A program made the translations under genes and the position numbers. Under the pieces are notes generated by a model. The model was not told the origin of the DNA and did not search any database. It worked only from the letters and a program-made list of their open reading frames with translations. From Gautieria morchelliformis (taxonomy: Eukaryota; Basidiomycota; Agaricomycetes; Gomphales; Gomphaceae): DNA of 64,000 nt. Each line of letters opens with the position of its first letter. Position 1 is the stretch's first letter. Positions 1 through 64,000 of the stretch are shown here, piece after piece. Location: contig WHVA01000249.1 in the NCBI GenBank assembly GCA_015179125.1, positions 92,316-156,315 on the forward strand. The letters run 5' to 3'.

Positions 1-359
1 CAGCATGTGCAGACTCGAGCAGAGCCAGCACTGTCAACAGGGACATGACAGTTGCCGTTCTGGATGACGCGCAGGCATTCTTGATGGGCGCTGTGCGGGG
101 CTCCATTATCCAGCTAGTGAGTGCCGAGCCTGTTGGGAGGGGTGTGGTCCCTGGGGCTGGTGCTTGGGGAAGCATTGCCCTGTACCGCGCAATGGTAGTG
201 GGGCCATCAGGCGGGATGATGGGCTGGCCACAGGCCGAGCCTTTGGCCGTGGTGGGGTGGGGCGTGTCTGCCTGGCTCCTTCGAGTTTTTGCTTCAACTC
301 GTGGATTTTGTCATCCCGGCATGCTAGCTCATGCTCGGATGCCAAGTCACGCTTGAGGC
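1..359 (-). pseudogene. ORFX fragment of gypsy family E, copy 1 (cut by window edge)
   Basis: Minus-strand translation starts with LIDRLKRDLASEHE and continues ACRDDKIHELKQKLEGAR, then a proline-rich stretch (PPRPKARPVASPSS). One frameshift later it reads EPRTAPIKNACASSRTATV to the window edge. The same series occurs in the complete copy at 39.6-40.0 kb, so this is the middle of ORFX: a charged coiled-coil segment followed by a Pro/Ala-rich linker. It joins the family E chromodomain (WTLGDVTWEP) directly at about 359, so the ORFX N-terminus present in copy 2 is deleted here. I do not recognise the protein family. Function is unknown. Confidence 0.6.
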
Positions 360-2022
360 GATCAAGGCTCCCATGTCACATCTCCTAGAGTCCACCTAAT
401 TTGGAACTCTAGGTCCTTCGAGTTTATCCATCAGTGGGATAAGATCTCGTCGACGAGCCACTCTTCCTCATCGTTCGCTTCAAAGTCATAAAATGACTTT
501 GCCTCCCAGTGAGGGAACAGGTCGTCGTTATTCACTTCATACCCTTGTATGAGGCTGGTATGGAACGTTGGTGTGATGTGTCAATTTTTCAATTCCTCCA
601 GTAATTCGAGGGTTACTGTCGAGGTCTCATTATCAGCTTCATTCACGTGATATGGCCCTATATATTGTGGTACTAGTTTCCTGGCCCTTCCTTTGGCAGG
701 GTCAGGTTCTGGGTCGACAGATACACGTGGTCTCCCATCGCACATGTCCCCTTCACGACATTTCTTATTTACGTGAAATGTTTGCATCACGTGATGCTCT
801 ATGGTTGTATCGTGTGCCACCATCAGGTTCCATCAAGTCTGATGTGTGAATCGTGTCACTCCTTTGAAGGGAGTGTCCATAGCGATCTGTAGGTCGATCC
901 ATGGCATATATCTGTGGTTCAGCTCGAAGGGTGCAAACCTGTCGTCGAGCTGATGTTGCTGTTTAGGGCAACCTCAACCATTGGGCACTTGCTGGCCCAG
1001 TCCTTTTGATCATCCTTGACGACTGATTGAAGGATCTGGCCTATCAAATGGTTTGCCTGTTCAGTCAGACCATCCGTTTGGGGATGGAATGCGGTGGACA
1101 TGAGGAGTTTCATCCCCATGAGCCGTTGGAGCTCACGCCAGAATATGGGCGTGAACTTCGAGTCTCAGTCTGAGACTATGGAGTCTCATGACCTCTTTTA
1201 GGAATAGCCAGGCTATTTATTCCTTTGGCCATCACGCTCGTCATTGTCAGGATGAGGTGTACGTGTGATGTGAGTCTATCTATGATTACCATGAGGTAAT
1301 GAAAGTCATTCGATTTGGGTAGTCAGCCCATGAAATTGATCCCAATAGATTGCCATGGTCTATCGGGTAAGGCAGGCTATGTAGCAGTCCGGCGGGCCGC
1401 TGCGTGCCTGTCTTGGTGGTCTGACACTTCGTGCATGAAGTGCAGAATGTCTTGATGTCCAAAGCCATACTGAGCCACCAGTATGTTCTTCTAACATAGT
1501 TCAAAGTTTTCAGTTGACCATAGTGCCCAATCGTCTGGTGTGCATGATCGATTATGATTTCAATCAGTCTCCTTCCCCCTTGAAATACATTCTGGGGGAT
1601 GGCTATGACATCCCTCTTGAGCTGATTTTTCATCCAAATTAGCCCATCCCGGATGCCGAATCTTGGGTGCGCATCCGGGTTCCCCATGATCTTTGCGAAC
1701 ATGGGTTCCTTATGGTAAGTGTCGCTTAGGACCTTTGGCAGGTCTATGTTCTCTTTGACGCTTATGTGTAGGGAGGTTCCATCATTGCCTGCTGCAATGA
1801 TGCGGATGTTGTTGTTGTTGTTGTTTGACAATGACACATCATGGCGAGGCTCCTTGGAGGAGCATTTGTTCATGACTGAAGCTTCTATTGTTTGTGGCTC
1901 AGTTTTCTCTGCGAGGCGAGTTGATTGCCTTGTAGCTGCTGTACGCAGCTCCATGTATCAGTCGGTGGGCATTAACTCACCGTCCAGGCCTAGTCGCGCA
2001 TCTGTGTTGACAAAGACATGAT
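360..2022 (-). pseudogene. Gypsy family E pol, copy 1: integrase and chromodomain
   Basis: Broken minus-strand frames read, in order: a linker (YMELRTAATRQST); the H2C2 zinc-binding region of integrase (DHAHQTIGHYGQLKTLNYVR, then CTSCTKCQTT); the integrase core around 919-1119 (STAFHPQTDGLTEQANHLIG); the integrase C-terminal barrel at 581-823 (GRARKLVPQYIGPYHV); and a chromodomain-like end near 360-480 (DVTWEP). This is the order of Ty3/gypsy pol. Several stops and frameshifts make it dead. It matches copy 2 at 37.6-38.6 kb closely. The upstream half lies on the other side of the MITE at 2026-2420. Confidence 0.85.
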
Positions 2023-2025
2023 CCA

Positions 2026-2420
2026 CACTGCAGGCATATAGAAGTTTTCTTGTCTGAAAAACTGCTCAAAAAACTGTAAATATTTTCCAAATATTTTTAG
2101 TGGTTTTTATGTAAAAATAAAATTTTGTGTTTGTAATAGAATTTGTTCAGCAAGAAAATTGTAAAAAAAAATTCAAAGTTTTTTGCAGGGTTATTTTTTG
2201 GGTTTCTTTGTGTTTTCACAAAGAAACTTATAAAAACACATAACAAAACCCTGTAAAAAACTTTAAACTTTTTTACAATTTTCTTTCTCAACAAATTCTA
2301 ACAAAAACACAAACTTTTGTTAAAGTTTTTTTACATAAAAAACACTAAAAATATTTGGAAAACATTTACAGTTTTTTTGAACAGTTTTTCAGACCAGAAA
2401 ATTTTTATATGCCTCCAGTG
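2026..2420. mobile_element. Palindromic MITE with CACTG ends and 3-bp CCA duplication
   Basis: The AT-rich segment folds almost completely on itself. The left end CACTGCAGGCATATA pairs with the right end, whose reverse complement is CACTGGAGGCATATA, and complementarity continues inward (CTGAAAAACTG, AAATATTTTTAGTG, GAAAATTGTAAAAA) to a centre near 2223. CCA is present immediately outside both ends (2023-2025 and 2421-2423). CACTR termini with 3-bp duplications are known for the CACTA/EnSpm superfamily. It has no coding capacity. Removing it with one CCA rejoins the gypsy E frame as DDNHL-DHVFVN, which confirms the insertion boundaries. Confidence 0.85.
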
Positions 2421-2423
2421 CCA

Positions 2424-3241
2424 GGTGATTGTCATCACCCATGTCCGTTTCATAGTAGTGTGATAGACAGTCTGCTACCTTGTTCTCAATGCCGTCAACA
2501 TGGACGGTGTTGTAATTGAAGTGAGATAGAAACTCCCACCACTGGACCTGTCTGTTTGACAGATTCTTCTGGGTCTCAAAGTATTCGAGACCCTTGTGGT
2601 CCATGACTAGGGTGAACTTTTGCCCTAGGAGTTTGTCCTCCCATTTCATGAGAGCTTCGAGCACCGCAATGCATGCTTGTGTGTGCTGTAGTGTTGCTGA
2701 GCAACACTGAACTTCTTTGACAAGAAGCAAGCTGGCCAACATGTTTTCCAGTCTGGTCCTTGGCTGTAGACGGCTCCAACACCAAGACTTTGAACTGTCG
2801 GTGATGACCCATATTGGGTCCGCGTTCCGTATGTCAACTGGACGTAGGATCGGGCCTTGCAGGCCAATGCTCTTGTGCTCTGGAAGCATTTGTTCAGTAG
2901 GGGCATCTATTCAAATGGATGGTTGTTGCACACGCATCCTGATAATGGGGTGGTGTATGCACTGACATACCACATGTAGTGTGCCAGGTATTGGATGAGG
3001 CCGAGGAACCTCTGTATGTCATTAAACGTACAGGACCTCCTCCATTCGCCGATGCATTGCATTTTATCACCATCCGTGTGAACTCCTTGGCCATCTATGA
3101 TATGGCCAAGGCACTCCATTTGTTCTGAATAGAGATCAACCTTCTTTTTACTTAAGAAGAGATGATTACTCCATAGTCTGTCGAAGAGTATGCAGAGATG
3201 CTCCTCATGCTCTTGTATTGAGTGCAAGAATATTAATATGT
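2424..3241 (-). pseudogene. Gypsy family E pol, copy 1: RT end and RNase H
   Basis: Minus-strand frames 2907-3241 encode the RT thumb side (LFLSKKKVDLYSEQMECLGH, then DIQRFLGLIQYLAHYM). Frames at 2389-2889 encode RNase H (ITDSSKSW, DHKGLEYFETQKNL, QVQWWEFLSHFNYNTVHVDG), ending DDNHL where the MITE was inserted. The RT fingers/palm and everything upstream are missing: the copy stops at about 3241, where an unrelated plus-strand gag begins. Frameshifts and stops show it is inactive. Confidence 0.8.
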
Positions 3242-3244
3242 TCT

Positions 3245-4800
3245 TCATACCCTGCCAACCCAGTTCCACCCACTCAAGCCCCAGATCTCATGCAAGCTAT
3301 TGCCATGCTGGCTGGCAACCTCCAAGGCCTGACTCAAGCACTGCGCTCCAAGACCAAAGTCCATGAACCTGACCAGTTCGACAGTTCCAACCCAAATAAG
3401 CTTCAGCCCTTTTTGGTTCAGCTTCAACTCAATTTCCACGACCACCCCAACACCCTTTCTGACAATGAGTAGAAGGTCAACTATGCTGTTTCCTACCTCT
3501 GTGGCATGGTGTCAAGATTGGGTTTTAGGCATTAATATCGTGTATTAGTGCACACAGCGAATGCCCGAATGGCTTGTGCAACGAAGTGTTTAGTTCGGAG
3601 AATAAGATGCACGAATAAATGTTTAGAAGGCAAGAGGGCTGCCTGAACGGAGCTCTCCCTATCTACAGTCGTAGCGAAATAGCCCATGATTCTTGATGAT
3701 GTAATGTGCAAGGTCTTATGGAAAGGTTGTCTAGTAGTAACCATGCTTTCGCCAGTGAAGGTGTTCCTTTGGAGCCCTTCACCGACAGCACCGATAATAG
3801 TAGGAAGGCCAAGGTGATGAAGGTGAAGTACAAAAACTCACCAGTGGTGCTTAAGTCCTCCTCTGGTCTAAGATAGGGGTCTATAGAAGAGGGCTCAAGA
3901 CGATAGTCCCAGTGAGGTCAAGTTTTGCACAAGATAGACATATGATAATTGAACTGGGGAATATACATGTGAACGTAAACTACTTATACTGAATGCTCAT
4001 ATGATATCAGTGAATAGGAAAGAGGCTATTATGACTCAGGTTGGATAGGGGTGTGCAGTCAGGATACAAATAGATGAAACAAATATACAATGGAAGAATG
4101 GGGGAGTGCAAACATGAAACAATGGAGAGAGAGAGGACAAAGGTACCTATGTATGAAAACACACCTTGAAAGCTGCATGCATGTTACCCTGCACATACTT
4201 TTGGTCTGCTGGGTTGATCCCACACGATCTATGGGTAGGACATCCCATGAATGCATTATGGCCATAGGAACACCCAAAGGGGGTTGAGTCAGGGAGATGA
4301 TGGGGCCAGTGATGAACCATCACGCCAGGTAAAGGATGTCGATCGTGTTTGATGGCGTGCCTACTGGTGAATGATGTGAGTAGTGAATAACTGTTTGGAG
4401 AATTTGGCGAAGAGTGAATGAGCGAACATAGAGGTGGAGTGATGAAAGGGAAAATGGGGTTACTGGATACAAGAAATAAATGAGTCACGACACATGGCTC
4501 TCAACTATTTTGAACTGGCCCTCATGGATCCCTATGCCATTGTTGATTGGGCAGATGATTTTCCCAACTTCATTTCCAAAACTCTGCAACAACTTCAGAC
4601 CTTTCAATATGGAAGCTGATGCAGAAAATGAACTTGATAAGCTTTGTATGAAAGACTCTCATAAGATAGCTGAATACATTGTTACATTCCAGCAGCTTGC
4701 TCCTTGAGTCCAGTGGGGAGAAACCACACTCCACTGACAGTTTTACAGGTGTCTTCCATCCCACATCAAGGACGAAATTGCCCGTGGGTGGATGCTCACA
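3245..4800 (+). pseudogene. Gag remnant of a B-like chromovirus, split by a solo LTR
   Basis: The first piece, 3245-3509, encodes PDLMQAIAMLAGNLQGL, TKVHEPDQFDSSNPNKLQPF and LVQLQLNFHD. The second piece, 4498-4800, encodes LNYFELALMDPYAIVDWADD, MEADAENELDKLCMKD and HKIAEYIVTFQQLAP. Together they follow the gag of the element at 27179-28585 without a gap once the LTR at 3510-4492 is removed. Substitutions, stops and a frameshift near 4600 make it non-functional. The start of gag and the zinc knuckle are missing. Confidence 0.8.
3510..4492. repeat. Solo LTR, family A (983 bp), TSD CATGG
   Basis: The segment begins TGTCAAGATTGGG and ends AGTCACGACA, the TG...CA form of an LTR. CATGG occurs directly outside both ends (3505-3509 and 4493-4497). 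It interrupts a gag reading frame that resumes in register of homology afterwards. A related LTR lies at 12672-13942. No internal region of this family is recognised in the window. Confidence 0.88.
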
Positions 4801-7800
4801 ACTTTTTATTACCTGTAGCTTCACCCATTTTATTCTCAAATTATAGAAAAGAAGAGGACGAAAGTACATGCCAATCTTATTGTTGGGATATAAATAAATT
4901 TTCTTTTGTCCCTCCCCGAGCGGCAGTGAGAAGTAACCAACAACTCAATGGTACCCCTCCTTGAGAGGGGGAGCCATATAATATATGGGAAAGTCACAAA
5001 GTCACAGAAGATGTAGGCTAAAAAACATTTAATGAAATCAGTGCACTCACCTTTGGAGCACAAGTTAAGTCCAGAACACAAGTTTTTGGTTGAAAACAGT
5101 GGAGTATGACCACAGTAAAGGATGTAAATATATGCAAACAAGAGGTGAATAAGTGACTGAGATTTTTCAAAAAAAAATATTTTAGCAAACAAAGACAAAT
5201 AAAGTGACAGTGATTAGTCACCAATGATGACTTAATGCAGCCTTGGTTGGAGGATGACTAACAGGGATTATGTGATATAATTGGTGGTAGGAATGTTTTA
5301 ATAACAGTGGAGGGGTGTTTGGAAGTTAATTTTTTCTAAGCATCCAGATCCTCTTTTTATATGATTTGTAGTGGTTGTGCACAGACCATGCAGAATTTTG
5401 TTGTATGGTTATAGTGAACAGACTGACATGGATATAGTGTAAAAACCAGACTGTGTGATGGAATTTTTTTCTTTTAGGGTCATGGACCACACCAGATTCA
5501 GTGACAAATCTGGGTTTGTAATAGATGGATTTACCGGTCTGTAGGTTACTGTGGGTGTAGTGACAGACGTGGATTTTTGTGACAGAATATTGTTATGGAC
5601 AGACATGGGCCAAATGTGACAGAATAAAAATTGATTTTTTGTCGCAAAATGTGTGCTTTGTATGTGGGTGTCTAGATGTTCAAAAATTATATCTGATATG
5701 TCATTTCTCATGACAGTGTGGGTGTTTTGATTTAGTTGAAAATATAATTTTCAGATAAAAGCTATTGTAGCATGTGTACAATCACTGTAAAATTAAGTGA
5801 AGCTTAATCTGTGATTGTTTATATTTCTAGACCTTGTTCTCATATAGAAAACTTTATGTTCATGGCATCCTGGTATTTATTATACAAACATAACATTCCT
5901 CAGGGTTGGTGACAGATTTCTTTTGTGTGTGTTTCTTTTGGCACGTGACATGTTATCTAAAGCGATGTTTATTTTCTTCAGAGACACATATTTTGTCTTT
6001 AAAACCTTCTAAGGTAAATGAGGATATTTAAGATATGTATATCTTTCCTTATTCTGAAAAACCTGAGCTTATTGATGAGTTAGCGGTGCACACTTCTTTT
6101 ATATATGATGCCCATCGATACACATTTATTTATATACTGCACCCATCAATGATTTTGATACATGTCTCTTTATAGCATCCAAAATAGCGTCATGATACAT
6201 CCTTTTAACTTTGACCTAACCAATGGTTCAGATGTACATGTTTTCTTTATCCCTTGAATACACCACATATTTCTGCTCCAAGTGAGCAGCCTTCAGGGCG
6301 ATGCTTTTTGGCCTGTCGATGAAGGGGGTGATGGTGTTGGGTTACAAAGTTGGGCAGGTTGGTGGGGAAAATTGAAATGGTATGGGTCGAAACTGCAGCT
6401 TGTGCCGCTTTCAATGATGTGTATGTCTCCAGTACTTTCTTTGTCCTCCTGTGTAAAGGGGAGATAGTGGATTGGCATGTCAACTCAACCTGAAAGTGGG
6501 TCAAAAAAGAGTTCGTGGGGATCTAGGCTGCTGCCCCAGTCCAAGCTGCTTATGCTCGTCCTGCCAGATTGGCATCTGTTGTGGGCTGGTGTTGGTGGTC
6601 AAACTCGAATGATTGGAATCATAGGGACTGATGATGTTGATGTATGAGTGGAGTACATGGCAGCAGAGCTGATGGCTCAGTTTGGAGTATGATGGTGCTT
6701 TGTCTGATAGCTGTGGATAGGTTCCACGTAGCGCAGTTTTTTAGCGGAGTTATCTGGTTGGTGATATTTTGAGATATCTGCCAGGGTTATTGTTTTTATT
6801 TGGTTAGATTCCTTGTAAGTGCGTAGCATCACATGGAGGAATAAGTTGATTTTTTATTTTTATTTTGGAAGTAAACACTTTTTGGTGGTTAGCTCCATTT
6901 AGGTGGTTAGATCTCACCACAGTCTGCAGGTAGTGAAAGTATTTATGGTCTGTTTATTTGTGAAAATATTGCATATCTAAATGAGATATGTGAAGTCCAA
7001 CCTAATGTAATAATTTGCTGATTACAGACAACAAAAGAAAATTAATCTATCATTGTGTATCAGCCATACCAATGGTGTCTTAATGACTTGCTATGTGGTT
7101 GGTTGATAGAATTATTAAATCAGATAGCAGCAGAGGTGGTTTGTTACCTGTTTGCAAGTCAGAATTTGCCATCTATATTTATTGGCAGCATCTACTATTG
7201 TATTATTTTGAGCAAGTCATTTGTACTTTAATAACAGAATTGTTGCAGGATGTTATGCGAGCATATGCACCAAACCTCTATGCCAGGTAGAGATTGTAGT
7301 GACAAAAGGAAAATGTGTTTTCTAGGCAAGCCTAGAGAGCAGTGTTTATGCAGTTTCAAAATAACCGAGTGCATAATCAGCTTGTATGTTATTTTCCCAA
7401 TTCAGTCAAAGCCACTATTTTTTAAGGAATGGTGGTCTTTAGACTTTGACAGGCTGCTTGAATTCTGAGTTGATAAGAGTGCAGCAGACATATATTGCAT
7501 TATCAGCCAATAGTACATGTCATTTTTGCATAAATAGTAGTGAGTTTTATACTTGAACTGACATTTGCATATGGTTTCGCACAGCTATTTTTTGCCTTTT
7601 GTTTTAGGCAGGAGGTGACCCGATCAGCAAGATATAAAAGTAGATTTATATCAGATCTACTTGAGTAAAATAAAAACTCCTTGCATTGTTATGCATGGAA
7701 CAAACCGAGGTGTTTATTTGACTCTAAAGTATTATATCATTTACAATATGGTCGGAAGGACATGTTTTTGTATAAATCATATGTATGTGAGGGCTATTCC

Positions 7801-8264
7801 TTGTTTGACTCAGTCAGACATGTGAACCATAGTCATCTGATATGAATGTTTTCCAAGCATTCATGTGCAGGCAGTTAAAGCATGTTGCTGTATGACTATA
7901 GCAGGGCCATTCAATTGAAGGCCTCTAGGATAGTATTACAGTACAGTGGATAAGTGAATTAACTTTGCCTGTTTGTGCTGTTGTCAAGCAGATTGATGAC
8001 ACATTTGTGTCGGTAATTTCTTTATCCCCATTCTCTGATACAGAGTCTTTTTTTATCTGGATTTTTTTGGTGTATTTTTTTTTTTTTTTTTTTGAATATT
8101 GGTTATATAGTTTTTTAGCAATAGGCTTTTTAAAGCATGTATTTTATTTAATTGTTTATTTGGTATATATTTGGGGTGGTATGTAACAGGTTACCACTAT
8201 GAATATTGTTTTCATTTTTTTAGTTTCAATTTTATATATAAAAGTGATAGTTGGATGGTAATAA
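4801..8264. other. AT-rich stretch without recognisable gene
   Basis: I see only short, low-complexity frames here. Local features are a run of T at about 8078-8093 and a GC-rich hairpin near 4955-4975 (CCCTCC/GGAGGG-type). It borders the 3' side of the Penelope-like RT and shares its AT-rich composition, so part of it may be untranslated sequence of that element. No LTR ends, tRNA or host exon could be supported. Confidence 0.5.
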
Positions 8265-10669
8265 TTATAATCCCTTCTTTTTTCTAGCTTGTAGTAGCAG
8301 AGAAAGTAGTTTAGGAGGTGCTCGGTAGCATATCATCACCGGTGTAGCCATTTTGGCAGGTAGTTCACCGATGTCTTTGATTGTTTTATGGAACTCATCT
8401 AGACTGTTTCCTAAAAACGAAAGTGATACGATTGGATTGTACATGATTTTCAGGATGAATGGTACAGATTGGTTTTTAGGGTTTTGTCTAAGATAGTGTG
8501 CTCTGTATGACCATTTGACTGAGAGGAAGGCTTTGTGAATGAATGCTAAAGTATATCCTCTTCTTTGTAGTCGAAGTTTAAACAGCTGGAGGATGTGCTC
8601 GTAGTCTGTTTCTCTTGCACTAAGTCTGACATATCTAATTGCTTCCCCTTTGATAAAACCATTTTTGTTGTGGTTAGGGTGATATGAATGGAAGGGTAGA
8701 TATGGATAACGATTGAGTTCTTTTTGGAATACTTTTACTAGAACACCAGCTGAGTTTTTATATCGCCCAAGTGTTACATCAAGGAAATTAACAGACTGTT
8801 GAGAGATTTCAGCAGTAAGCTTTATTGTTTGATCAATACTATTGAGCTCTTTTAGAAAGGTGAGGATTTGGTCATGCTTCGCTCTAAAGATTGCCAGTAC
8901 ATCATCAATGAAGTGGATGTAAAATAAAAGTCCTTTGCTTTTCCATTTGTTAACTGTTGCTCGCTCGAGCATGTGCATAAAGATATTAGCATAGGGAGGA
9001 CCAACAGGACTTCCCATAGCTGTTCCATTTCATTGCCTTTTGACAGAGCCATTAAATGTCATATATCCTGTGGTCAGGACTAGATGTAAGCTTTTGAGTA
9101 GAAATTCTCTTTTGGCATGACATTCCCTGTTGATTTCTCTAAGAAAGGTTTGCATAGCAAGCATTCCTCTGTCTATATCTATGTTAGGGTATAGTGCTTC
9201 AACGTCAGCTGTTACAAAGTGTATATCTTTGCTGTGTATGGGAATTTGTTGTCTAATCATATTAGATTCAAGCATGTTAATTCGCTCATTGGTATCTTTT
9301 AGCACAGTTCCTGTTTGAAGAGATAATGGATTCAGCTGTGCTGCAATCCATTCTGATAGATGAAAAGTCATCCAAGTCATGCTAGGTAGGATAGGTCGTC
9401 CTTTAACTGGCTGTTTTTGAACTTTGGCAGTGATGTAAAACCTCATGATTTTCCATTCATGCTTTTGTAATATCCATTTGACTTCTGGTAGTTCTAGATA
9501 GTCTTTGTATTCTTGAGTCAGTTTACTGACTTGGTGAAAGATTTCATTCATTTTTGTTTGGCCTTGGTCTAACCCGAGGAATGCCTCAGTACATTCTTCA
9601 TAGTTGTTTGTATTATTTAAGTGTGCCTCGCAGGCTTGTATATACCATTTGGTAGTTGTGACGGCATATCCAAAGTTTTTATCTGCTATGATAATCATGA
9701 TGTCTGGTCTGGTGTGAAGGAAGCTGTTAAGCTCCTTCCTTAGTGACTTGTGCCAATTATATTTAGGCATAGACCCTGGTTGGTTTATAAGTGTATCATA
9801 TAGGTTTTTTAGTCCTTTTTCTAGTTGTTTTGAACTAGATATCGGTGGGGTTTTTTTTGACTTGATCCACCAGTCTGGTATTTTGTCTTTCTCAGGATCC
9901 AGTTTGTTCTTCCTATATAACCATTGCCATCTGCATTGTTTGATAAATTCAGACATAGCATCATGAATAATTTGGCGTTCTGGTTTTGGTGTTGGAATAA
10001 ACTTAGTTCCTAAAGATAAGGCATCAAGGACTTTTTGTGGGATGATACAGTTGGTTAAATTATGGATTGTAGTTGGGCAAATACCACGTCTTTCAATGTG
10101 TGAGTTAACTTTTGACTGTGCATCAAGTTTTTCTGTTAGACGTATGATATTTGACTTCGATACAATTTTTTTAAGTCTGTTGGAATGTTTATTCCTTCTT
10201 CTATGTTTATGTATCAATTTTCCTTCCCCTTTCCCTTCCTCATCTGTTGCATGTCCTTCCTGGAGTAAGGAGAGTAAGTTACTTTCCTTTTCTCTGGTTT
10301 GACAGCCTTGCTGCCAGCTCTGACCTGTAATAGATTTTTTAAAGGTAGAGAGAGATGATGGGTGATATATGCTAACATTAGCTTGCTCCAGCTGAGTGCT
10401 TTCTTTGCCATGTACTCTTTTGGCTCCTTCTTCCCATTGTTCAGCACCTTTTTTCCTTCCTTGTTCTATCCATGCTGCAAACTGCTCATCCCAATGTTTA
10501 ATAACAGCAGAACACTCCACTAGAGATTGATCTAGGTGATCAGGGTGTTTGGCTGTCTCCTGATTGAGGGAATTCTTGAGTTCTCCAAGAAATTGCTCAG
10601 CAATAAGCCCTGAAGGTTGTATTATCTGAGCCAGGAGTGCTACATTTATTACAAATATCTAGACAACTA
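8265..10669 (-). pseudogene. Penelope-like reverse transcriptase, no GIY-YIG domain
   Basis: One minus-strand frame of about 800 codons, broken by a single TGA at 9030-9032. RT motifs in order: template-binding region (IIADKNFGYAVTTTKWY); motif A (FVTADVEALYPNIDIDRG); motif B (NGTAMGSPVGPPYANIFM); motif C (YIHFIDDVLAIF) with both aspartates. The region after RT (SVNFLDVTLGRY, PFHSYHPNHNKNGFIKGEAI, LRLQRRGYT) is typical of Penelope-like elements. The frame ends at KKKGL with no GIY-YIG endonuclease, as in EN-minus (Coprina/Athena-type) elements. The frame is open upstream to a TAG near 10670 but holds no ATG before residue ~190 of the longest ORF, so the 5' end is probably truncated. Codons are AT-rich, unlike the neighbours. 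The single stop may be a recent CGA or TGG change. Confidence 0.85.
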
Positions 10670-10976
10670 CTATTACTCCATAGTCTAATACTCTCTCATT
10701 ATAACTAGTCATACTAATACTCCTACTCATATCTGTTACAAGTATCTCTCCAAGTATCTGTTACTTGTAGTCTAATACTCTCTCATATGTATATATATCT
10801 TCAAGATGTTTAAATATATACAGAATCATCTAATAACATCTATCATTCTCCTTATAAATACTACTATATATTCCTATATGTTGTTATTAATACTCTTATA
10901 GTATATATTATATACTCATATATGCTGTATTACATAATCATTATGAATATCCTCCCATCATCATCAATCACAGATC
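10670..10976. other. AT-rich low-complexity spacer with short direct repeats
   Basis: No gene is visible. TAGTCTAATACTCTCTCAT occurs twice (about 10682 and 10770), and AAGTATCT and CTGTTAC recur between them. The stretch lies between the 5' end of the Penelope-like RT and the start of the antisense gene of chromovirus G1. No LTR could be delimited here, so the 3' LTR expected for G1 is absent or replaced. Confidence 0.5.
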
Positions 10977-12312
10977 ATGTCAGAGACACATGAAAATCCC
11001 ATTGGTTGGGTTGACACTGAGCTCGCACAAGCTGAGCATGAAGCGGAAGAACAGATGAAGGCCTTGCAGGAAAAAGATGACTTGCGCAGGAGTGCAAAGA
11101 AGCTGTGGAGAAGAAGCGGGGGGAGGACACTGAAAAAGCTGAAGCGAAATGGAAGGCGTAGGCTGAAGCTGCATGGATAGCGGAAGAGGCTAAGAAAGCC
11201 AAAGAGGCTCGGAAGGCCGAAGAAGCTCAGAAAGCCGAGGAAGCGTGGGAGGCGGAGAAGCAGGCCTTGAAGGTGAAAGCCGACAAGGCTCGGAAAGCAA
11301 TGGGGCCGGTTTTCGAACATGAGTGACAGTGGCTTTTGGATTTGCTGAGAGCTGAAACGATTCGACAAGCCAATGTGGATCAGAATTACCACATCCCATC
11401 GCCCGAGCCAATTGTAGTGGATTTGGCAACCGCACAGGCGCTGATTCTGGCCATGAAGCATGCGGCCGAAAGAAATGCGGCAAGGCAAAGCCGAAAGCCT
11501 CAGGGTCATGGAAGCAGAAAATGACCGAGGAGTCAGACGAAGAGGAGTCTGAGGAAGAGGTGAGTCTTCGGGTCGGGTTGGTTCGGTTTCTTTTTTGACT
11601 TATGTTTTCTATCATTTAGCGTGAACCTTGCGATGCGTGCAGGCGTCGCCAGACCCAGTGTCTATGCAGGAGGAAAACTGCATGCCAGCAATGCGTGGAC
11701 CGAAAGGTCGGGTGCAGCTTCCTGGATGGGAAGTGCAAACGAAAAGACGAAGATGCAACCGATGGACCGGGGCCAAAGAAGGCCAAAATGTCTCCGGTCA
11801 AGCCGTCGGGAGCCATACCGACGGTAGACATCCGTGCAGGGCCATTGGGAGTGGGGTTAAAACCCGATGGGTTTTCGGGAGCAGAAGTACCCCAAATGGT
11901 GAAGGATTTGCTGTCTCGTCAAAACGAGCATCTGGAGCAGAGCAATCACTTGCTCCAGGGAGTGTTGGATTTTGTGCAGCGGATCGAGCGGCATAATTCC
12001 AAGCTGAACAAGTGGCTCCACTTGTGGGCCACAGCAGCCGAGAACGTGTCCTTATGGATGGGAACAAGTTCAGATTGGGGTGGGTTCGATTTGGCTGGGG
12101 GTTCGGGTTCAGGTTCGGGGGGTGTGAAGGGGGAAAAGGGAGCGGAGGAGAAGGGTAAGGGGAAAGAAAAAGAGAGAGAGGAGACAAAGGGAAAAGTGGG
12201 GGTGGGTTTGGTTTCGGATTTGGATTTGGAAGATGGGAGCGGGGAAGATGAGCAGAATGACAGGGGAAAGGATGCGGAGGCGGATGAGGAAGAGACTATG
12301 GAAGCTAACTAA
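10977..12312 (+). pseudogene. Antisense accessory gene of chromovirus G1 (Zn2Cys6-type, coiled coil), copy 1
   Basis: ATG at 10977 opens an Ala/Glu/Lys-rich coiled coil. One frameshift (about 11100) and two or more stops break this exon. An intron of 60 bp follows (GTGAGT at 11560, TTTAG at 11619). Exon 2 (11620-12312) encodes CDACRRRQTQC, then CQQCVDRKVGC, spacing C-x2-C-x6-C-x7-C-x2-C-x6-C as in fungal Zn2Cys6 clusters. A basic patch (KCKRKDED), a second helix (LLSRQNEHLEQSNHLLQGVL) and an acidic Gly/Glu-rich tail come after it. It lies convergent to the minus-strand pol whose chromodomain ends near 12560. Two relatives lie at 33.2 and 60.7 kb. Binding of DNA or RNA is an inference from the cluster. 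Confidence 0.65.
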
Positions 12313-12671
12313 GTTACTGTTTTTGTTTTTTTTTCTATCCTAATGTGAATCTTTTTTCTTGGTACTTTTTGTTTCGGGATTGGGAACGGGAGTGAAATGA
12401 CAGACAGAGAAAGGAGGGAAAGCCGAGAACTACAAGCGTAGCTATTAGGCAAAATGGCCAAGAATAAAAAATAGCAAAAGATTGTTTTTTGTTTCTTTGT
12501 CTAACTAAGAAAGTGACCATAAAATGAGTGAAAAGGAATGGGGAGCCGAAGCTCAGGTTCAAGGAACCCATGGTCCAGGCTTGGCAGGGTAGGCCGAGTG
12601 AAAGTCGGTCACGATCTCGGCCATGTGGCCGAGCTCGGACTCAAGGACCTATGATGTCTCTTCATCGGTAC

Positions 12672-13942
12672 TGTCAAGATTGGTTTTTAGGTGTTAATAT
12701 CGTGTATTAGTGAACACAGTGAATTCCCGAATAACTTGTGCAAATAAGTATGCCGTTCGGCGAATAGGTGAACCAATAAATGTTCACAAGATAAGAGGGC
12801 TGCCCGAGCGGAGCTCGCCCTATCTACAGTCGTAGCGAAATAGCCTGTGGCACTTGACGATGTAACGTACAAGGTGTCACGGAAGGGTTGGCTAAGTAGC
12901 GACAATCCCTTCGCCGGTGAAGGTGCTCCTTCGGAGCCCTTCGCCGTCAGCACAGAAAATAGTTTGAAGGCTAAGGTAACGACAATGAAGTATGAGAACT
13001 CACCAGTGATGCCTAAGTCTTCTCCTGGTCAAAGATAGAAATCTCCAGGAAAAGGCTCAAGACGATGATCACAGCGAGGTCAAGTTTGCACAAGATGGAC
13101 GACGTATGATAATTGAACTGGAGAATATACATGCGAATGTAAACTACTTATATCGAATGCTTGTAAGGCATCAGCGAATAGGAAAGAGGCCGTTGTGAGT
13201 CAGGGTTGGATAGGGGTGCGCAGTCATGATACTAAGTAGATGGAATAAACATACAATAGAGTGAGGGAAGAGTGCGAACATGAAACGACGGAGAGTAAAG
13301 GTGACGAAGGCACTTATGTACAAAACCATGTCTTGGGACCCACATACATGCTACCCTGCACGGACTCTTCGTCTACTGGGTTGATCCTGCACGACCTACG
13401 GAAGGGACGTCCTGTGAACACACTTTGGCCATATGAACACCCAAAGGGGCTGGATTAAGAAGATGATGGGGTTAGTGATGAACCATCATGCCAGGTAAAT
13501 GGTATCGATTGTATTTGATGGCGTGCCTGCTGGCGAAATGCGCGAGCAGCGAATAGCGGTTCAGAGAAATGCGAGGAAGGGCGAACGGAGATGACATAGG
13601 GGAGAAGTGGTTGAAGTGGAGGGCGAAGCCAAGCGAACACGGGGGAGGAGTGGCGAAAGTGGAAATGGAGATAACAAGGTCCAGGAAATACACAAGTCAT
13701 GACAGTCCGATCATAGGAACACCATCGAAAGAGGGTTGAGCAGAGGAGGTGATAGGCCCAGTGATGACTGCCAAGTCAGTCCAAGGACATCGATCGTGCT
13801 TCGACGGCATGGCTATGGTAAATGGCGCGAACAGCGAGGATCGGTTGCCGAACACAGCAAGGGCAATCGGAATGAACACGAAAGTGGAGTGAGAAATGGG
13901 AGAACAGAGCATCTGAGTATGGGAAATAAATGCGTCATGACA
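12672..13942. repeat. Family A LTR pair with internal region deleted, TSD GGTAC
   Basis: A complete family A LTR (12672-13704, TGTCAAGATTGG...GTCATGACA) is followed, after a few bases, by a second partial copy of only the 3' part of the same LTR (about 13708-13942, ending AAATAAATGCGTCATGACA). GGTAC flanks the whole unit (12667-12671 and 13943-13947). The simplest reading is an element that lost its interior and most of one LTR after inserting. The uninterrupted target is seen in chromovirus G3 near 62020 (TCGTCGGTACCTTCGTAACC). Confidence 0.85.
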
Positions 13943-15122
13943 GGTACCTTCATAACCAGCCCAACAGACAAGGTACAGGAGGTTACAGGGTCTATGGCGT
14001 CGGTCAATCTTGGAATCAAGAATTTTGGAAATCTCGTACTCTGTCTCACCATCAATCTCGACTGGAGGCGGGGGAGACTGAACCCGGTTTGGGATGGTAT
14101 TTGGGATTGCGGGTTCGAGCATGGAGACATGAAAGACCGGGTGGACTGCCCGAAGGTTATCAGGGAGGTGTAGAATGTAAGCTCAGGATCCAGCCTGGCC
14201 AATAATCTCAAAGGGACCGAGGTACTTCTCAGCCAGCTTCTTCGAGGGCCGGGTTGTCCGGAAGAACTGCGCTTTTACAAACGCTGAGGATCCTATTGCG
14301 AACTTGGGAGCAGGAGCGCGACGCGCGTTGGCCAAGACCTGATACCGAGATTGAGCGGATTTAATATTTGCTCTTTCAGGGCAGCGTGAAGCTGGTCAAG
14401 GTCAACTGCGAAGTCTCAGGCTCGGGAGGATGTGAGGTCCCATTCAGGGTGAACCGTGAGGTTCAGGTTGTATCCTTTGTTGGCAAAGAAGGGTGATATG
14501 CCTGTAGTTGCACTGGGAGCATTGTTATACGCAAACTCGGCTAGTGGCAGCAATTAGGACCAGTTGTCCTGCTGATAATTGCAATACACACGGAGATACT
14601 GTTCCAGAGTTTGGTTGACACGTTCGGTTTGACCGTCACCTTCGGGATGGTATCCCAAGGTGAAATGCAGTTTCATGTAGAGAGCCTTGCCCAGGGAATG
14701 GAAAAAGTGTGAAACGAATTCCGAACCTCGGTCGGATGTCACATGGCTAGGGACACCGTGGTTCGAGAAAACATGCAAGACCAACAGGCGGGTGAGGTCT
14801 GCAGATGTGACCATGTCATAGGTCGGGATGAATATGCTCTGTTTGGTTAAGCGTCAAACTACTACAAGGATTGCAGTGAATCCCGAAGACACCGGCAACT
14901 GCTCAATGAAATCCATGGAGATGGAATTCCAAGGTTGCTCGGGTATCGGAAGCTGCTGCAGGGAGCCGTAAGGCCAATGACACTGTGACTTTGAACGCAA
15001 GCAGGTGGTGCAGGGCTTGCAAAGTTGATGACAAAAGACCAAAGTGCAGGCCATGTGTATTCCCGTCTAATGAGTTCTAAGGTCTTGTTTTGACCGAAAT
15101 GTCCCAAGAGTACATGATCATG

Positions 15123-15775
15123 TGTTACAACTGTGCAGTTCCGATTTCCGCCACTCAGTTCCGCACACATTCCGACCCTCCGATAGTTCCGATATTCCGC
15201 CCCTTGTTTTACTTCCTTGTTCTTTTGACTCTATTACTCGGACCCACCGAACCCGTTTCACAGTACAGCACAACCATATGTCCAGTCCACCTTGTAGTTT
15301 CGTTGACAGATATGTTTTCTGACCCCTTGTTCTTTTGCCATTGTTTTACCTCACCCTGAACCCCCCTTGTAGTCCCCTTGTTCCCAATTAGTTAGTTACC
15401 CTGTATGTCTATCCTACTTCCGCTCTCTCTGGAATTTGCTTAGTACTACACCCTTACATGTTGTCTCAGCTCTTTGTATAAAAGCCTCTCATGTATGTCT
15501 GTTATTCTGCAATCAGATAATCACCTTCAATACTTGATTTCCTTCACTCTATCTCCTGTTCTTAGCATAGCGAGTTTAGCAAGACCTCTGTCTCTCCGCC
15601 TTCCACCTTCTGACTCAATTCCAACTCAAGTTCCGACTTATCTTTAGTTCCATACTTTCCGACTTCCGACCCGCATTTTGAAATACTTAGGACGATAGTT
15701 TATTGGGGGCGCAACACATAAGTTGAAGCCATTGTCCTTTCCAGTTCCAACTTGCGGAAATCACGATACATAACA
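15123..15775. repeat. Solo LTR, family B (653 bp), plus orientation, TSD TCATG
   Basis: It begins TGTTACAACTGTGCAG and ends TCACGATACATAACA. TCATG is duplicated at 15118-15122 and 15776-15780. It sits in the integrase zinc-binding region of the G1 pol. It contains the family signature TATAAAAGCC followed by CTGCAATCAGATAATC, as in the 5' LTR at 26497-27145. Several C-to-T-like differences from the other copies suggest it is an older insertion. Confidence 0.92.
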
Positions 15776-16765
15776 TCATGTTTGTACTGGAGTACTCGGG
15801 GCCGGAGATTGTCGGCATCCAGAACATATATGCGGCCATTGAGGCGGAGGAAACCGTCCTCGGTTTGCGTCCATCTCGGGTCAGAACTATCGCCGAGATG
15901 CTTAGCGGCTATGGGATCAGATACCAGGTTGGCTAATATGTCAGCATGAAGCTTCTCAGAGTCCATCACAATGCTCACCCGGAGAACGGGTTCAAGCAGA
16001 CAAGTTGCCCGGAGGCATTCCAACAGTTGTTGATTAGTGAAAATTGGTCAGAAGTTTTGCAGGTTGACTGAGCCGTAGTCATTACCTCCCTCTTTAAGGT
16101 AGACATCCCATCGTCTAGTTAGAGTGTCAGGTTTTGTACCAAGCTTTCTGGGACGGAACCGAATAATGAGGTTAAACTGCGAGAGGAATTTGGACCAGCG
16201 GGCTTGTCATCGGGTTAGCAACTTTGTGGTGGCAAAATGCTCCAAGTTTTTATGATCAGTGACAATGTTGATAGGGGAGCTGGAGCCCTCCAAATAGTGT
16301 CTCCAACGTTGAAATGCTTCAAAAATTGCCAGTAGCTCTTTATCATGGACATTGTAATTTAGTTCGGCACCAGAAAATGTTCGGGAATGGAAAGCGACCG
16401 GGTGAGGACGCCTTCATCATCGAACAAGGACAAGATTGCGCTGAGGGCATAATCCGAGGCATCAATTTCCACGACCATAGGCCAGTCAGGAATCCAATGT
16501 GACAGGATCGGAGCCAAAGTGAAAGCTTCTTTGAGGTGGTTGAAAGACTTTCGGCATTCTTCGGTAAACGCCCAAGGGGTGCCTTTATGGGTAAGCCAGG
16601 TTAGGGGGACCGTGATATCGGAATAGTTATAAATAAAGTGGCGGTAAAAATTGGCAAAGCCAAGGAAGGACTGTATGTCTTTTACCTTCCGAGGTTCGGG
16701 CCAATCACGGATTGTCTGAACTTTGTCTTCGGACATGGTAAAGCCGTTGGCCGACAGCATATACC

Positions 16766-18332
16766 CTAAGAATTACTACCGAAACAGACAAATCAAGGGG
16801 GATGACATAAAAGTCTACAGAATGGGTGTGACCATCGGGGAAATGGATAAGTAGCTCTACAGCTTCAGTAATTACCGAATTTGTACTACCATCAAACAAA
16901 TGGAGCGGGCTCGGATCTACGGATCCGGTTTTCAGACTATTTCTACTTACAAAAACGGATTCAATGAAACAATGAGTAGAACTGGAATCTACTAGGGCTT
17001 TAAACATTTGGCTGGGGAGCAGAGATGAGGATAAACTAACTAGAAGAGAATTCGGGGAACAGAGAGCAGAAGCATTGATTCTTACCTCCAGCCGAGTCAA
17101 CGTGACCCTCAGTATGTGTGGAGGCCGTAGGGCCGCTGAATATTTTTTTGTGCCCGAAGCCAAGCTATCAGCTTTATCATTGGACGTCTTCCTGTCAGAA
17201 GCCGTGGCTGCCCAGGCCGACATGGCTCTCGGACACTCCTTCGCACGGTGGCCACTCTGCGCACATACTAAGCAAAGGTTGTTATCCATGTGGCGCTGGC
17301 ATTCTGCAGGCGTGAGTTTGCCATCCTTGCTGAGTCTGTCTGGTTCTGGTTTTTTCTGACCCTCAGACTGATTATTCCCTTTTGGCTTGTCCTTGCCTTT
17401 GCCTTGGTTATTACCGGCATTGGCGTTGGAGTTGCCGGAACCTTGACCTTGATGTCGGTCGTTGCTCTGGGAGCCTCAGTTTTGGTTGTTATGATATTCA
17501 AGTAACGACGTTAATGATATCACTCAGATCCGAACCTAAAAATATACTGACGTCACCGAACCATACAATCCCCACAATCCATGCCCGTGTCCACACGCAG
17601 ACACATAGAAATATCCCCGAATCTCCTGACTCGCATATACGCGACGCCGGACCAATACATTATCACGCACGCGCACAGGACACACCAAGTCGATCAGCAT
17701 CACATTACAAATGTCGATCCCATCAATCTCGATTGAGAAACCGACCCGGAATACAAATGCCCGCTTAGGCACCAATTCAATTGCGACCGAGACACGATAT
17801 GCATCCGATCGTCCCTGAGCGGCTCAAGCCGTAGCTCCATCATTTCCCCTATACCTCGCACACATGTCCTTCCACACCATCGTCTTATCCACAACAAATC
17901 CTTAGCATTCCCTTGTAGTATTCATTCGAGAGTTCACTCCAGACTATGCTCCACACCCCCCTATCTCTATGTCACATACCGTATGAATCGTATCAACGCC
18001 GAGTCCCTTCCAGTAGTTAAATAGTACGAACAAATGTAACTGTAAAAGAAGAATAACAATAGTTTTACCTCTCCACCGTCTCAAGATTCCTGATCGAAAT
18101 AGTCCCCGTAGTATAAGCAATCCTCTCAGAATTCAGACCTCTACTCGATTCAGCTTCACTCGAGGCTTGAATAAAACCCAAACACATTTATATCAACTCT
18201 TATCATTGGTTGGCTGACTTGTTGTTCTTGGCCTTGGGTTTGGGAGCGGAATGAGTCTTGCGAGAGAGTTCACCGCGACGTTCCCAATACCTCTGGTCAA
18301 TTTTCTGAATGAGGTCTCGGAGGTCGTCAAGG
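16766..18332 (-). pseudogene. Chromovirus G1 gag end and protease remnant
   Basis: Minus-strand: gag segment at 18211-18332 (TLDDLRDLIQKIDQRYWERR), then, after the solo LTR at 17487-18205, a Gln/Asn-rich linker, a CCHC knuckle (CLVCAQSGHRAKEC) near 17250, and an A7 run at 17143-17149 at the place of the slippery site of element B. Here gag and protease share one frame. The protease reads ALVDSSSTHCFIE, so the DSG active site has become DSS. It stops in mid-protease at the deletion joining RT at 16765. The gag N-terminus is replaced by a foreign LTR fragment at 18333. Inactive. Confidence 0.8.
17487..18205. repeat. Solo LTR, unnamed family (719 bp), TSD TTGGT
   Basis: It begins TGTTATGATATTCAAG and ends CAACTCTTATCA. 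TTGGT is present at 17482-17486 and 18206-18210. It splits the gag of chromovirus G1. The sequence is not related by eye to families A or B, and no internal region of this family is recognised in the window. Confidence 0.85.
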
Positions 18333-18471
18333 GTTCGGGAAATAAACGGAACACAAGACAGAAGGATGCCGAAGGCTAGGAGAAGTTCAGGGGCCACCAA
18401 CAACACACATGCAATAATGCACACTGCAATAAAGCATGTGATTGGTGTTCACTTGACATCACCCCCCCTCT
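18333..18471 (-). repeat. LTR fragment of gypsy family C, next to its polypurine tract
   Basis: On the minus strand the chimeric ORF ends in a purine run (CTAGAGGGGGGG) followed by TGATGTCAAGTGAACACC, which looks like a polypurine tract and LTR start. The segment (CAATCACATGC ... CCTTCGGCATCCTTCTG ... TTTATTTCCC) recurs at 36468-36625. The right boundary is a junction with the gag of G1. No duplication is seen, so this is a recombination junction and not a clean insertion. Confidence 0.6.
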
Positions 18472-19508
18472 AGAATGCAGCGACCCAATGCATGAAGTCC
18501 CACAGGTGGAACAGGGATGCGATTCTGAAAGGTGACAGCCTCCAAGGAGTGAATGTGATGAGGGGCACCCAGATGCGAACGGTAGAAGTCGGCAATGAGG
18601 TCAGGAGCTTGGACATCGCCCTCATTTTCCCAAGAATTATCTTCATAGCCATACCCCTTCCACTTGATGAGGAACTGGAGGCAATTTGCTCGCATGTGAC
18701 TGTCTAACACCTGTTCGACTTCAAAGTGCTCATCACCCTCTCTAAGGATGGGTGGAGGTGGTGGGGATGGTCGCCGACCCGGGATTGGATCGGATGGGGC
18801 AGGAGTGAGCTTAATGACAGGGAAAACGGGGTGGAGGTGACTCAGAGACCTCAGGAGACGGAGACGGTAGGCTTGTGGCCCAACTTGGCGTTCGACAATG
18901 TAGGGGCCAAGTTGCCAATGAGCTAGCTTTTTCAATGGACGGGTGGTGTGTATATCACTTGCAAGGTAAACCTTGTCACCCGGCGAAAATGTAGGTGCTG
19001 GCTCACGTCGGCGATTATAGTATGTCGCCATATCCTCCTTCGACTTTGTGGCGTAGTCGACGATTTCTGATGTAGAAGTGGAGGCTCGAAGTTCGACGTT
19101 TGGGTCCATTGGAGAATTTACTGTATGTCCAGGTGTTATTTCGAATCGTTTGGCGATAGTGTTAATGAATGCTGGCTGGGAGATATGTATGGTGCCGCGT
19201 TCTTGATTCCTGATGATCTGGATGCCAAGTAGTCGTGTTGGATCTCCCAAATCCTGTATGTCAAAGCTCCCCCTGATGTCTCTGATCATCCTCTCCATTG
19301 TGGTCAATGAGTTCGATGCTAGAAAGCCGTCATCCACATACCATCCTGCAATTTCGATGTTATCTCCTTCCCCGAATCTGAAAAATATCGTTCTGTCCAC
19401 TTCTCCTGCTTTGAACCCCAATTTCTCCATTTCCTCTCTCAGAATCCCGTGCCACACTCTCCCCAATTGTTTGAGTCCATATATTCCTTTATTCAATTTG
19501 CAGACCAA
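18459..19508 (-). CDS. Chimeric ORF: copia RT fused in frame to gypsy integrase end and chromodomain
   Basis: A single 349-codon minus-strand frame. Residues 1 to about 140 are Ty1/copia reverse transcriptase (KLNKGIYGLKQLGRVWHG, AGWYVDDGFLAS with the YVDD box, DLGDPTRLLGIQI, NSPMDPNVEL). From about residue 150 it is a Ty3/gypsy integrase C-terminus (KSKEDMATYYNRRREPAPTF, GDKVYLASDIHTTRPLKKLA, LGPYIVERQVG) and a complete chromodomain (FEVEQVLDSHM, LQFLIKWKGYGYEDNSWE). The junction lies near 19070. The frame continues upstream of its first Met as copia RT, so it is a fusion product and not a complete gene. Whether it is transcribed is unknown. Confidence 0.8.
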   Translation of the reverse strand: MVCKLNKGIYGLKQLGRVWHGILREEMEKLGFKAGEVDRTIFFRFGEGDNIEIAGWYVDDGFLASNSLTTMERMIRDIRGSFDIQDLGDPTRLLGIQIIRNQERGTIHISQPAFINTIAKRFEITPGHTVNSPMDPNVELRASTSTSEIVDYATKSKEDMATYYNRRREPAPTFSPGDKVYLASDIHTTRPLKKLAHWQLGPYIVERQVGPQAYRLRLLRSLSHLHPVFPVIKLTPAPSDPIPGRRPSPPPPPILREGDEHFEVEQVLDSHMRANCLQFLIKWKGYGYEDNSWENEGDVQAPDLIADFYRSHLGAPHHIHSLEAVTFQNRIPVPPVGLHALGRCILEGG

Positions 19509-19964
19509 ATTTTCCTCTCCCTGTTTGACGAATCCTTCCGGCTGTCACATGTACACAGTGTCGTCGAGTTTTCCGTTTAGGTATGCTCCTTTTACGTTGA
19601 TGTGTCATAGCTCTAGGTTGTATTTGGTTGTGAGAGCGAGTATGAGTCGAATTGAGGTGAGTCGAATGGTGGGGGAATATGTTTCTTGGAAGTCAACCCC
19701 TGGGACTTATGAGTATCCCTGCGCAACGAATCTTGCCTTGAACTTATCTACTTCTCCTAGATTATCCCTCTTCACTCTGAATGTCCATCTGCTTCCTACG
19801 ATGTTTGTCCCTTCTGGTCTCTCGGTTAGTTCCCATGTTTTGTATCCCATCAATAGGTCATATTCGTCCTGACATGCTTTCCTCCATTTTTCTGTGTCCT
19901 TCAGCTTCATCGCCTCTCTGTAACTCGCCAGTTCATCCTCTGCCACGACCTGGAAGGATTTCAT
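19509..19964 (-). pseudogene. Copia element 1: N-terminal half of RT
   Basis: Minus-strand frames read SYREAMKLKDTEKWRKACQD, WELTERPEGTNIVGSRWTFR and DKFKARFVAQGYS, which are the conserved opening of copia RT. The same homology then passes through broken frames (YSPTIRLTSIRLILALTTKY) into the chimeric ORF downstream. The domains that should precede it (gag, protease, integrase) resume in the same orientation at 24062, beyond the gypsy D segment. Confidence 0.85.
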
Positions 19965-19965
19965 T

Positions 19966-22900
19966 GAAGCATTTCGCCAGCAGTTCTATCCCCTACATGA
20001 GGCCACCGATGCAATGAATCAACTGGAATCACGCCAGTACCACCAGGGCAAGCGTTCAGTTGACGAATACGTCGATGGGTTCAAAGAGCTGGTTGAGAAG
20101 GCTGAATACACAGATGGGAGATCAATTGTGATGAAGTTCCATCAAGGTCTCGAACCTGTGATCTAGAGTCGCATTGCATTGATGTTGGATGGCAGGCCAA
20201 AGGACGATGACCCTTCTGCATGGTATGGAGCGGCGAGAACAGTTGCACTCACACGTGCGGCCAATGAAGTGTTCCAGGGACCTAGGGTGACAAACGGTGG
20301 CCCTCCCCCGCCGCCAGTTTTTCACAAGGCAGGTGAATCACATACCAGGTTCACCAGTCAACTCCATTCGATGCCAGTGATAATGCCAGTGCCCACACCC
20401 CTTCCAACTGCCTCTGGACCCACTCCAATGGATGTGGACGCCGCGAAAAAGCGATTCCCACAGCCACTCACCTGTCGGTGCTGCGGGAAGGTCGGACATT
20501 TCACGTGAGAATGCCCCCAGGCCTATGATGTCTGCTACATGACAGCTGATGAGTGTGAGGAGCTGCTGGAGCACTGGATGGTCACTGCAGATGTGCGAGA
20601 TGTCACTGAGGAAGAGGTTGAGAAGGATGACGTGGAGGATTTTGTGTCGCGCAGCGAGTGAGAGATGTGCCCTCGCTGCCCCTGTCCAATCTCTTTGCTG
20701 CCCTGTCAATAGCCCCAGATACTGAAGATACAATTCACGTGCCGGAAACTGGGTCACACGCAGCAAGTGATAAAGACACATCAACCGACCACATTCTAAA
20801 AGGTCTTTCACCACGATTGAAGCGTTGGGAGGGAGCCCTTCCCAAGCACTTCGTGGTTGCATCTGTTACAGTGGTGCAACTGGGTTGTTCATCGACAGCG
20901 AATTTGTCGCCACTGAGAAGTTAACCATGCGATCACTGACACACCCTGCCCCTGTGTACAATGTTGATGGCACCCCCAATGAGGGTGGAGCAATTCGCAA
21001 TGTTGTTGATGTCATCCTGCGATTCCACAACCACTCCGAACGTGCTGTCTTTGCCATTACGAACCCTGGGAAGCACAAGATGATCCTCGGGTATCCATGG
21101 CTCCAGGAGCACAACCCAGAGGTTAACTGGCGAACGCAGGAGGTGACACTGAGTTGATGCCCTGCACAGTGTCACACCTGCAGAGTGACACTGTGGGAAG
21201 AGCGGAAAGAGGAGGCGAGGATACGTGCATGCCGCATGGGCCCTCTGCCCCAGATGGTGGAAGAGGAAGAGAGTGACACCGAAGAAGATTAGCCAGGTGA
21301 CATTGAGCCCCTTCTGGAGCCAGGCAACTGCCTGTTTGCAACTGTGTCCATGCCCAATGTACCTGTACCCATTATTGAAGCCACCACAACCACTTCGCAG
21401 CACCTAGCAGAAAAGGCCCTTCGCAGTGTACTCCCAGCGGAAAAGGAACTCATCCCTCCGTACCTCTGTGACTTCGAGGATGTTTTCGCTAAAGAGTCCT
21501 TTGATTCACTTTCCGAATGCAGGACATGGGACCATGCGATTGAGCTTGAGCTGGGAGCCAAGCCATCTGCATGCAAGGTTTACCCACTTGCCCAGTGAAC
21601 AGTTGCAGCTGGATGAATTCCTGCAGGAAAACCTGCGCACTGGTCACATTCGCCCTTTGAAATCGCCTATGGCCAGCCCAGTGTTCTTCATCAAGAAGAA
21701 GGATGGGTCACTGCGACTGGTCCAGGATTATCGCGTGCTCAATGCCATGACAGTGAAGAACCACTACCCCCTTCGCATCATTTCCGAGCTCATCGTGCAG
21801 CTTCGTGGAGCAAAATACTTCACCAAGCTAGATGTGAGATGGGGTTTCAAAAATGTGCGGATAAAGGATGGCGATGAGTGGAAGGCTGCATTCCGCACTA
21901 ATCACAGCCTCTTTGAACCCCTCGTCATGTTCTTTGGGCTCACAAACAGTCCTGCGACATTTGCGACATTCCAAACCATGATGAATGATATCTTCCAAGA
22001 CCTCATCATGGAAGGGCATGTGTGTGTGTACCTGGATGACATCCTGATCTTCACTGACACTCTTGAGGAGCATTGCCGACTTCTGCGAATAGTCCTTGAG
22101 TGCCTATAGCAGCACAAGCTCTATCTTCGCCCTGAGAAATGCAAATTTGAGCGAACGAAGATTGAGTACCTTGGGCTCATTGTGTCACATGGGAAGGTGG
22201 AGATGGACCCCATCAAGCTCGCAGGTGTCATGGACTGGACAACCCCAGCAAATCGCAAAGAGGTGCAGGCCTTCCTGGGATTTGCCAACTTTTATCGCCG
22301 GTTCATCGAGGGCTTCTCACATCATGCGCGACCCCTGTTCGAGCTCACCAAGAAGGATGTACAATGGTCATGGGGTGATCGTGAACAGCAGGCATTTGAT
22401 GGACTAAAGCGGTGATTCACATCAACACCGATCCTGCACTTTGCAAATGACAATCAACCATACTGGGTGGAGGCTGACAGTTCAGATGTTGCCACTGGTG
22501 CAGTCCTGTTCCAGCGATCTCCAGATGACGACAAATGGCATCCCATTGCGTTTTACTCCAAGAGTCTCGCTCCTGTGGAGCGAAATTATGAGATTCATGA
22601 CAAGGAGATGCTGGTGATTATTCATGCCCTAGAGGAATGGTGACATTTCCTTGAAGGCACTAAGCATCGCATTGAAATATGGACTGACCACAAGAACCTG
22701 TAGTATTTTCGCACTGCAAAGAAGCTTAATCGCAGGCAGGCTAGATGGTCCCTCTACTTGTCGCGTTTTGATTTCGAGCTTCACCATCGGCCTGGTGTTA
22801 CGATGGGCAAGTCGGATGCACTGTCACGGCGCTCAGACCATGGGTCAGGATCAGGTGACAACAGCGATTTGACGCTCCTATGCCCAGAGCTGTTCATTGT

Positions 22901-23830
22901 TCATGCCCTGGAGGGGCTCACCCTGGTGGGGGAAGAATGTGGGATTATTCGCGACGTGAAGAAGGCATTTGGAGATGGGTCACTGGAGGATGAGGTCGCA
23001 GGGGCGGTAAAAAAGCTGTGAGAGTCTGGTGGGAAATCGCTGGTGTCTGCAGAGTGGGCTGAGATGGATGGGTTGCTCACATTCCGAGGTAAAGTTTATG
23101 TTCCAGATGTCCAGGACCTCAGGCGACGCATTGTCACCCAGCACCATGATTCGTGGGTCGCTGGCCATCCTGGGCAATGGAAGACCCTTGAACTTGTCTC
23201 ATGAAATTACTGGTGGCCCCATATGTCACGGTATGTTGGCGAGTACTCCAAAATGTGTGACTTGTGCCTGCGAACAAAGGCATGAAGGCAGCCACCCCTC
23301 GGTGAACTCTATCCACTCCCTGTCCCTGAAGCACGCTGGGACACGATCAGTGTTGAATTCATTGTGGAACTGCCTGATGCATATGGCTATGATGCTGTGA
23401 TGAATGTAGTGGATTCCGTCTCCAAGTGGGCACACTTCATCCCCACCAACACCACAATCACTGCAGCTGGAGCAGCATGACTTTTCCTACACCATGTCTG
23501 GAAGCTGCATGGCCTCCCGCAAACAGTGGTGTCAGATCATGGGGTTCAGTTCGTGTGCAAATTCACTTGGGAGCTTTATCACCTGCTGGGTATTCGCATT
23601 GCAGCCTCCACAGCGTACCACCCGCAGACTGATGGACAGACGGAGCGACTCAATCAAGAGCTAGAGCAGTACCTTCGACTCTTTGTCAATGAGTGACAAG
23701 ACGACTGGGATGACCTCTTGCCCATGGCTGAGTTCCAGTACAACAACCATGTGCATGCTTCCACTTGTCAATTGCCCTTCATGCTGGACACTGGGCGGCA
23801 CCCATGAATGGGCTTCGAACCGCATCAACC
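19966..23830 (+). pseudogene. Ty3/gypsy element D, gag-pol, no LTRs, many TGA stops
   Basis: Plus-strand homology in order: gag (FRQQFYPLHEATDAM), CCHC knuckle with a stop inside (CRCCGKVGHF-stop-EC, 20479-20515), protease (YSGATGLFIDSEFV, first Asp lost), RT (VFFIKKKDGSLRLVQDYRVL; VYLDDILIFTD with both Asp), RNase H (WVEADSSDVATGAVLF), H2C2 and integrase core ([32 protein letters not shown]), ending in LPMAEFQYNNH. At least ten of about fourteen in-frame stops are TGA at places where relatives have Arg. A frameshift lies near 21590. It starts inside gag and ends inside integrase, without LTRs or duplication, between the two halves of copia 1. About 230 bp of unassigned sequence with a poly-A run at 23921 follows. 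Confidence 0.88.
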
Positions 23831-24061
23831 CCCATTGAATGTTATGTCACCTGATAACGGTCTCTCACTAGTTACGCGTTTGTATTATCCTACATGAGCT
23901 CACTCAATGGATATAAATGAAAAAAAAAAAAAAATCAATATGACGAATGCAGTCTCTGTCTCCTCGAGTGTCATTCTTCCTCGTGCCATCGCTGCTACCT
24001 CTGTGAATAACGCCATGTGTCGTTTTCCCCTCCCATAATCGGTGTTTGATGGAGTCATCCA

Positions 24062-26496
24062 TGGTCCCTTCAAGAAGCCCTTCGGTGCTGTTTCCTCACT
24101 TCCTTCCCTTTCTGTATTCCTTCTGACTGTCCTGCTGATCCTCCCCCTCCGCTGCCTCCCATGCCTGTCCGTTCCTCCCCCTCCCGTTGTTTCACTACGA
24201 TCTCCTCGACCTCTTCCACTTCAATCTCCTCCTCTTCTTCCAAACTTAGATCAATGAGTGGTGGGATGTTATTGTCGTCGTTGTCTCCAGCTGGATCATT
24301 TCTGGATTGTGACGGTGGGGAAAATGATGGTAGCTTTCCGTCGAGTACCCATAGGTAGGGGTCGTCATCCTCCTCTTCCACATGTAGTGTAGTGTGTTCG
24401 ACGTGTTTTAGTTCGTCGAATGCTACATCTCTGGACTTCATCAGCATCTGAGTTCGTGGTATCCACACCTTGTAAGATTTAGAATTGTCGAAATATCCCA
24501 CAAAAATTCCTTTGATCGCTTTGTAGTCTCCCTTCTTTCTTGTGGCTTTTGGGACTAATGCCCAGCATCTCGATCTGTATATACGTAGCCAATCGAGTCT
24601 AGGTCTGGTCTTCCAAAATGCTTCGTAGGGTGATTTGTTAATTTTTGTGTGTAATATTCGGTTTTTGACAAAATTGACCGTGTGTATGCTTGATACCCAA
24701 AATCGTTTGCTGAGTCCTGCATCATTCTGCAATGTGAGAGCTCCTTCTTGTAAAGTTCTGTTGTATCTCTCGCTGATTCCGTTGTGCTCTGGTGTGTGAG
24801 GGGTAGTTGTTTCGTGAACAATTCCGAGCTCACTGCATATGCTTTCGAATTCCTTCCCGGTGTATTCTCCCCCGTTATCCATCCTTATCCTCCTCACTTC
24901 TGTCTTTCTCTGTGTCCTTAACCATGCAATATATTCCTTGAACAATTTCGTGACGGTCGAGCATTCTTTGTTTTTCAAAAAATCGATGTGTGCATATCGT
25001 GTGGCGTGATCGATCCATGTGATGAAGTACTTGTATCCGCCGATAGATGTCTCGAATGGGCCGCATAAATCTGAAGACACTATATCCCCAATTTTCTCTG
25101 GTGTATCTTCAACGTTCTTGAATGGTGATTGCATTTGTTTTCCAAAAGGGCAGTAGGTGCATGTGCCTAACTCCTCCTCACCACCGATCCTTGGTAAACC
25201 AATGCCGGTGTGTTGTTTCCACATTTTCTGAATCATTGAGGCGGTGGTATGTGCTAGTCTGTGATGCCATAGAGTTAATTGGTTAGGTTTTTCAGAATAA
25301 AGGGCCTTCTCTGTTTTGGGTTTCGTCGATGGTTGGGCCATGTATGTGTACAGGTTATCAATTCTTGTGCCCCGGGCTATTATTTCATCACCCATCAATA
25401 GAGACGTGTCGTCCTTGCTGAACATGACATCCACGTTCGTGTTGGTCATCTTGGCTACAGAGAGTAAATTTGTGTTGAGTTTTGGGACGTATATGACGTC
25501 AATCAGAGTGAGGGCTAGAGGTGGTAGGTGTAGGTGAGCGTCACTTTGTAGTGTGATTCTGATAGTCCCTCTTTGATCAGCTTTGAAGGAATCTCCACTG
25601 GCCGTTTTGATGGAGATCGATGGTGTGGGATGCATTTCGTTGAATAAGTCGATGTTGCCACATAGGTGACTGGTGGCCCCGGAATCGACTAGCCAGATGT
25701 GTACATTGTCCTTTATGGCTGATAATGCCATGGAATCTGTTGATAGGACTATGTTGCTGGCCTCAGGGTCTACTCTTGTCTCCTCGTGTGCCATCATGAT
25801 GATATCTTTCTTCGGTATGTTGGCGAACTGTGCAGAATTGTTGTTGGAGTTCGGTTGTTGTTGTTGTGGTGGTATCGGTCTGTTCATCTCGAATCTGTTG
25901 GGTCCGTTGTATCCCCCTCCTTGTGAGTTCCCTCCTCCTATCATATTTCCTCCATTCACGTTGTTGTGTCTCCTCCATGATTTGTGTGTTGCTAAACCTC
26001 CTCCCGGTGCGTGACATCTCGATGCTGAATGGTTCGGTTTACCGCAGTTGTTGCAGGAGAAATTGTGTCCTCCTGATTGTTGGATCAGGGGTCGATGCTG
26101 CTGTGCATTGTAATTGTTGAATGTCGGTCAAGTTCCTGAGTTGTTGAAACATCTGGGTTGTTGGGTTTGTGCCACAAATGCCGTGGCCGCTTGTGTTGAA
26201 ACTTCGACGGCTCCTAGGTTGGCTTCGTGAGCTTCCAGTTTTTCTTTGATTTCGTCTGGATCTCTTGTAATCATGCGTATGGTTTGTGCGATGGGTCGCC
26301 ATGATTCGGGTATGTTCCTGAGTAGAGTGGCACAGTGAGTGGAGTTGGCAATGGGGTCACCCATTTTTGCCAATTGGTTCCTGAATTCTTTCATGATGGT
26401 AATATACTCCGAGACCGATTGTCCCTCTGTCATATGATAGTTCTCGTACCTTGTCCTAATAATACTGATTTTTCTTGGGTCGGTTGATTCGAATTT
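24062..26496 (-). pseudogene. Copia element 1: gag, protease, integrase
   Basis: A frame of 629 codons (24070-25959) encodes protease (WLVDSGATSHLCG), GAG-pre-integrase (LTLWHHRLAHTT), zinc-binding CTYCPFGK, and integrase core with SSDLCGPF, MDNGGEY and NGISERYNRTL, so the DDE residues are intact. An acidic tail follows. Upstream frames give gag (TEGQSVSEYITIMKEFRNQL, MITRDPDEIKEKLEAHEAN) and a knuckle (CNNCGKPNHSASRC) with frame changes and a stop. The gag N-terminus is cut at 26497 by the LTR of element B. RT follows after the gypsy D insertion. Confidence 0.88.
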
Positions 26497-27145
26497 TGTT
26501 ATGACCGTTCATTTCCGACTTCCGACCTTCAGTTCCGCAACACTTTCCGCCCCTCTGATATTTCCGACATTCCATCCATTGTTCTATTCCCTTGTTCTTT
26601 CGACTCGATTACTCGGACCCACCGGACCCGCTTCATCGTTCATCAAGACCATATGTCCGGCCCTCCTTGTGTTTTGTTGTCAGATATGTTTTCCCAACCC
26701 CTTGTTCTTTGCCATTGTTCTACCTTACCCTGAACCCCCCTTGTAGTCCCATTGTTCCCAATTAGTTAGTTCCCATGCATTGTCGACTTCTGCTTCCCCC
26801 GGAATTTGCTTAGTACTACCCCATTACCTGTTGTCTCAGCTCTTTGTATAAAAGCCTGTCATGTATGTCTGTTATTCTGCAATCAGATAATCGCCTTCGA
26901 TACTTGATTTCCTTCGCTCCATCTCCTGTTCTTAGCACAGCGAGTCTAGCAAGACCTCCGTCTCTCCGCCTTCCGTCTTCCACCTCAATTCCGCCTCAAG
27001 TTCCGACTAACCCTCAGTTCAGTATATTCCGACTTCTGACCAATTTCCGAAATACCTAGGACGATAGTTCATTGGGGGCGCAACCTACAAGTTGAAGCCG
27101 CTGTCCTTTCCAGTTCCGACTTAGCGGAAATCTCAATACGTAACA
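26497..27145 (+). repeat. 5' LTR of chromovirus B (649 bp)
   Basis: TGTTATGACCGTTCATTTCC at the left and CTCAATACGTAACA at the right give inverted TGTTA/TAACA ends. It is followed within 34 bp by gag, so it is a 5' LTR and not a solo LTR; the flanks AATTT and GTATT do not match, as expected for one LTR of an element. Related copies lie at 15123, 30179, 32575, 35703 and 38865. It truncates the gag of copia element 1. Confidence 0.9.
26847..26891 (+). promoter_or_regulatory. TATA box and inferred transcription start of element B
   Basis: TATAAAAG at 26847 is followed 34 bp later by AATCAGATAAT at 26881. That 11-mer is exactly complementary to the sequence just inside the LTR (27148-27158). A start at or next to 26881 would place it at the 5' end of the RNA. 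Both motifs are kept in the other family B LTR copies. The start site is inferred, not shown. Confidence 0.6.
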
Positions 27146-27147
27146 GT

Positions 27148-27158
27148 ATTATCTGATT
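27148..27158 (+). promoter_or_regulatory. Putative self-priming primer binding site of element B
   Basis: ATTATCTGATT begins two bases after the LTR and is the perfect reverse complement of AATCAGATAAT at 26881-26891, the inferred RNA 5' end. Tf1/sushi chromoviruses are known to prime minus-strand DNA from the first 11 bases of their own RNA. I could not fit a tRNA 3' end to this site, though I could not search tRNA sequences. Confidence 0.65.
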
Positions 27159-27178
27159 CCCACCCGATAACTATCGCT

Positions 27179-28585
27179 ATGCCTCCTCGTACCACAGCTA
27201 CTTCAGCTCGAGCAGGAGCCGTCGAAGCTCTCTCTTATTTTGGCAGTCTTAGATCCGCAGCACCAAGGCATGCGGAACCCTCCGGCAGCTCTCGTGCCGA
27301 CGATGAGCTCTCCGATGCTATTCCGCAACGCTTTGAAGAAGTTCCCGACGCTAATCCCGACGACAATCCCGACTATGACGGAAACTCGACGAGTAGCAGC
27401 GGCGAACAAACAGCAGCGTCATTCCGACGCCCAGCTCCACCACCACCACCTCCACCAGGACCACCTCCAGGTGGCCCTCCAGGCGGCCCACCCGGCGGTC
27501 CTCCACCTCCAATCCCACCTCAGATTCCCACCAACCCAGTTCTGCCTGCGCCAGTTCCGGATCTTGCACAAGCCATTGCCATGCTAGCCGGACAGCTCCA
27601 TCGCCCGGCCCAAGCACCACCACGCCCCAAGACCAAGGTCCGCGAACCAGATCAGTTTGACGGTTCTGACCCCAAGAAGCTCCAGCCATTTCTGGTCCAG
27701 CTTCAACTCAACTTCCGCGATCGTCCCGACGCCTTTCCCAACGACGAACGAAAGATCAATTACGCCCTTTCCTATCTCTGAGGCACCGCTCTCGACTACT
27801 TCGAACCCACCCTCATGGATCCGTTCGCTCTCGTCAACTGGGCCGACGATTACCACAACTTCGTTTCGGAACTCCGCAGCAACTTCGGACCATTTGACAT
27901 GGAAGCCGACGCGGAAAATGAACTTGATAAGCTTCGTATGAAAGATACTCATAAGATAGCTAAATATATCGTCACATTCCAGCAACTCGCTCCTCGAGTC
28001 CAATGGGGAGAAGCCGCACTCCGACGCCAATTCTACATGGGCTTGCCATCCCGGATCAAGGATGAAATTGCCCGCGTCGGAAAACCCGCCACCCTTACCG
28101 ACCTTCGCAATTTAGCCCAATCCATCGAGTCACGCTACTGGGAAAGACACTCCGAGATTGCTCGCGAAACCTCCGCCCAGAGCAAGAATGACAAGTCTTC
28201 TGACGAGAAGTCTGATAAAGACAAGAAGAAGACTAATTCCGGAAACAACAACTCCGGAAACAACAACAACAACAACAGTTCTGGCTCCAACTCCGGTAAC
28301 CGGAACAACAACTCCACCCCTCGCAATAACCAGGCCTCTGGTTCCAACACCAACGCCCGGAAGAGCACTCCGGACCTTTCCGACAAACTTGGGAAGGACG
28401 GAAAACTAACCCCTGTAGAACGCCAGCGTCGCGTGGACAACAACCTTTGCCTTTTCTGCGGCAAGGGCGGTCACGTCACTCGCGATTGCACCCAAGCTTC
28501 CGCTTCCGCTGCCAAGGCCAAGGGCCGTGTGGCGAAGACGGAAGAGAAATCCGAAGCGGCTCCCGCTATGGATGCAAAAAAATAG
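27179..28585 (+). pseudogene. Gag of chromovirus B, one TGA stop
   Basis: ATG at 27179, 468 codons to TAG at 28583. A proline-rich N-terminal part is followed by the retroviral-type gag core (TKVREPDQFDGSDPKKLQPF; LMDPFALVNWADDYHNFVSE; MKDTHKIAKYIVTFQQLAP; QFYMGLPSRIKDEIARVGK), an Asn/Ser-rich linker, and one CCHC knuckle ([14 protein letters not shown]). The only break is TGA at 27779-27781 in YL-stop-GTALDYF, probably an Arg CGA codon once. The product would form virus-like particles in the cytoplasm and bind element RNA. Pol overlaps in the -1 frame at the slippery run 28576-28582. Confidence 0.9.
28576..28582 (+). promoter_or_regulatory. Putative -1 frameshift site A_AAA_AAA at gag end
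   Basis: In the gag frame the end reads GCA AAA AAA TAG, so the heptamer A AAA AAA lies in the X XXY YYZ register directly before the gag stop. The pol frame is -1 relative to gag and opens across it (AAA ATA GTC). A run of seven A is also present at the matching place in G1 (17143-17149, minus strand). The downstream structure that usually stimulates slipping was not assessed. Confidence 0.65.
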
Positions 28586-31500
28586 TCAGCAGTCCTCCGG
28601 CCTCCGCACGAGCTGAGGGCTGTGTTGACCCCATTCGTGCGACAAACGAGGTTAAACTCAACGCATCCGCTCTTTCGTCCTCCAACTCCCTCTCTGTTCC
28701 GCTCACTTCCGACACCATTTCCGCACCCCCGTTTACAGCATTGATCGACTCCGGTTCGACTCATTGTTTCCTCGATTCAGACTTTGTTTTGAAACATAAA
28801 CTTCTGACCCGCAACATTCCGACAATTCCGCTCCGCCTTTTCGATGGGTCTTCCAACACGGCAATTTCCCAAGTCGTGGACCTGTCTATCCGTTTCGCTA
28901 CTGGGGACAACCATGAAGTTACGTTTTACGTTACTCCGCTAGATGCTAGCTGTTCCGTTGTACTAGGACACAATTGGCTCACCCGCTATAATCCGTCGAT
29001 TAACTGGGCATTGAGTCAAATACAGTTCCGTACCCTGGATCAACTTCCGTCTATTCCGACGTTGTCCGCAAAGATGGCTCAAGCCTCTTCTGCAACTCTG
29101 CTCGTGGATTCAGTTCCGCACTCCGGTCCCGCTTTAGCACCTCCATCCATCGAAGCTCCTCGAATTGCGCTCATTTCCGCCACCGCTTTCCACGTACTGC
29201 AACGGCAAGAAGACACGACCGTTTTCCAGCTTCACCTGTCCGACTCGGCTTCAGTCAAGGCTCGTTCCGCCTCGACTTCCACTCCGGTCGACATGAGCTC
29301 AGTTCCGGAGGAATATCGTGACTTCCCGGACGTGTTCAATAAGGCCAAAGCCGATAAACCTGCTGAACATCGACCTTACGATTTGAAGATAGATTTGGAA
29401 GAAGGAGCATCTCCGCCCCTTGGACCGATCTACTCTCTTTCGCAAAGTGAACTCCAAACTCTCCACGAGTTCGTCGATGAACATCTCAACATGGGCTTCA
29501 TCCGCCCTTCGCTGTCTCTGCACGGCGCTCCCGTCCTTTTCGTCAAGAAGAAGGATGGATCTCTCCACCTCTGCGTCGATTTCCGCGGACTCAATGCCCT
29601 CACTAAAAAAGACAAATATCCACTTCCGCGCATTTCCGATCTACTCGACACTCCCGCAGGGCGAAGATCTACACCAAAATTGACCTCTGGCACGCTTATC
29701 ACCTTGTCCGCATCTGGGAAGGTGAGGAGTGGAAAACCACTTTCCGCACCCGCTACGGTGCTTTTGAGTGGGTTGTCATGCCTTTCGGTCTAACCAATGC
29801 TCCCGCCGCTTTTCAGCGATTCATGAACAACATATTTTCCGACCTTCTTGACATATGCGTTATAGTCTACATTGACGACATCCTCATCTATTCCAACACA
29901 CCGGAAAGACATCGGGAACATGTCCGCGAAGCACTCCGCCGTCTCCGCAAACATCATCTCTACGCAAAAGCAGAGAAATGCGAATGGCATCATGACACGG
30001 TCGAATACCTCGGCTACATCCTCTCTCCTACAGGTCTTACCATGGCAGAGGACAAGGTCAAGGCAATTCAAGAATGGCCGGAACCCCGACGTGTTAAGGA
30101 TGTACAGTCTTTCCTTGGCTTCGCCAACTTTTGCCGGCGTTTCATTTACAATTTTTCCGACATTACTGTTCCGCTCACTGTTACGTATCGAGATTTCCAC
30201 TAAGTCGGAACTGGAAAGGACAGCGGCTTCAACTTATAGGTTGCGCCCCCAATGAACTATCGTCCTAGGTATTTCGGAAATGAGCCGGAAGTCGGAAAGT
30301 ACTGGACCAGAGGTTTGGTCGGAACTTGAGTCGGAACTGAGGCGGAAGGCGGAAGACGGAAGGCTGAGAGAGAGACTGAGATCTTGCTAGACTCGCTGTG
30401 CTAAGAACAGGAGATGGAGCGAAGGAAATCAAGTATCGAAGGTGATTATCTGATTGCAGAATTACAGACATACATGAGGGGGGTTTTATACAAAGCGCAG
30501 AGCAACAAGTAATGGTGTTGTACTAAGCAAATTCCGGAGGAAGCGGAAGTCGAGTACAATGTGTGGGAACTAACTAATTGGGAACAATGGGACTACAAGG
30601 GGGGTTCAGGGTAAGGTAGAACAATGGCAAAGAACAAGGGGTCGGGAAAACATATCTGACAACGAACTACAAGGGTGACCGGATATATGGTTTTGATGAA
30701 TGGCGAGGTAGATCCGGTGGGTCCGAGTAATAGAGTCGAAAGAACAAGGGAAATGTACAAGGGGCGGAATGGCGGAAATGTCGGAGGGGCGGAACGTGTG
30801 GCGGAACTATTGGAGAGGCGGAATGTATGGCGGAACTGAGGGTCGGAAGTCGGAAATGAACGGTCGTAACACTCACGCGTCTCACCAGGAAGGGTGCCCC
30901 ATGGAATTTCACTCCGGAATGCCATTCTGCATTTGAAGCCCTCAAAGCGGCCTTCACTACAGCTCCTATTCTTGGTTTCTGGATTCCAGATGCCCAACTT
31001 GTACTCGAAACCGACGCTTCCAATTACACGCTAGCCGCCATTCTTTCCATCATTTCCCCCGACAACGGAGAGATTCATCCGATCGCCTTTCATTCCCGCA
31101 CCTTTTCCGCCCCAGAACTCAACTACGACGTCCACGATAAGGAACTACTTGCGATTTTCGAAGCCTTCAAAATCTGGAGACACTACCTCGAAGGTCCAAC
31201 TTATCCGATCGACGTTGTAATGGATCATAAGAACCTTGAGTATTTTGCAACTACTAAGATCTTGACTTGCCGTCAAGTCCGCTGGTCTGAATATCTCTCA
31301 CAGTTCAACATGGTGATCCGCTTCTGCCCCGGAAAGCTCGGAGCAAAACCCGACGCACTCACTAGACATTGGGACGTCTACCCAAAAGAGGGAAGTAGCG
31401 ACTATGCCAGTGTTAATCCCCACAACTTCCGCCCAGTATTCTCCACTGAGCAACTGGCATCATCCCTGCGTGCCACAGCATTGCAGTTTCCGCTACTCCG

Positions 31501-32574
31501 CACCTCAATCATTATGGACACCGAGTCTCTCCATTCCGACATCCGTTCCGCACTCCGTTCCAACCCCATCTCCGCAGCCCACCTCGATAACCCACCCAGT
31601 CCTGGATGGTCCCTCGATTCCGACAGATTTCTCTGGTACAAGTCCCAGATCTACGTTCTGGATACCAATGATCTACGACTTCACGTACTCCAGCAAAGCC
31701 ACGATCATCCGCTCTCAGGACACCAAGGCCAGAACAAAACCCTGGACATAATCCGACGTACCTACACTTGGCCCCTTCTCCGCATGATGGTCCAAGACTA
31801 CTGCAAGTCATGCACCACCTGTATGCGTGCCAAGCCTCAACATCACAAACCCTATGGCCTCCTGAAGCAACTTCTGATCCCGGAACAACCGTGGAATTCG
31901 ATATCCATGGATTTCATTGAGAAAATTCCTAAGTCATCTGGTTATGATACCATTCTAGTGATCGTTGACCGCCTCACAAAGCAGTCCATCTTTATTCCGA
32001 CCTATGACACCATCACTTCTGCCCAGCTCGCACAACTCTTCATGCTCCACGTCTTTTCCAAGCACAGAATTCCTTCCCATGTGACTTCTGACCGTGGATC
32101 AGAATTCATGTCCTCCTTTTTCCGCACGCTCGGCAAGGCTCTCGACATGAAACTCCATTTCACTTCCGGTTATCATCCCGAAGGAGACAGACAAACGGAA
32201 CGTACTAATCAGACCCTTGAGCAGTATCTCCATGTCTATTGCAACTACCAACACAGCAATTGGTCCGACCTTCTTCCGCTTGTGGAATTCGCTTACAACA
32301 ATGCACCTTCTGCTACCACCGGAATTTCACCCTTCTACGCCAACAAAGGCTATCACCCGAATCTCTCCATCCACCCTGAATGCGACCTCGCCTCTGCAAG
32401 AGCCCGAGATTTCATTGTGGTACTCGACGACCTTCACCAGCACCTCCGAGAGAACATCTCCGCTGCCCAGAAGAGATACCAAACCTCCGCCAATCGGAAA
32501 CGCCTTCCGCAACCGGCATTCGAGATTGGCGACAAAGTCTTCATCAAAGCTGAAAATTTCCGCACCACTCACCC
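28586..32574 (+). pseudogene. Pol of chromovirus B (PR, RT, RNase H, integrase), interrupted and 3'-truncated
   Basis: Protease: [40 protein letters not shown], a one-base loss near 29660 (relatives suggest [16 protein letters not shown]), then [18 protein letters not shown] and [14 protein letters not shown] solo LTR sits at 30179-30871 in RT/RNase H. RNase H: LETDASNYTLAAIL, DHKNLEYFATTKIL. Integrase: HDHPLSGHQGQNKTL with CKSCTTC; SMDFIEKIPKSSGY; SDRGSEFMSS; YHPEGDRQTERTNQTLEQYL; ending at FIKAENFRTTHP. The chromodomain and 3' LTR are absent because a truncated inverted LTR joins at 32575. Outside these breaks the frame is long and well kept, indicating a young element. Confidence 0.9.
30179..30871 (-). 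repeat. Solo LTR, family B (693 bp), minus orientation, TSD CTCAC
   Basis: It starts TGTTACGTATCGAG and ends CGGTCGTAACA on the plus strand, the reverse of the 5' LTR at 26497. CTCAC is duplicated at 30174-30178 and 30872-30876. Removing it with one CTCAC rejoins pol as DITVPLT-RLTRKGAPW. It therefore inserted after element B was in place. Confidence 0.93.
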
Positions 32575-33099
32575 TGAGGGTTAGTCGGAACTTGAGGTGG
32601 AATTGAGGCGGAAGATGGAAGGCGGAGAGATGGAGGTCTTGCTGGACCCGCTGTGCTAAGAACAGGAGATGGAGCGAAGGAAATCAAGTATCGAAGGCGA
32701 TTATCTGATTGCAGAATAACAGACATACATGACAGGCTTTTATACAAAGAGCTGAGACAACAGGTAATGGTGTAGTACTAAGCAAATTCCGGGGGAAGTG
32801 GAAGTTGAGTAGACAATGCGTGGGAACTAACTAATTGGGAACAATGGGACTACAAGGGGGGTTCAGGGTAAGGTAGAACAATGGAAAAGAACAAGGGGTT
32901 GGGAAAACATATCTGACAACAAAACACAAGGAGGGCCGGACATATGGTCTTGATGAACGATGAAGCGGGTCCGGTGGGTCCGAGTAATCGAGTCGAAAGA
33001 ACAAGGGAATAGAACAATGGACGGAATGTTGGAAATATCGGAGGGGCGGAAAGTGTTGCGGAACTGAAGGTCGGAAGTCAGAAATGAACGGTCGTAACA
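32575..33099 (-). repeat. Truncated family B LTR (3' LTR of a minus-oriented element)
   Basis: It ends in full form (GAACGGTCGTAACA at 33099), but the other side begins inside the LTR (GGTTAGTCGGAACTTGAGG), fused to the integrase frame of element B. There is no duplication. Purine-rich sequence lies directly beyond 33099 and an antisense accessory gene starts 120 bp further, so this is the 3' LTR of another copy joined by rearrangement. Confidence 0.8.
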
Positions 33100-33112
33100 G
33101 TATCTCCCTTCT
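33100..33112 (-). promoter_or_regulatory. Polypurine tract next to truncated family B LTR
   Basis: Read on the minus strand, AGAAGGGAGATAC runs directly into the LTR start TGTTACGACCG. The matching site in G3 (60490-60502) is AAGGAGGGGATAC before TGTAAGAACC. Such tracts prime plus-strand DNA in LTR retroelements. It fixes the orientation of the lost element as minus. Confidence 0.6.
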
Positions 33113-33220
33113 AAGGTCGAGCCCCGCGAGACCACAGGTCGGATCACGTGACTTGTGAACAAATGCGTCGGAGTTTGAAAGATAGGCGGGAAGCAGAATG
33201 CGTCTTGTTTCAATCTACCA

Positions 33221-34297
33221 TGAACTCCTCACTCGATTTCTCCAAAATGTCCAGTGCTGAGATGAAGAAGCATTTCGACGATATGCTTGCGCAAAAGGAA
33301 CTGGTGGAAAAACAAGCGGCCGAGGAAGCTGCGTGGAAAGAGAAGGAACGGTTGGAGGAGGAGCATAGGGAGAAGGAGCGGAAAGAACAGGAGCGTTGGG
33401 ACCAGGAGTGGAAGGAGAAGGAGGAACGGGACCATAAACGCCGCGAGGAGGAGTCGCGCCTCCGCGAGGAACAGCGGAAACGGGATGCGGCCAAAAAAGC
33501 TGCGGAGGACAAGGCTGTGACGGAAAAGGCAGGGAAATCCCGGGTGAGTCAGAGATGTCGTGTGAGGTGTTTCCGGAGCTCACGGAAAGAACTGCCAGAG
33601 GGTTGTAGAATCCAAGGGGGAGTCAGAAACGGAAAGCACTGCGGAAAGCACACCGCTTCCAGAGAGCAAGGGGAAGCAGAAGGGAGCTGCTCCCATGCTG
33701 AACGTTGTTGCGGAGTGGAAACGGAGGGTGGACGAGTTCCAGCAGGCTCGGAAGGATAAGATGGCCCAGATACTGGAGTTGCGGGAGTTGGGGCTGGAGA
33801 ATCCCACGACAAAAAAGCGGAAAACGAGGGATGATGACGAGGAAGAGAAAGCCCCGTGCGACCCATGCAAAACCAAGGGACTGGATTGCATGTGGTCTAA
33901 AAATCCACTGGAGACCTCCTGCGAGCAGTGCCGAGACAAGAAGAGGTGCTGCGTTGTGGACGGTTGCGCCGCGAGGGTGGAAAGGAAAAGGCGCAGGGTC
34001 GAGACGGAGGGGCCTGAAACCCCCAAGTCGAAACCGGGACCGAGCGGAAAAAAGGTCGCGGAAGGATTTCCGGTGACCTGAAACTCGGACACAGCGGTAC
34101 TCAACCACTTCTCCATGGTGTCGCCGCTGTTTGACATCGCCGATTCGTTGAGGGGTATCCGGAAAACCCAACGCTGGATCCGGAACCTTCTTGCGGAGAT
34201 GGCGGTTGTTCAGGAACAGCAGTTGTTGTCATTCCAGAACCAAATGACCGTCATGTCGACGGTTTTGGAACAATTTACTAGTACTTGGCGGTCATAA
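33221..34297 (+). pseudogene. Antisense accessory gene (Zn2Cys6-type, coiled coil), copy 2
   Basis: ATG at 33221 (an in-frame ATG also lies at 33148). Exon 1 encodes a long, highly charged coiled coil (KEKERLEEEHREKERKEQER). A short intron begins GTGAGT at 33544 and ends near 33616. Exon 2 reads acidic/Ser-rich sequence, a helix (VAEWKRRVDEFQQARKDKMA), a basic KKRKTR, then CDPCKTKGLDC and CEQCRDKKRCC, spacing C-x2-C-x6-C-x10-C-x2-C-x6-C. After one TGA (34079-34081) the same frame continues with a last helix (LFDIADSLRGIRKTQRWIRN) to 34297. It is the best preserved of three copies. It lies 120 bp inside a minus-oriented family B 3' LTR, so it is antisense to its element; the pol expected to the right is missing. 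Confidence 0.7.
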
Positions 34298-35171
34298 TAT
34301 TCATGGAATGGGAACAAAGACAAGGTGGGATGGGGGGAGCGGTGCATAGCCATTGATAGGAGTGTCGACGGGTGTTGTACAAGTTGGGTTGGGGTGTGGA
34401 GCGTAAAATAGAGAAAGGGAACGGGCTTTGGGATTGGATAGGAGATGTGGTCTAGCTACATGCAGGGTCGGCTCAACGCGTCGCGTCCCTTGATTGGGTC
34501 ACGTGATTATGGGGTGTGTACCATCTGGGTCAGGCTTGGCATGCTTGGGAAGGGTCTTTAGGGGCATTCTAGACTGTAGTAGCATATGGTGTGTGCTCCT
34601 GTGATATGGGAACAATCGGGGGCGTGAATCGGGTTGGATCGAGTGGGCAGGTGTGAGTTCGGCAATCTTGGGTATAAGTTGTTGTAATATGTATGCGTTT
34701 GGAAGAATATCGACGAGTTGGTTTTGGTTTGGGATTGTGTTGTTATGATCACCATGTCGGTATTGTATTTCCTCAGTACTTCCAACACAGCCATCATGTA
34801 GTAGACAGGAATTATAGGCAGTAGGTATGGACTTGTTGCTCAAAAGAATAGACTAGAAATTAATTGACTCTCTCAGTGAATTTAGTTGTCACTATAAATA
34901 TATTATACACTACCTAGAAATTAATTCACTACAGAGGATTTCTAGGTCAATAAATCGAAAGAACACTAGACTAATTTACTTGCTTCTCTCAGTGAATTTA
35001 GTTGTCACTGAGAGAGGGGGAAATCTGTCTCACTGTGCATGTACTACTACCCGGCTCTTTAGCGCCCAAGAGCTCGCACGTTGAAGTCATTTCAGACTCC
35101 ACTGGGTGCAGCCGCTTGTGAAAATAGAAATAACAAAATGGAATGGAGAGGTAGAGAGTGACTGGAAAATT
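34298..35171. other. No gene; spacer with short repeats
   Basis: Only short frames occur. It follows the accessory gene copy 2 where the pol of that element would be expected. It holds a cluster of small direct and inverted repeats at 34853-35014, listed separately. No LTR ends or splice-supported exons were found. Confidence 0.5.
34853..35014. repeat. Small repeat cluster with hairpin
   Basis: CTCTCAGTGAATTTAGTTGT followed by CACT occurs at 34871-34894 and again at 34986-35009. The second copy extends into a hairpin CTCTCAGTGA / TCACTGAGAG with a 9-base loop (34986-35014). CTAGAAATTAATT also occurs twice (about 34853 and 34915). It may be a small non-autonomous element, but its ends cannot be fixed. 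Confidence 0.5.
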
Positions 35172-35432
35172 TCAAAAACAATCAGAGAAATGGATGCATG
35201 GTACAAGAACAATGTGAGAAGAGATTGAAACATCATACAATAAATTGAATATATTATGCTTGATTTTGGTGCAGGAGCATAAATGCACCCAACACATCAG
35301 CCCAGTGGTTGTAGCCTGCAGGGTATTCAACCTCGTCTCCAGATCTTGTTTTTCTGGCCTGTCTCTCATCAACTCTTGCTCTATCGCCGCCAAGCGGTCT
35401 AAAACTTCAGCAGCAGATGGCAAGTTGTCCAT
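35172..35432 (-). pseudogene. Short gag-like N-terminal fragment
   Basis: ATG at 35432 starts a helical charged peptide (MDNLPSAAEVLDRLAAIEQE, then LMRDRPEKQDLETRLNTLQA), after which the frame becomes low in quality. Such heptad-like openings are common in gypsy gag proteins, but no core gag motif follows and no relative lies in the window. The 270 bp to its right contain a repeated GGGGGATCCAAAG and nothing else. The assignment is weak. Confidence 0.3.
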
Positions 35433-35702
35433 GGTAAGTGTTAGAGGGTGTTGGGGTATGAGAAGGGATTGCTAAAATCACTGCTTTCGAAGGGTGTTCA
35501 ATTCGAAGTCAGGCGATTTCACAACCGGTGCTCTAGAGAGAGTTTTCTACTATAAGGGCAACCTAGGCAGACACTCTACACTCAAGTGGCGAACTGGTGA
35601 AGGGGGATCCAAAGTAAGATAGAGAACTATATACAGGACACAGACATAACTGGCAAAGGGGGATCCAAAGAGAAAACTCTAAGGAACCCCTTCGCCACCT
35701 AA

Positions 35703-36337
35703 TGTTACGACCGTTCATTTCCGACTTCCGACCCTCAGTTCCGCAATACCTTCCGCCCCTTGTACATTTCCCTTGTTCTTTCGACTCTATTACTCGGACC
35801 CACCGGACCCACCTTACCGTTCATCAAGACCATATGTCCGACCCTCCTTGTGTTTCGTTGTCAGATATGTTTTCCCGACCCCTTGTTCTTTGCCATTGTT
35901 CTACCTTACCCTGAACCCCCCTTGCAGTCCCATTGTTCCCAATAGTTAGTTCCCACGCATTGTCTACTCGACTTCCACTTCCTCCGGAATTTGCTTAGTA
36001 CCATATCATTACCTGTTGCCTCAGCTCTTTGTATAAAAGCCTGTCATGTATGTCTCTTATTCTGCAATCAGATAATCGCCTTCGATACTTGATTTCCTTC
36101 GCTCCATCTCCTGTTCTTAGCACAGCGAGTCTAGCAAGATCTCAGTCTCTCCGCCTTCCGTCTTCCGCCTCCCGCCTCAGTTCCAACTCAAGTTCCGACC
36201 AAACCTTTGTTCAGTACTTTCCGACTTCCGACTCAGTTCCGAAATACTTAGGACGATAGTTCATTGGGGGCGCAACCTACAAGTTGAAGCCGCTGTCCTT
36301 TCCAGTTCCGACTTAGCGGAAATCTCGATACGTAACA
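35703..36337 (+). repeat. Solo LTR, family B (635 bp), TSD CCTAA/CCTAG
   Basis: It runs from TGTTACGACCGTTCATTTCC to CTCGATACGTAACA. The flanking five bases are CCTAA (35698-35702) and CCTAG (36338-36342), one mismatch. TATAAAAGCC and CTGCAATCAGATAATC are intact. The low divergence from the 5' LTR at 26497 suggests recent insertion. Confidence 0.9.
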
Positions 36338-36467
36338 CCTAGCTATGACTATAAGTAATCTCAGGCATGCTAGCCCTATCACTGAATGCCTGAGTTACAT
36401 AAACAATCACGCCAGCAATAACAGGGCTGGACAGATAAGGAAGGAATGATGTTGGAAGGGGCCGGAA

Positions 36468-36625
36468 CAGGAAGGGAAATAAATGGAACACAAGACAGAA
36501 GGATGCCGAAGGCTAGGAGAAGTTCAGGGGCCACCAACAACACACATGCGATAATGCGTGCTGTGATAAAACATGTGATAATGCGTGCGATAATGCGCAC
36601 TGTGATAATGCATGTGATTGGTGTT
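36468..36625 (-). repeat. LTR fragment of gypsy family C with expanded minisatellite
   Basis: It shares GGGAAATAAA, the block ending GCCACCAACAACACACATGC and TGATTGGTGTTC with 18333-18471. Between these, the copy here has several extra units related to GATAATGCGTGC where the other copy has about one. It lies directly against the gag fragment of family C. The far boundary toward the LTR at 36337 is not defined. Confidence 0.55.
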
Positions 36626-37299
36626 CCATTGACAGAGCCATCAAACTAGTCGGGTTCCCGGAGTTTCACTTTCGAGTCACTTCGGTCTCCTCCACCACCA
36701 AGCCCATTGTCAGCAAGCCTTTCCAAAGCTGTGAGAAGTCGCCCAACCTGTTCCTCACCGTTTGCCGCTGCATTTGGGTTGGGATTAGGTTTCGGTCCTG
36801 CTACGTCGGGATCGGAATTATGCTCATAACCGGAATCAGAATCATCGCCACCTCCACCACCATCGCCAGGATCGCTCGGATCGGGGGGCTCAGCGCTCGG
36901 TTCTTTGGGAACTTCGCTGACACGCCCTCGGCCAGCACCAATAACTCGGCACCAGGGTGCGGGTTGAACTGATGGGGGTTGGAATACCGGTGATGGAACA
37001 GGGGGTTTTCCAGGACATTTGAAGCACCTCGTGCACGCCGAGCTTTGATTGTCGGTGTTACGCGGCTGCCTTTGGCACGGGTGTAAGATCAGGTAATCGG
37101 CATTCTGAACAAAGAGTGTAGAGAGTTCAGATATACCATTAAGGTTGTGTTCGTACTGCAGTTTGGCTATACCAAAGCCAAACTCAGGTTTTGGGTCAGA
37201 GGGCTTGGCTTCAACCTCTTGGGTTGCGCCCACTCTATGTTCCACCCTAATTTTGGGAGCGGTCTCGGCTATAAGCCGAGATGTGGGTTTCAATATCAA
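36626..37299 (-). pseudogene. Gag N-terminal region, gypsy family C
   Basis: A minus-strand frame encodes Pro-, Gly- and Asp-rich sequence (EPPDPSDPGDGGGGGDDSDS), then VGRLLTALERLADN and SDSKVKLREPD, the usual lead into the chromovirus gag core (KVREPDQFDG in element B). It ends in a stop and the LTR fragment at 36468-36625, so the gag core is missing. The start is uncertain because the first part of the frame is not gag-like. The 275 bp to its right (37300-37574) show nothing recognisable. Confidence 0.6.
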
Positions 37300-37574
37300 G
37301 CAGAGGGTCTCAAGTACGATAAGCTAATTCGATATCTGAACTGAGGAGCTACTGTACATGGACTGGAGGTCTATATAGTCAAGTAGCATGCAGGGTCGCA
37401 AAGAGAACATGATCGGATCAACAGTCAGGGGGAAACAAGGGTCAGGTAAACGGGGAACTAACTAGAAAAGAGAATCAGGGGTGATGGGAAGTGTGAAGGG
37501 AAACCCAAAGGAATCCGAGAATAACCCGAGGTTCCCGAACAAGAGCCGAAGCCGAGCCTCGGTCCGGATTCAGG

Positions 37575-38563
37575 AACAGGTCATAACACCGACAATGATG
37601 AGTGTCACAGTGACGGCCAAAGGAATAGCCTGGCTATTCCTAAAAGAGGTCGTGAGACTCCATGGAGTCCCAGACTCCATAGTCTCAGACCGAAACTCGA
37701 AGTTCACATCCATATTCTGGCATGAGCTCCAAGGGCTCATGGGGAGGAAACTCCTCATGTCCACTGCATTCCATCTCCAAACGGATGGCACGACCGAACA
37801 GGCAAACCGTTCGATAGGCCAGATCCTTTGATCAGTCGTCAAGGATGATCAAAAGGACTGGGCCAGCAAGTGCCCAGTGGTCGAGGTTGCCCTAAACAGC
37901 AATATCAGCTCAACAACAGGGTTCACACCCTTCGAGCTGAACCACCGATATATGCCACGGATTGACCTACCGATGGCTATGGACACTCCCTTCAAAGGAG
38001 TGATGTGATTCGCACATCAGGCTCCATGGAACCTGATGGTGGCACACAATGCAATCATAGAGCATCATGTGATGCAAATGTTCCAAAGGGGACATATATG
38101 CGGTGGGAGACCGCATGTATCTGTCCAGAGCCTGACCCGGCCGAAAGGAAGGGCCAGGAAACTAGTACCACGATATATCGGGCTATATCACATGAACAAA
38201 GCCAATAATGAGACCTCAACAGTAACCCTCAAATTACCGGAGGAATTGAAAAATCGACGCATCACGCCGACGTTCCATACCAGCCTCATATGAGGGTATG
38301 AAACGAATAACGATGATCTGTTCCCTCACCGGGAGGCAAAGTCATTTTATGACTTTGGAGTGAACAACGAGGAAGAGTGGCTCATCAATGAGATCTTATC
38401 CCACTGATGGATAAATTTGAAGGACCTAGAGTTCCAAATTAGGTGGACTCTAGGAGACGTGACATGGGAGCCCATGTCATCATGTAAGGACCTCGAAGCC
38501 CTAGATAATTATCTAGAACTTCAAGGTGTGGCCAAGCCTCGCAACTTGCCTAAACAGCATTAG
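37575..38563 (+). pseudogene. Gypsy family E pol, copy 2: integrase core and chromodomain
   Basis: Plus-strand: integrase core (IVSDRNSKFTSIFWHELQGL; STAFHLQTDGTTEQANRSIG), C-terminal barrel (RARKLVPRYIGLYHMN), and chromodomain (EEEWLINEILSH, DLEFQIRWTLGDVTWEP, LEALDNYLELQGV) to TAG at 38561-38563. In-frame stops are TGA at 37829 (IL-stop-SVV), 38006 (VM-stop-FAHQ), 38291 and 38405, all compatible with former CGA. Everything before the second catalytic Asp is missing. ORFX follows 120 bp downstream on the same strand. Confidence 0.85.
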
Positions 38564-38682
38564 GTCACATCAGTCATGTGCAATCATGTGACGTGCCGGC
38601 CACGGGGCCATAAATATTTGTCTTGGATCTCTCTGAAGCGCTTCGCGCCTTAAGAAGCAACTACCACCATCTTCTAACGAAG

Positions 38683-41380
38683 ATGGATGGCATCAAAGAA
38701 ACCATGGAAGTTGACCCATCAACGTCCATGGTACAGCCAGCGGCCCCAAAAAAGGGAGCCGCCACAATCTTCTTGAAGAAGTTGGCTCCCGAGAATTGGG
38801 AGATAGCATCATGGAACGACGGCCTCACAATTATCCATTCAGATAAGTGCAACTGTTGCGAGTCTGTTACGTATTGAGATTTCCGCAAGTCAGAACTAGA
38901 ACGGACAATGGCTTCAACTTATATGTTGTGCCCCCAATGAACTACCGTCCTCAGTATTTTGGATCACAAGTCGGAAGTCAGAAAGTATCGAACTAAACAG
39001 AAGTCGGAACTTGAGTCGGAAACTGAGTTAGAAGGTGGAAGGCGGAAAGCGGAGAGACAGAGGTCTTGCAAAACTTGCTGTGCTAAGAACAGCAGATAGA
39101 ACGAAGGAAATCATGTATTGAAGGTGATTATCTGATTGCAGAATAATGAGCATACATGAGGGGCTTTTATACAAAGAGCTGAGACAACATGTAATGGGGT
39201 AGTCCTAAGCAAATTCCAGAGGGAGCGGAAGTCGGATAGACATACAGGGTAACTAACTAATTGGGAACAAGGGGAATCCAAGGGGGGTGCAGGGTAGGGT
39301 AGAACAATGGCAAAAGAACAAGGGGTCGGAAAGTATATCTGACATAAAGAAACAACAAGACTCCAAAGGGGCCGGACATATGGTCTTGCTGTGCTACGAG
39401 GCAAGTCCGGTGGGTCCAAGTAATAGAGTCGAAAGAACAAGGGAATAAAACAAGGGGCACAATGTCGGAATTATCGGAGGGTCAGAACGTGAGCGGAACT
39501 GAGTGTCGGAAGTCAGAAATGCATGGTCATAACAGAGTCATATGCAACACACTTAGCGGAGTGGTCAAACTCCAGTAAGATAAGAATCATAGACGATGCT
39601 ATCGCCTACGCAGTCGAAGATGCCTGGCCTTGGATCACCAAGGAGGTCAGGTGAAGGGCACTCGAGGACTCATTGATCGCCTCAAGTGTGACCTGGCATC
39701 TGAGCCTGAGCGAGTAGCATGTCGGGACAACAATATCCACGAGTTGAAGCAACAACTTGAAGGAGCCAGGTGGACATGCCCCGCCCCGCCACGGCCAAAG
39801 GCTCAGCCTGTGGCCGGCCCATCATCCTGCCTGATGGCCCCACTACCATCGCACAGTACAGGGGCAACGCTTCCCCAAGCACCAGCCCCAGGAACTGCAC
39901 CCCTCCCAACAGGCTCGGCACTCGCCAGCTGGATAACGGAGCCCCGTACAGCGCCCATCAAGGATGCCCGCGCATCATCCAGAACGGCAACTGTCACGTC
40001 CCTGTTGACAGCGCTGGCTCTGCTCAAGTCTGCACATGCTGACATCCTGGACGGGTGGCTGTCTGACATGTCGGTTTGGGATGACTATGACTCAGATCGG
40101 CCCCAATGCATTTCCAAATGGAAACACAGAAAACATCTCCCACCACCAGTCCCAGAGAACAGACTGGTGGAAGAGCTAGAACATGTCAAGAACGTGTATC
40201 TAGCAGAATCATTGACGCACAGCGCTGACAACCCCAGGCTACACCAAGCGCTAGCCACCGTCCAGGCCCAATACATAGGGCCCCACATCGTGCTGCTGCC
40301 ACCAGGGGCAGGAGTTGTACAATGCTACCCGGGGGAAGGGGAGCCATTGAGACATGGAGATTCTCTGATCTCCGTGATGGGCCACTCCCCACAGCCCCTA
40401 GGCAGATCAGTCCCTTGGCTTGCTGGGTGGTATCATGTCTGTACAATATCCGAGCCGAGGTTTCAAGACCTCCTCACGTGCACCAAGGATACCCTGGCTG
40501 ACCAGCACATGCCATAAATGAACATGGCATTCCCACGCCTCCGAGAGGAGGGACCCCGTAAGCCCCGCCAGAATTATATAAACATTCTGGACGGTACACC
40601 CGATGACATAGTCACGGTGTTCAATGGCTGGAGATCAAATGCCAAGGGTGTCCCTCCCGCCATCCACGATGACGTGGAAGGTGGATTAAACACAACAGAT
40701 ATCGACATCTGGATGTGGATAAGGATCCTGGCTCCCAAAACAAGCCACAATCCCCCCTCAAGTCACATCTAAGCAACTTGTTTGGTATGCTGCGCCAATG
40801 GCAGGAGCTCATGACCGATATCACGATTCCTCCTCCCCCGGGGCACACCCTGCAGGCTTCAGTCACAGGGAAATTCCCAGTTGGAAACAGGCTCGTGCAC
40901 GAGATCCTGCTGAAGGAACTTGCATCATGGCTTGCTCTCCATGGCGGCGTGACTCAGGAACATGTCCCCTGGATCAAGGGATACTTCCAACGACTTCAGG
41001 AAAAAGAAGTCACGAGCACTGCTGCTTGCACAGGGAAGCAGTGACACAAACAGGGACTGAAGCTGTCCCAGCGCGCCCATGAAAAGGCGGCCGCGAGTAC
41101 CTCAGAGCAGCTTGATAAGGAGCTACTCGCGTCCCGGCTCCCGGATCCACAACCTGATCTGGCCGCGGAGGCCGCATTCATCAAAGAGATGGGCATCAAC
41201 CCATCTCTTGAAGCGGGTCCGTTTCATCCCTGAGACAGCCCCGGCCCATCGACATCCACTAACATGGATGCGATGCATGTGGATCCCCGGCCCATGCCAG
41301 CTCCATACACAGACGTCCAGATGGGCGGCTCTCCCACTGCCGAGGAAAAGGACCTGGACGCAGAGATCTATGGGGATTAG
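38683..41380 (+). pseudogene. ORFX: unrecognised gene between pol and 3' LTR of gypsy E, copy 2
   Basis: First ATG at 38683 (MDGIKETMEVDPSTS); an open frame also reaches upstream. Without the solo LTR at 38865-39534 it spans about 2.0 kb. In order: KGAATIFLKKLAPENWEIAS; a Cys pair CNCC at the LTR site; an acidic helix (IDDAIAYAVEDAWPWITKEV); a coiled coil (NNIHELKQQLEGARW); a Pro/Ala linker; a globular part (VWDDYDSDRPQCISKWKHRK; ALATVQAQYIGPHIVLLPPG); LLKELASWLALHGGVTQEHV; and an acidic tail to TAG at 41378. It is broken by TGA stops and frameshifts. I recognise no domain: it is not gag, protease, RT or integrase. Copy 1 at 1-359 also follows a family E pol. A purine tract 10 bp after its stop suggests it belongs to the element. 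Confidence 0.6.
38865..39534 (-). repeat. Solo LTR, family B (670 bp), minus orientation, TSD GAGTC
   Basis: It starts TGTTACGTATTGAG and ends GCATGGTCATAACA. GAGTC is duplicated at 38860-38864 and 39535-39539. Removing it restores the ORFX frame as CNCCES-YATHLAEW. It differs from the other copies at many C/T and G/A positions, so it is one of the older insertions of the family here. Confidence 0.93.
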
Positions 41381-41390
41381 AGTTCCCTAT

Positions 41391-41402
41391 AGTGGGGGAG
41401 GG
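41391..41402 (+). promoter_or_regulatory. Putative polypurine tract of gypsy E
   Basis: AGTGGGGGAGGG lies ten bases after the ORFX stop and directly before TGTAAACACAC, which would be the first bases of an LTR. Position and composition fit a plus-strand primer site. It ties ORFX to the interior of the element. Confidence 0.55.
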
Positions 41403-41634
41403 TGTAAACACACATATTTACCTGTATTGCTGTGGGGCAATACATAATACTTGGTAGCTTACATAGCACCAGTGGGTCCTCATGGACCCACTGTATAGTT
41501 CTTGCATGGGAACCCTCCAGGATTCCCTAGCTTAATCTTACTTGTAACTGCCACTACATCGTATTAGAATCACCACAGATTGGTCGAGTTCTACTGCCTT
41601 GTGATCACACAAGTACTAAGCCACATCTCTTACA
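41403..41634 (+). repeat. Probable 3' LTR of gypsy E (232 bp)
   Basis: It begins TGTAAACACACATATTTACC and can be closed at ACATCTCTTACA, giving TGTAA/TTACA inverted ends. There is no second copy in the window to prove the boundary and the left flank of the element is lost, so no duplication can be checked. Confidence 0.45.
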
Positions 41635-42447
41635 AAAATCCTGGTGGTGCAGGTGGGTCTAGCAGTCCCTCAGCTCATCTCCGGGAACACTTCATTGCAT
41701 CCTTGTTTAAGGATACCTTCTCACACCATCCTTAGGAGTTGTTGAAGTCTGGTGTGCTATCCCTGAGCAGGGGGACCTTGTTTTGCAGGCCTGGGTCTAA
41801 CCCTCAGAGAGGCAGGGGTTAGGAATGGACATACATAGGTTTGGTTGGACACTGCCATTGCAGGATAATATACTGCACAAAGGTCAGACAAGTTCCTGGT
41901 GATAGTGAATCAACAGTAGATATGAAAACAAAATATAATACATAGTCTGTAATGTACCACACTCATGGTTGCTGATAGTGTGGATGGGGAATCTGCTATA
42001 TGCATGGTGATATGCACTTTGGAAGTCCATGGCTAACCAGAAAAGCTAATACCAGCACTCACAACACGGTCAACCTAGCAGGATCTTTGCAGAGTTACAG
42101 CTTTAAAATCTTGGCCAGATGAATTTGCACACTAAAATCAAGGGTATGATTTAGAGAATTCCAAGATTGATCACATGAAGTCACCTCATGTAGAATGAGA
42201 ACATGAAAATAGGCAGAGAATGACGGAGACTGTGGCAGGCCTATGACATTCATTGCTTGTCGTGGTAGAGGGCAAGATGAAGACACTGTTTTGACATATT
42301 TGCCTAGGTCGACTGTGCTACATAGTAACTTTGCTTAAGTAAGAGATTGGATAATACTTGGCTGCATCCAGGACTTCTCTGAATGCAGTGACTATAGCTG
42401 CATAAGGTGAGAGGAGATCCGAGAGGAGCTTTTTGGACTGTAAAATG

Positions 42448-42560
42448 TGTTGGAATTTTTGGGGAGAGGGGACACAGAGGAAGGGGACAGCACCAACTGG
42501 GTGTTGTGGAAAGCTACAAACGGATGGAACAAATACATGTAAACTACTGTATCTGTCAGT
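42448..42560 (+). repeat. Left arm of a spaced inverted repeat
   Basis: GGAATTTTTGGGGAGAGGGG, then GGGTGTTGTGGAAAGCTAC and ACAAATACATGTAAACTAC are matched on the opposite strand at about 46855-46965 (RC: GACGCGGAGGAAAGGGGCAG, TGGTGTTGTGGGGAACACA, ACAAATACATGTAAACTAC). The arms are about 4.3 kb apart, and the right arm ends just before the syntaxin start codon. Confidence 0.65.
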
Positions 42561-42999
42561 CACGGCTTGGCGACTTGATATGCCAATGACTCAACACCGC
42601 TCGCAAACCCAGAAACATCAACAAAATGTCAAAAGATTTTGAGTTTATGAAAATGCATGCAAAACTCATTGAAGTAAAAGGTTCACAAAAAAGCACAAGT
42701 TTTGACAAGTCCACATGCTTTTCAATTTTCATGGTCTAAAAAAAATCAACTTGTATTTTTCATGTCTGGACACAGTGCAGCCATATACATATTTGGGCAC
42801 TCAGATTCCTGATAGATTCATGAATGATTTCAAAACCGAACTGTATCCCCTTGCTCTGCTAGGGCTCTCCCACTGGAAAATCGTGGGATAGCTGCAGGCA
42901 CCAGGCACATGGGCACGTGCATTAGTGCCCTTGCCGCATCAGCACGGCCTACTTTTGCTCATACTTGCATGTCATACATTCTCTCTTCGTGTTTCTTAA

Positions 43000-43375
43000 G
43001 TGTCCTATTATCGTGGCCTCTCCCCAACATTCCAATCGATCAGGTACTGTTCCTGTCCCCCTCCTGTGGCTTTCTTTCTCTTTTCATGGTGGTGTTGCAA
43101 ATGTCTCCTTATTTCCGGGTGTGTCTGCAGGTTCTTTTCTTGAGTGTCCTAATGTCGTGGCCACTCCTCAACTTTCCAATCGTTCAAGTACGGTTCGCAT
43201 CCGCCTCCTACAGCTTTCTTTCTGATTTCAAGGTAGTTCCTAATGTCGTGCCCCCTCCTCAACATTCCAATGGTTCAACTATGGATCGTATCCCCCTCCT
43301 ACAGATTTTTTTCTGATTTCAAGGTAGTTTTGCAAAAGTCTCGTTATTTTCGGGTGCGTCTGCAGGTTCATCGAT
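43000..43375 (+). repeat. Degenerate tandem repeat, three units
   Basis: Three consecutive blocks share the order CCTAATGTCGTGG, CTCCTCAACNTTCCAAT, CCNCCTCCTACAGCTTTC, TTTCTGATTTCAAGGTAGTT. Units 1 and 3 also carry TCTCNTTATTT followed by GGGTGYGTCTGCAGGTTC. Units start near 43000, 43144 and 43229. The TTCAAGGTAG and TCTGCAGG junctions look like splice sites, so duplicated exon-intron blocks of an unknown gene are possible, but no protein family is visible. Confidence 0.6.
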
Positions 43376-44099
43376 CGACTGTCCTTTTTCATCCCTTATT
43401 TTTGATCCGTGTCTGTGTCTGTGTCCGTGTCCCTTTCCTACAGCTCTTGTTTGTCCTGCGTTACTACCACATTGTCTATTTACAGTTCGTTTACCGTTAT
43501 TCATGATTGTTGAAACTGTAGACTTGTCCTTGTTTTGGTACTCGGATCTTTACCTGCGCCGTTTTACTGGCCTATGTAAGCCTCCCTGCAATGGCATGCA
43601 TGCTGATAATAAGTCTTTGTGCCTTGTAGTTATTTCCCCGCTACTTATAACTGTATCTCTTTTATTGCTTTCTCTTGTGTCCTTGACTGGGGCTTGCGCA
43701 CTACATGAGGGTGAGATATTTTTCCTTTCCTCTTCTCTTTATCCGTCCTCGTTGCTTACACTGCTTCTTCTCTGTCTTCTGTCCTCCCACCACTGTCTTG
43801 TTTCTGCGTCCAATTTCTCCAACCGCTGGTCTTCTACCCTCAAGAATTCGCTTGGATGTTGCATGAAGAGCTTGTCCTGACGGTCGTGAAGGTGGCAGTG
43901 AAGTCAATGGTCAGTTTCCCAACTTCATACTACAAAGATAAGCGTAATTCGTGTGGTGTAGCCACGCGTTCAACCGATGACGATGACCAAGGTACCTCAT
44001 TGCTTTGTTGAAGGTACACGTCCCTGACTCATATTCTAAAAGACCCTTTCAGCTTCGCTACTTGGCCTGTGACACTGCGGGAACAAACCCCCTGATAAA

Positions 44100-46218
44100 T
44101 CACTGGGACGACCATACCCGGTTTTGATGGATGGTCCACCACTGGTAGATGGACACTCCACCCGTCCAATGGTGGATCATCCACCATATACTTATCATGG
44201 TAAGTCCACTGGCCGCTCAGGGGTCCATGTCCACATCCACTTACGGTACATAGACTATCCACTCACAATAAGGCCTTTTTTTTAGTGGATTTCATTTCCA
44301 TTGACATATGTGTAGGATTATCCATGAATTCTCCTAAGGGATATACCAGTAATAATCATTGGATTATTAATGGCTATTACCATAAATAAAAAGAAGAAGA
44401 AGATATGTCCTTACTCTATGCCTTGCTGTGCTGTAAGCACATACTTGTTATACACTAGATTACTGACCTGAGTTGAGTGCTGAAAATTGTACATGGAACC
44501 AGATTCGAACCAGCAACCTACAAATAAACATACTTAGTCATCAAGACTTTACCCAACTGCTCCATAAAGCTTCTGACAAATAAGGGTGTGAAATGGCATA
44601 AAGTTAGCATACACCGCCGTGACTGGGCCAAGCAGTTGAAAAGGTGCGCACGAAATCCACCTGCACTACCACCATCGTGCTTATACTTATGTACATACCA
44701 GCAGGAATTAACGAGTTGGAGTTGTCAGATCGGTCATGGAGCAACTGAGGCTGCCTCCAAATCTTTTTATTCACTCTAGCCATGTTGAGCTGCATCTATG
44801 GGCAATCCACTTACACTTACCATTCCCGTGAGGCTCGGAGTGCAGTTGTATCCTGTTCACAACTAGAGCTGGCTGATTTCTGTCCATACCGGTATGTCCC
44901 ATATACGGTCTTGATCTTGTTATAATGTTTTCAGGCTCGCGCAACCTCCCATCCATACTCACAGCTAAGTATATCAGGCAAGAGTCTTACATGGACGAAC
45001 CTGTCACGGCCTGATCAATCTGACACCATTCCACCATACCAATCAGATCCTTGAGGCTGGCAGCCAGACTCATTTGAACTTTTTGTGCTCACACTCACGC
45101 TCAACACCAGACTCAGTGAGTCTGACAATACATGCCTGATGCTGAGCTTAGACAAGTGACTGTGAGGAAGTTTGACATTTTGAAGTGTATGTACCCTGTC
45201 ACCCCTTGAGCTGGCTGATGCGATCACCGCATTGAATACCTCCCCGCCTCCCTTCTAGCAACTACCGCTTGTTATGTCCCAGAGATACAGGGTCTAGAAC
45301 GCCTTCAGCCTGAGTCTGGAGAGCTCGGCGTGCGAGCACGCGGACCGTGACGAGGGTCTCAACAACGCGGAGGTTGTGTAACGATGCTTTGCAGAGAGGA
45401 CCTTTTCTGCGATGACGAGCAAACGTAGTGCATCAGCGATGGTCTAGTTCGACTTCACGTTGGATGTTGACCCCCACCAACTCTGCTACATCCATCGCTC
45501 ATCAATGTCCTCCCCCTCATCGCACCACCTTCATTCAATTTCCCCGTTCCACTCCACCATGTCCATCTCCCCCACCTTTTTATCTATGGGATTTCAGTTG
45601 GTGAGTTGTTAGTCACTGCATGATTTGCGCTATTCACCTAATCCCCTGTTCACCTTTCCCCCCATAACCTTAACCCCCAGCGCTCTCCAGCCTCCTCCCT
45701 GCCCTCGCCACGCCCCTTGGTATCCCACTTCCTTTGTGCTGGGCACCCCCGGCGAGAACGTCACGCTCGATCAGCCGGGAAGCCACCATACAGTGCGTAG
45801 TTGACCTGTTCACCTGTGGAGACGGGTTAGCTAGCTCTGGGATATAGTGCGGGCTGTGGACCTATGAGGTCCAGAATTGATAGTGGAGTTAGACTTGTAA
45901 TTACCTTCTATTTTATGGCTTTTAAAGGATAATCCACACAAATTTCATCCATTTAAAATGCTTGGTGATCCACATATAACTAATTGACTGGCCATTTATA
46001 TTATTCATGGATTATCTAGTGTCTATGTACATGGTGATACCATTACAATATGCTGGAACCTCCACCGGCGCTGCTGTTGGAAAACCCCTTTACAGTTTAA
46101 AGGGATTCTCCTTCGGCCTGGCAAAAATACATCCACCAAAGGGATCGGTGGATGCATCGGTGGATGCAACTCCAGTGGAAAATCCACTGGCCGACAATAC
46201 CTAGGTGGATTTTCCACC
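44100..46218. repeat. Two clusters of GTGGA/TCCAC hairpins about 2 kb apart
   Basis: Left cluster: ATGGTGGATCATCCACCAT (44169-44187) and a nearby TCCACTGGCCG. Right cluster: CCAGTGGAAAATCCACTGG (46172-46190) and GGTGGATTTTCCACC (46204-46218), with TCCACTGGCCG again. The shared words suggest the ends of one non-autonomous element, possibly 44.1-46.2 kb, but I could not align true terminal inverted repeats or find a duplication. Confidence 0.35.
44492..44572 (-). ncRNA. tRNA-like sequence with pol III A and B boxes (tRNA-derived repeat)
   Basis: On the minus strand TGGAGCAGTTGGGTA (44550-44564) resembles an A box/D arm and GGTTCGAATCT (44501-44511) a B box/T loop, at tRNA-like spacing. Possible anticodon loop CTTGATG (UGA, serine-like) is followed by a longer variable region. 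Acceptor and T stems are weak, so it is unlikely to be a working tRNA. A tRNA-derived SINE or tRNA pseudogene is the better reading. Confidence 0.4.
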
Positions 46219-46245
46219 GGATTTTGGCGGTGTTCTTTCCCGCAG
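44573..46245. other. No gene recognised
   Basis: A possible short exon starts ATG at 45559 and reaches a GTGAGT...CCCAG intron (45601-45680), but the reading frame closes soon after, so no gene is called. The rest shows short frames only. The right end carries the GTGGA hairpins described separately. Confidence 0.4.
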
Positions 46246-46571
46246 TGGTGACCGATGCCGCAAGAGATGCAATGAACGCTGTGAAACACACGCATGAGAT
46301 TTCTCCCCTCCCCGCCTTCGACGTCAATGGAGACCCTATCGTACCATCCCAGTACGATAGATTGCTAAAAGGGGCCGTCGTGGAGGTGCACTTCGCCCTC
46401 ACGAGCTGGGTATTCGCTGGTAGGAGCGCTAAGGCCATGAGCATACCCGTGATTCGCGAGATGTTGGTCATATCTCCCCCGAAACCTCCGGTTGCATCTC
46501 CCATGAAAAGGAAGAATATAAGGGATGGCCCTTCAACGAGCCCTAAGAAAAAGATTCACGCAGTCACATAG
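46246..46571 (+). CDS. Unknown protein, apparent last exon
   Basis: After a polypyrimidine-AG acceptor (CTTTCCCGCAG ending 46245) an open frame reads VTDAARDAMNAVKHTHEISP, then YDRLLKGAVVEVHFALTSWV and ends with a basic tail (PMKRKNIRD, SPKKKIHAV) to the TAG at 46569-46571. Proteins with a GAVVEVHFTLTHW-like core and a basic PRKRK tail recur in Agaricomycete genomes as uncharacterised, often repeated, genes; this recollection is not proof. Upstream exons are not found, so this is likely a fragment left by an insertion. The basic tail may be a nuclear localisation signal. Confidence 0.4.
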
Positions 46572-46854
46572 CCTTTGTCGTGTAAATTAATTAGCCAAAT
46601 GTTCACCATCCTGCTCAATTCCAGTGCAAGGGGACTGCCGGTATCGGCCCTTACTCTAGTCTATGTACTTGTATAAAAATGCATTGTGCTCGCATCATCT
46701 CGTGTCCGATACCAACCGATCCAAACCGAATTGTCCAACATCCCAAGATGTCTAAGTACAGCTCCCTCCGGCGCCACCTCCTGGATACGAGACGATTCTC
46801 ATCCATAGCTGCTGGGTGGACAGGCGTCCATACTATGTAAGTCGCTGACCAAGC

Positions 46855-46965
46855 CTACCAGGACCACGTAGTTTACATGTATTTGTCCCATCCGTTTGTG
46901 TTCCCCACAACACCAAGTCGAGACTGCCCCTTTCCTCCGCGTCCCCTCTGCACGAAAATCCAACG
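46855..46965 (-). repeat. Right arm of the spaced inverted repeat
   Basis: This is the counterpart of 42448-42560 in opposite orientation. It ends a few bases before the syntaxin ATG at 46968, so it makes up the proximal 5' region of that gene. If it is a repeat family member it may contribute promoter sequence. Confidence 0.6.
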
Positions 46966-46967
46966 AC

Positions 46968-48282
46968 ATGGCCAGGGATAGATTGGCAGCCATGCGTGTG
47001 AGCCCATTGTCAGATGAAATGAGCTCCCTATTAACCTAGTCCAGGCCCAGCAACAGGGCGGTTATAACAGTGGGCCTGGCTATCAGAGCCCGCGTCCCAA
47101 CCCATATGCGCAGCAAGATGAGCGGTATGAGATGACTGACGTCAATCATGAAAGCAATGTTCCTGCCACCGCTGGGGACGACATGTCTTCGTTTTATTCC
47201 GAGGTGGATAGAGTTTTACTGTCTCAAGAAGTTCTGACGTTTGTGTTACAGATCAGCTCCATACAAGACAGTCTGAGAACGTTCAACGATAACGTGTCGC
47301 GTATCTCGGACCTTCATTCGCGATCTTTGAACAACATGGACGAAGCATCGGCCCAACGTAATGCGAATCAGCTTGACGGACTAGTGGAGGAGACGAGTGC
47401 GTTGAGCAACGAGCTCAAGGTTCGCATCAAGAACCTTCAAAAGAAGGGTGGCAGCGGAAGGGATGGACACATCCGCAAGCAACAGGTGCGTACCACCTGT
47501 GGTAGACCGAATATATTCGCTTGACCGTAGACGGACAATGCAGACGGGTTTGGTGAAGCAGAAGTTCGTCGAGGCCATTCAAAACTATCAACAGGTGGAA
47601 CAGCAGTACCGGGCTAAGTACAAACAACGCATGGAACGGCAATTCAAGATTGGTAGTTAATAGTCACCTGTCGATGCCCTCAAGCTGATTTCTGTCTAGT
47701 CAAGCCTGATGCTACCCCCGATGAAGTCAAGGCGGTAGTCAACGACGACCAGGGCGGACAGATCTTCGCTCAAGCTGTAAGGTTCATTCCTTTTGTGCTT
47801 CGTTTATCTCATCCCACGTAATAGCTTCAATCTTCCGATCGCTACGGCGAGTCGCGGGCGGCCTATCGTGAGGTCCAAGAGCGCCACGAAGACATTAAAA
47901 GAATTGAGCGTACTCTGGGCGAGCTGGCGCAGCTCTTCAATGACGTAAGTCCTTAGCAGCCTTCGCAGGGCGCTGTGATCTTAGCCCTATTAGATGAGCA
48001 TTCTCGTTGAGCAGCAAGATGAAACCATCGAGACTATCCAGACGGCAGCCATGAATGTCGAGAAGGACACAGAAGTCGGGTACGTCCTTGGCTTCTACGA
48101 GTCGATGCTTGTCTAAGACACTGGCCAGATTACAATACACAGACAAAGCAGTTGCTTCGGCTCGGGCTGCGCGCAAGAAGCGATGGATCTGTTTCATCAT
48201 TATCCTCATTATCCTCGCAATCGTCGGGATCGTCGTTGGCGTCGTAGTCTCACAAAATGTCAACAAAGGCAAGACCAACTAA
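46968..48282 (+). CDS. SSO1: Plasma-membrane type syntaxin (Qa-SNARE)
   Basis: Eight exons: 46968-46995, 47040-47203, 47252-47485, 47544-47652, 47700-47776, 47825-47944, 47994-48079, 48129-48282. Introns are 44-58 bp and the phases agree, giving 323 codons. Short N-terminal Gln/Gly/Tyr-rich part; Habc bundle (DDMSSFYSE-ISSIQDSLRTFN, FKI-VKPDATPDEVKAVVND); SNARE helix (HEDIKRIERTLGELAQLFND, then MSILVEQQDETIETIQTAAM) with Gln at the zero layer; and a C-terminal anchor (WICFIIILIILAIVGIVVGV). Syntaxins of this type drive fusion of secretory vesicles with the plasma membrane. Intron 2 (47204-47251) has no stop and is a multiple of three, so retention would not break the frame. No disabling change is seen. 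It is the only clear host gene here. Confidence 0.93.
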
Positions 48283-48591
48283 TTGCATCGGAAACCGTCT
48301 CCTTGTGGAAAGTCCATTTATTCTACCTCTCCTTCTCCATCTCCTCTATCTCCGCATGTGCTCCGTGGGCGAGGCCCTGGGCTAAGGGCACTTCGTCCAT
48401 GGAGGCGCATGGACTCACTAACCCTAAAATCCTTACATCATGTGATATTACCACCATGTCAACCACAACGAACAAGGACGCGTCCACATTACTAAGTATA
48501 TCTAAATTTTAATTACTACTCCATTTGCCAAAAAATATATTATTCTTTTTACTTGTCTCGTCACACAAGTCAATTGTGTGATTTATTTTAC

Positions 48592-48685
48592 TCCAGCTTC
48601 AACTGCGCGCGGCTGGGATGAGAGCTGTGAGGGTTGGGCTGAGGTGAGTTAGACTCACCGGTTGCGCGGAGTAGGTTCGCCGCTC
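48592..48685 (-). repeat. Split repeat B2 (94 bp)
   Basis: TCCAGCTTCAACTGCGC to GGTTCGCCGCTC. It matches B1 with five differences, all transitions. It contains GGTGAGT-TAG-ACTCACC (48643-48659), a 7-bp-arm palindrome that could be part of the recombinase site. It forms the 3' terminus of the element. Confidence 0.85.
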
Positions 48686-48821
48686 GGGCGGGCGGGATCC
48701 TGCTCTGGCTGCTCCCACACTGTGATTCATTATTAGACAATATTAGTTTGTAATATATATTAGTTGCGGAGTACGCCGAACTGCTAATCTTATCCTACAG
48801 GCGCGTGAGAAAATATTAGCA

Positions 48822-50012
48822 ATGTCGCGTCCACTCCAGCCCACACCCACGAGCCCACCACCGCGTCGCATGTGAGTATGCAGCCAATCCCACCCGCTGT
48901 CTTTTATAACACCCCTAGCACTCCGATCGCGTCACAAGCAGGTGGGATTGAGGAAAGGCTTGGTCCCGCCCTTTTCTCTAACTCTACTAACGCGCCCCAT
49001 CCACCGGCTGTCGCCCTCTCCCTCGTTACCTCGGTCGCTGCACCCCCTAGCACACCTGACGAGTCATCGAACACCGGGTTGGACGCGTCAGGTGTGCTAG
49101 GGTCACAACCCATATCTTCATGCAAGGCACGTGAAGCCTTCTTTGCGTGACCTCAACCAACTCCTCCACGCTGTGATTGAGGTCAACCCGTACATGGCAC
49201 CATGGGCAAAGCTGGGTGAACACTGGAAAGAAGTGGCCAGGTGCGTGCAAGAGAGTGGGTCTTGCCTGAACCGTGAGCTGGACACACTCAAGAACAAGGT
49301 GGCATTGCTTCTCGCTTGGGTGGAGGTGCGTCCTAGCATAATTATTTTATCTTTGCGTGCTGACTAGAAGAGAGTAGGGGGGAAAAAAGAAGACTCCCTG
49401 GTCTGCTCTTGGTAAAGAGTGGGAGCGTGATCCAGCCCTGTTCACCTCGCTCTCAGGGAAGCTGGATGCCGTGCAGCATCTCAAGTTGGAGGCAAAAGGG
49501 ACCAAGGAGGAGCAGAAGGAGCGCGAAAAACAGGTGAGTGAAGGGCTTTGTTCATGATATTTATTGGCTACTAACTATCTAATCAATAGGCTCAGAACGT
49601 GGCGAAGGATGCGGGAGAGACTATGCGGGACGCCATGGTGATATGCCAGCGACCTAGGCAGAAGCAAGGATGCTCCCCATCTCCATCGGTTGGGATTTCT
49701 GAGAAGGAGAATGATGGCAGTCAATTGGTGGGCATATCTGGGACAGATACGTGTGAGAGCCTCGGACGAAAACATTCCTGTGTGGGAGGGAGGCGGAGGA
49801 CTGAAACTACACAACTGGTCAAGCTCCTGGAGGAAGCACGTGCAGAGACACGCAAGATGCGTGAAGAGGACCGCAAGTTGCGTGAGGCGGAATGTGAGGA
49901 GGAGAGGAAGGGACGCCAGGCGCTCCTTGAGGAGACATGTCGTGCGAATGACCAGCAGGAGAGGACAAGCACAGCGCTCCTGGATATCTTGCAGCAGGGG
50001 CTCCTTAATTAG
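48822..50012 (+). CDS. Harbinger SANT/Myb-like accessory protein
   Basis: A possible ATG at 48822 lies before a GTGAGT site at 48872. A second part (KPSLRDLNQLLHAVIEVNPY, MAPWAKLGEHWKEVARCVQE) is a helical SANT/Myb-like segment with Trp. The frame then crosses introns at 49326-49377 and at about 49534-49590 (GTGAGTG...AATAG) to KEWERDPALFTSLSGKLDAV, AQNVAKDAGETMRDAM and a long C-terminal coiled coil (LLEEARAETRKMREEDRKLR) ending LLDILQQGLLN. The first exon boundaries are uncertain and a TGA lies before KPSLRD. In Harbinger elements the partner brings the transposase to the nucleus and to the ends. Confidence 0.65.
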
Positions 50013-50185
50013 TTTGAGATGTCTCACTTGCAAAGTATTGTTTTCTTGGCCCAAAAATTTGTTTTCTTGACAAATTTGACAAAATAATTTTTTCTTGACA
50101 AAAAAAAAAGGACCTAAAAATTGTTTGTTGGCTCTACAAACAGGGACAGAGGTGGCATACATGCATAAACTGCTAGAGAACATGA

Positions 50186-51435
50186 CTATTCATGGAAGTA
50201 TTCTTGGAGGAAAGGGGAAGGACATGAATAACGAAGGGAAGTCTGATTCAGCTCCAAGCACGAATGCGTGTTTGTGAGGAGAACACCAACACGGTACATG
50301 GTGCCACACGCATTCTCCCATATATTGTGCTTCCAAAAGGCATGGAGAAACAGCCAATCTTGCAAAACGAGGCCAAAGCCGTGCTCCACGGATATCCGTA
50401 CCCCACCCATTGCAGTGTTCCATGCGCATTGTTCTGGGGTAAGCACATTCACGGTGGAATAGGGACTCACGATAAAGGGGCTCACCCCATAAGCTGAATC
50501 ACTGTACACCTGGAAATAACAATCCCCAGGTGCATCCCCTTCCCATGACCCAGGCTGAATTGCATACTGCTCAAGATGCTGGAGCAGTGAGCTTCCCTTC
50601 AGGACTCCAGCGTCATTCTGTGGGGCCCTGTATGGGCCAGCTAGATGCGCAATCAACCCGTTGGGGACGACAACCCCCTGAAACTTCATGCCATGACATT
50701 TCTTGTAACCAGTGTAGGCAAGCTCCTGATACATCCCTGGCCGGCACGTCTGCCGGATCATGCAATCGATGAAGCCGAAGACGCTGCGACAGGGTGCTCT
50801 GAAATCGTAAAGGGCATCGGCGTACTCGCCCAGCTTCTCCAGGGACAAAAGCCCATGCCGGTCCCAGTCAAGGAGAAAGCCCCACCGGGCATTGATGAAA
50901 GAGGCTGTCTCGTTGGTGATTTGGGAGATAGTGGACTGAGGACGGTGGTACTTTGTGGATAAGGACCACTGGTCATCTGGGCTCCGCAGGCGTGCACAAA
51001 GAAGTGACATCGCCTCGAGGGCACTTGCGCAGCTCCTGGCAGCTGGGATGAGAGGTTTCGGGAGCTGCAAAAGATCTGCAAGGAGCTGAAGTTCCCCTGC
51101 TGTAAACCTGATGTGGTTTTTGTGAGTTTGTTCAAGCGTTCACGTGTAGAGTATACTCACCTGAACCTCCAGATGCACTCGGCCTCACTCATCTGCCGGA
51201 GGTACTCCAGCGTTATCTGCTCGCCCCCCTGTTCTGGGTGTGGGACTACTTTGGGCAAAGAACTGCAGACGACTGAGATGGAGAGTGTGTCGTCAGGGGT
51301 CAGGTCATCAGTCGGTTCAGCGGTTGTGGTGCCAGAGGGGTGAATTCCAGAGCCAGGAGTATGTTGTTGCAGGAGGAGGAGGGGCACAACAGTGGCAAGA
51401 AGAGTCTTTCGCTGGTGGAGGTTGACAGGAGGCAT
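50186..51435 (-). CDS. Harbinger transposase (DDE superfamily)
   Basis: Two exons, 51435-51161 and 51107-50186, with a 53-bp intron (GTGAGT...ATCAG); 398 codons. N-terminal helical part, then a recognition-like segment (YHRPQSTISQITNETASFIN). The catalytic core shows first Asp in VFGFIDCMIRQTCRPG (the usual DG is DC), HGMKFQGVVVPNGLIAHLAG, second Asp in YSDSAYG, and Glu in GGVRISVEHGFG. No stop or frameshift is seen, so it may be active or recently active. It lies convergent to the partner gene with 173 bp between stops. Confidence 0.85.
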
Positions 51436-51550
51436 AAGGAGAGCAGCGAGGATGGAGCAGCGTGTTTGGAATATATGGTCCTAAACACGTGTCAGTCATG
51501 TGCATCTAATTAACTGTGGGCAATATTATTTCCCTGGGCGGCAATATTAT

Positions 51551-51577
51551 TGTACGATAATCTCATATTATCGTACA
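51551..51577. repeat. Subterminal hairpin of the Harbinger element
   Basis: TGTACGATAAT and its exact complement ATTATCGTACA are separated by CTCAT. It lies just inside the right terminal inverted repeat and has no counterpart at the left end. Confidence 0.7.
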
Positions 51578-51753
51578 TAATATATACTACAAACTAATAT
51601 ACTCTATTATCCTGATGTTTTCTATGGTACTCATGTCTAATTATTGGCTAATACACTGTTCGTGTCCATTCTTCTGCTACGGGGCTGTGTCCTTCGTCCC
51701 CCTTGGCAAGTCGGTGATTCATCCTTGGGGTCTGACTGGTGTGGGCATGTGGG

Positions 51754-51914
51754 TAAGCAGAAAATTAAGGAGTGATGTTCGAGCGAAAGAAGGTAGGAAG
51801 GTGTTTCTTGAGCGAGTGGGTGGTGTGGAGAGGAAGAAAAACGGTCAGGATTAGGCACTGGCTGCTGCACTTAGCTGGACGCTTGGTGCCGGCAGATGTC
51901 GGCACCTCTCTCAT
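51754..51914 (-). repeat. Split repeat A2 (161 bp)
   Basis: TAAGCAGAAAATTAAGG to GGCACCTCTCTCAT. It equals A1 (56929-57089) in length and is about 90% identical by eye; most differences are transitions. It directly abuts B1. Confidence 0.85.
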
Positions 51915-52008
51915 TCCAGCTTCAACTGCGCACAGCCGGGATGAGAGCTGTGAGGGTTGGGCTGAGGTGAGTTAGACTCACCGGTTGTGCGGAGTAGGTT
52001 CGCCACTC
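51915..52008 (-). repeat. Split repeat B1 (94 bp)
   Basis: Counterpart of B2, with the same internal palindrome at 51966-51982. It begins 62 bp after the recombinase stop codon. The B1-A2 junction represents the joined ends of the circular intermediate in this class of elements. Confidence 0.85.
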
Positions 52009-52070
52009 ACCCATAGCTGCACCACCTGCTGCGCTCCTGCGACGCGCTCCCCAACCCAGCACAGCTATGT

Positions 52071-53123
52071 CTAGGCTTCTTCGAGCACTTGCAGGTGTCT
52101 TGACGTGACCTGCTCAAATGCCCTGATGTAGGTCTCATATGCCAATGATTTCCACCGTCCTGCTAGGCGCACTATCTCTGGGTTTACTCCTTGTGCTAAA
52201 TAAAAGGAGGCGCCTCCGATTCTGAATGAGTGTCCAAATGTCGTTCCCCATCCCCAGGCGCTAAGGATCTTGTTTACACACTCCAGGGCCCTTGCCTTGA
52301 TCATTGGTCTGATCTCGCCGTTAGTATCTCTCCAGTAGAACAGCGGGTCATCCAGGGTGGCGGGTACCATGGCGGCTAGATTTTGCAATGCCTGGAGCAG
52401 GCACAGGTCTCCTTGCGCTATCATGAACACTGATTGTGTCTCTCCGGGGCGGGCGGTCTTGGCTGTTGGTAGGTCTAGGTGCACGTACACTTTCCTGTCG
52501 TTGTCCTTGATCAGCAGGGCATTGGATCTCTTTAGGTGTTTGCTGCCGTTGAAGGAGCTGCGCGATGCGATGGCCACTTTCCCGAATCTCATCATTCCCC
52601 AGAATGTGCACGTGGCCATAGCCCAGATGCACACGTCGAACGAGGCATCGATGTCTAATGTTGCTTTTATTGCCCTGAGCATGTGTGTGGTCACTGGCAG
52701 CCACATCGGTTTCTTGCACGCGTTGCCGCCTAAGTTCTCTAGTCCCCACAGGGACCAGTTTATCTGCGTTAGCCCTTCACTGGTGAGCAGCAAGGGCCAT
52801 CCTTGGGCTATGTGCCAGGACCTCACTGCTACTAGGTACTTGCATGCCATGGACACTGACACTGGCTCCAGTGGGATGCTCGCCACAATGGTCGGGTCCA
52901 TCGAGTTTGGGTCAGACACTACCCATAGGGCAAATGAGTGCACCACCTCGAATGATGCTGGCAGTCTGTCCGCTTCCTGTATTGAGAATGTGTCACAGAA
53001 TATGTGAAATTTGCGGAGCCCAGCCCCGTAGCTGATGGCGTCGTGCAGCGATGACCTTGAGGCCAGGCTCTCCACATATTGTATGAAGGTATTGTTGATC
53101 ATGTTTAGGGGTGGGGTGTGCAC
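52071..53123 (-). CDS. Tyrosine recombinase of the Ngaro-like element
   Basis: An intact frame of 350 codons. N-terminal SAM-like helical region (VESLASRSSLHDAISYGAGL). Catalytic half: first Arg in FWGMMRFGKVAI; a Lys-containing hairpin (KSNALLIKD-type region); H-x-x-R in FGHSFRIGGASFY; Trp in LAGRWKS; and the nucleophile Tyr in AYETYIRAF. All expected catalytic residues are therefore present. It would insert circular cDNA without target duplication. The start could lie slightly upstream because the frame is open into LFHWRGV. It follows RNase H on the same strand, and B1 starts 62 bp after its stop. Confidence 0.9.
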   Translation of the reverse strand: MHTPPLNMINNTFIQYVESLASRSSLHDAISYGAGLRKFHIFCDTFSIQEADRLPASFEVVHSFALWVVSDPNSMDPTIVASIPLEPVSVSMACKYLVAVRSWHIAQGWPLLLTSEGLTQINWSLWGLENLGGNACKKPMWLPVTTHMLRAIKATLDIDASFDVCIWAMATCTFWGMMRFGKVAIASRSSFNGSKHLKRSNALLIKDNDRKVYVHLDLPTAKTARPGETQSVFMIAQGDLCLLQALQNLAAMVPATLDDPLFYWRDTNGEIRPMIKARALECVNKILSAWGWGTTFGHSFRIGGASFYLAQGVNPEIVRLAGRWKSLAYETYIRAFEQVTSRHLQVLEEA

Positions 53124-53248
53124 GCCTCTCCAGTGGAACAGGTGCTCCTCTGCTCTGCACCTGGGTCTCAGTGGTGATGGTTGAAGTCATAGCCTGGCGC
53201 TGTCCCCTAGGGTGGGTGTTGCAGTGGGGGCTGGGTGTGCACTGATTA

Positions 53249-54997
53249 TCACCACTGTAATAACTGTCCCTCCAGCGAAGCCAGGAGGGGGGTGTCGGAG
53301 CTGTCCTGCATGTGCAGGAAGGCCGCCTTGAATGCCGCTATGTCGCCCCTTGAGAGCGGGTCGGTGACGTTCACTTCGGATGGCACATAGCTTGTGACTA
53401 GGTGCAGGCCATGCTTCACGAGTAGTGTGTAGATTTGTTTGAGCACCATGTTCATTTCTTTGCTCCGTGCCCTCCCGCTGTTCACCATGGCCACGGTGCT
53501 GGTGTTGTCTGACCTTACTAGTACCTGCCTGCCCCTCAGCCCGACTTTTACGCCGCTCTGGATTGCGAGCGTCAGCCCTAAGAGGTCCGCTACCGCCTCT
53601 CCCCAGATGATATCGAACTGTCGCCTGGGCCCCACCTCTGTTCCAGGTGCCCAGCTCCATGCTCCCCACTGGTCGCCCACGACAATGCCAGCTCCGTATG
53701 AGGAGCTGGCGTCTCCCCACCAGCTGATGTCGACCAGTTCCTGCATCGCTAGCGGCATTTCGTTGGGTGAGGCCTCTATGACATATCGTATCCACGACAT
53801 GTCTGCTCGCACCTCTGGTGGCGGGGACAGCCATGCTCGTTTGGATTGGAAGCTGGCAGCAAACCATGCTATTGACCTGAGGAAAGGTCTCATTAGCCTG
53901 AATATGCATGCTGTGTGCACCAGCTTTCCCCGGGTGCTGGCCGCGTCATGCTCTGAGAACTTGCCCCCAGCGTCTGTCCATTTCCTTAGCAGGTCTAGAA
54001 CTGCCTGGACCTTCTCCAGGGGGGGGGGGGGGGGCTGCCGTTCTCCTGGCTAGGTCCCAGATGAATCCGATGTATTTCTGGTTCACTGCTAGCTCTCTCA
54101 TTTTTGGCTGACTCCATGGCACTCCAACCTGTTCCCTGAGCGCTATGAAATCTTCCTCCATCCACGACTGGTCTGGCATTTGGATGACGAGGAAGTTGTC
54201 TACCCACTTGCAGATGGGTCTGAACCCTGCTGCTAGGTGTATTTCTACAATCATGTCGGCTACTGCGCTGAACACTCTGGCGCTTGACGTTAGGCCAAAC
54301 ATGAGCACGTGGTTGACGTAGACCTTGCCTCTCCAATACATGCAGAGCGCGTTCTGCTGCTCTGGTTGGACTGGCATCATGCGGTACGCCTCTGATATGT
54401 CGAAGGTCACTGCCCTGCAGCTATCTGGCAGGGTAACAATTAACTCCGCTGTGCTGTCGAAGGTCCCCCATTCCATTGGGAAATCGTCTGAATTTATCCC
54501 AGTGTTGATAGACGGGAACTCAGGGTCGTCCCTTGGGAATGATAGGTCTGTACCATTTTGAGTTTTTCTGAGTGCGGCTTGGGTACCAGCCCAAGCAGTG
54601 CTGACCGGAACGGGCCAATGATTGCCTCTAGGTCCGCCGGGTCGAACACTTCGGAGTAGCATCCTATCTCCTGCTCCGCTATTATGTAGTCATCTATCAT
54701 ACTGGGGCTCAAGTGCGATGAGCTGTGATTTTCGAAATAAATACATGCATTGGGGCAGCTCGCATACCCCAACGTCAAAACCGCTGCGTAGTCCGTCCAC
54801 TGTGTGGACGCCACTCGCTCAGGATCGAGTGGTGTCACTACCCTCCTTGGATCAGGCCCAGGGTGGGCATGTGCCAGCCCCGTGGGTGGGTTCTCCACAC
54901 AGGCTACAGCCGTGGGTGTTGCTGCACGTGTTGCCAAAGGAGCAGGCTGATCCTCTGGCCCAATTAAAGCAATACTGCTTTCCATTGGGTGCAACAA
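53249..54997 (-). pseudogene. Reverse transcriptase and RNase H of the Ngaro-like element
   Basis: The 5' part (54997 to about 54560) reads DDYIIAEQEIGCYSEVFDPA and FRSALLGLVPKPHSEKLKMV, then shifts frame to DLSFPRDDPEFPSINTGINS. RT: TFDISEAYRMMPVQPEQQNA; FGLTSSARVFSAVADMIVEI; CKWVDNFLVIQ, where the expected second Asp of the catalytic pair is Asn. At 54019-54034 a run of 16 C (minus strand) breaks the frame; one base over restores LEKVQAVLDLLRKWTDAGGK. RNase H follows with DISWWGDASSS, WGEAVADLLGL, VLVRSDNTSTV and NVTDPLSRGD, so all four acidic residues are present. It ends at 53249. Confidence 0.85.
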
Positions 54998-56898
54998 GGG
55001 TATGCCTACTCCTCACATTGCTGGTGATGCTCACGACCGGCTGACCATGGTTGGTTGTGGACGCTTTGCAGTCTGCAGGGAGGTGTCCGGCGGTCCTGCA
55101 TCAAAAGCAGCAGACTTGGGATTTCTTTGCAGTTGGTAGAGGAGAGAACTCGTGAGGGAAGGGCCGTTTGCCCTGCAGGGAGGGCGGTCGCACAGTGCAT
55201 GGTCTAGCGACTGGCTTGGTGGCTATCAGTGTCAGCACTGTCACGTCCAGTGTTCTCAGGTCATGTGCTGGGTTCAGCGCTGCTGGTTCCCGCTGCTGGA
55301 TGTTGTATTCCATTGCGACGTCCCAGCTGTGAGACCACCCCAGGTCCATCACCAGCTTGTGGTGAGAGGCGAGGGCATCTGCCCTCACGTCGCCATGGTG
55401 GAACCTGGTCCTTTCCTTGGCCGCTTTGGCCACCACATACCACTCTATCGTTGAAATGGTTTTCTCGTTTCGGCGGTCCAGGCCTTTGGTGTGGTCAGGC
55501 CCCCTTGCACATTTATGACGAAGTCCTCCTCTCCTCTGCTCACCTTGAGCCTGGCAGATAGCGAGAGGGAGGTATATGGGACATAACGAAAGGCCCTGAA
55601 GGTGTTGAATGGTGATATTAGAAGCCCTATCCATTCCACATTTCCTCTAATTTTCTTGGTATTTTTCTCTCAAGTAGTTAGTGACTTCTTTCCTGTGTAT
55701 CTGCGCTTTTTGGCCTGCTTACATAAGCCAAAAAGCGCCAGCTAACAGTTGGGGTGTGTGGGAGAGTGCCCCTTATCTTGTGCACTCACCACACATCCCC
55801 AGGTATGATGTATCTAGCTGTATAATCTTATCTTGTGCACTCACCACACATCCCCAGACCTGCTGGGGTGTTTGTTAGGCTTATCAGGCTTATCTGGGTT
55901 GTTTTAAAGCTCCTATAACTTCGCTTTTTTACAGAAGGTGTCATCCACCTTCTGCAGCACGGCTGGTGCAGGGTTATCGGTTAGCATGTGGCAGAATACG
56001 GCCTGCTGGGTGCCGTGGCAGAGAAGAGCAAGGAAGAAAAAAAAAGAAAAAAAGGGGGAATGAAAAGAAGCAATGGGTGGGGGTGTCTCCGGGCGGGCGT
56101 GCCCTGCCACTTCACCCTGGGCCACCACATACAAGCCTACCGCTCCGCTGGCTGGTATGGCTGTCAGCGGGTACTGACCACGCACGAGCCTATCACTCGG
56201 CTGGCAGGTGCGGTGGAGGACATGGCCACATGCGAGCCTGTCACTCGGCCGGCCAGCCCGTATGCGGGGAGGCCTATTGCTCTCCTTCCGCCCATTGTCT
56301 CGGGGTGGGGGGGGGTTGAATTGAAATTGAACGGCTGGCTCACTTATGTCCAGGGCGCTCACCTTGAAGCCTGGGATGAGGTTGCTAGCGCTCTTGCTTG
56401 CTCGATGGTCACTTTGTTGGTGAACAGGGCCTCCTGTACATCTACTTGGAGCGGCGGTTGCCCTGCTGGAGGCTGGAGGGGGATCGGTTGTTGCTGCTGC
56501 TGCTTCAGATGCTGCAGTGGCTGCAGTTGCTGCTGTGGCTGTTGTTGTGGCTGTTGCAGTTGCTGTAGCCACTGCAACTGCTGCTGTGGCTGTTGCTGGG
56601 GTCCTGCGGCTGCTATTTGGGCTCTGAGCTGCCTGATCTCCTTCTCTTTCTCCCTCAGTCTGGCTGCCATTTCCTGGCCACTGGTCATTGCACTCTGCTG
56701 ATTATGGGTGTTTGCTGTATGTGGCTCCCTGCTTCTGATGGGTGCGGGGGGTCTAGATGAGGCCTGTTCCTGTCGCTGGTGTGTTGGTTGATGTCCGATG
56801 CCACCGTTGGGTGACTCGCTCCACTCGGCGCACTGGCCTTGCTGTGCCTGGGATGGTGGGGGGGTGATGTTTATCCCTAGGTGATCGTGGGTCATCAT
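54852..56898 (-). pseudogene. Gag of the Ngaro-like element
   Basis: ATG at 56898 just inside repeat A1. The first frame (to 56359) has a Pro/Gln-rich part, a coiled coil (ARLREKEKEIRQLRAQIAAA), a CAG-type glutamine tract (about 56460-56600) and EALFTNKVTIEQARALA. Frames are then mixed until 55634-55101 (KERTRFHHGDVRADALASHH; LVMDLGWSHSWDVAMEYNI). A CCHC knuckle spans a TGA (CF-stop-CRTAGHLPADC) near 55085-55110, and a CCCH-like finger with a second knuckle (YCFNWARGSACSFGNTCSNT, HGCSLCGEPTHGAGTC) lies at 54860-54980. The finger combination fits gag of recombinase-type elements. A 31-bp repeat doubles at 55772 and 55827. Confidence 0.65.
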
Positions 56899-56928
56899 TC
56901 TACCACGTGTTGTGCTATGGGGTAGAGT

Positions 56929-57089
56929 TAAGCAGAAAATTAAGGAGTGATGTTTGAGCAAAAGAAGGTAGGAAGGTGTTTCTTGAGCGAGTGGGTGGTG
57001 CAGAGAGGAAGAAAAACAGTCAGGATTAGGTGCTGGCTGCTGCGCTCAGCTGGACGCTTGGTGCCAACATCCACCGGCACCTCTCTCAT
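56929..57089 (-). repeat. Split repeat A1 (161 bp), 5' terminus of the element
   Basis: Counterpart of A2. In minus orientation it is the first part of the element, directly upstream of the gag start at 56898, so it should carry the promoter. Homology ends sharply at 57089/57090. Confidence 0.85.
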
Positions 57090-57405
57090 ACCTTCACCAT
57101 CCCGCACGTACGAGTCGACATTAATGTCATCCCCGCACAAGAAGCTTGTTACCTACCTATAACGACCAGTGCTTATATCAGGAATGCTCGGGCCTAAATT
57201 GTGAGACCAGGCTATTTCGAGCACTAAGAACCCCGAACTAAGATAGCGGTTGACACAAGGAACCAGCACCCTTTAGGTAACCGAGCACGCCAGTAGCAGC
57301 CGCCTTCTGACATCCTCAATTCCACCCACCTACATAAAGTTTTGACCTATTTGAGTCCTAAGGGTTTCTCTCAATATATCTAGTTTGAGTTTGTAGGAAA
57401 GGGTT
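57090..57405. other. Spacer, nothing recognised
   Basis: This lies between the end of the Ngaro-like element and the LTR of copia element 2. Short frames only; no repeat shared with the rest of the window was noticed. Confidence 0.4.
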
Positions 57406-57657
57406 TGTTGGGAATTGAGTCGTCACACCCAACACTTCGGTACAATGACGTGTCTCAATACCAAGACAATCGGACGGTGGGCAGTGGAAAGTATGCAGGG
57501 GCAAGGAGCGGTGGACAGTGGAGAATATGCAAGCCAGTGGCTCTTGCAGACAATAGGCCCATAGTATAATTAGAACAAGTTCCTGTGTATCTAAGGCAGT
57601 GACCTGGGTCGCTGCTCACTATCGAATTCACTACTTCATTCTATATCTTACTTCAAC
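57406..57657 (+). repeat. Probable 5' LTR of copia element 2 (about 250 bp)
   Basis: It begins TGTTGGGAATTGAGTCG and ends at CTTCAAC just before the primer binding site; TGTTGG/CCAACA-type ends are usual for copia. No second LTR is in the window, so the right end is approximate. Confidence 0.6.
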
Positions 57658-57662
57658 CTATA

Positions 57663-57677
57663 GGTTATGGGCCCCAG
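57663..57677 (+). promoter_or_regulatory. Primer binding site of copia element 2 (initiator tRNA-Met fragment)
   Basis: GGTTATGGGCCCCAG matches, apart from one extra C, the GGTTATGGGCCCAG site known from Drosophila copia, which pairs with the anticodon region of initiator tRNA-Met. It directly follows the LTR and precedes gag by about 75 bp. Confidence 0.7.
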
Positions 57678-57751
57678 CCGTAACTAAAATATCGAAGAAA
57701 GCATAAACTACATCTCTATAAACACCCAGAATCTGTAACAATCAACCAAAA

Positions 57752-58479
57752 AAATGTCATTCAGCTCCAACAACATGAACAAGGTCAATCCACTCAACGG
57801 TGACAATTATGCCACCAGCTCGAGTGGATCCTTGACAACCTAGACCTATGGGACGTCACCATCAGAACCGAAATGGCACCGGAACCGGCTGATCCCAAGA
57901 ACGTAACAGCTGCTGAGCAACAGGCGATCGCAGATTGGAAGAAGAAAGACAAGAAAGCCAGAAAATAAATTTGCCTATGCATAACCGATGAGCATAGTCT
58001 ATATTGATCAGACTAGCAGTGCTATCTGGTCTAGATTACAAGGCATCTTCAAGTCTAAAGGGGCGGTAGGAATTGTCAACCTACGCCGAGACTTTTTTAG
58101 AACCTTTGCCGAGGATGGGTCTAACATGGAGGAACACGTGCGCAAACTCTGCAGGCTCCAACAGGAATTGAATGCCCGCAGACAACTGATTATTGACATT
58201 GACTTCATGAATACACTCCTCACATCCTTGCCTGATTCGTGGTCTCCGTTCATGACAGCAGTAAACGCAGGTGGCGTGGTACTCACATCAGGCATCTTAA
58301 TAGCCAGGATCTTGGATGAAGATCGTGCTCAGCAGGCAGGCATGGCACAACAAACGGCGCTGAGGGCACAGCAGTCATGTGATGATTCAGGTGCCACGAA
58401 AGGGAAATGCTGGAATTGCGGCAAGAAGGGGCATTATGTGAGGGACTGTTGGGAAAAGGGAGGAGGAAAGGAAGGGTAA
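57752..58479 (+). pseudogene. Gag of copia element 2
   Basis: ATG at 57752 (MSFSSNNMNKVNPLNGDNYA), a frameshift after about 25 codons, then WILDNLDLWDVTIRTEMAPE and a stop near 57968. Gag continues as SAIWSRLQGIFKSKGAVGIV, NMEEHVRKLCRLQQELNAR, FMNTLLTSLPDSW, and a CCHC knuckle (CWNCGKKGHYVRDC) near 58410-58452. This is the UBN2-type copia gag. Two frame breaks make it inactive. Confidence 0.85.
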
Positions 58480-58485
58480 GTACCA

Positions 58486-59926
58486 ATGTGGTACAAGTCA
58501 AAAGTTAACAATATGGCCCAGCAGGCCGAAGAAAAAGATTTTGCTTTTATGGCTGATGACAGAATTTTTATCTCTATTTCAGCGTCGGACTGGCTCACAG
58601 ACTCAGCCATGACTACTCACATAGCCCATAATCGACACAATTTTTCGACCTACACTAAAGAGAGCACAGTTATCGATGGTATCATGCCTGGAGCCTCACT
58701 CACAACACTTGGGCAAGGAACAGTACCTATAGAATTCAAAGTCAGCACATCCACATTCAATATCAAGCTTAATGATGTAAAACATGCCCCTGAGACACCC
58801 AATAATCTCATCAGCGTAGGGCGCCTCACAGATCTTGGGCACACAGCCACATTTATTTCATCTGTCATCGAATTCAGATCGAAGTCAGGGGTTTTGTTTG
58901 GAATGGGGCAGAAAGTGGGGAGAATGTACCGGATGAGGTGTAGAGGAACAGTGGGGAGTGAGGCAAGAGATTTTGTGGCAGTAGTGGGAGCACGCACCTT
59001 AGACAAATGGCACCACGTGCTCGGACATGTCAACCTGTGGACCATCAAAAGCATCCAAAGTAATAACCTGGTCCAAGGGTTACTCGTTGATGAGTCACAG
59101 GCACCCACCAAGTGCACTGCCTGCATCCAGGGGAAGCGACATGTGGCACCATTCCCAAAGTATGCCGAGGAGATCACCAAAGTGCCAGGCGATCTGATTG
59201 TGTCTGACATATGGGGACTGGCCCAAGTTGAAGGACCAGCCCGTGAGCGTTACATTACTCCTTCACAGATGCCAAAACAAGATACTTGGTGATATACTTT
59301 GGAAACACAAAGGATGAGGCGCTAAAGAACTTTGAAGGGTTCAAAAACTTGGTAAACACAAACTGGTAACAGGGTCAAAGTCTTTCGTTCTGATAACGGG
59401 GGGAGAATATGTTAATAAAGCTTTCAAAGACTATTGCACCCGGCACAGTATCATTATGGAAATGACCGCACCCTATTCATCGGCCCAGAATGGCATCGCC
59501 AAATGACTCAATAGAACCCTACTCGAACATACATGTGCCATGATTTTTGCCAAGAACTTACCCAAGACTTTGTGGTCCAAGGCAGTAGCATATGCATGCT
59601 ATATTAAAAATAGGTCACCAACCCGAGCTCTTGGAACTGGAACTACGCCTTACCAAGCCTTCTTTGGAAGGAAGCCCAATGTATCACGACTTGAAAAGTT
59701 TGGGACACGTTGTTGGGTAATGGTACCAGACCAACGGCATGCCAAGTTGGATCCAAAGGCAGAAGACCACTTATTCGTCGGCGTCGCCGAACACGCAAAG
59801 GCCTGGAAGTACTATAACAAACATTCCAGACATGTTCAGATTTCCAGAAACATCACGTTCGACGAAGACGACACTAAGCTTTACACTATACCTGATGAGG
59901 ATGAGACCGGGACGGCTGTGCTTGAG
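58486..59926 (+). pseudogene. Protease and integrase of copia element 2, truncated
   Basis: Protease: SDWLTDSAMTTHIAHN, where the DSG active site has become DSA. Spacer VKHAPETPNNLISVGRLTDL. GAG-pre-integrase: LDKWHHVLGHVN with CTACIQGK. Integrase: DLIVSDIWG; after frameshifts at about 59270 and 59390, VFRSDNGGEYVNKAFKDYC; SSAQNGIAK-stop-LNRTLLE (TGA, relatives have Arg or Glu nearby); then RPNVSRLEKFGTRCWV-type tail. It ends at DETGTAVLE where the LTR of chromovirus G3 begins; RT and RNase H must lie beyond the right edge or be lost. Confidence 0.85.
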
Positions 59927-60489
59927 TGTTACGATACGATCCGTCGTAAGGTTGACCGAGGTTGGGAGCGAAACCCGAGGTAAGGTCCGAGGTTACGGGG
60001 CGAGGTTTGGATGGGGAAGTCGGAGAGGGACTAGGCTTCAGCTTATGTGCTGCGCCGACCCTACGCATGAGTCCCAACTTCGGAGGCAAACGAATAAGAG
60101 GTGAGGTTTGGCTTAAGAGGCGAGGCTTAGAAACTAACTAGGGATCGAAGTTATACGATAGTTTATTTTCAGACTGAGGAGTAGGAATGCATACAGGGGG
60201 GTTTATATACGAGCGAGGGTACGAGTCAGGGGTGAACATATTAGTGGAGGTCAGGGCGAGGTCAGGGGAGCGAGGTCAGGGCAAGGTAATATATGAATGA
60301 TGCGTGATGGAGCGGAGTCAGTAACTAAGGGAATACGGGCATGGGATCAAGGTCGGATATGAGCTCTAGCTCTAGCTCGGGCTCGGGCGCAGGATAAGAA
60401 TCATATGTACTCGGGCACGAGTATCACAAGGCTCGGGCTCGGAAGAAAGTTATACCAGTAAGTAACCGGCCAAAGGCCGGGTTCTTACA
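59927..60489 (-). repeat. 3' LTR of chromovirus G3 (563 bp)
   Basis: Plus strand runs TGTTACGATACGATCC to CCGGGTTCTTACA; in the element's own orientation it starts TGTAAGAACC and ends CGTATCGTAACA. It cuts the copia 2 integrase; the target bases on this side are TTGAG (59922-59926). In element orientation TATATAAACC is followed about 34 bp on by AGTCTGAAAAT, a possible RNA start as in family B. The opposite LTR is outside the window. Confidence 0.8.
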
Positions 60490-60502
60490 GTATCCCCTCC
60501 TT
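60490..60502 (-). promoter_or_regulatory. Polypurine tract of chromovirus G3
   Basis: On the minus strand AAGGAGGGGATAC abuts the LTR start TGTAAGAAC. It corresponds to AGAAGGGAGATAC at 33100-33112, and the sequence inside both tracts (GTCTCG.GG) is also shared. Confidence 0.6.
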
Positions 60503-60660
60503 ATGGCCGAGACCCTCGAGGCCGTAATATGAACAAGGTTCGCCTATCCTCGAATCTATATCCCAGCCCGATGTTAAGTCGCCGGAAAGGCGAAGCTTAA
60601 TCGTAGCCGAGGTTCGATAAAAGGGTGGGTAGGAGGCAGCAAACCCAAGTGCCAACGAAT

Positions 60661-61796
60661 ATGGTGCGCCCCCAACCACTATTTAACTCTGCTATTGACG
60701 AAAACAGCGCGAATAACGTGTTCGACCAGACCCTGCTGTCTGAGGAGGACGGTCCCTCGGGCGAGGTTATGCCCGAGGTTCGACCTGAGGTGATCCCGTG
60801 GCCCATCGAGGATGCGAGGGCCATAGATATGCGGGAGCCATGGCAGGAAGGGCCCAAAGGCAAGAAGGTGAGTACCGTCGTAGTCTGGTCATGGACGCTG
60901 CTGACTTGTGTAGTATAAACGCATGCTGTTCTCGTACCACCCCACCGACTTGTCCCTATATGGGTACAAGCTCACCGACGGAGGACCTCGTGAGTGGCAA
61001 CTCGCACCAAGGCCGAGGCGAGGTGCGCGCGCTGCGAAGAGCGCAACTATATGTGCCTTCGGGCCGTTAGCCTCAACTTCGGCCTCGCTGACCAGGGTGC
61101 CTGCGTGTGGTGCAGGACGCGATCTTTGGGCTGTAGTATAGCCCATGGTCTTCGCAGCAAGCGAACCCAGGGAAAGGTCAGGCGAGTGAGGCAGGCAGGA
61201 AGCGGGTGAGGAGTGAGGACAGCGAGGATGGGGTCGAAGAAAGAGACCAAGGTTCGGGACGATGTTGAAAACGACGATGACTCAAGTGATTGGGTCGAGC
61301 GAAACTTGGAGGTGAGGGTGGAGCGGATGGAAGCGAGGTTGAGTGAGGAGAAGGGAAAGGAGGCTGGGGGAGCGAGGCAGAGTGAGGGGAGCAAGGTTGA
61401 GGAGGTGAGGCAGAGTGAGGGAAAGGAAACCGAGGTCGAGGAAGGTCGGAGGGCGAAGAAGGACAAGAAACGAAAAGGTCGGAGCGAAGTGCGGAGATGA
61501 GGGAGTTGATAGCGGCAGTGAGGGATGTGGGGAAGAAAGTTGGCGAGGTTGGGGAGAGGGTGTGCGAGTTGCTGGGGGAGTTTAGGGCTGCGAATGACAG
61601 GATGAACAGGGCGGATGTGGAGTTCATGAGGATAAGGAGGAGGCGGAATTACTTGAAGCAGATGCAGGGGGCGAGAGACTTGGCAGATTATGGGGGACAT
61701 GGGGGTCTGGTGGAGCAAAGTAGCAGTAGTAATGAGGAGGAGTCAGGTGAGGGTAGCGAGGAGAGCGAGGGAGAGGATATGAGGATGTTGGAGTAA
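60661..61796 (+). pseudogene. Antisense accessory gene of chromovirus G3 (Zn2Cys6-type, coiled coil), copy 3
   Basis: ATG at 60661 (MVRPQPLFNSAIDENSANN) opens an acidic/Pro-rich exon. An intron follows (GTGAGT at 60869, GTGTAG near 60914). Exon 2 (YKRMLFSYHPTDLSLYGYKL) shifts frame near 60990 and then encodes CARCEERNYMC and CVWCRTRSLGC, spacing C-x2-C-x6-C-x16-C-x2-C-x6-C. After one TGA (61207-61209) come an Arg/Glu-rich coiled coil (NLEVRVERMEARLSEEKGKE), a basic KKDKKRKGR, another frameshift at 61497, a helix (MRELIAAVRDVGKKVGEVGE) and an acidic tail ending MRMLE. It lies between pol and 3' LTR of G3, antisense to pol and convergent with it, the same place as copy 1. Confidence 0.7.
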
Positions 61797-61904
61797 ACTA
61801 GTAAATGGAATAATGGAATTTTCTTGGATTTTATTGATTTTTTTGTTGTTCAATTGTGAGGGGATTTTGTTCTCTAACTACTGGGGTCATGGGGGTTAAC
61901 AAGG

Positions 61905-64000
61905 AAACGATCATAGAGCAGTCAAAGGCCCCGGCTTGCCCGGGTAAGATTCGTGGAAGTCAGTGACCAGCTCCGAGGCATGATCAAGTTCGGAAGCGAG
62001 GATCCACGAGGTTTCTTCGTCGGTACCTTCGTAACCAGTCCACCTAACAAGATAGAGCAGCTTGCAGCTCTTTCATCTATTATCGATCTTCAAGTCGAGG
62101 ATTTCGGAGACCTCAAACTCGGGCTGGCCGTCGATAATGACTGGGAGCGGAGGCGGCTGAACTCGGTTCGGGATGGTGTTGGGCGAGGCTGGTTCGAGCA
62201 TAGATATGTGGAATACTGGATGGACTGAATGCATGTGTTCTGGAAGTCGAAGGGTGAAGGAGTGAGTACCTGCTCGGGAAATGATCTCAAAAGGACCCAA
62301 GAACTTCTCGGCGAGCTTCTTGGTAGGCCGAGTTGTTCTGAAATACTGTGCCTTTACAAAGGCGAGGGATCCTACTTGGAAATCAGGAGCGGGTTTGCGG
62401 CGAACATTGGCCGAGGCTTGGTAGGTCTTCTGAGCCTCGAGGATGGCGCGGCGAAGTTCTTGGTGTAGCTCATCCAGGTCAACCACGAAGTCTCGAGCTC
62501 GTGCCGAGGCCAGGTTGCGCTTGGGGTGGACTGCGAGGTTCGGGTGGTAACCCTTATTAGCAAAGAATGGGGATATGCCGGTGGTTGCGCTAGGCGCATT
62601 GTTGTAAGCGAACTCGGCTAGGGGAAGGGGCGAAGCCCAATTGGACTGTTGATAGTTGCAGTATATCCTGAGGTACTGTTCCAAGGTCTGGTTAGCACGC
62701 TCAGTTTGACCGTCACCCTCGGGGTGATATCCCGAGGTGAAATGCAACCGCATGTCCAAGGCTTTCCCTAGAGAACGCCAGAAGTGCGAGATGAACTCGG
62801 AACCCCTGTCCGAGGCGACGTGCGAGGGGATCCCATGCTTGGAAAAGACATGAAGGACGAAGAGGTGAGCGAGCTCTTGCGAGGTTATCTTGTCGGTGGT
62901 TGGAATGAAGATAACCTGCTTAGTGAAGCGGTCAACAATCACTAGTATGGAGGTGAACTCGGATGAAGGGGGGAGCTGCTCAATGAAATCCATAGAGATG
63001 GAATTCCAAGGCTTCTCGGGAACGGGAAGTTGTTTGAGGAGACCATAGGGCTTGTGACGTTGCGGCTTGCTTCGCATACAAGTGATGCACATCTTGCAAT
63101 ACTCCTTGACAAAGGATCTAATCCCTGGTCAAGTGTAGTCTCGTCGGATCAGCTCCAAGGTCTTGTTGACCCCGAAGTGTCCCAAGAGAATGTGATCGTG
63201 CTTGTATTGCAGGATGCGAAGTCGAAGGTCTTGGGCTGCTGGAACATAGGTTCGGTTGTCAAGCTTGAGAAAACCCTCGGGGTCTGTGGTCCACCTTGGG
63301 TCATTAACCAAGCCGAGGTGCAACTTGGCTATAGGGTCCAAGGGGAGGTTTGCTAGTATGTCAGCTCAGATCTGCTCGGTATCAAGCAGCGAAGCGGTTC
63401 AGAGTACGACGGGAGCGAGGTTAGTAGCTCTAAGGGACGATGCCAGCTGGTGTTGAGTAAACACTGGCCGTAGGTTCTGTGGGTTTATGGTGGCATAGTC
63501 GCTATTCCCCTCTTTAAGGTAGGCGTCCCATCGTCTAGTGAGAGAGTCAGGCTTCGTTCCGAGGTGACCAGGTCGGAAACAGATGGCGAGGTTGAATTGG
63601 GAGAGGTATTCTGACCACCGAGCTTGTCGACGGGTCAAGAGCTTCGTAGTTGAAAAGTATTCGAGGTTCTTGTGATCAGTGATAACGTCAACAGGGTCGC
63701 CAGAGCCCTCAAGGTAGTGTCGCCAGCGTTGAAACACTTCAAAAATTGCTAGGAGCTCCTTGTCATGAACATCGTAGTTGAGCTCAGTAGAGGTGAATGT
63801 GCGGGAGTGAAAGGCGACGGGATGAAGTTCGCCTTCCGAGGTTCGCAGTGATAAGATTGCCGCTAAGGCATAATCTAAAGCATCAGTCTCTACGATTAGT
63901 GGAAGGTCAGGAATCCAGTGGGTAAGGATAGGAGCAGTAGTGAACGCCTTCTTCAACAGGTTGAAGCCTGTCGACAATCCTCGGAAAAGTTCCAAGGGTA
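61905..64000 (-). pseudogene. Chromovirus G3 pol (RNase H, integrase, chromodomain), continues past right edge
   Basis: Minus-strand frames: RNase H (IVETDALDYALAAILSLRTS; DHKNLEYFSTTKLLTRRQAR), spacer, H2C2 (CITCMRSKPQRHK), integrase core (SMDFIEQLPPSSEFTSILVI; ASDRGSEFISHFWRSLGKAL; YHPEGDGQTERANQTLEQYL), barrel (FRTTRPTKKLAEKFLGPFEI) and chromodomain (FEVSEILDLKIDNR, then after a TGA KSCKLLYLVRWTGYEGTDEE) to about 61905. The 339-codon integrase frame 62073-63092 is intact. A stop near 63100 (DYT-stop-GL) and the chromodomain TGA are compatible with former CGA. It is less decayed than G1. Confidence 0.88.

Follow-up and report, generated by a model that had tools for sequence, protein, structure and literature searches.

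Positions 10,977 to 12,312 of the DNA analysed here, a 64,000-nucleotide stretch of the Gautieria morchelliformis genome (hereafter the window), are a decayed copy of an antisense accessory gene of chromoviruses. The gene belongs to a group of fungal Ty3/gypsy chromoviruses, in which it lies on the strand opposite to pol, separates pol from the 3' LTR, and has a short leader of its own and a single intron. It encodes a protein under purifying selection that carries a six-cysteine cluster resembling the fungal Zn2Cys6 type, and the product may regulate the element itself.

The window holds three copies (Table 1), which represent three diverged families with 438, 607 and 309 first-look gene candidates for families 1, 2 and 3, respectively; 150 candidates per family were scored. 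The start codon (10977-10979), intron (11560-11619) and stop codon (12310-12312) of copy 1 lie exactly where a preliminary description had placed them, and the coding part of exon 2 runs from 11620 to 12309. Exon 1, of 583 nt, is frameshifted, and stops interrupt the frame of the ATG from 11178 onward. Exon 2 remains open and has all six cysteines. A DNA search with copy 1, in which the best 40 of 154 candidates were scored, listed 42 matches, the window itself among them; identity in the others is 71-85%.

The homologous stretch in most of 20 related loci (L009-L028) is continuous and corresponds to window positions 10952-12671, 13943-15123 and 15775-16500. The segments 12672-13942 and 15123-15775 are gaps with respect to these relatives and represent later insertions into the copy-1 pol. 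The element has lost its own 3' LTR, polypurine tract and part of the leader, being cut at 10952 with other sequence beyond. In family-1 relatives the region left of this point comprises the leader, a reversed polypurine tract (GTACCTCCCCCTTAT) and then a 450-bp LTR (TGTTAAGG...CATAACA) that is missing from the window copy. This order indicates that gene and LTR are part of one minus-strand element, in which the gene runs antisense and separates pol from the 3' LTR. Penelope-like reverse transcriptase ORFs, by our reading of the sequence, occupy 8265-10658 on the minus strand to the left of the gene, and stretches left of the truncation point recur in L012 and L027. A family-1 LTR, approximately 89-92% identical, is present at 37139-37588 with a gag-like minus-strand ORF just to its left; it may represent the copy-1 element's 5' end, split off by nested insertions.

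Copies 2 and 3 are broken as well, by stops or loss of frame. The six-cysteine layout put forward in the preliminary description holds for all three copies, but the spacing given there, with a loop of seven residues, applies only to copy 1: it is x2-x6-x10-x2-x6 in copy 2 (ATG 33220) and x2-x6-x15-x2-x6 in copy 3 (ATG 60661). Likewise the gene is opposite to pol in copies 1 and 3, as had been claimed for each copy, but not in copy 2. The latter is a fragment, a partial LTR and most of the gene, fused to the same-strand pol of a different family-2 copy; in intact relatives of copy 2 gene and pol are convergent. The plus strand at 26497-32575 carries a family-2 element with gag-pol pieces sharing 81-93% protein identity with L029 and L030. 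It is interrupted by a solo LTR at 30172-30871 (CTCAC flanks) and meets the copy-2 fragment at about 32575. Throughout the window and L009-L032 the six-cysteine pattern is confined to copies of this gene, bar one poly-Cys low-complexity run at 56.5 kb. Among these copies is a family-2-like cluster, CDSCEAWGLRCIWSTNPWESSCKRCWGYKEVMC, at L025:8426 (+) within another insertion, with a last spacing of seven rather than six.

Table 1. Features of the three gene copies and their surroundings, in window coordinates.
Feature	Position	Strand	Remarks
Copy 1 (family 1), exon 1	10977..11559	+	Glu/Lys/Ala-rich; coiled-coil-like by our reading; decayed
Copy 1, intron	11560..11619	+	GTGAGT...TTTAG, 60 nt, phase 0
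Copy 1, exon 2	11620..12312	+	Open; Zn2Cys6-like cluster, basic stretch, long helix, acidic tail
Copy 1, six-Cys cluster	11629..11715	+	C-x2-C-x6-C-x7-C-x2-C-x6-C
Copy-1 element, pol C-terminal end	12571..12671	-	Convergent with gene; pol residues 300-334 at 12675-12571
Later insertion in copy-1 pol	12672..13942		TGTC...GACA, GGTAC on both flanks; solo-LTR-like; relative at 3510-4485
Copy-1 element, remaining pol	13943..16772	-	Integrase, RNase H and RT parts; decayed
Solo LTR of family-2 element, inside copy-1 pol	15123..15775		
Partial family-2 LTR	32574..33099		Directly before copy 2; reversed polypurine tract next; junction with another family-2 element
Copy 2 (family 2)	33220..34269	+	3' truncated, two stops; intron 33544-33598; Cys cluster from 33857
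Copy-3 element, 3' LTR	59927..60490		91.7% match to L031 LTR 7742-8303
Copy 3 (family 3)	60661..61796	+	Intron 60868-60913; Cys cluster starting at 61024; frame of exon 2 lost
Copy-3 element, pol	61917..63971	-	Convergent with gene

Near-intact elements have the order LTR, polypurine tract, antisense gene, pol, gag, LTR. In L030 (oriented coordinates) the two LTRs, 771-1473 and 8119-8821, are 703 bp long and 100% identical, the gene is on the plus strand at 1554-2798, and pol and gag are on the minus strand. L031 and L032 share this layout with LTR pairs 97.7% and 99.8% identical, respectively. L032 has an internal deletion, and one LTR of L029 is largely absent from the stretch examined. The Pfam families RVT_1, RT_RNaseH, Integrase_H2C2, rve and Chromo score above cutoffs across the pol pieces of L029, L031 and L032, which cover families 2 and 3. 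The single family-1 fragment scanned (L013) gave rve and SH3_Tf2-1 only, both under cutoff, the remainder being assigned by homology. With RT/RNase H, an integrase with a C-terminal chromodomain, and LTRs, the carrier elements are Ty3/gypsy chromoviruses.

For families 2 and 3 the strand relationship was assessed by pairing the best 150 gene loci per family with the best 150 of approximately 2,800 pol C-terminus candidates. Gene and pol are convergent in 76 of 76 family-2 loci and 91 of 91 family-3 loci for which this pairing gave a pol C-terminus at most 4 kb away; the remaining gene loci (74 and 59, respectively), with none of these 150 pol loci nearby, are uninformative given the number of pol candidates. 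For family 1, alignment places pol on the minus strand to the right of the gene in 18 of 20 loci, with L009 inverted and no pol adjoining the gene in L014.

The leader also displays conserved features. In the 16 aligned family-1 copies CTGCTTCTTG is invariant and TAAGCTTTG is present in 13, whilst eight possess an exact inverted repeat, CTTATGGCC...GGCCATAAG, in the interval between polypurine tract and ATG. Families 2 and 3 have the TATA-like sequences AAATATAG and GATAAAAG close to the ATG, and a comparable inverted repeat reads GGTC...GACC in L029 and GGCC...GGCC in family 3. We regard the leader as a candidate promoter for the antisense gene, located outside the LTR. In L018 (oriented coordinates about 4070-4170) the stretch from the polypurine tract to the promoter-like box is inverted compared to other copies, apparently as a result of inversion between the arms of the inverted repeat.

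Splice sites and reading frames are best preserved in family 2, where the donor GTGAGT and acceptor AG occur in all 23 copies. The introns, of 51, 53, 54, 55 and 57 nt, fall into all three classes modulo 3. Exon 2 has eight lengths among the 22 complete copies, every one divisible by three, and the length of exon 1 is divisible by three in 20 of 23. Family 1 (21 copies) is older. A GTGAGT or GTAAGT donor is found in 19 copies, with L027 and L028 changed, and the AG acceptor in all 21; the intron is 47-60 nt, exon 2 is a multiple of three in 13 copies and exon 1 in 10, L016 being cut within exon 1. In family 3 (seven copies) the intron is 46-47 nt, the donor GT is altered in L054, exon 1 is in frame in all seven and exon 2 has an in-frame length in three. 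The intron appears to be of the spliceosomal type and is apparently spliced.

The gene is under clear purifying selection across the fifty copies analysed, of which 22 belong to family 2, 21 to family 1 and 7 to family 3. The median pairwise Nei-Gojobori omega is 0.20 for family 2 (22 copies; L049, with a truncated start, was excluded), 0.22 for family 1 (21 copies) and, for the seven family-3 copies, 0.24 in exon 2 and 0.29 in exon 1, against 0.87-1.46 in wrong frames, with the caveat that absolute values are rough because the method ignores transition bias. The choice of copies was not random. Family-2 copies were hand-picked from the best-scoring list (20 of the 150 listed, 19 of these 20 being stop-free in the listed match; by our count 133 of the 150 listed loci are stop-free in the matched stretch), family-1 copies are among the best DNA matches and family 3 is represented by seven copies. 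The cluster cysteines are retained at all six positions in 22 of 22 family-2 copies, as is a seventh cysteine, in 20-21 of 21 family-1 copies (one position 20/20 plus a gap) and in 7 of 7 family-3 copies. Many arginine codons of family 1 now specify Trp, Gln, Cys or His, changes that probably represent CpG decay after insertion. The preliminary description had proposed to check whether further copies are antisense between pol and the 3' LTR, whether they keep the six cysteines, and what dN/dS they give. The results favour its reading on each point, with ratios of about 0.2 pointing to selection on the protein. The contrary outcome that it named, with matches falling chiefly on single-copy host genes outside LTR elements, did not occur in this genome. 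Its overall reading of an accessory gene is supported.

What kind of protein is encoded? The family-1 product (L018, 435 residues) comprises a charged part, the cluster, a basic stretch (PKKAK), a long helix and an acidic tail. The Zn2Cys6 spacing is C-x2-C-x6-C-x(5-12)-C-x2-C-x(6-8)-C; the loops of families 1 (x7) and 2 (x10) are within this range and that of family 3 (x15) is outside. Scores against Zn_clus (PF00172) are 18.3 bits for L018 exon 2, 17.1 for the whole L018 protein, 16.2 for L030 exon 2 and 12.7 for P0003, all below the Pfam gathering cutoff of 21 bits. In a Pfam scan with E up to 1, Zn_clus was matched by 18 of 21 family-2 exon-2 proteins (best E 1.7e-4) and 5 of 8 from family 1, and was the sole family matching many members, the runner-up in family 2 reaching 3 of 21. 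Neither TRP28 (PF04195) nor bZIP was matched in 8 family-1 and 21 family-2 members (E up to 1) or in one family-3 protein (E up to 10). A single-sequence search of the PDB returned seven rows, none significant: five Zn2Cys6 proteins (PUT3 twice, Cep3, LAC9 and GAL4; E 0.12-7.8) and two phosphatases. With profiles, family 1 gave PUT3 ranked under VPS4B, and for family 2 the one PDB match was U-actitoxin-Aeq5a (E 3.7), with no Zn2Cys6 protein. The confidence of the AlphaFold models is poor over the cluster (block means 46-61 for family 2 and about 39-50 for family 1), and the family-2 model had no significant fold match.

Alignment of family 1 with family 2 using hhalign, spanning the cluster and basic stretch, gives E 1.2e-6 and a probability of 91, so a common ancestor of these families is very likely. 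Profile comparison of family 3 gives E 6e-4 (probability 28) against family 1 and E 0.4 (probability 0.1) against family 2; it is by place, strand, layout and the six cysteines that family 3 is linked to the other two. Protein searches for relatives in other fungi were weak, covering 8000 candidates picked by shared words, 1059 for the family-2 region (no match) and 1646 (one match), and gave G. morchelliformis proteins alone (P0001, P0002 and P0004). P0001 is an annotated relative of family 1, 41% identical across 60% of L018, with an alignment break at residue 193/194 that matches the exon junction of the copy-1-type gene. It retains five of the six cysteines, the fourth being Phe. Its locus is decayed: a six-frame alignment matches residues 340-511 at 100% and the rest at 73-87%, with stops inside.

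Does the element carry a motif that such a protein might recognise? All 512 strand-collapsed 5-mers were counted blind against synonymous-codon shuffles. CGGAA ranks first in family-2 gag-pol, with 83 occurrences against 28.7 expected in L030 and 81 against 24.4 in L029, near-identical elements that amount to one observation. It has z values of 2.9 to 7.5 in all 10 family-2 gag-pol ORFs of at least 230 codons (L029, L030 and the window) and is first in eight. It is first in the family-2 LTR too (20 against 2.0 expected from dinucleotide shuffles), and is raised in the gene in 23 of 23 copies (mean 18.1 against 8.6). L030 has 105 occurrences on the gene strand and 30 on the opposite strand in 7,348 bp, with 12 bp the commonest direct spacing (10 pairs). 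Three control elements contain no comparable 5-mer (best z 3.4-3.8; 6-mers up to 4.2). Other high words in a scan of 91 ORFs are CTACC 7.4 and ACAGA 6.0 (both in L028), CCCCC 5.4 (window 53949) and CCCGC 4.8 (L029), several of which sit in visible repeats.

Family 3 differs. The top two words in gag-pol are CCTCG and CCGAG (CTCGG), z 4.7-6.2, and not CGGAA. In the LTR both also rank high, numbering 8 and 9 against 2.1 and 1.6, counts that the most frequent words of shuffled sequences reach as well, and the family-3 genes have no clear 5-mer signal. The bare triplet CGG shows no enrichment in the LTR of family 3 (17 against 16.8) and a deficit in the gene (15 against 28.3). Family-1 signals are weak and inconsistent: TCGGG and TTCGG have mean z 1.2-1.3 in the gene, and CTCGGG occurs 10 times against 1.7 in the pol of L017. 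A motif restricted to the LTR is ruled out, since CGGAA, though densest there, is enriched across gag-pol and the gene. General CpG enrichment is not the cause either, for CpG in family-2 gag-pol, 433 against 413.5 (sd 8.6), is far below the threefold excess of CGGAA. Nor is the motif exclusive to gene-bearing elements. Another chromovirus lineage, with pol approximately 40% identical (L022:7951-9900 and L024:8382-9842, both minus), is equally rich in CGGAA (35 against 10.6 and 23 against 7.8; z 3.1 in L011:7386-8303), with little strand skew in L022 and L024, and the part of this lineage examined contains no Zn2Cys6 pattern belonging to it. CGG is a Gal4-type half-site. In view of this other lineage and of the CGG counts in family 3, the motif need not be the target of the protein, and we treat the link between them as a lead.

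We think it somewhat more likely than not that the gene encodes a regulator of the element, binding CGG sites in its own family and raising element transcription or protecting it from silencing. The predicted product looks like a nuclear protein, with its long charged part, Gal4-like cluster, basic stretch, long helix and acidic tail. It would enter the nucleus, dimerise and bind CGG-containing sites of its own family, so that transcription would be raised, or shielded against silencing as VANC does for VANDAL transposons. A DNA-binding product that combines a long helix with an acidic tail would suit a role in regulating its own element, although zinc or DNA binding and any effect on element or host are predictions. 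The antisense placement would let the intron persist because the genomic RNA that is reverse transcribed is the other strand and is unspliced at the intron, a layout known from HBZ and from artificial retrotransposition markers. It may also decouple the timing of the regulator from gag-pol. Since the gene has an open frame in elements whose two LTRs are the same or almost the same, activation or anti-silencing would be our first choice over repression. We are doubtful of a more elaborate version, that the antisense Gal4-type protein of each family recognises its own family by a CGG motif spread over the whole element (CGGAA in family 2, CTCGG in family 3), and counters silencing or drives transcription by coating it. 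If true, this would represent a self/non-self recognition code within retrotransposon coding sequence, co-evolving with its reader.

Three other readings should be considered. Protein or antisense transcript might instead limit sense transcription, giving a milder and longer-lived element, in the way that HBZ opposes Tax or Ty1 controls its copy number. Place and strand are those of HBZ-type genes, a transcript running into pol would pair with genomic RNA, and silencing by dsRNA is discussed in a part of PMC7264820. The coding parts of gene and pol do not overlap, however, and omega of 0.2, conserved cysteines and frame-preserving indels demonstrate that the protein matters and not the transcript alone; we judge such repression unlikely. 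Less plausible still is a structural zinc module, nucleocapsid- or Cep3-like, for integration targeting, nuclear import or RNA packaging. Cep3, which has a six-Cys cluster in a non-transcriptional role, is among the weak PDB matches, but a separate antisense strand and an intron would be an odd route to a particle component, and the element already has a zinc-knuckle-like motif in gag, by our reading, and the integrase chromodomain. That many copies are decayed might suggest a host Zn2Cys6 gene fragment carried passively, shared by descent and functionless for the element, which is very improbable given omega of about 0.2, conserved splice sites and leader, occurrence in three families and frames that are open where the two LTRs of an element are identical or nearly so.

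The proposed regulator can be compared with several known systems. Antisense ORFs of plant LTR retrotransposons have been known for years, to our knowledge with no function assigned. Sections of two papers (PMC11963269, PMC7264820) describe the plant aORF-3R, in maize Grande (gene23), rice RIRE2 and Silene Retand, as conserved antisense ORFs in the interval between pol and the 3' LTR; for Grande they give a promoter upstream of gene23, a nuclear product and a suggested DNA-binding role. The Gautieria gene is likewise a conserved antisense ORF in that position. The plant genes belong to the non-chromovirus Retand lineage and have TRP28 (PF04195) or no known domain, whereas the Gautieria gene is fungal, is carried by chromoviruses, has a Zn2Cys6-like cluster and an intron, and does not match TRP28.

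HBZ of HTLV-1 is a spliced bZIP protein. According to passages in the same papers, it and other deltaretroviral antisense proteins are encoded antisense near the 3' LTR, are nuclear and have a role in the virus life cycle (PMC11963269, PMC7264820), the HBZ promoter being inside the 3' LTR (PMC7264820). Strand and proximity to the 3' LTR are shared; the bZIP protein of an animal retrovirus, expressed from within the LTR, differs from the Gautieria product, which has no bZIP match. VANDAL is not an LTR element. Its VANC protein in Arabidopsis, as part of PMC5735166 sets out, is element-encoded and acts on a short family-specific motif that is dense in its own element in the same orientation, mainly in non-coding tandem repeats. 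CGGAA is similarly dense in family 2, but occurs in coding as well as non-coding parts, and its binding by the Gautieria protein is putative. Fungal Zn2Cys6 proteins of the Gal4 type (PF00172), in which the cluster is N-terminal, share the six-Cys spacing, the downstream basic stretch, the long helix and the acidic tail; the Gautieria cluster is central, has sub-cutoff Pfam scores in the proteins listed above and is carried antisense by a retrotransposon.

A fungal antisense Zn2Cys6 gene of an LTR element was not found in the titles and opening lines of abstracts surveyed, mostly of papers outside subscription, a partial coverage that makes this weak evidence for novelty. New in comparison with the known antisense ORFs are the occurrence in fungal chromoviruses, a recognisable Zn2Cys6-like domain, the intron and a possible target code. 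The Gautieria product adds to these antisense ORFs one with a recognisable fungal regulator domain, selection, abundant families and a candidate target motif. If the regulator reading is true, fungal chromoviruses, like deltaretroviruses, would have independently gained an antisense nuclear regulator, which would bear on how such elements attain high numbers.
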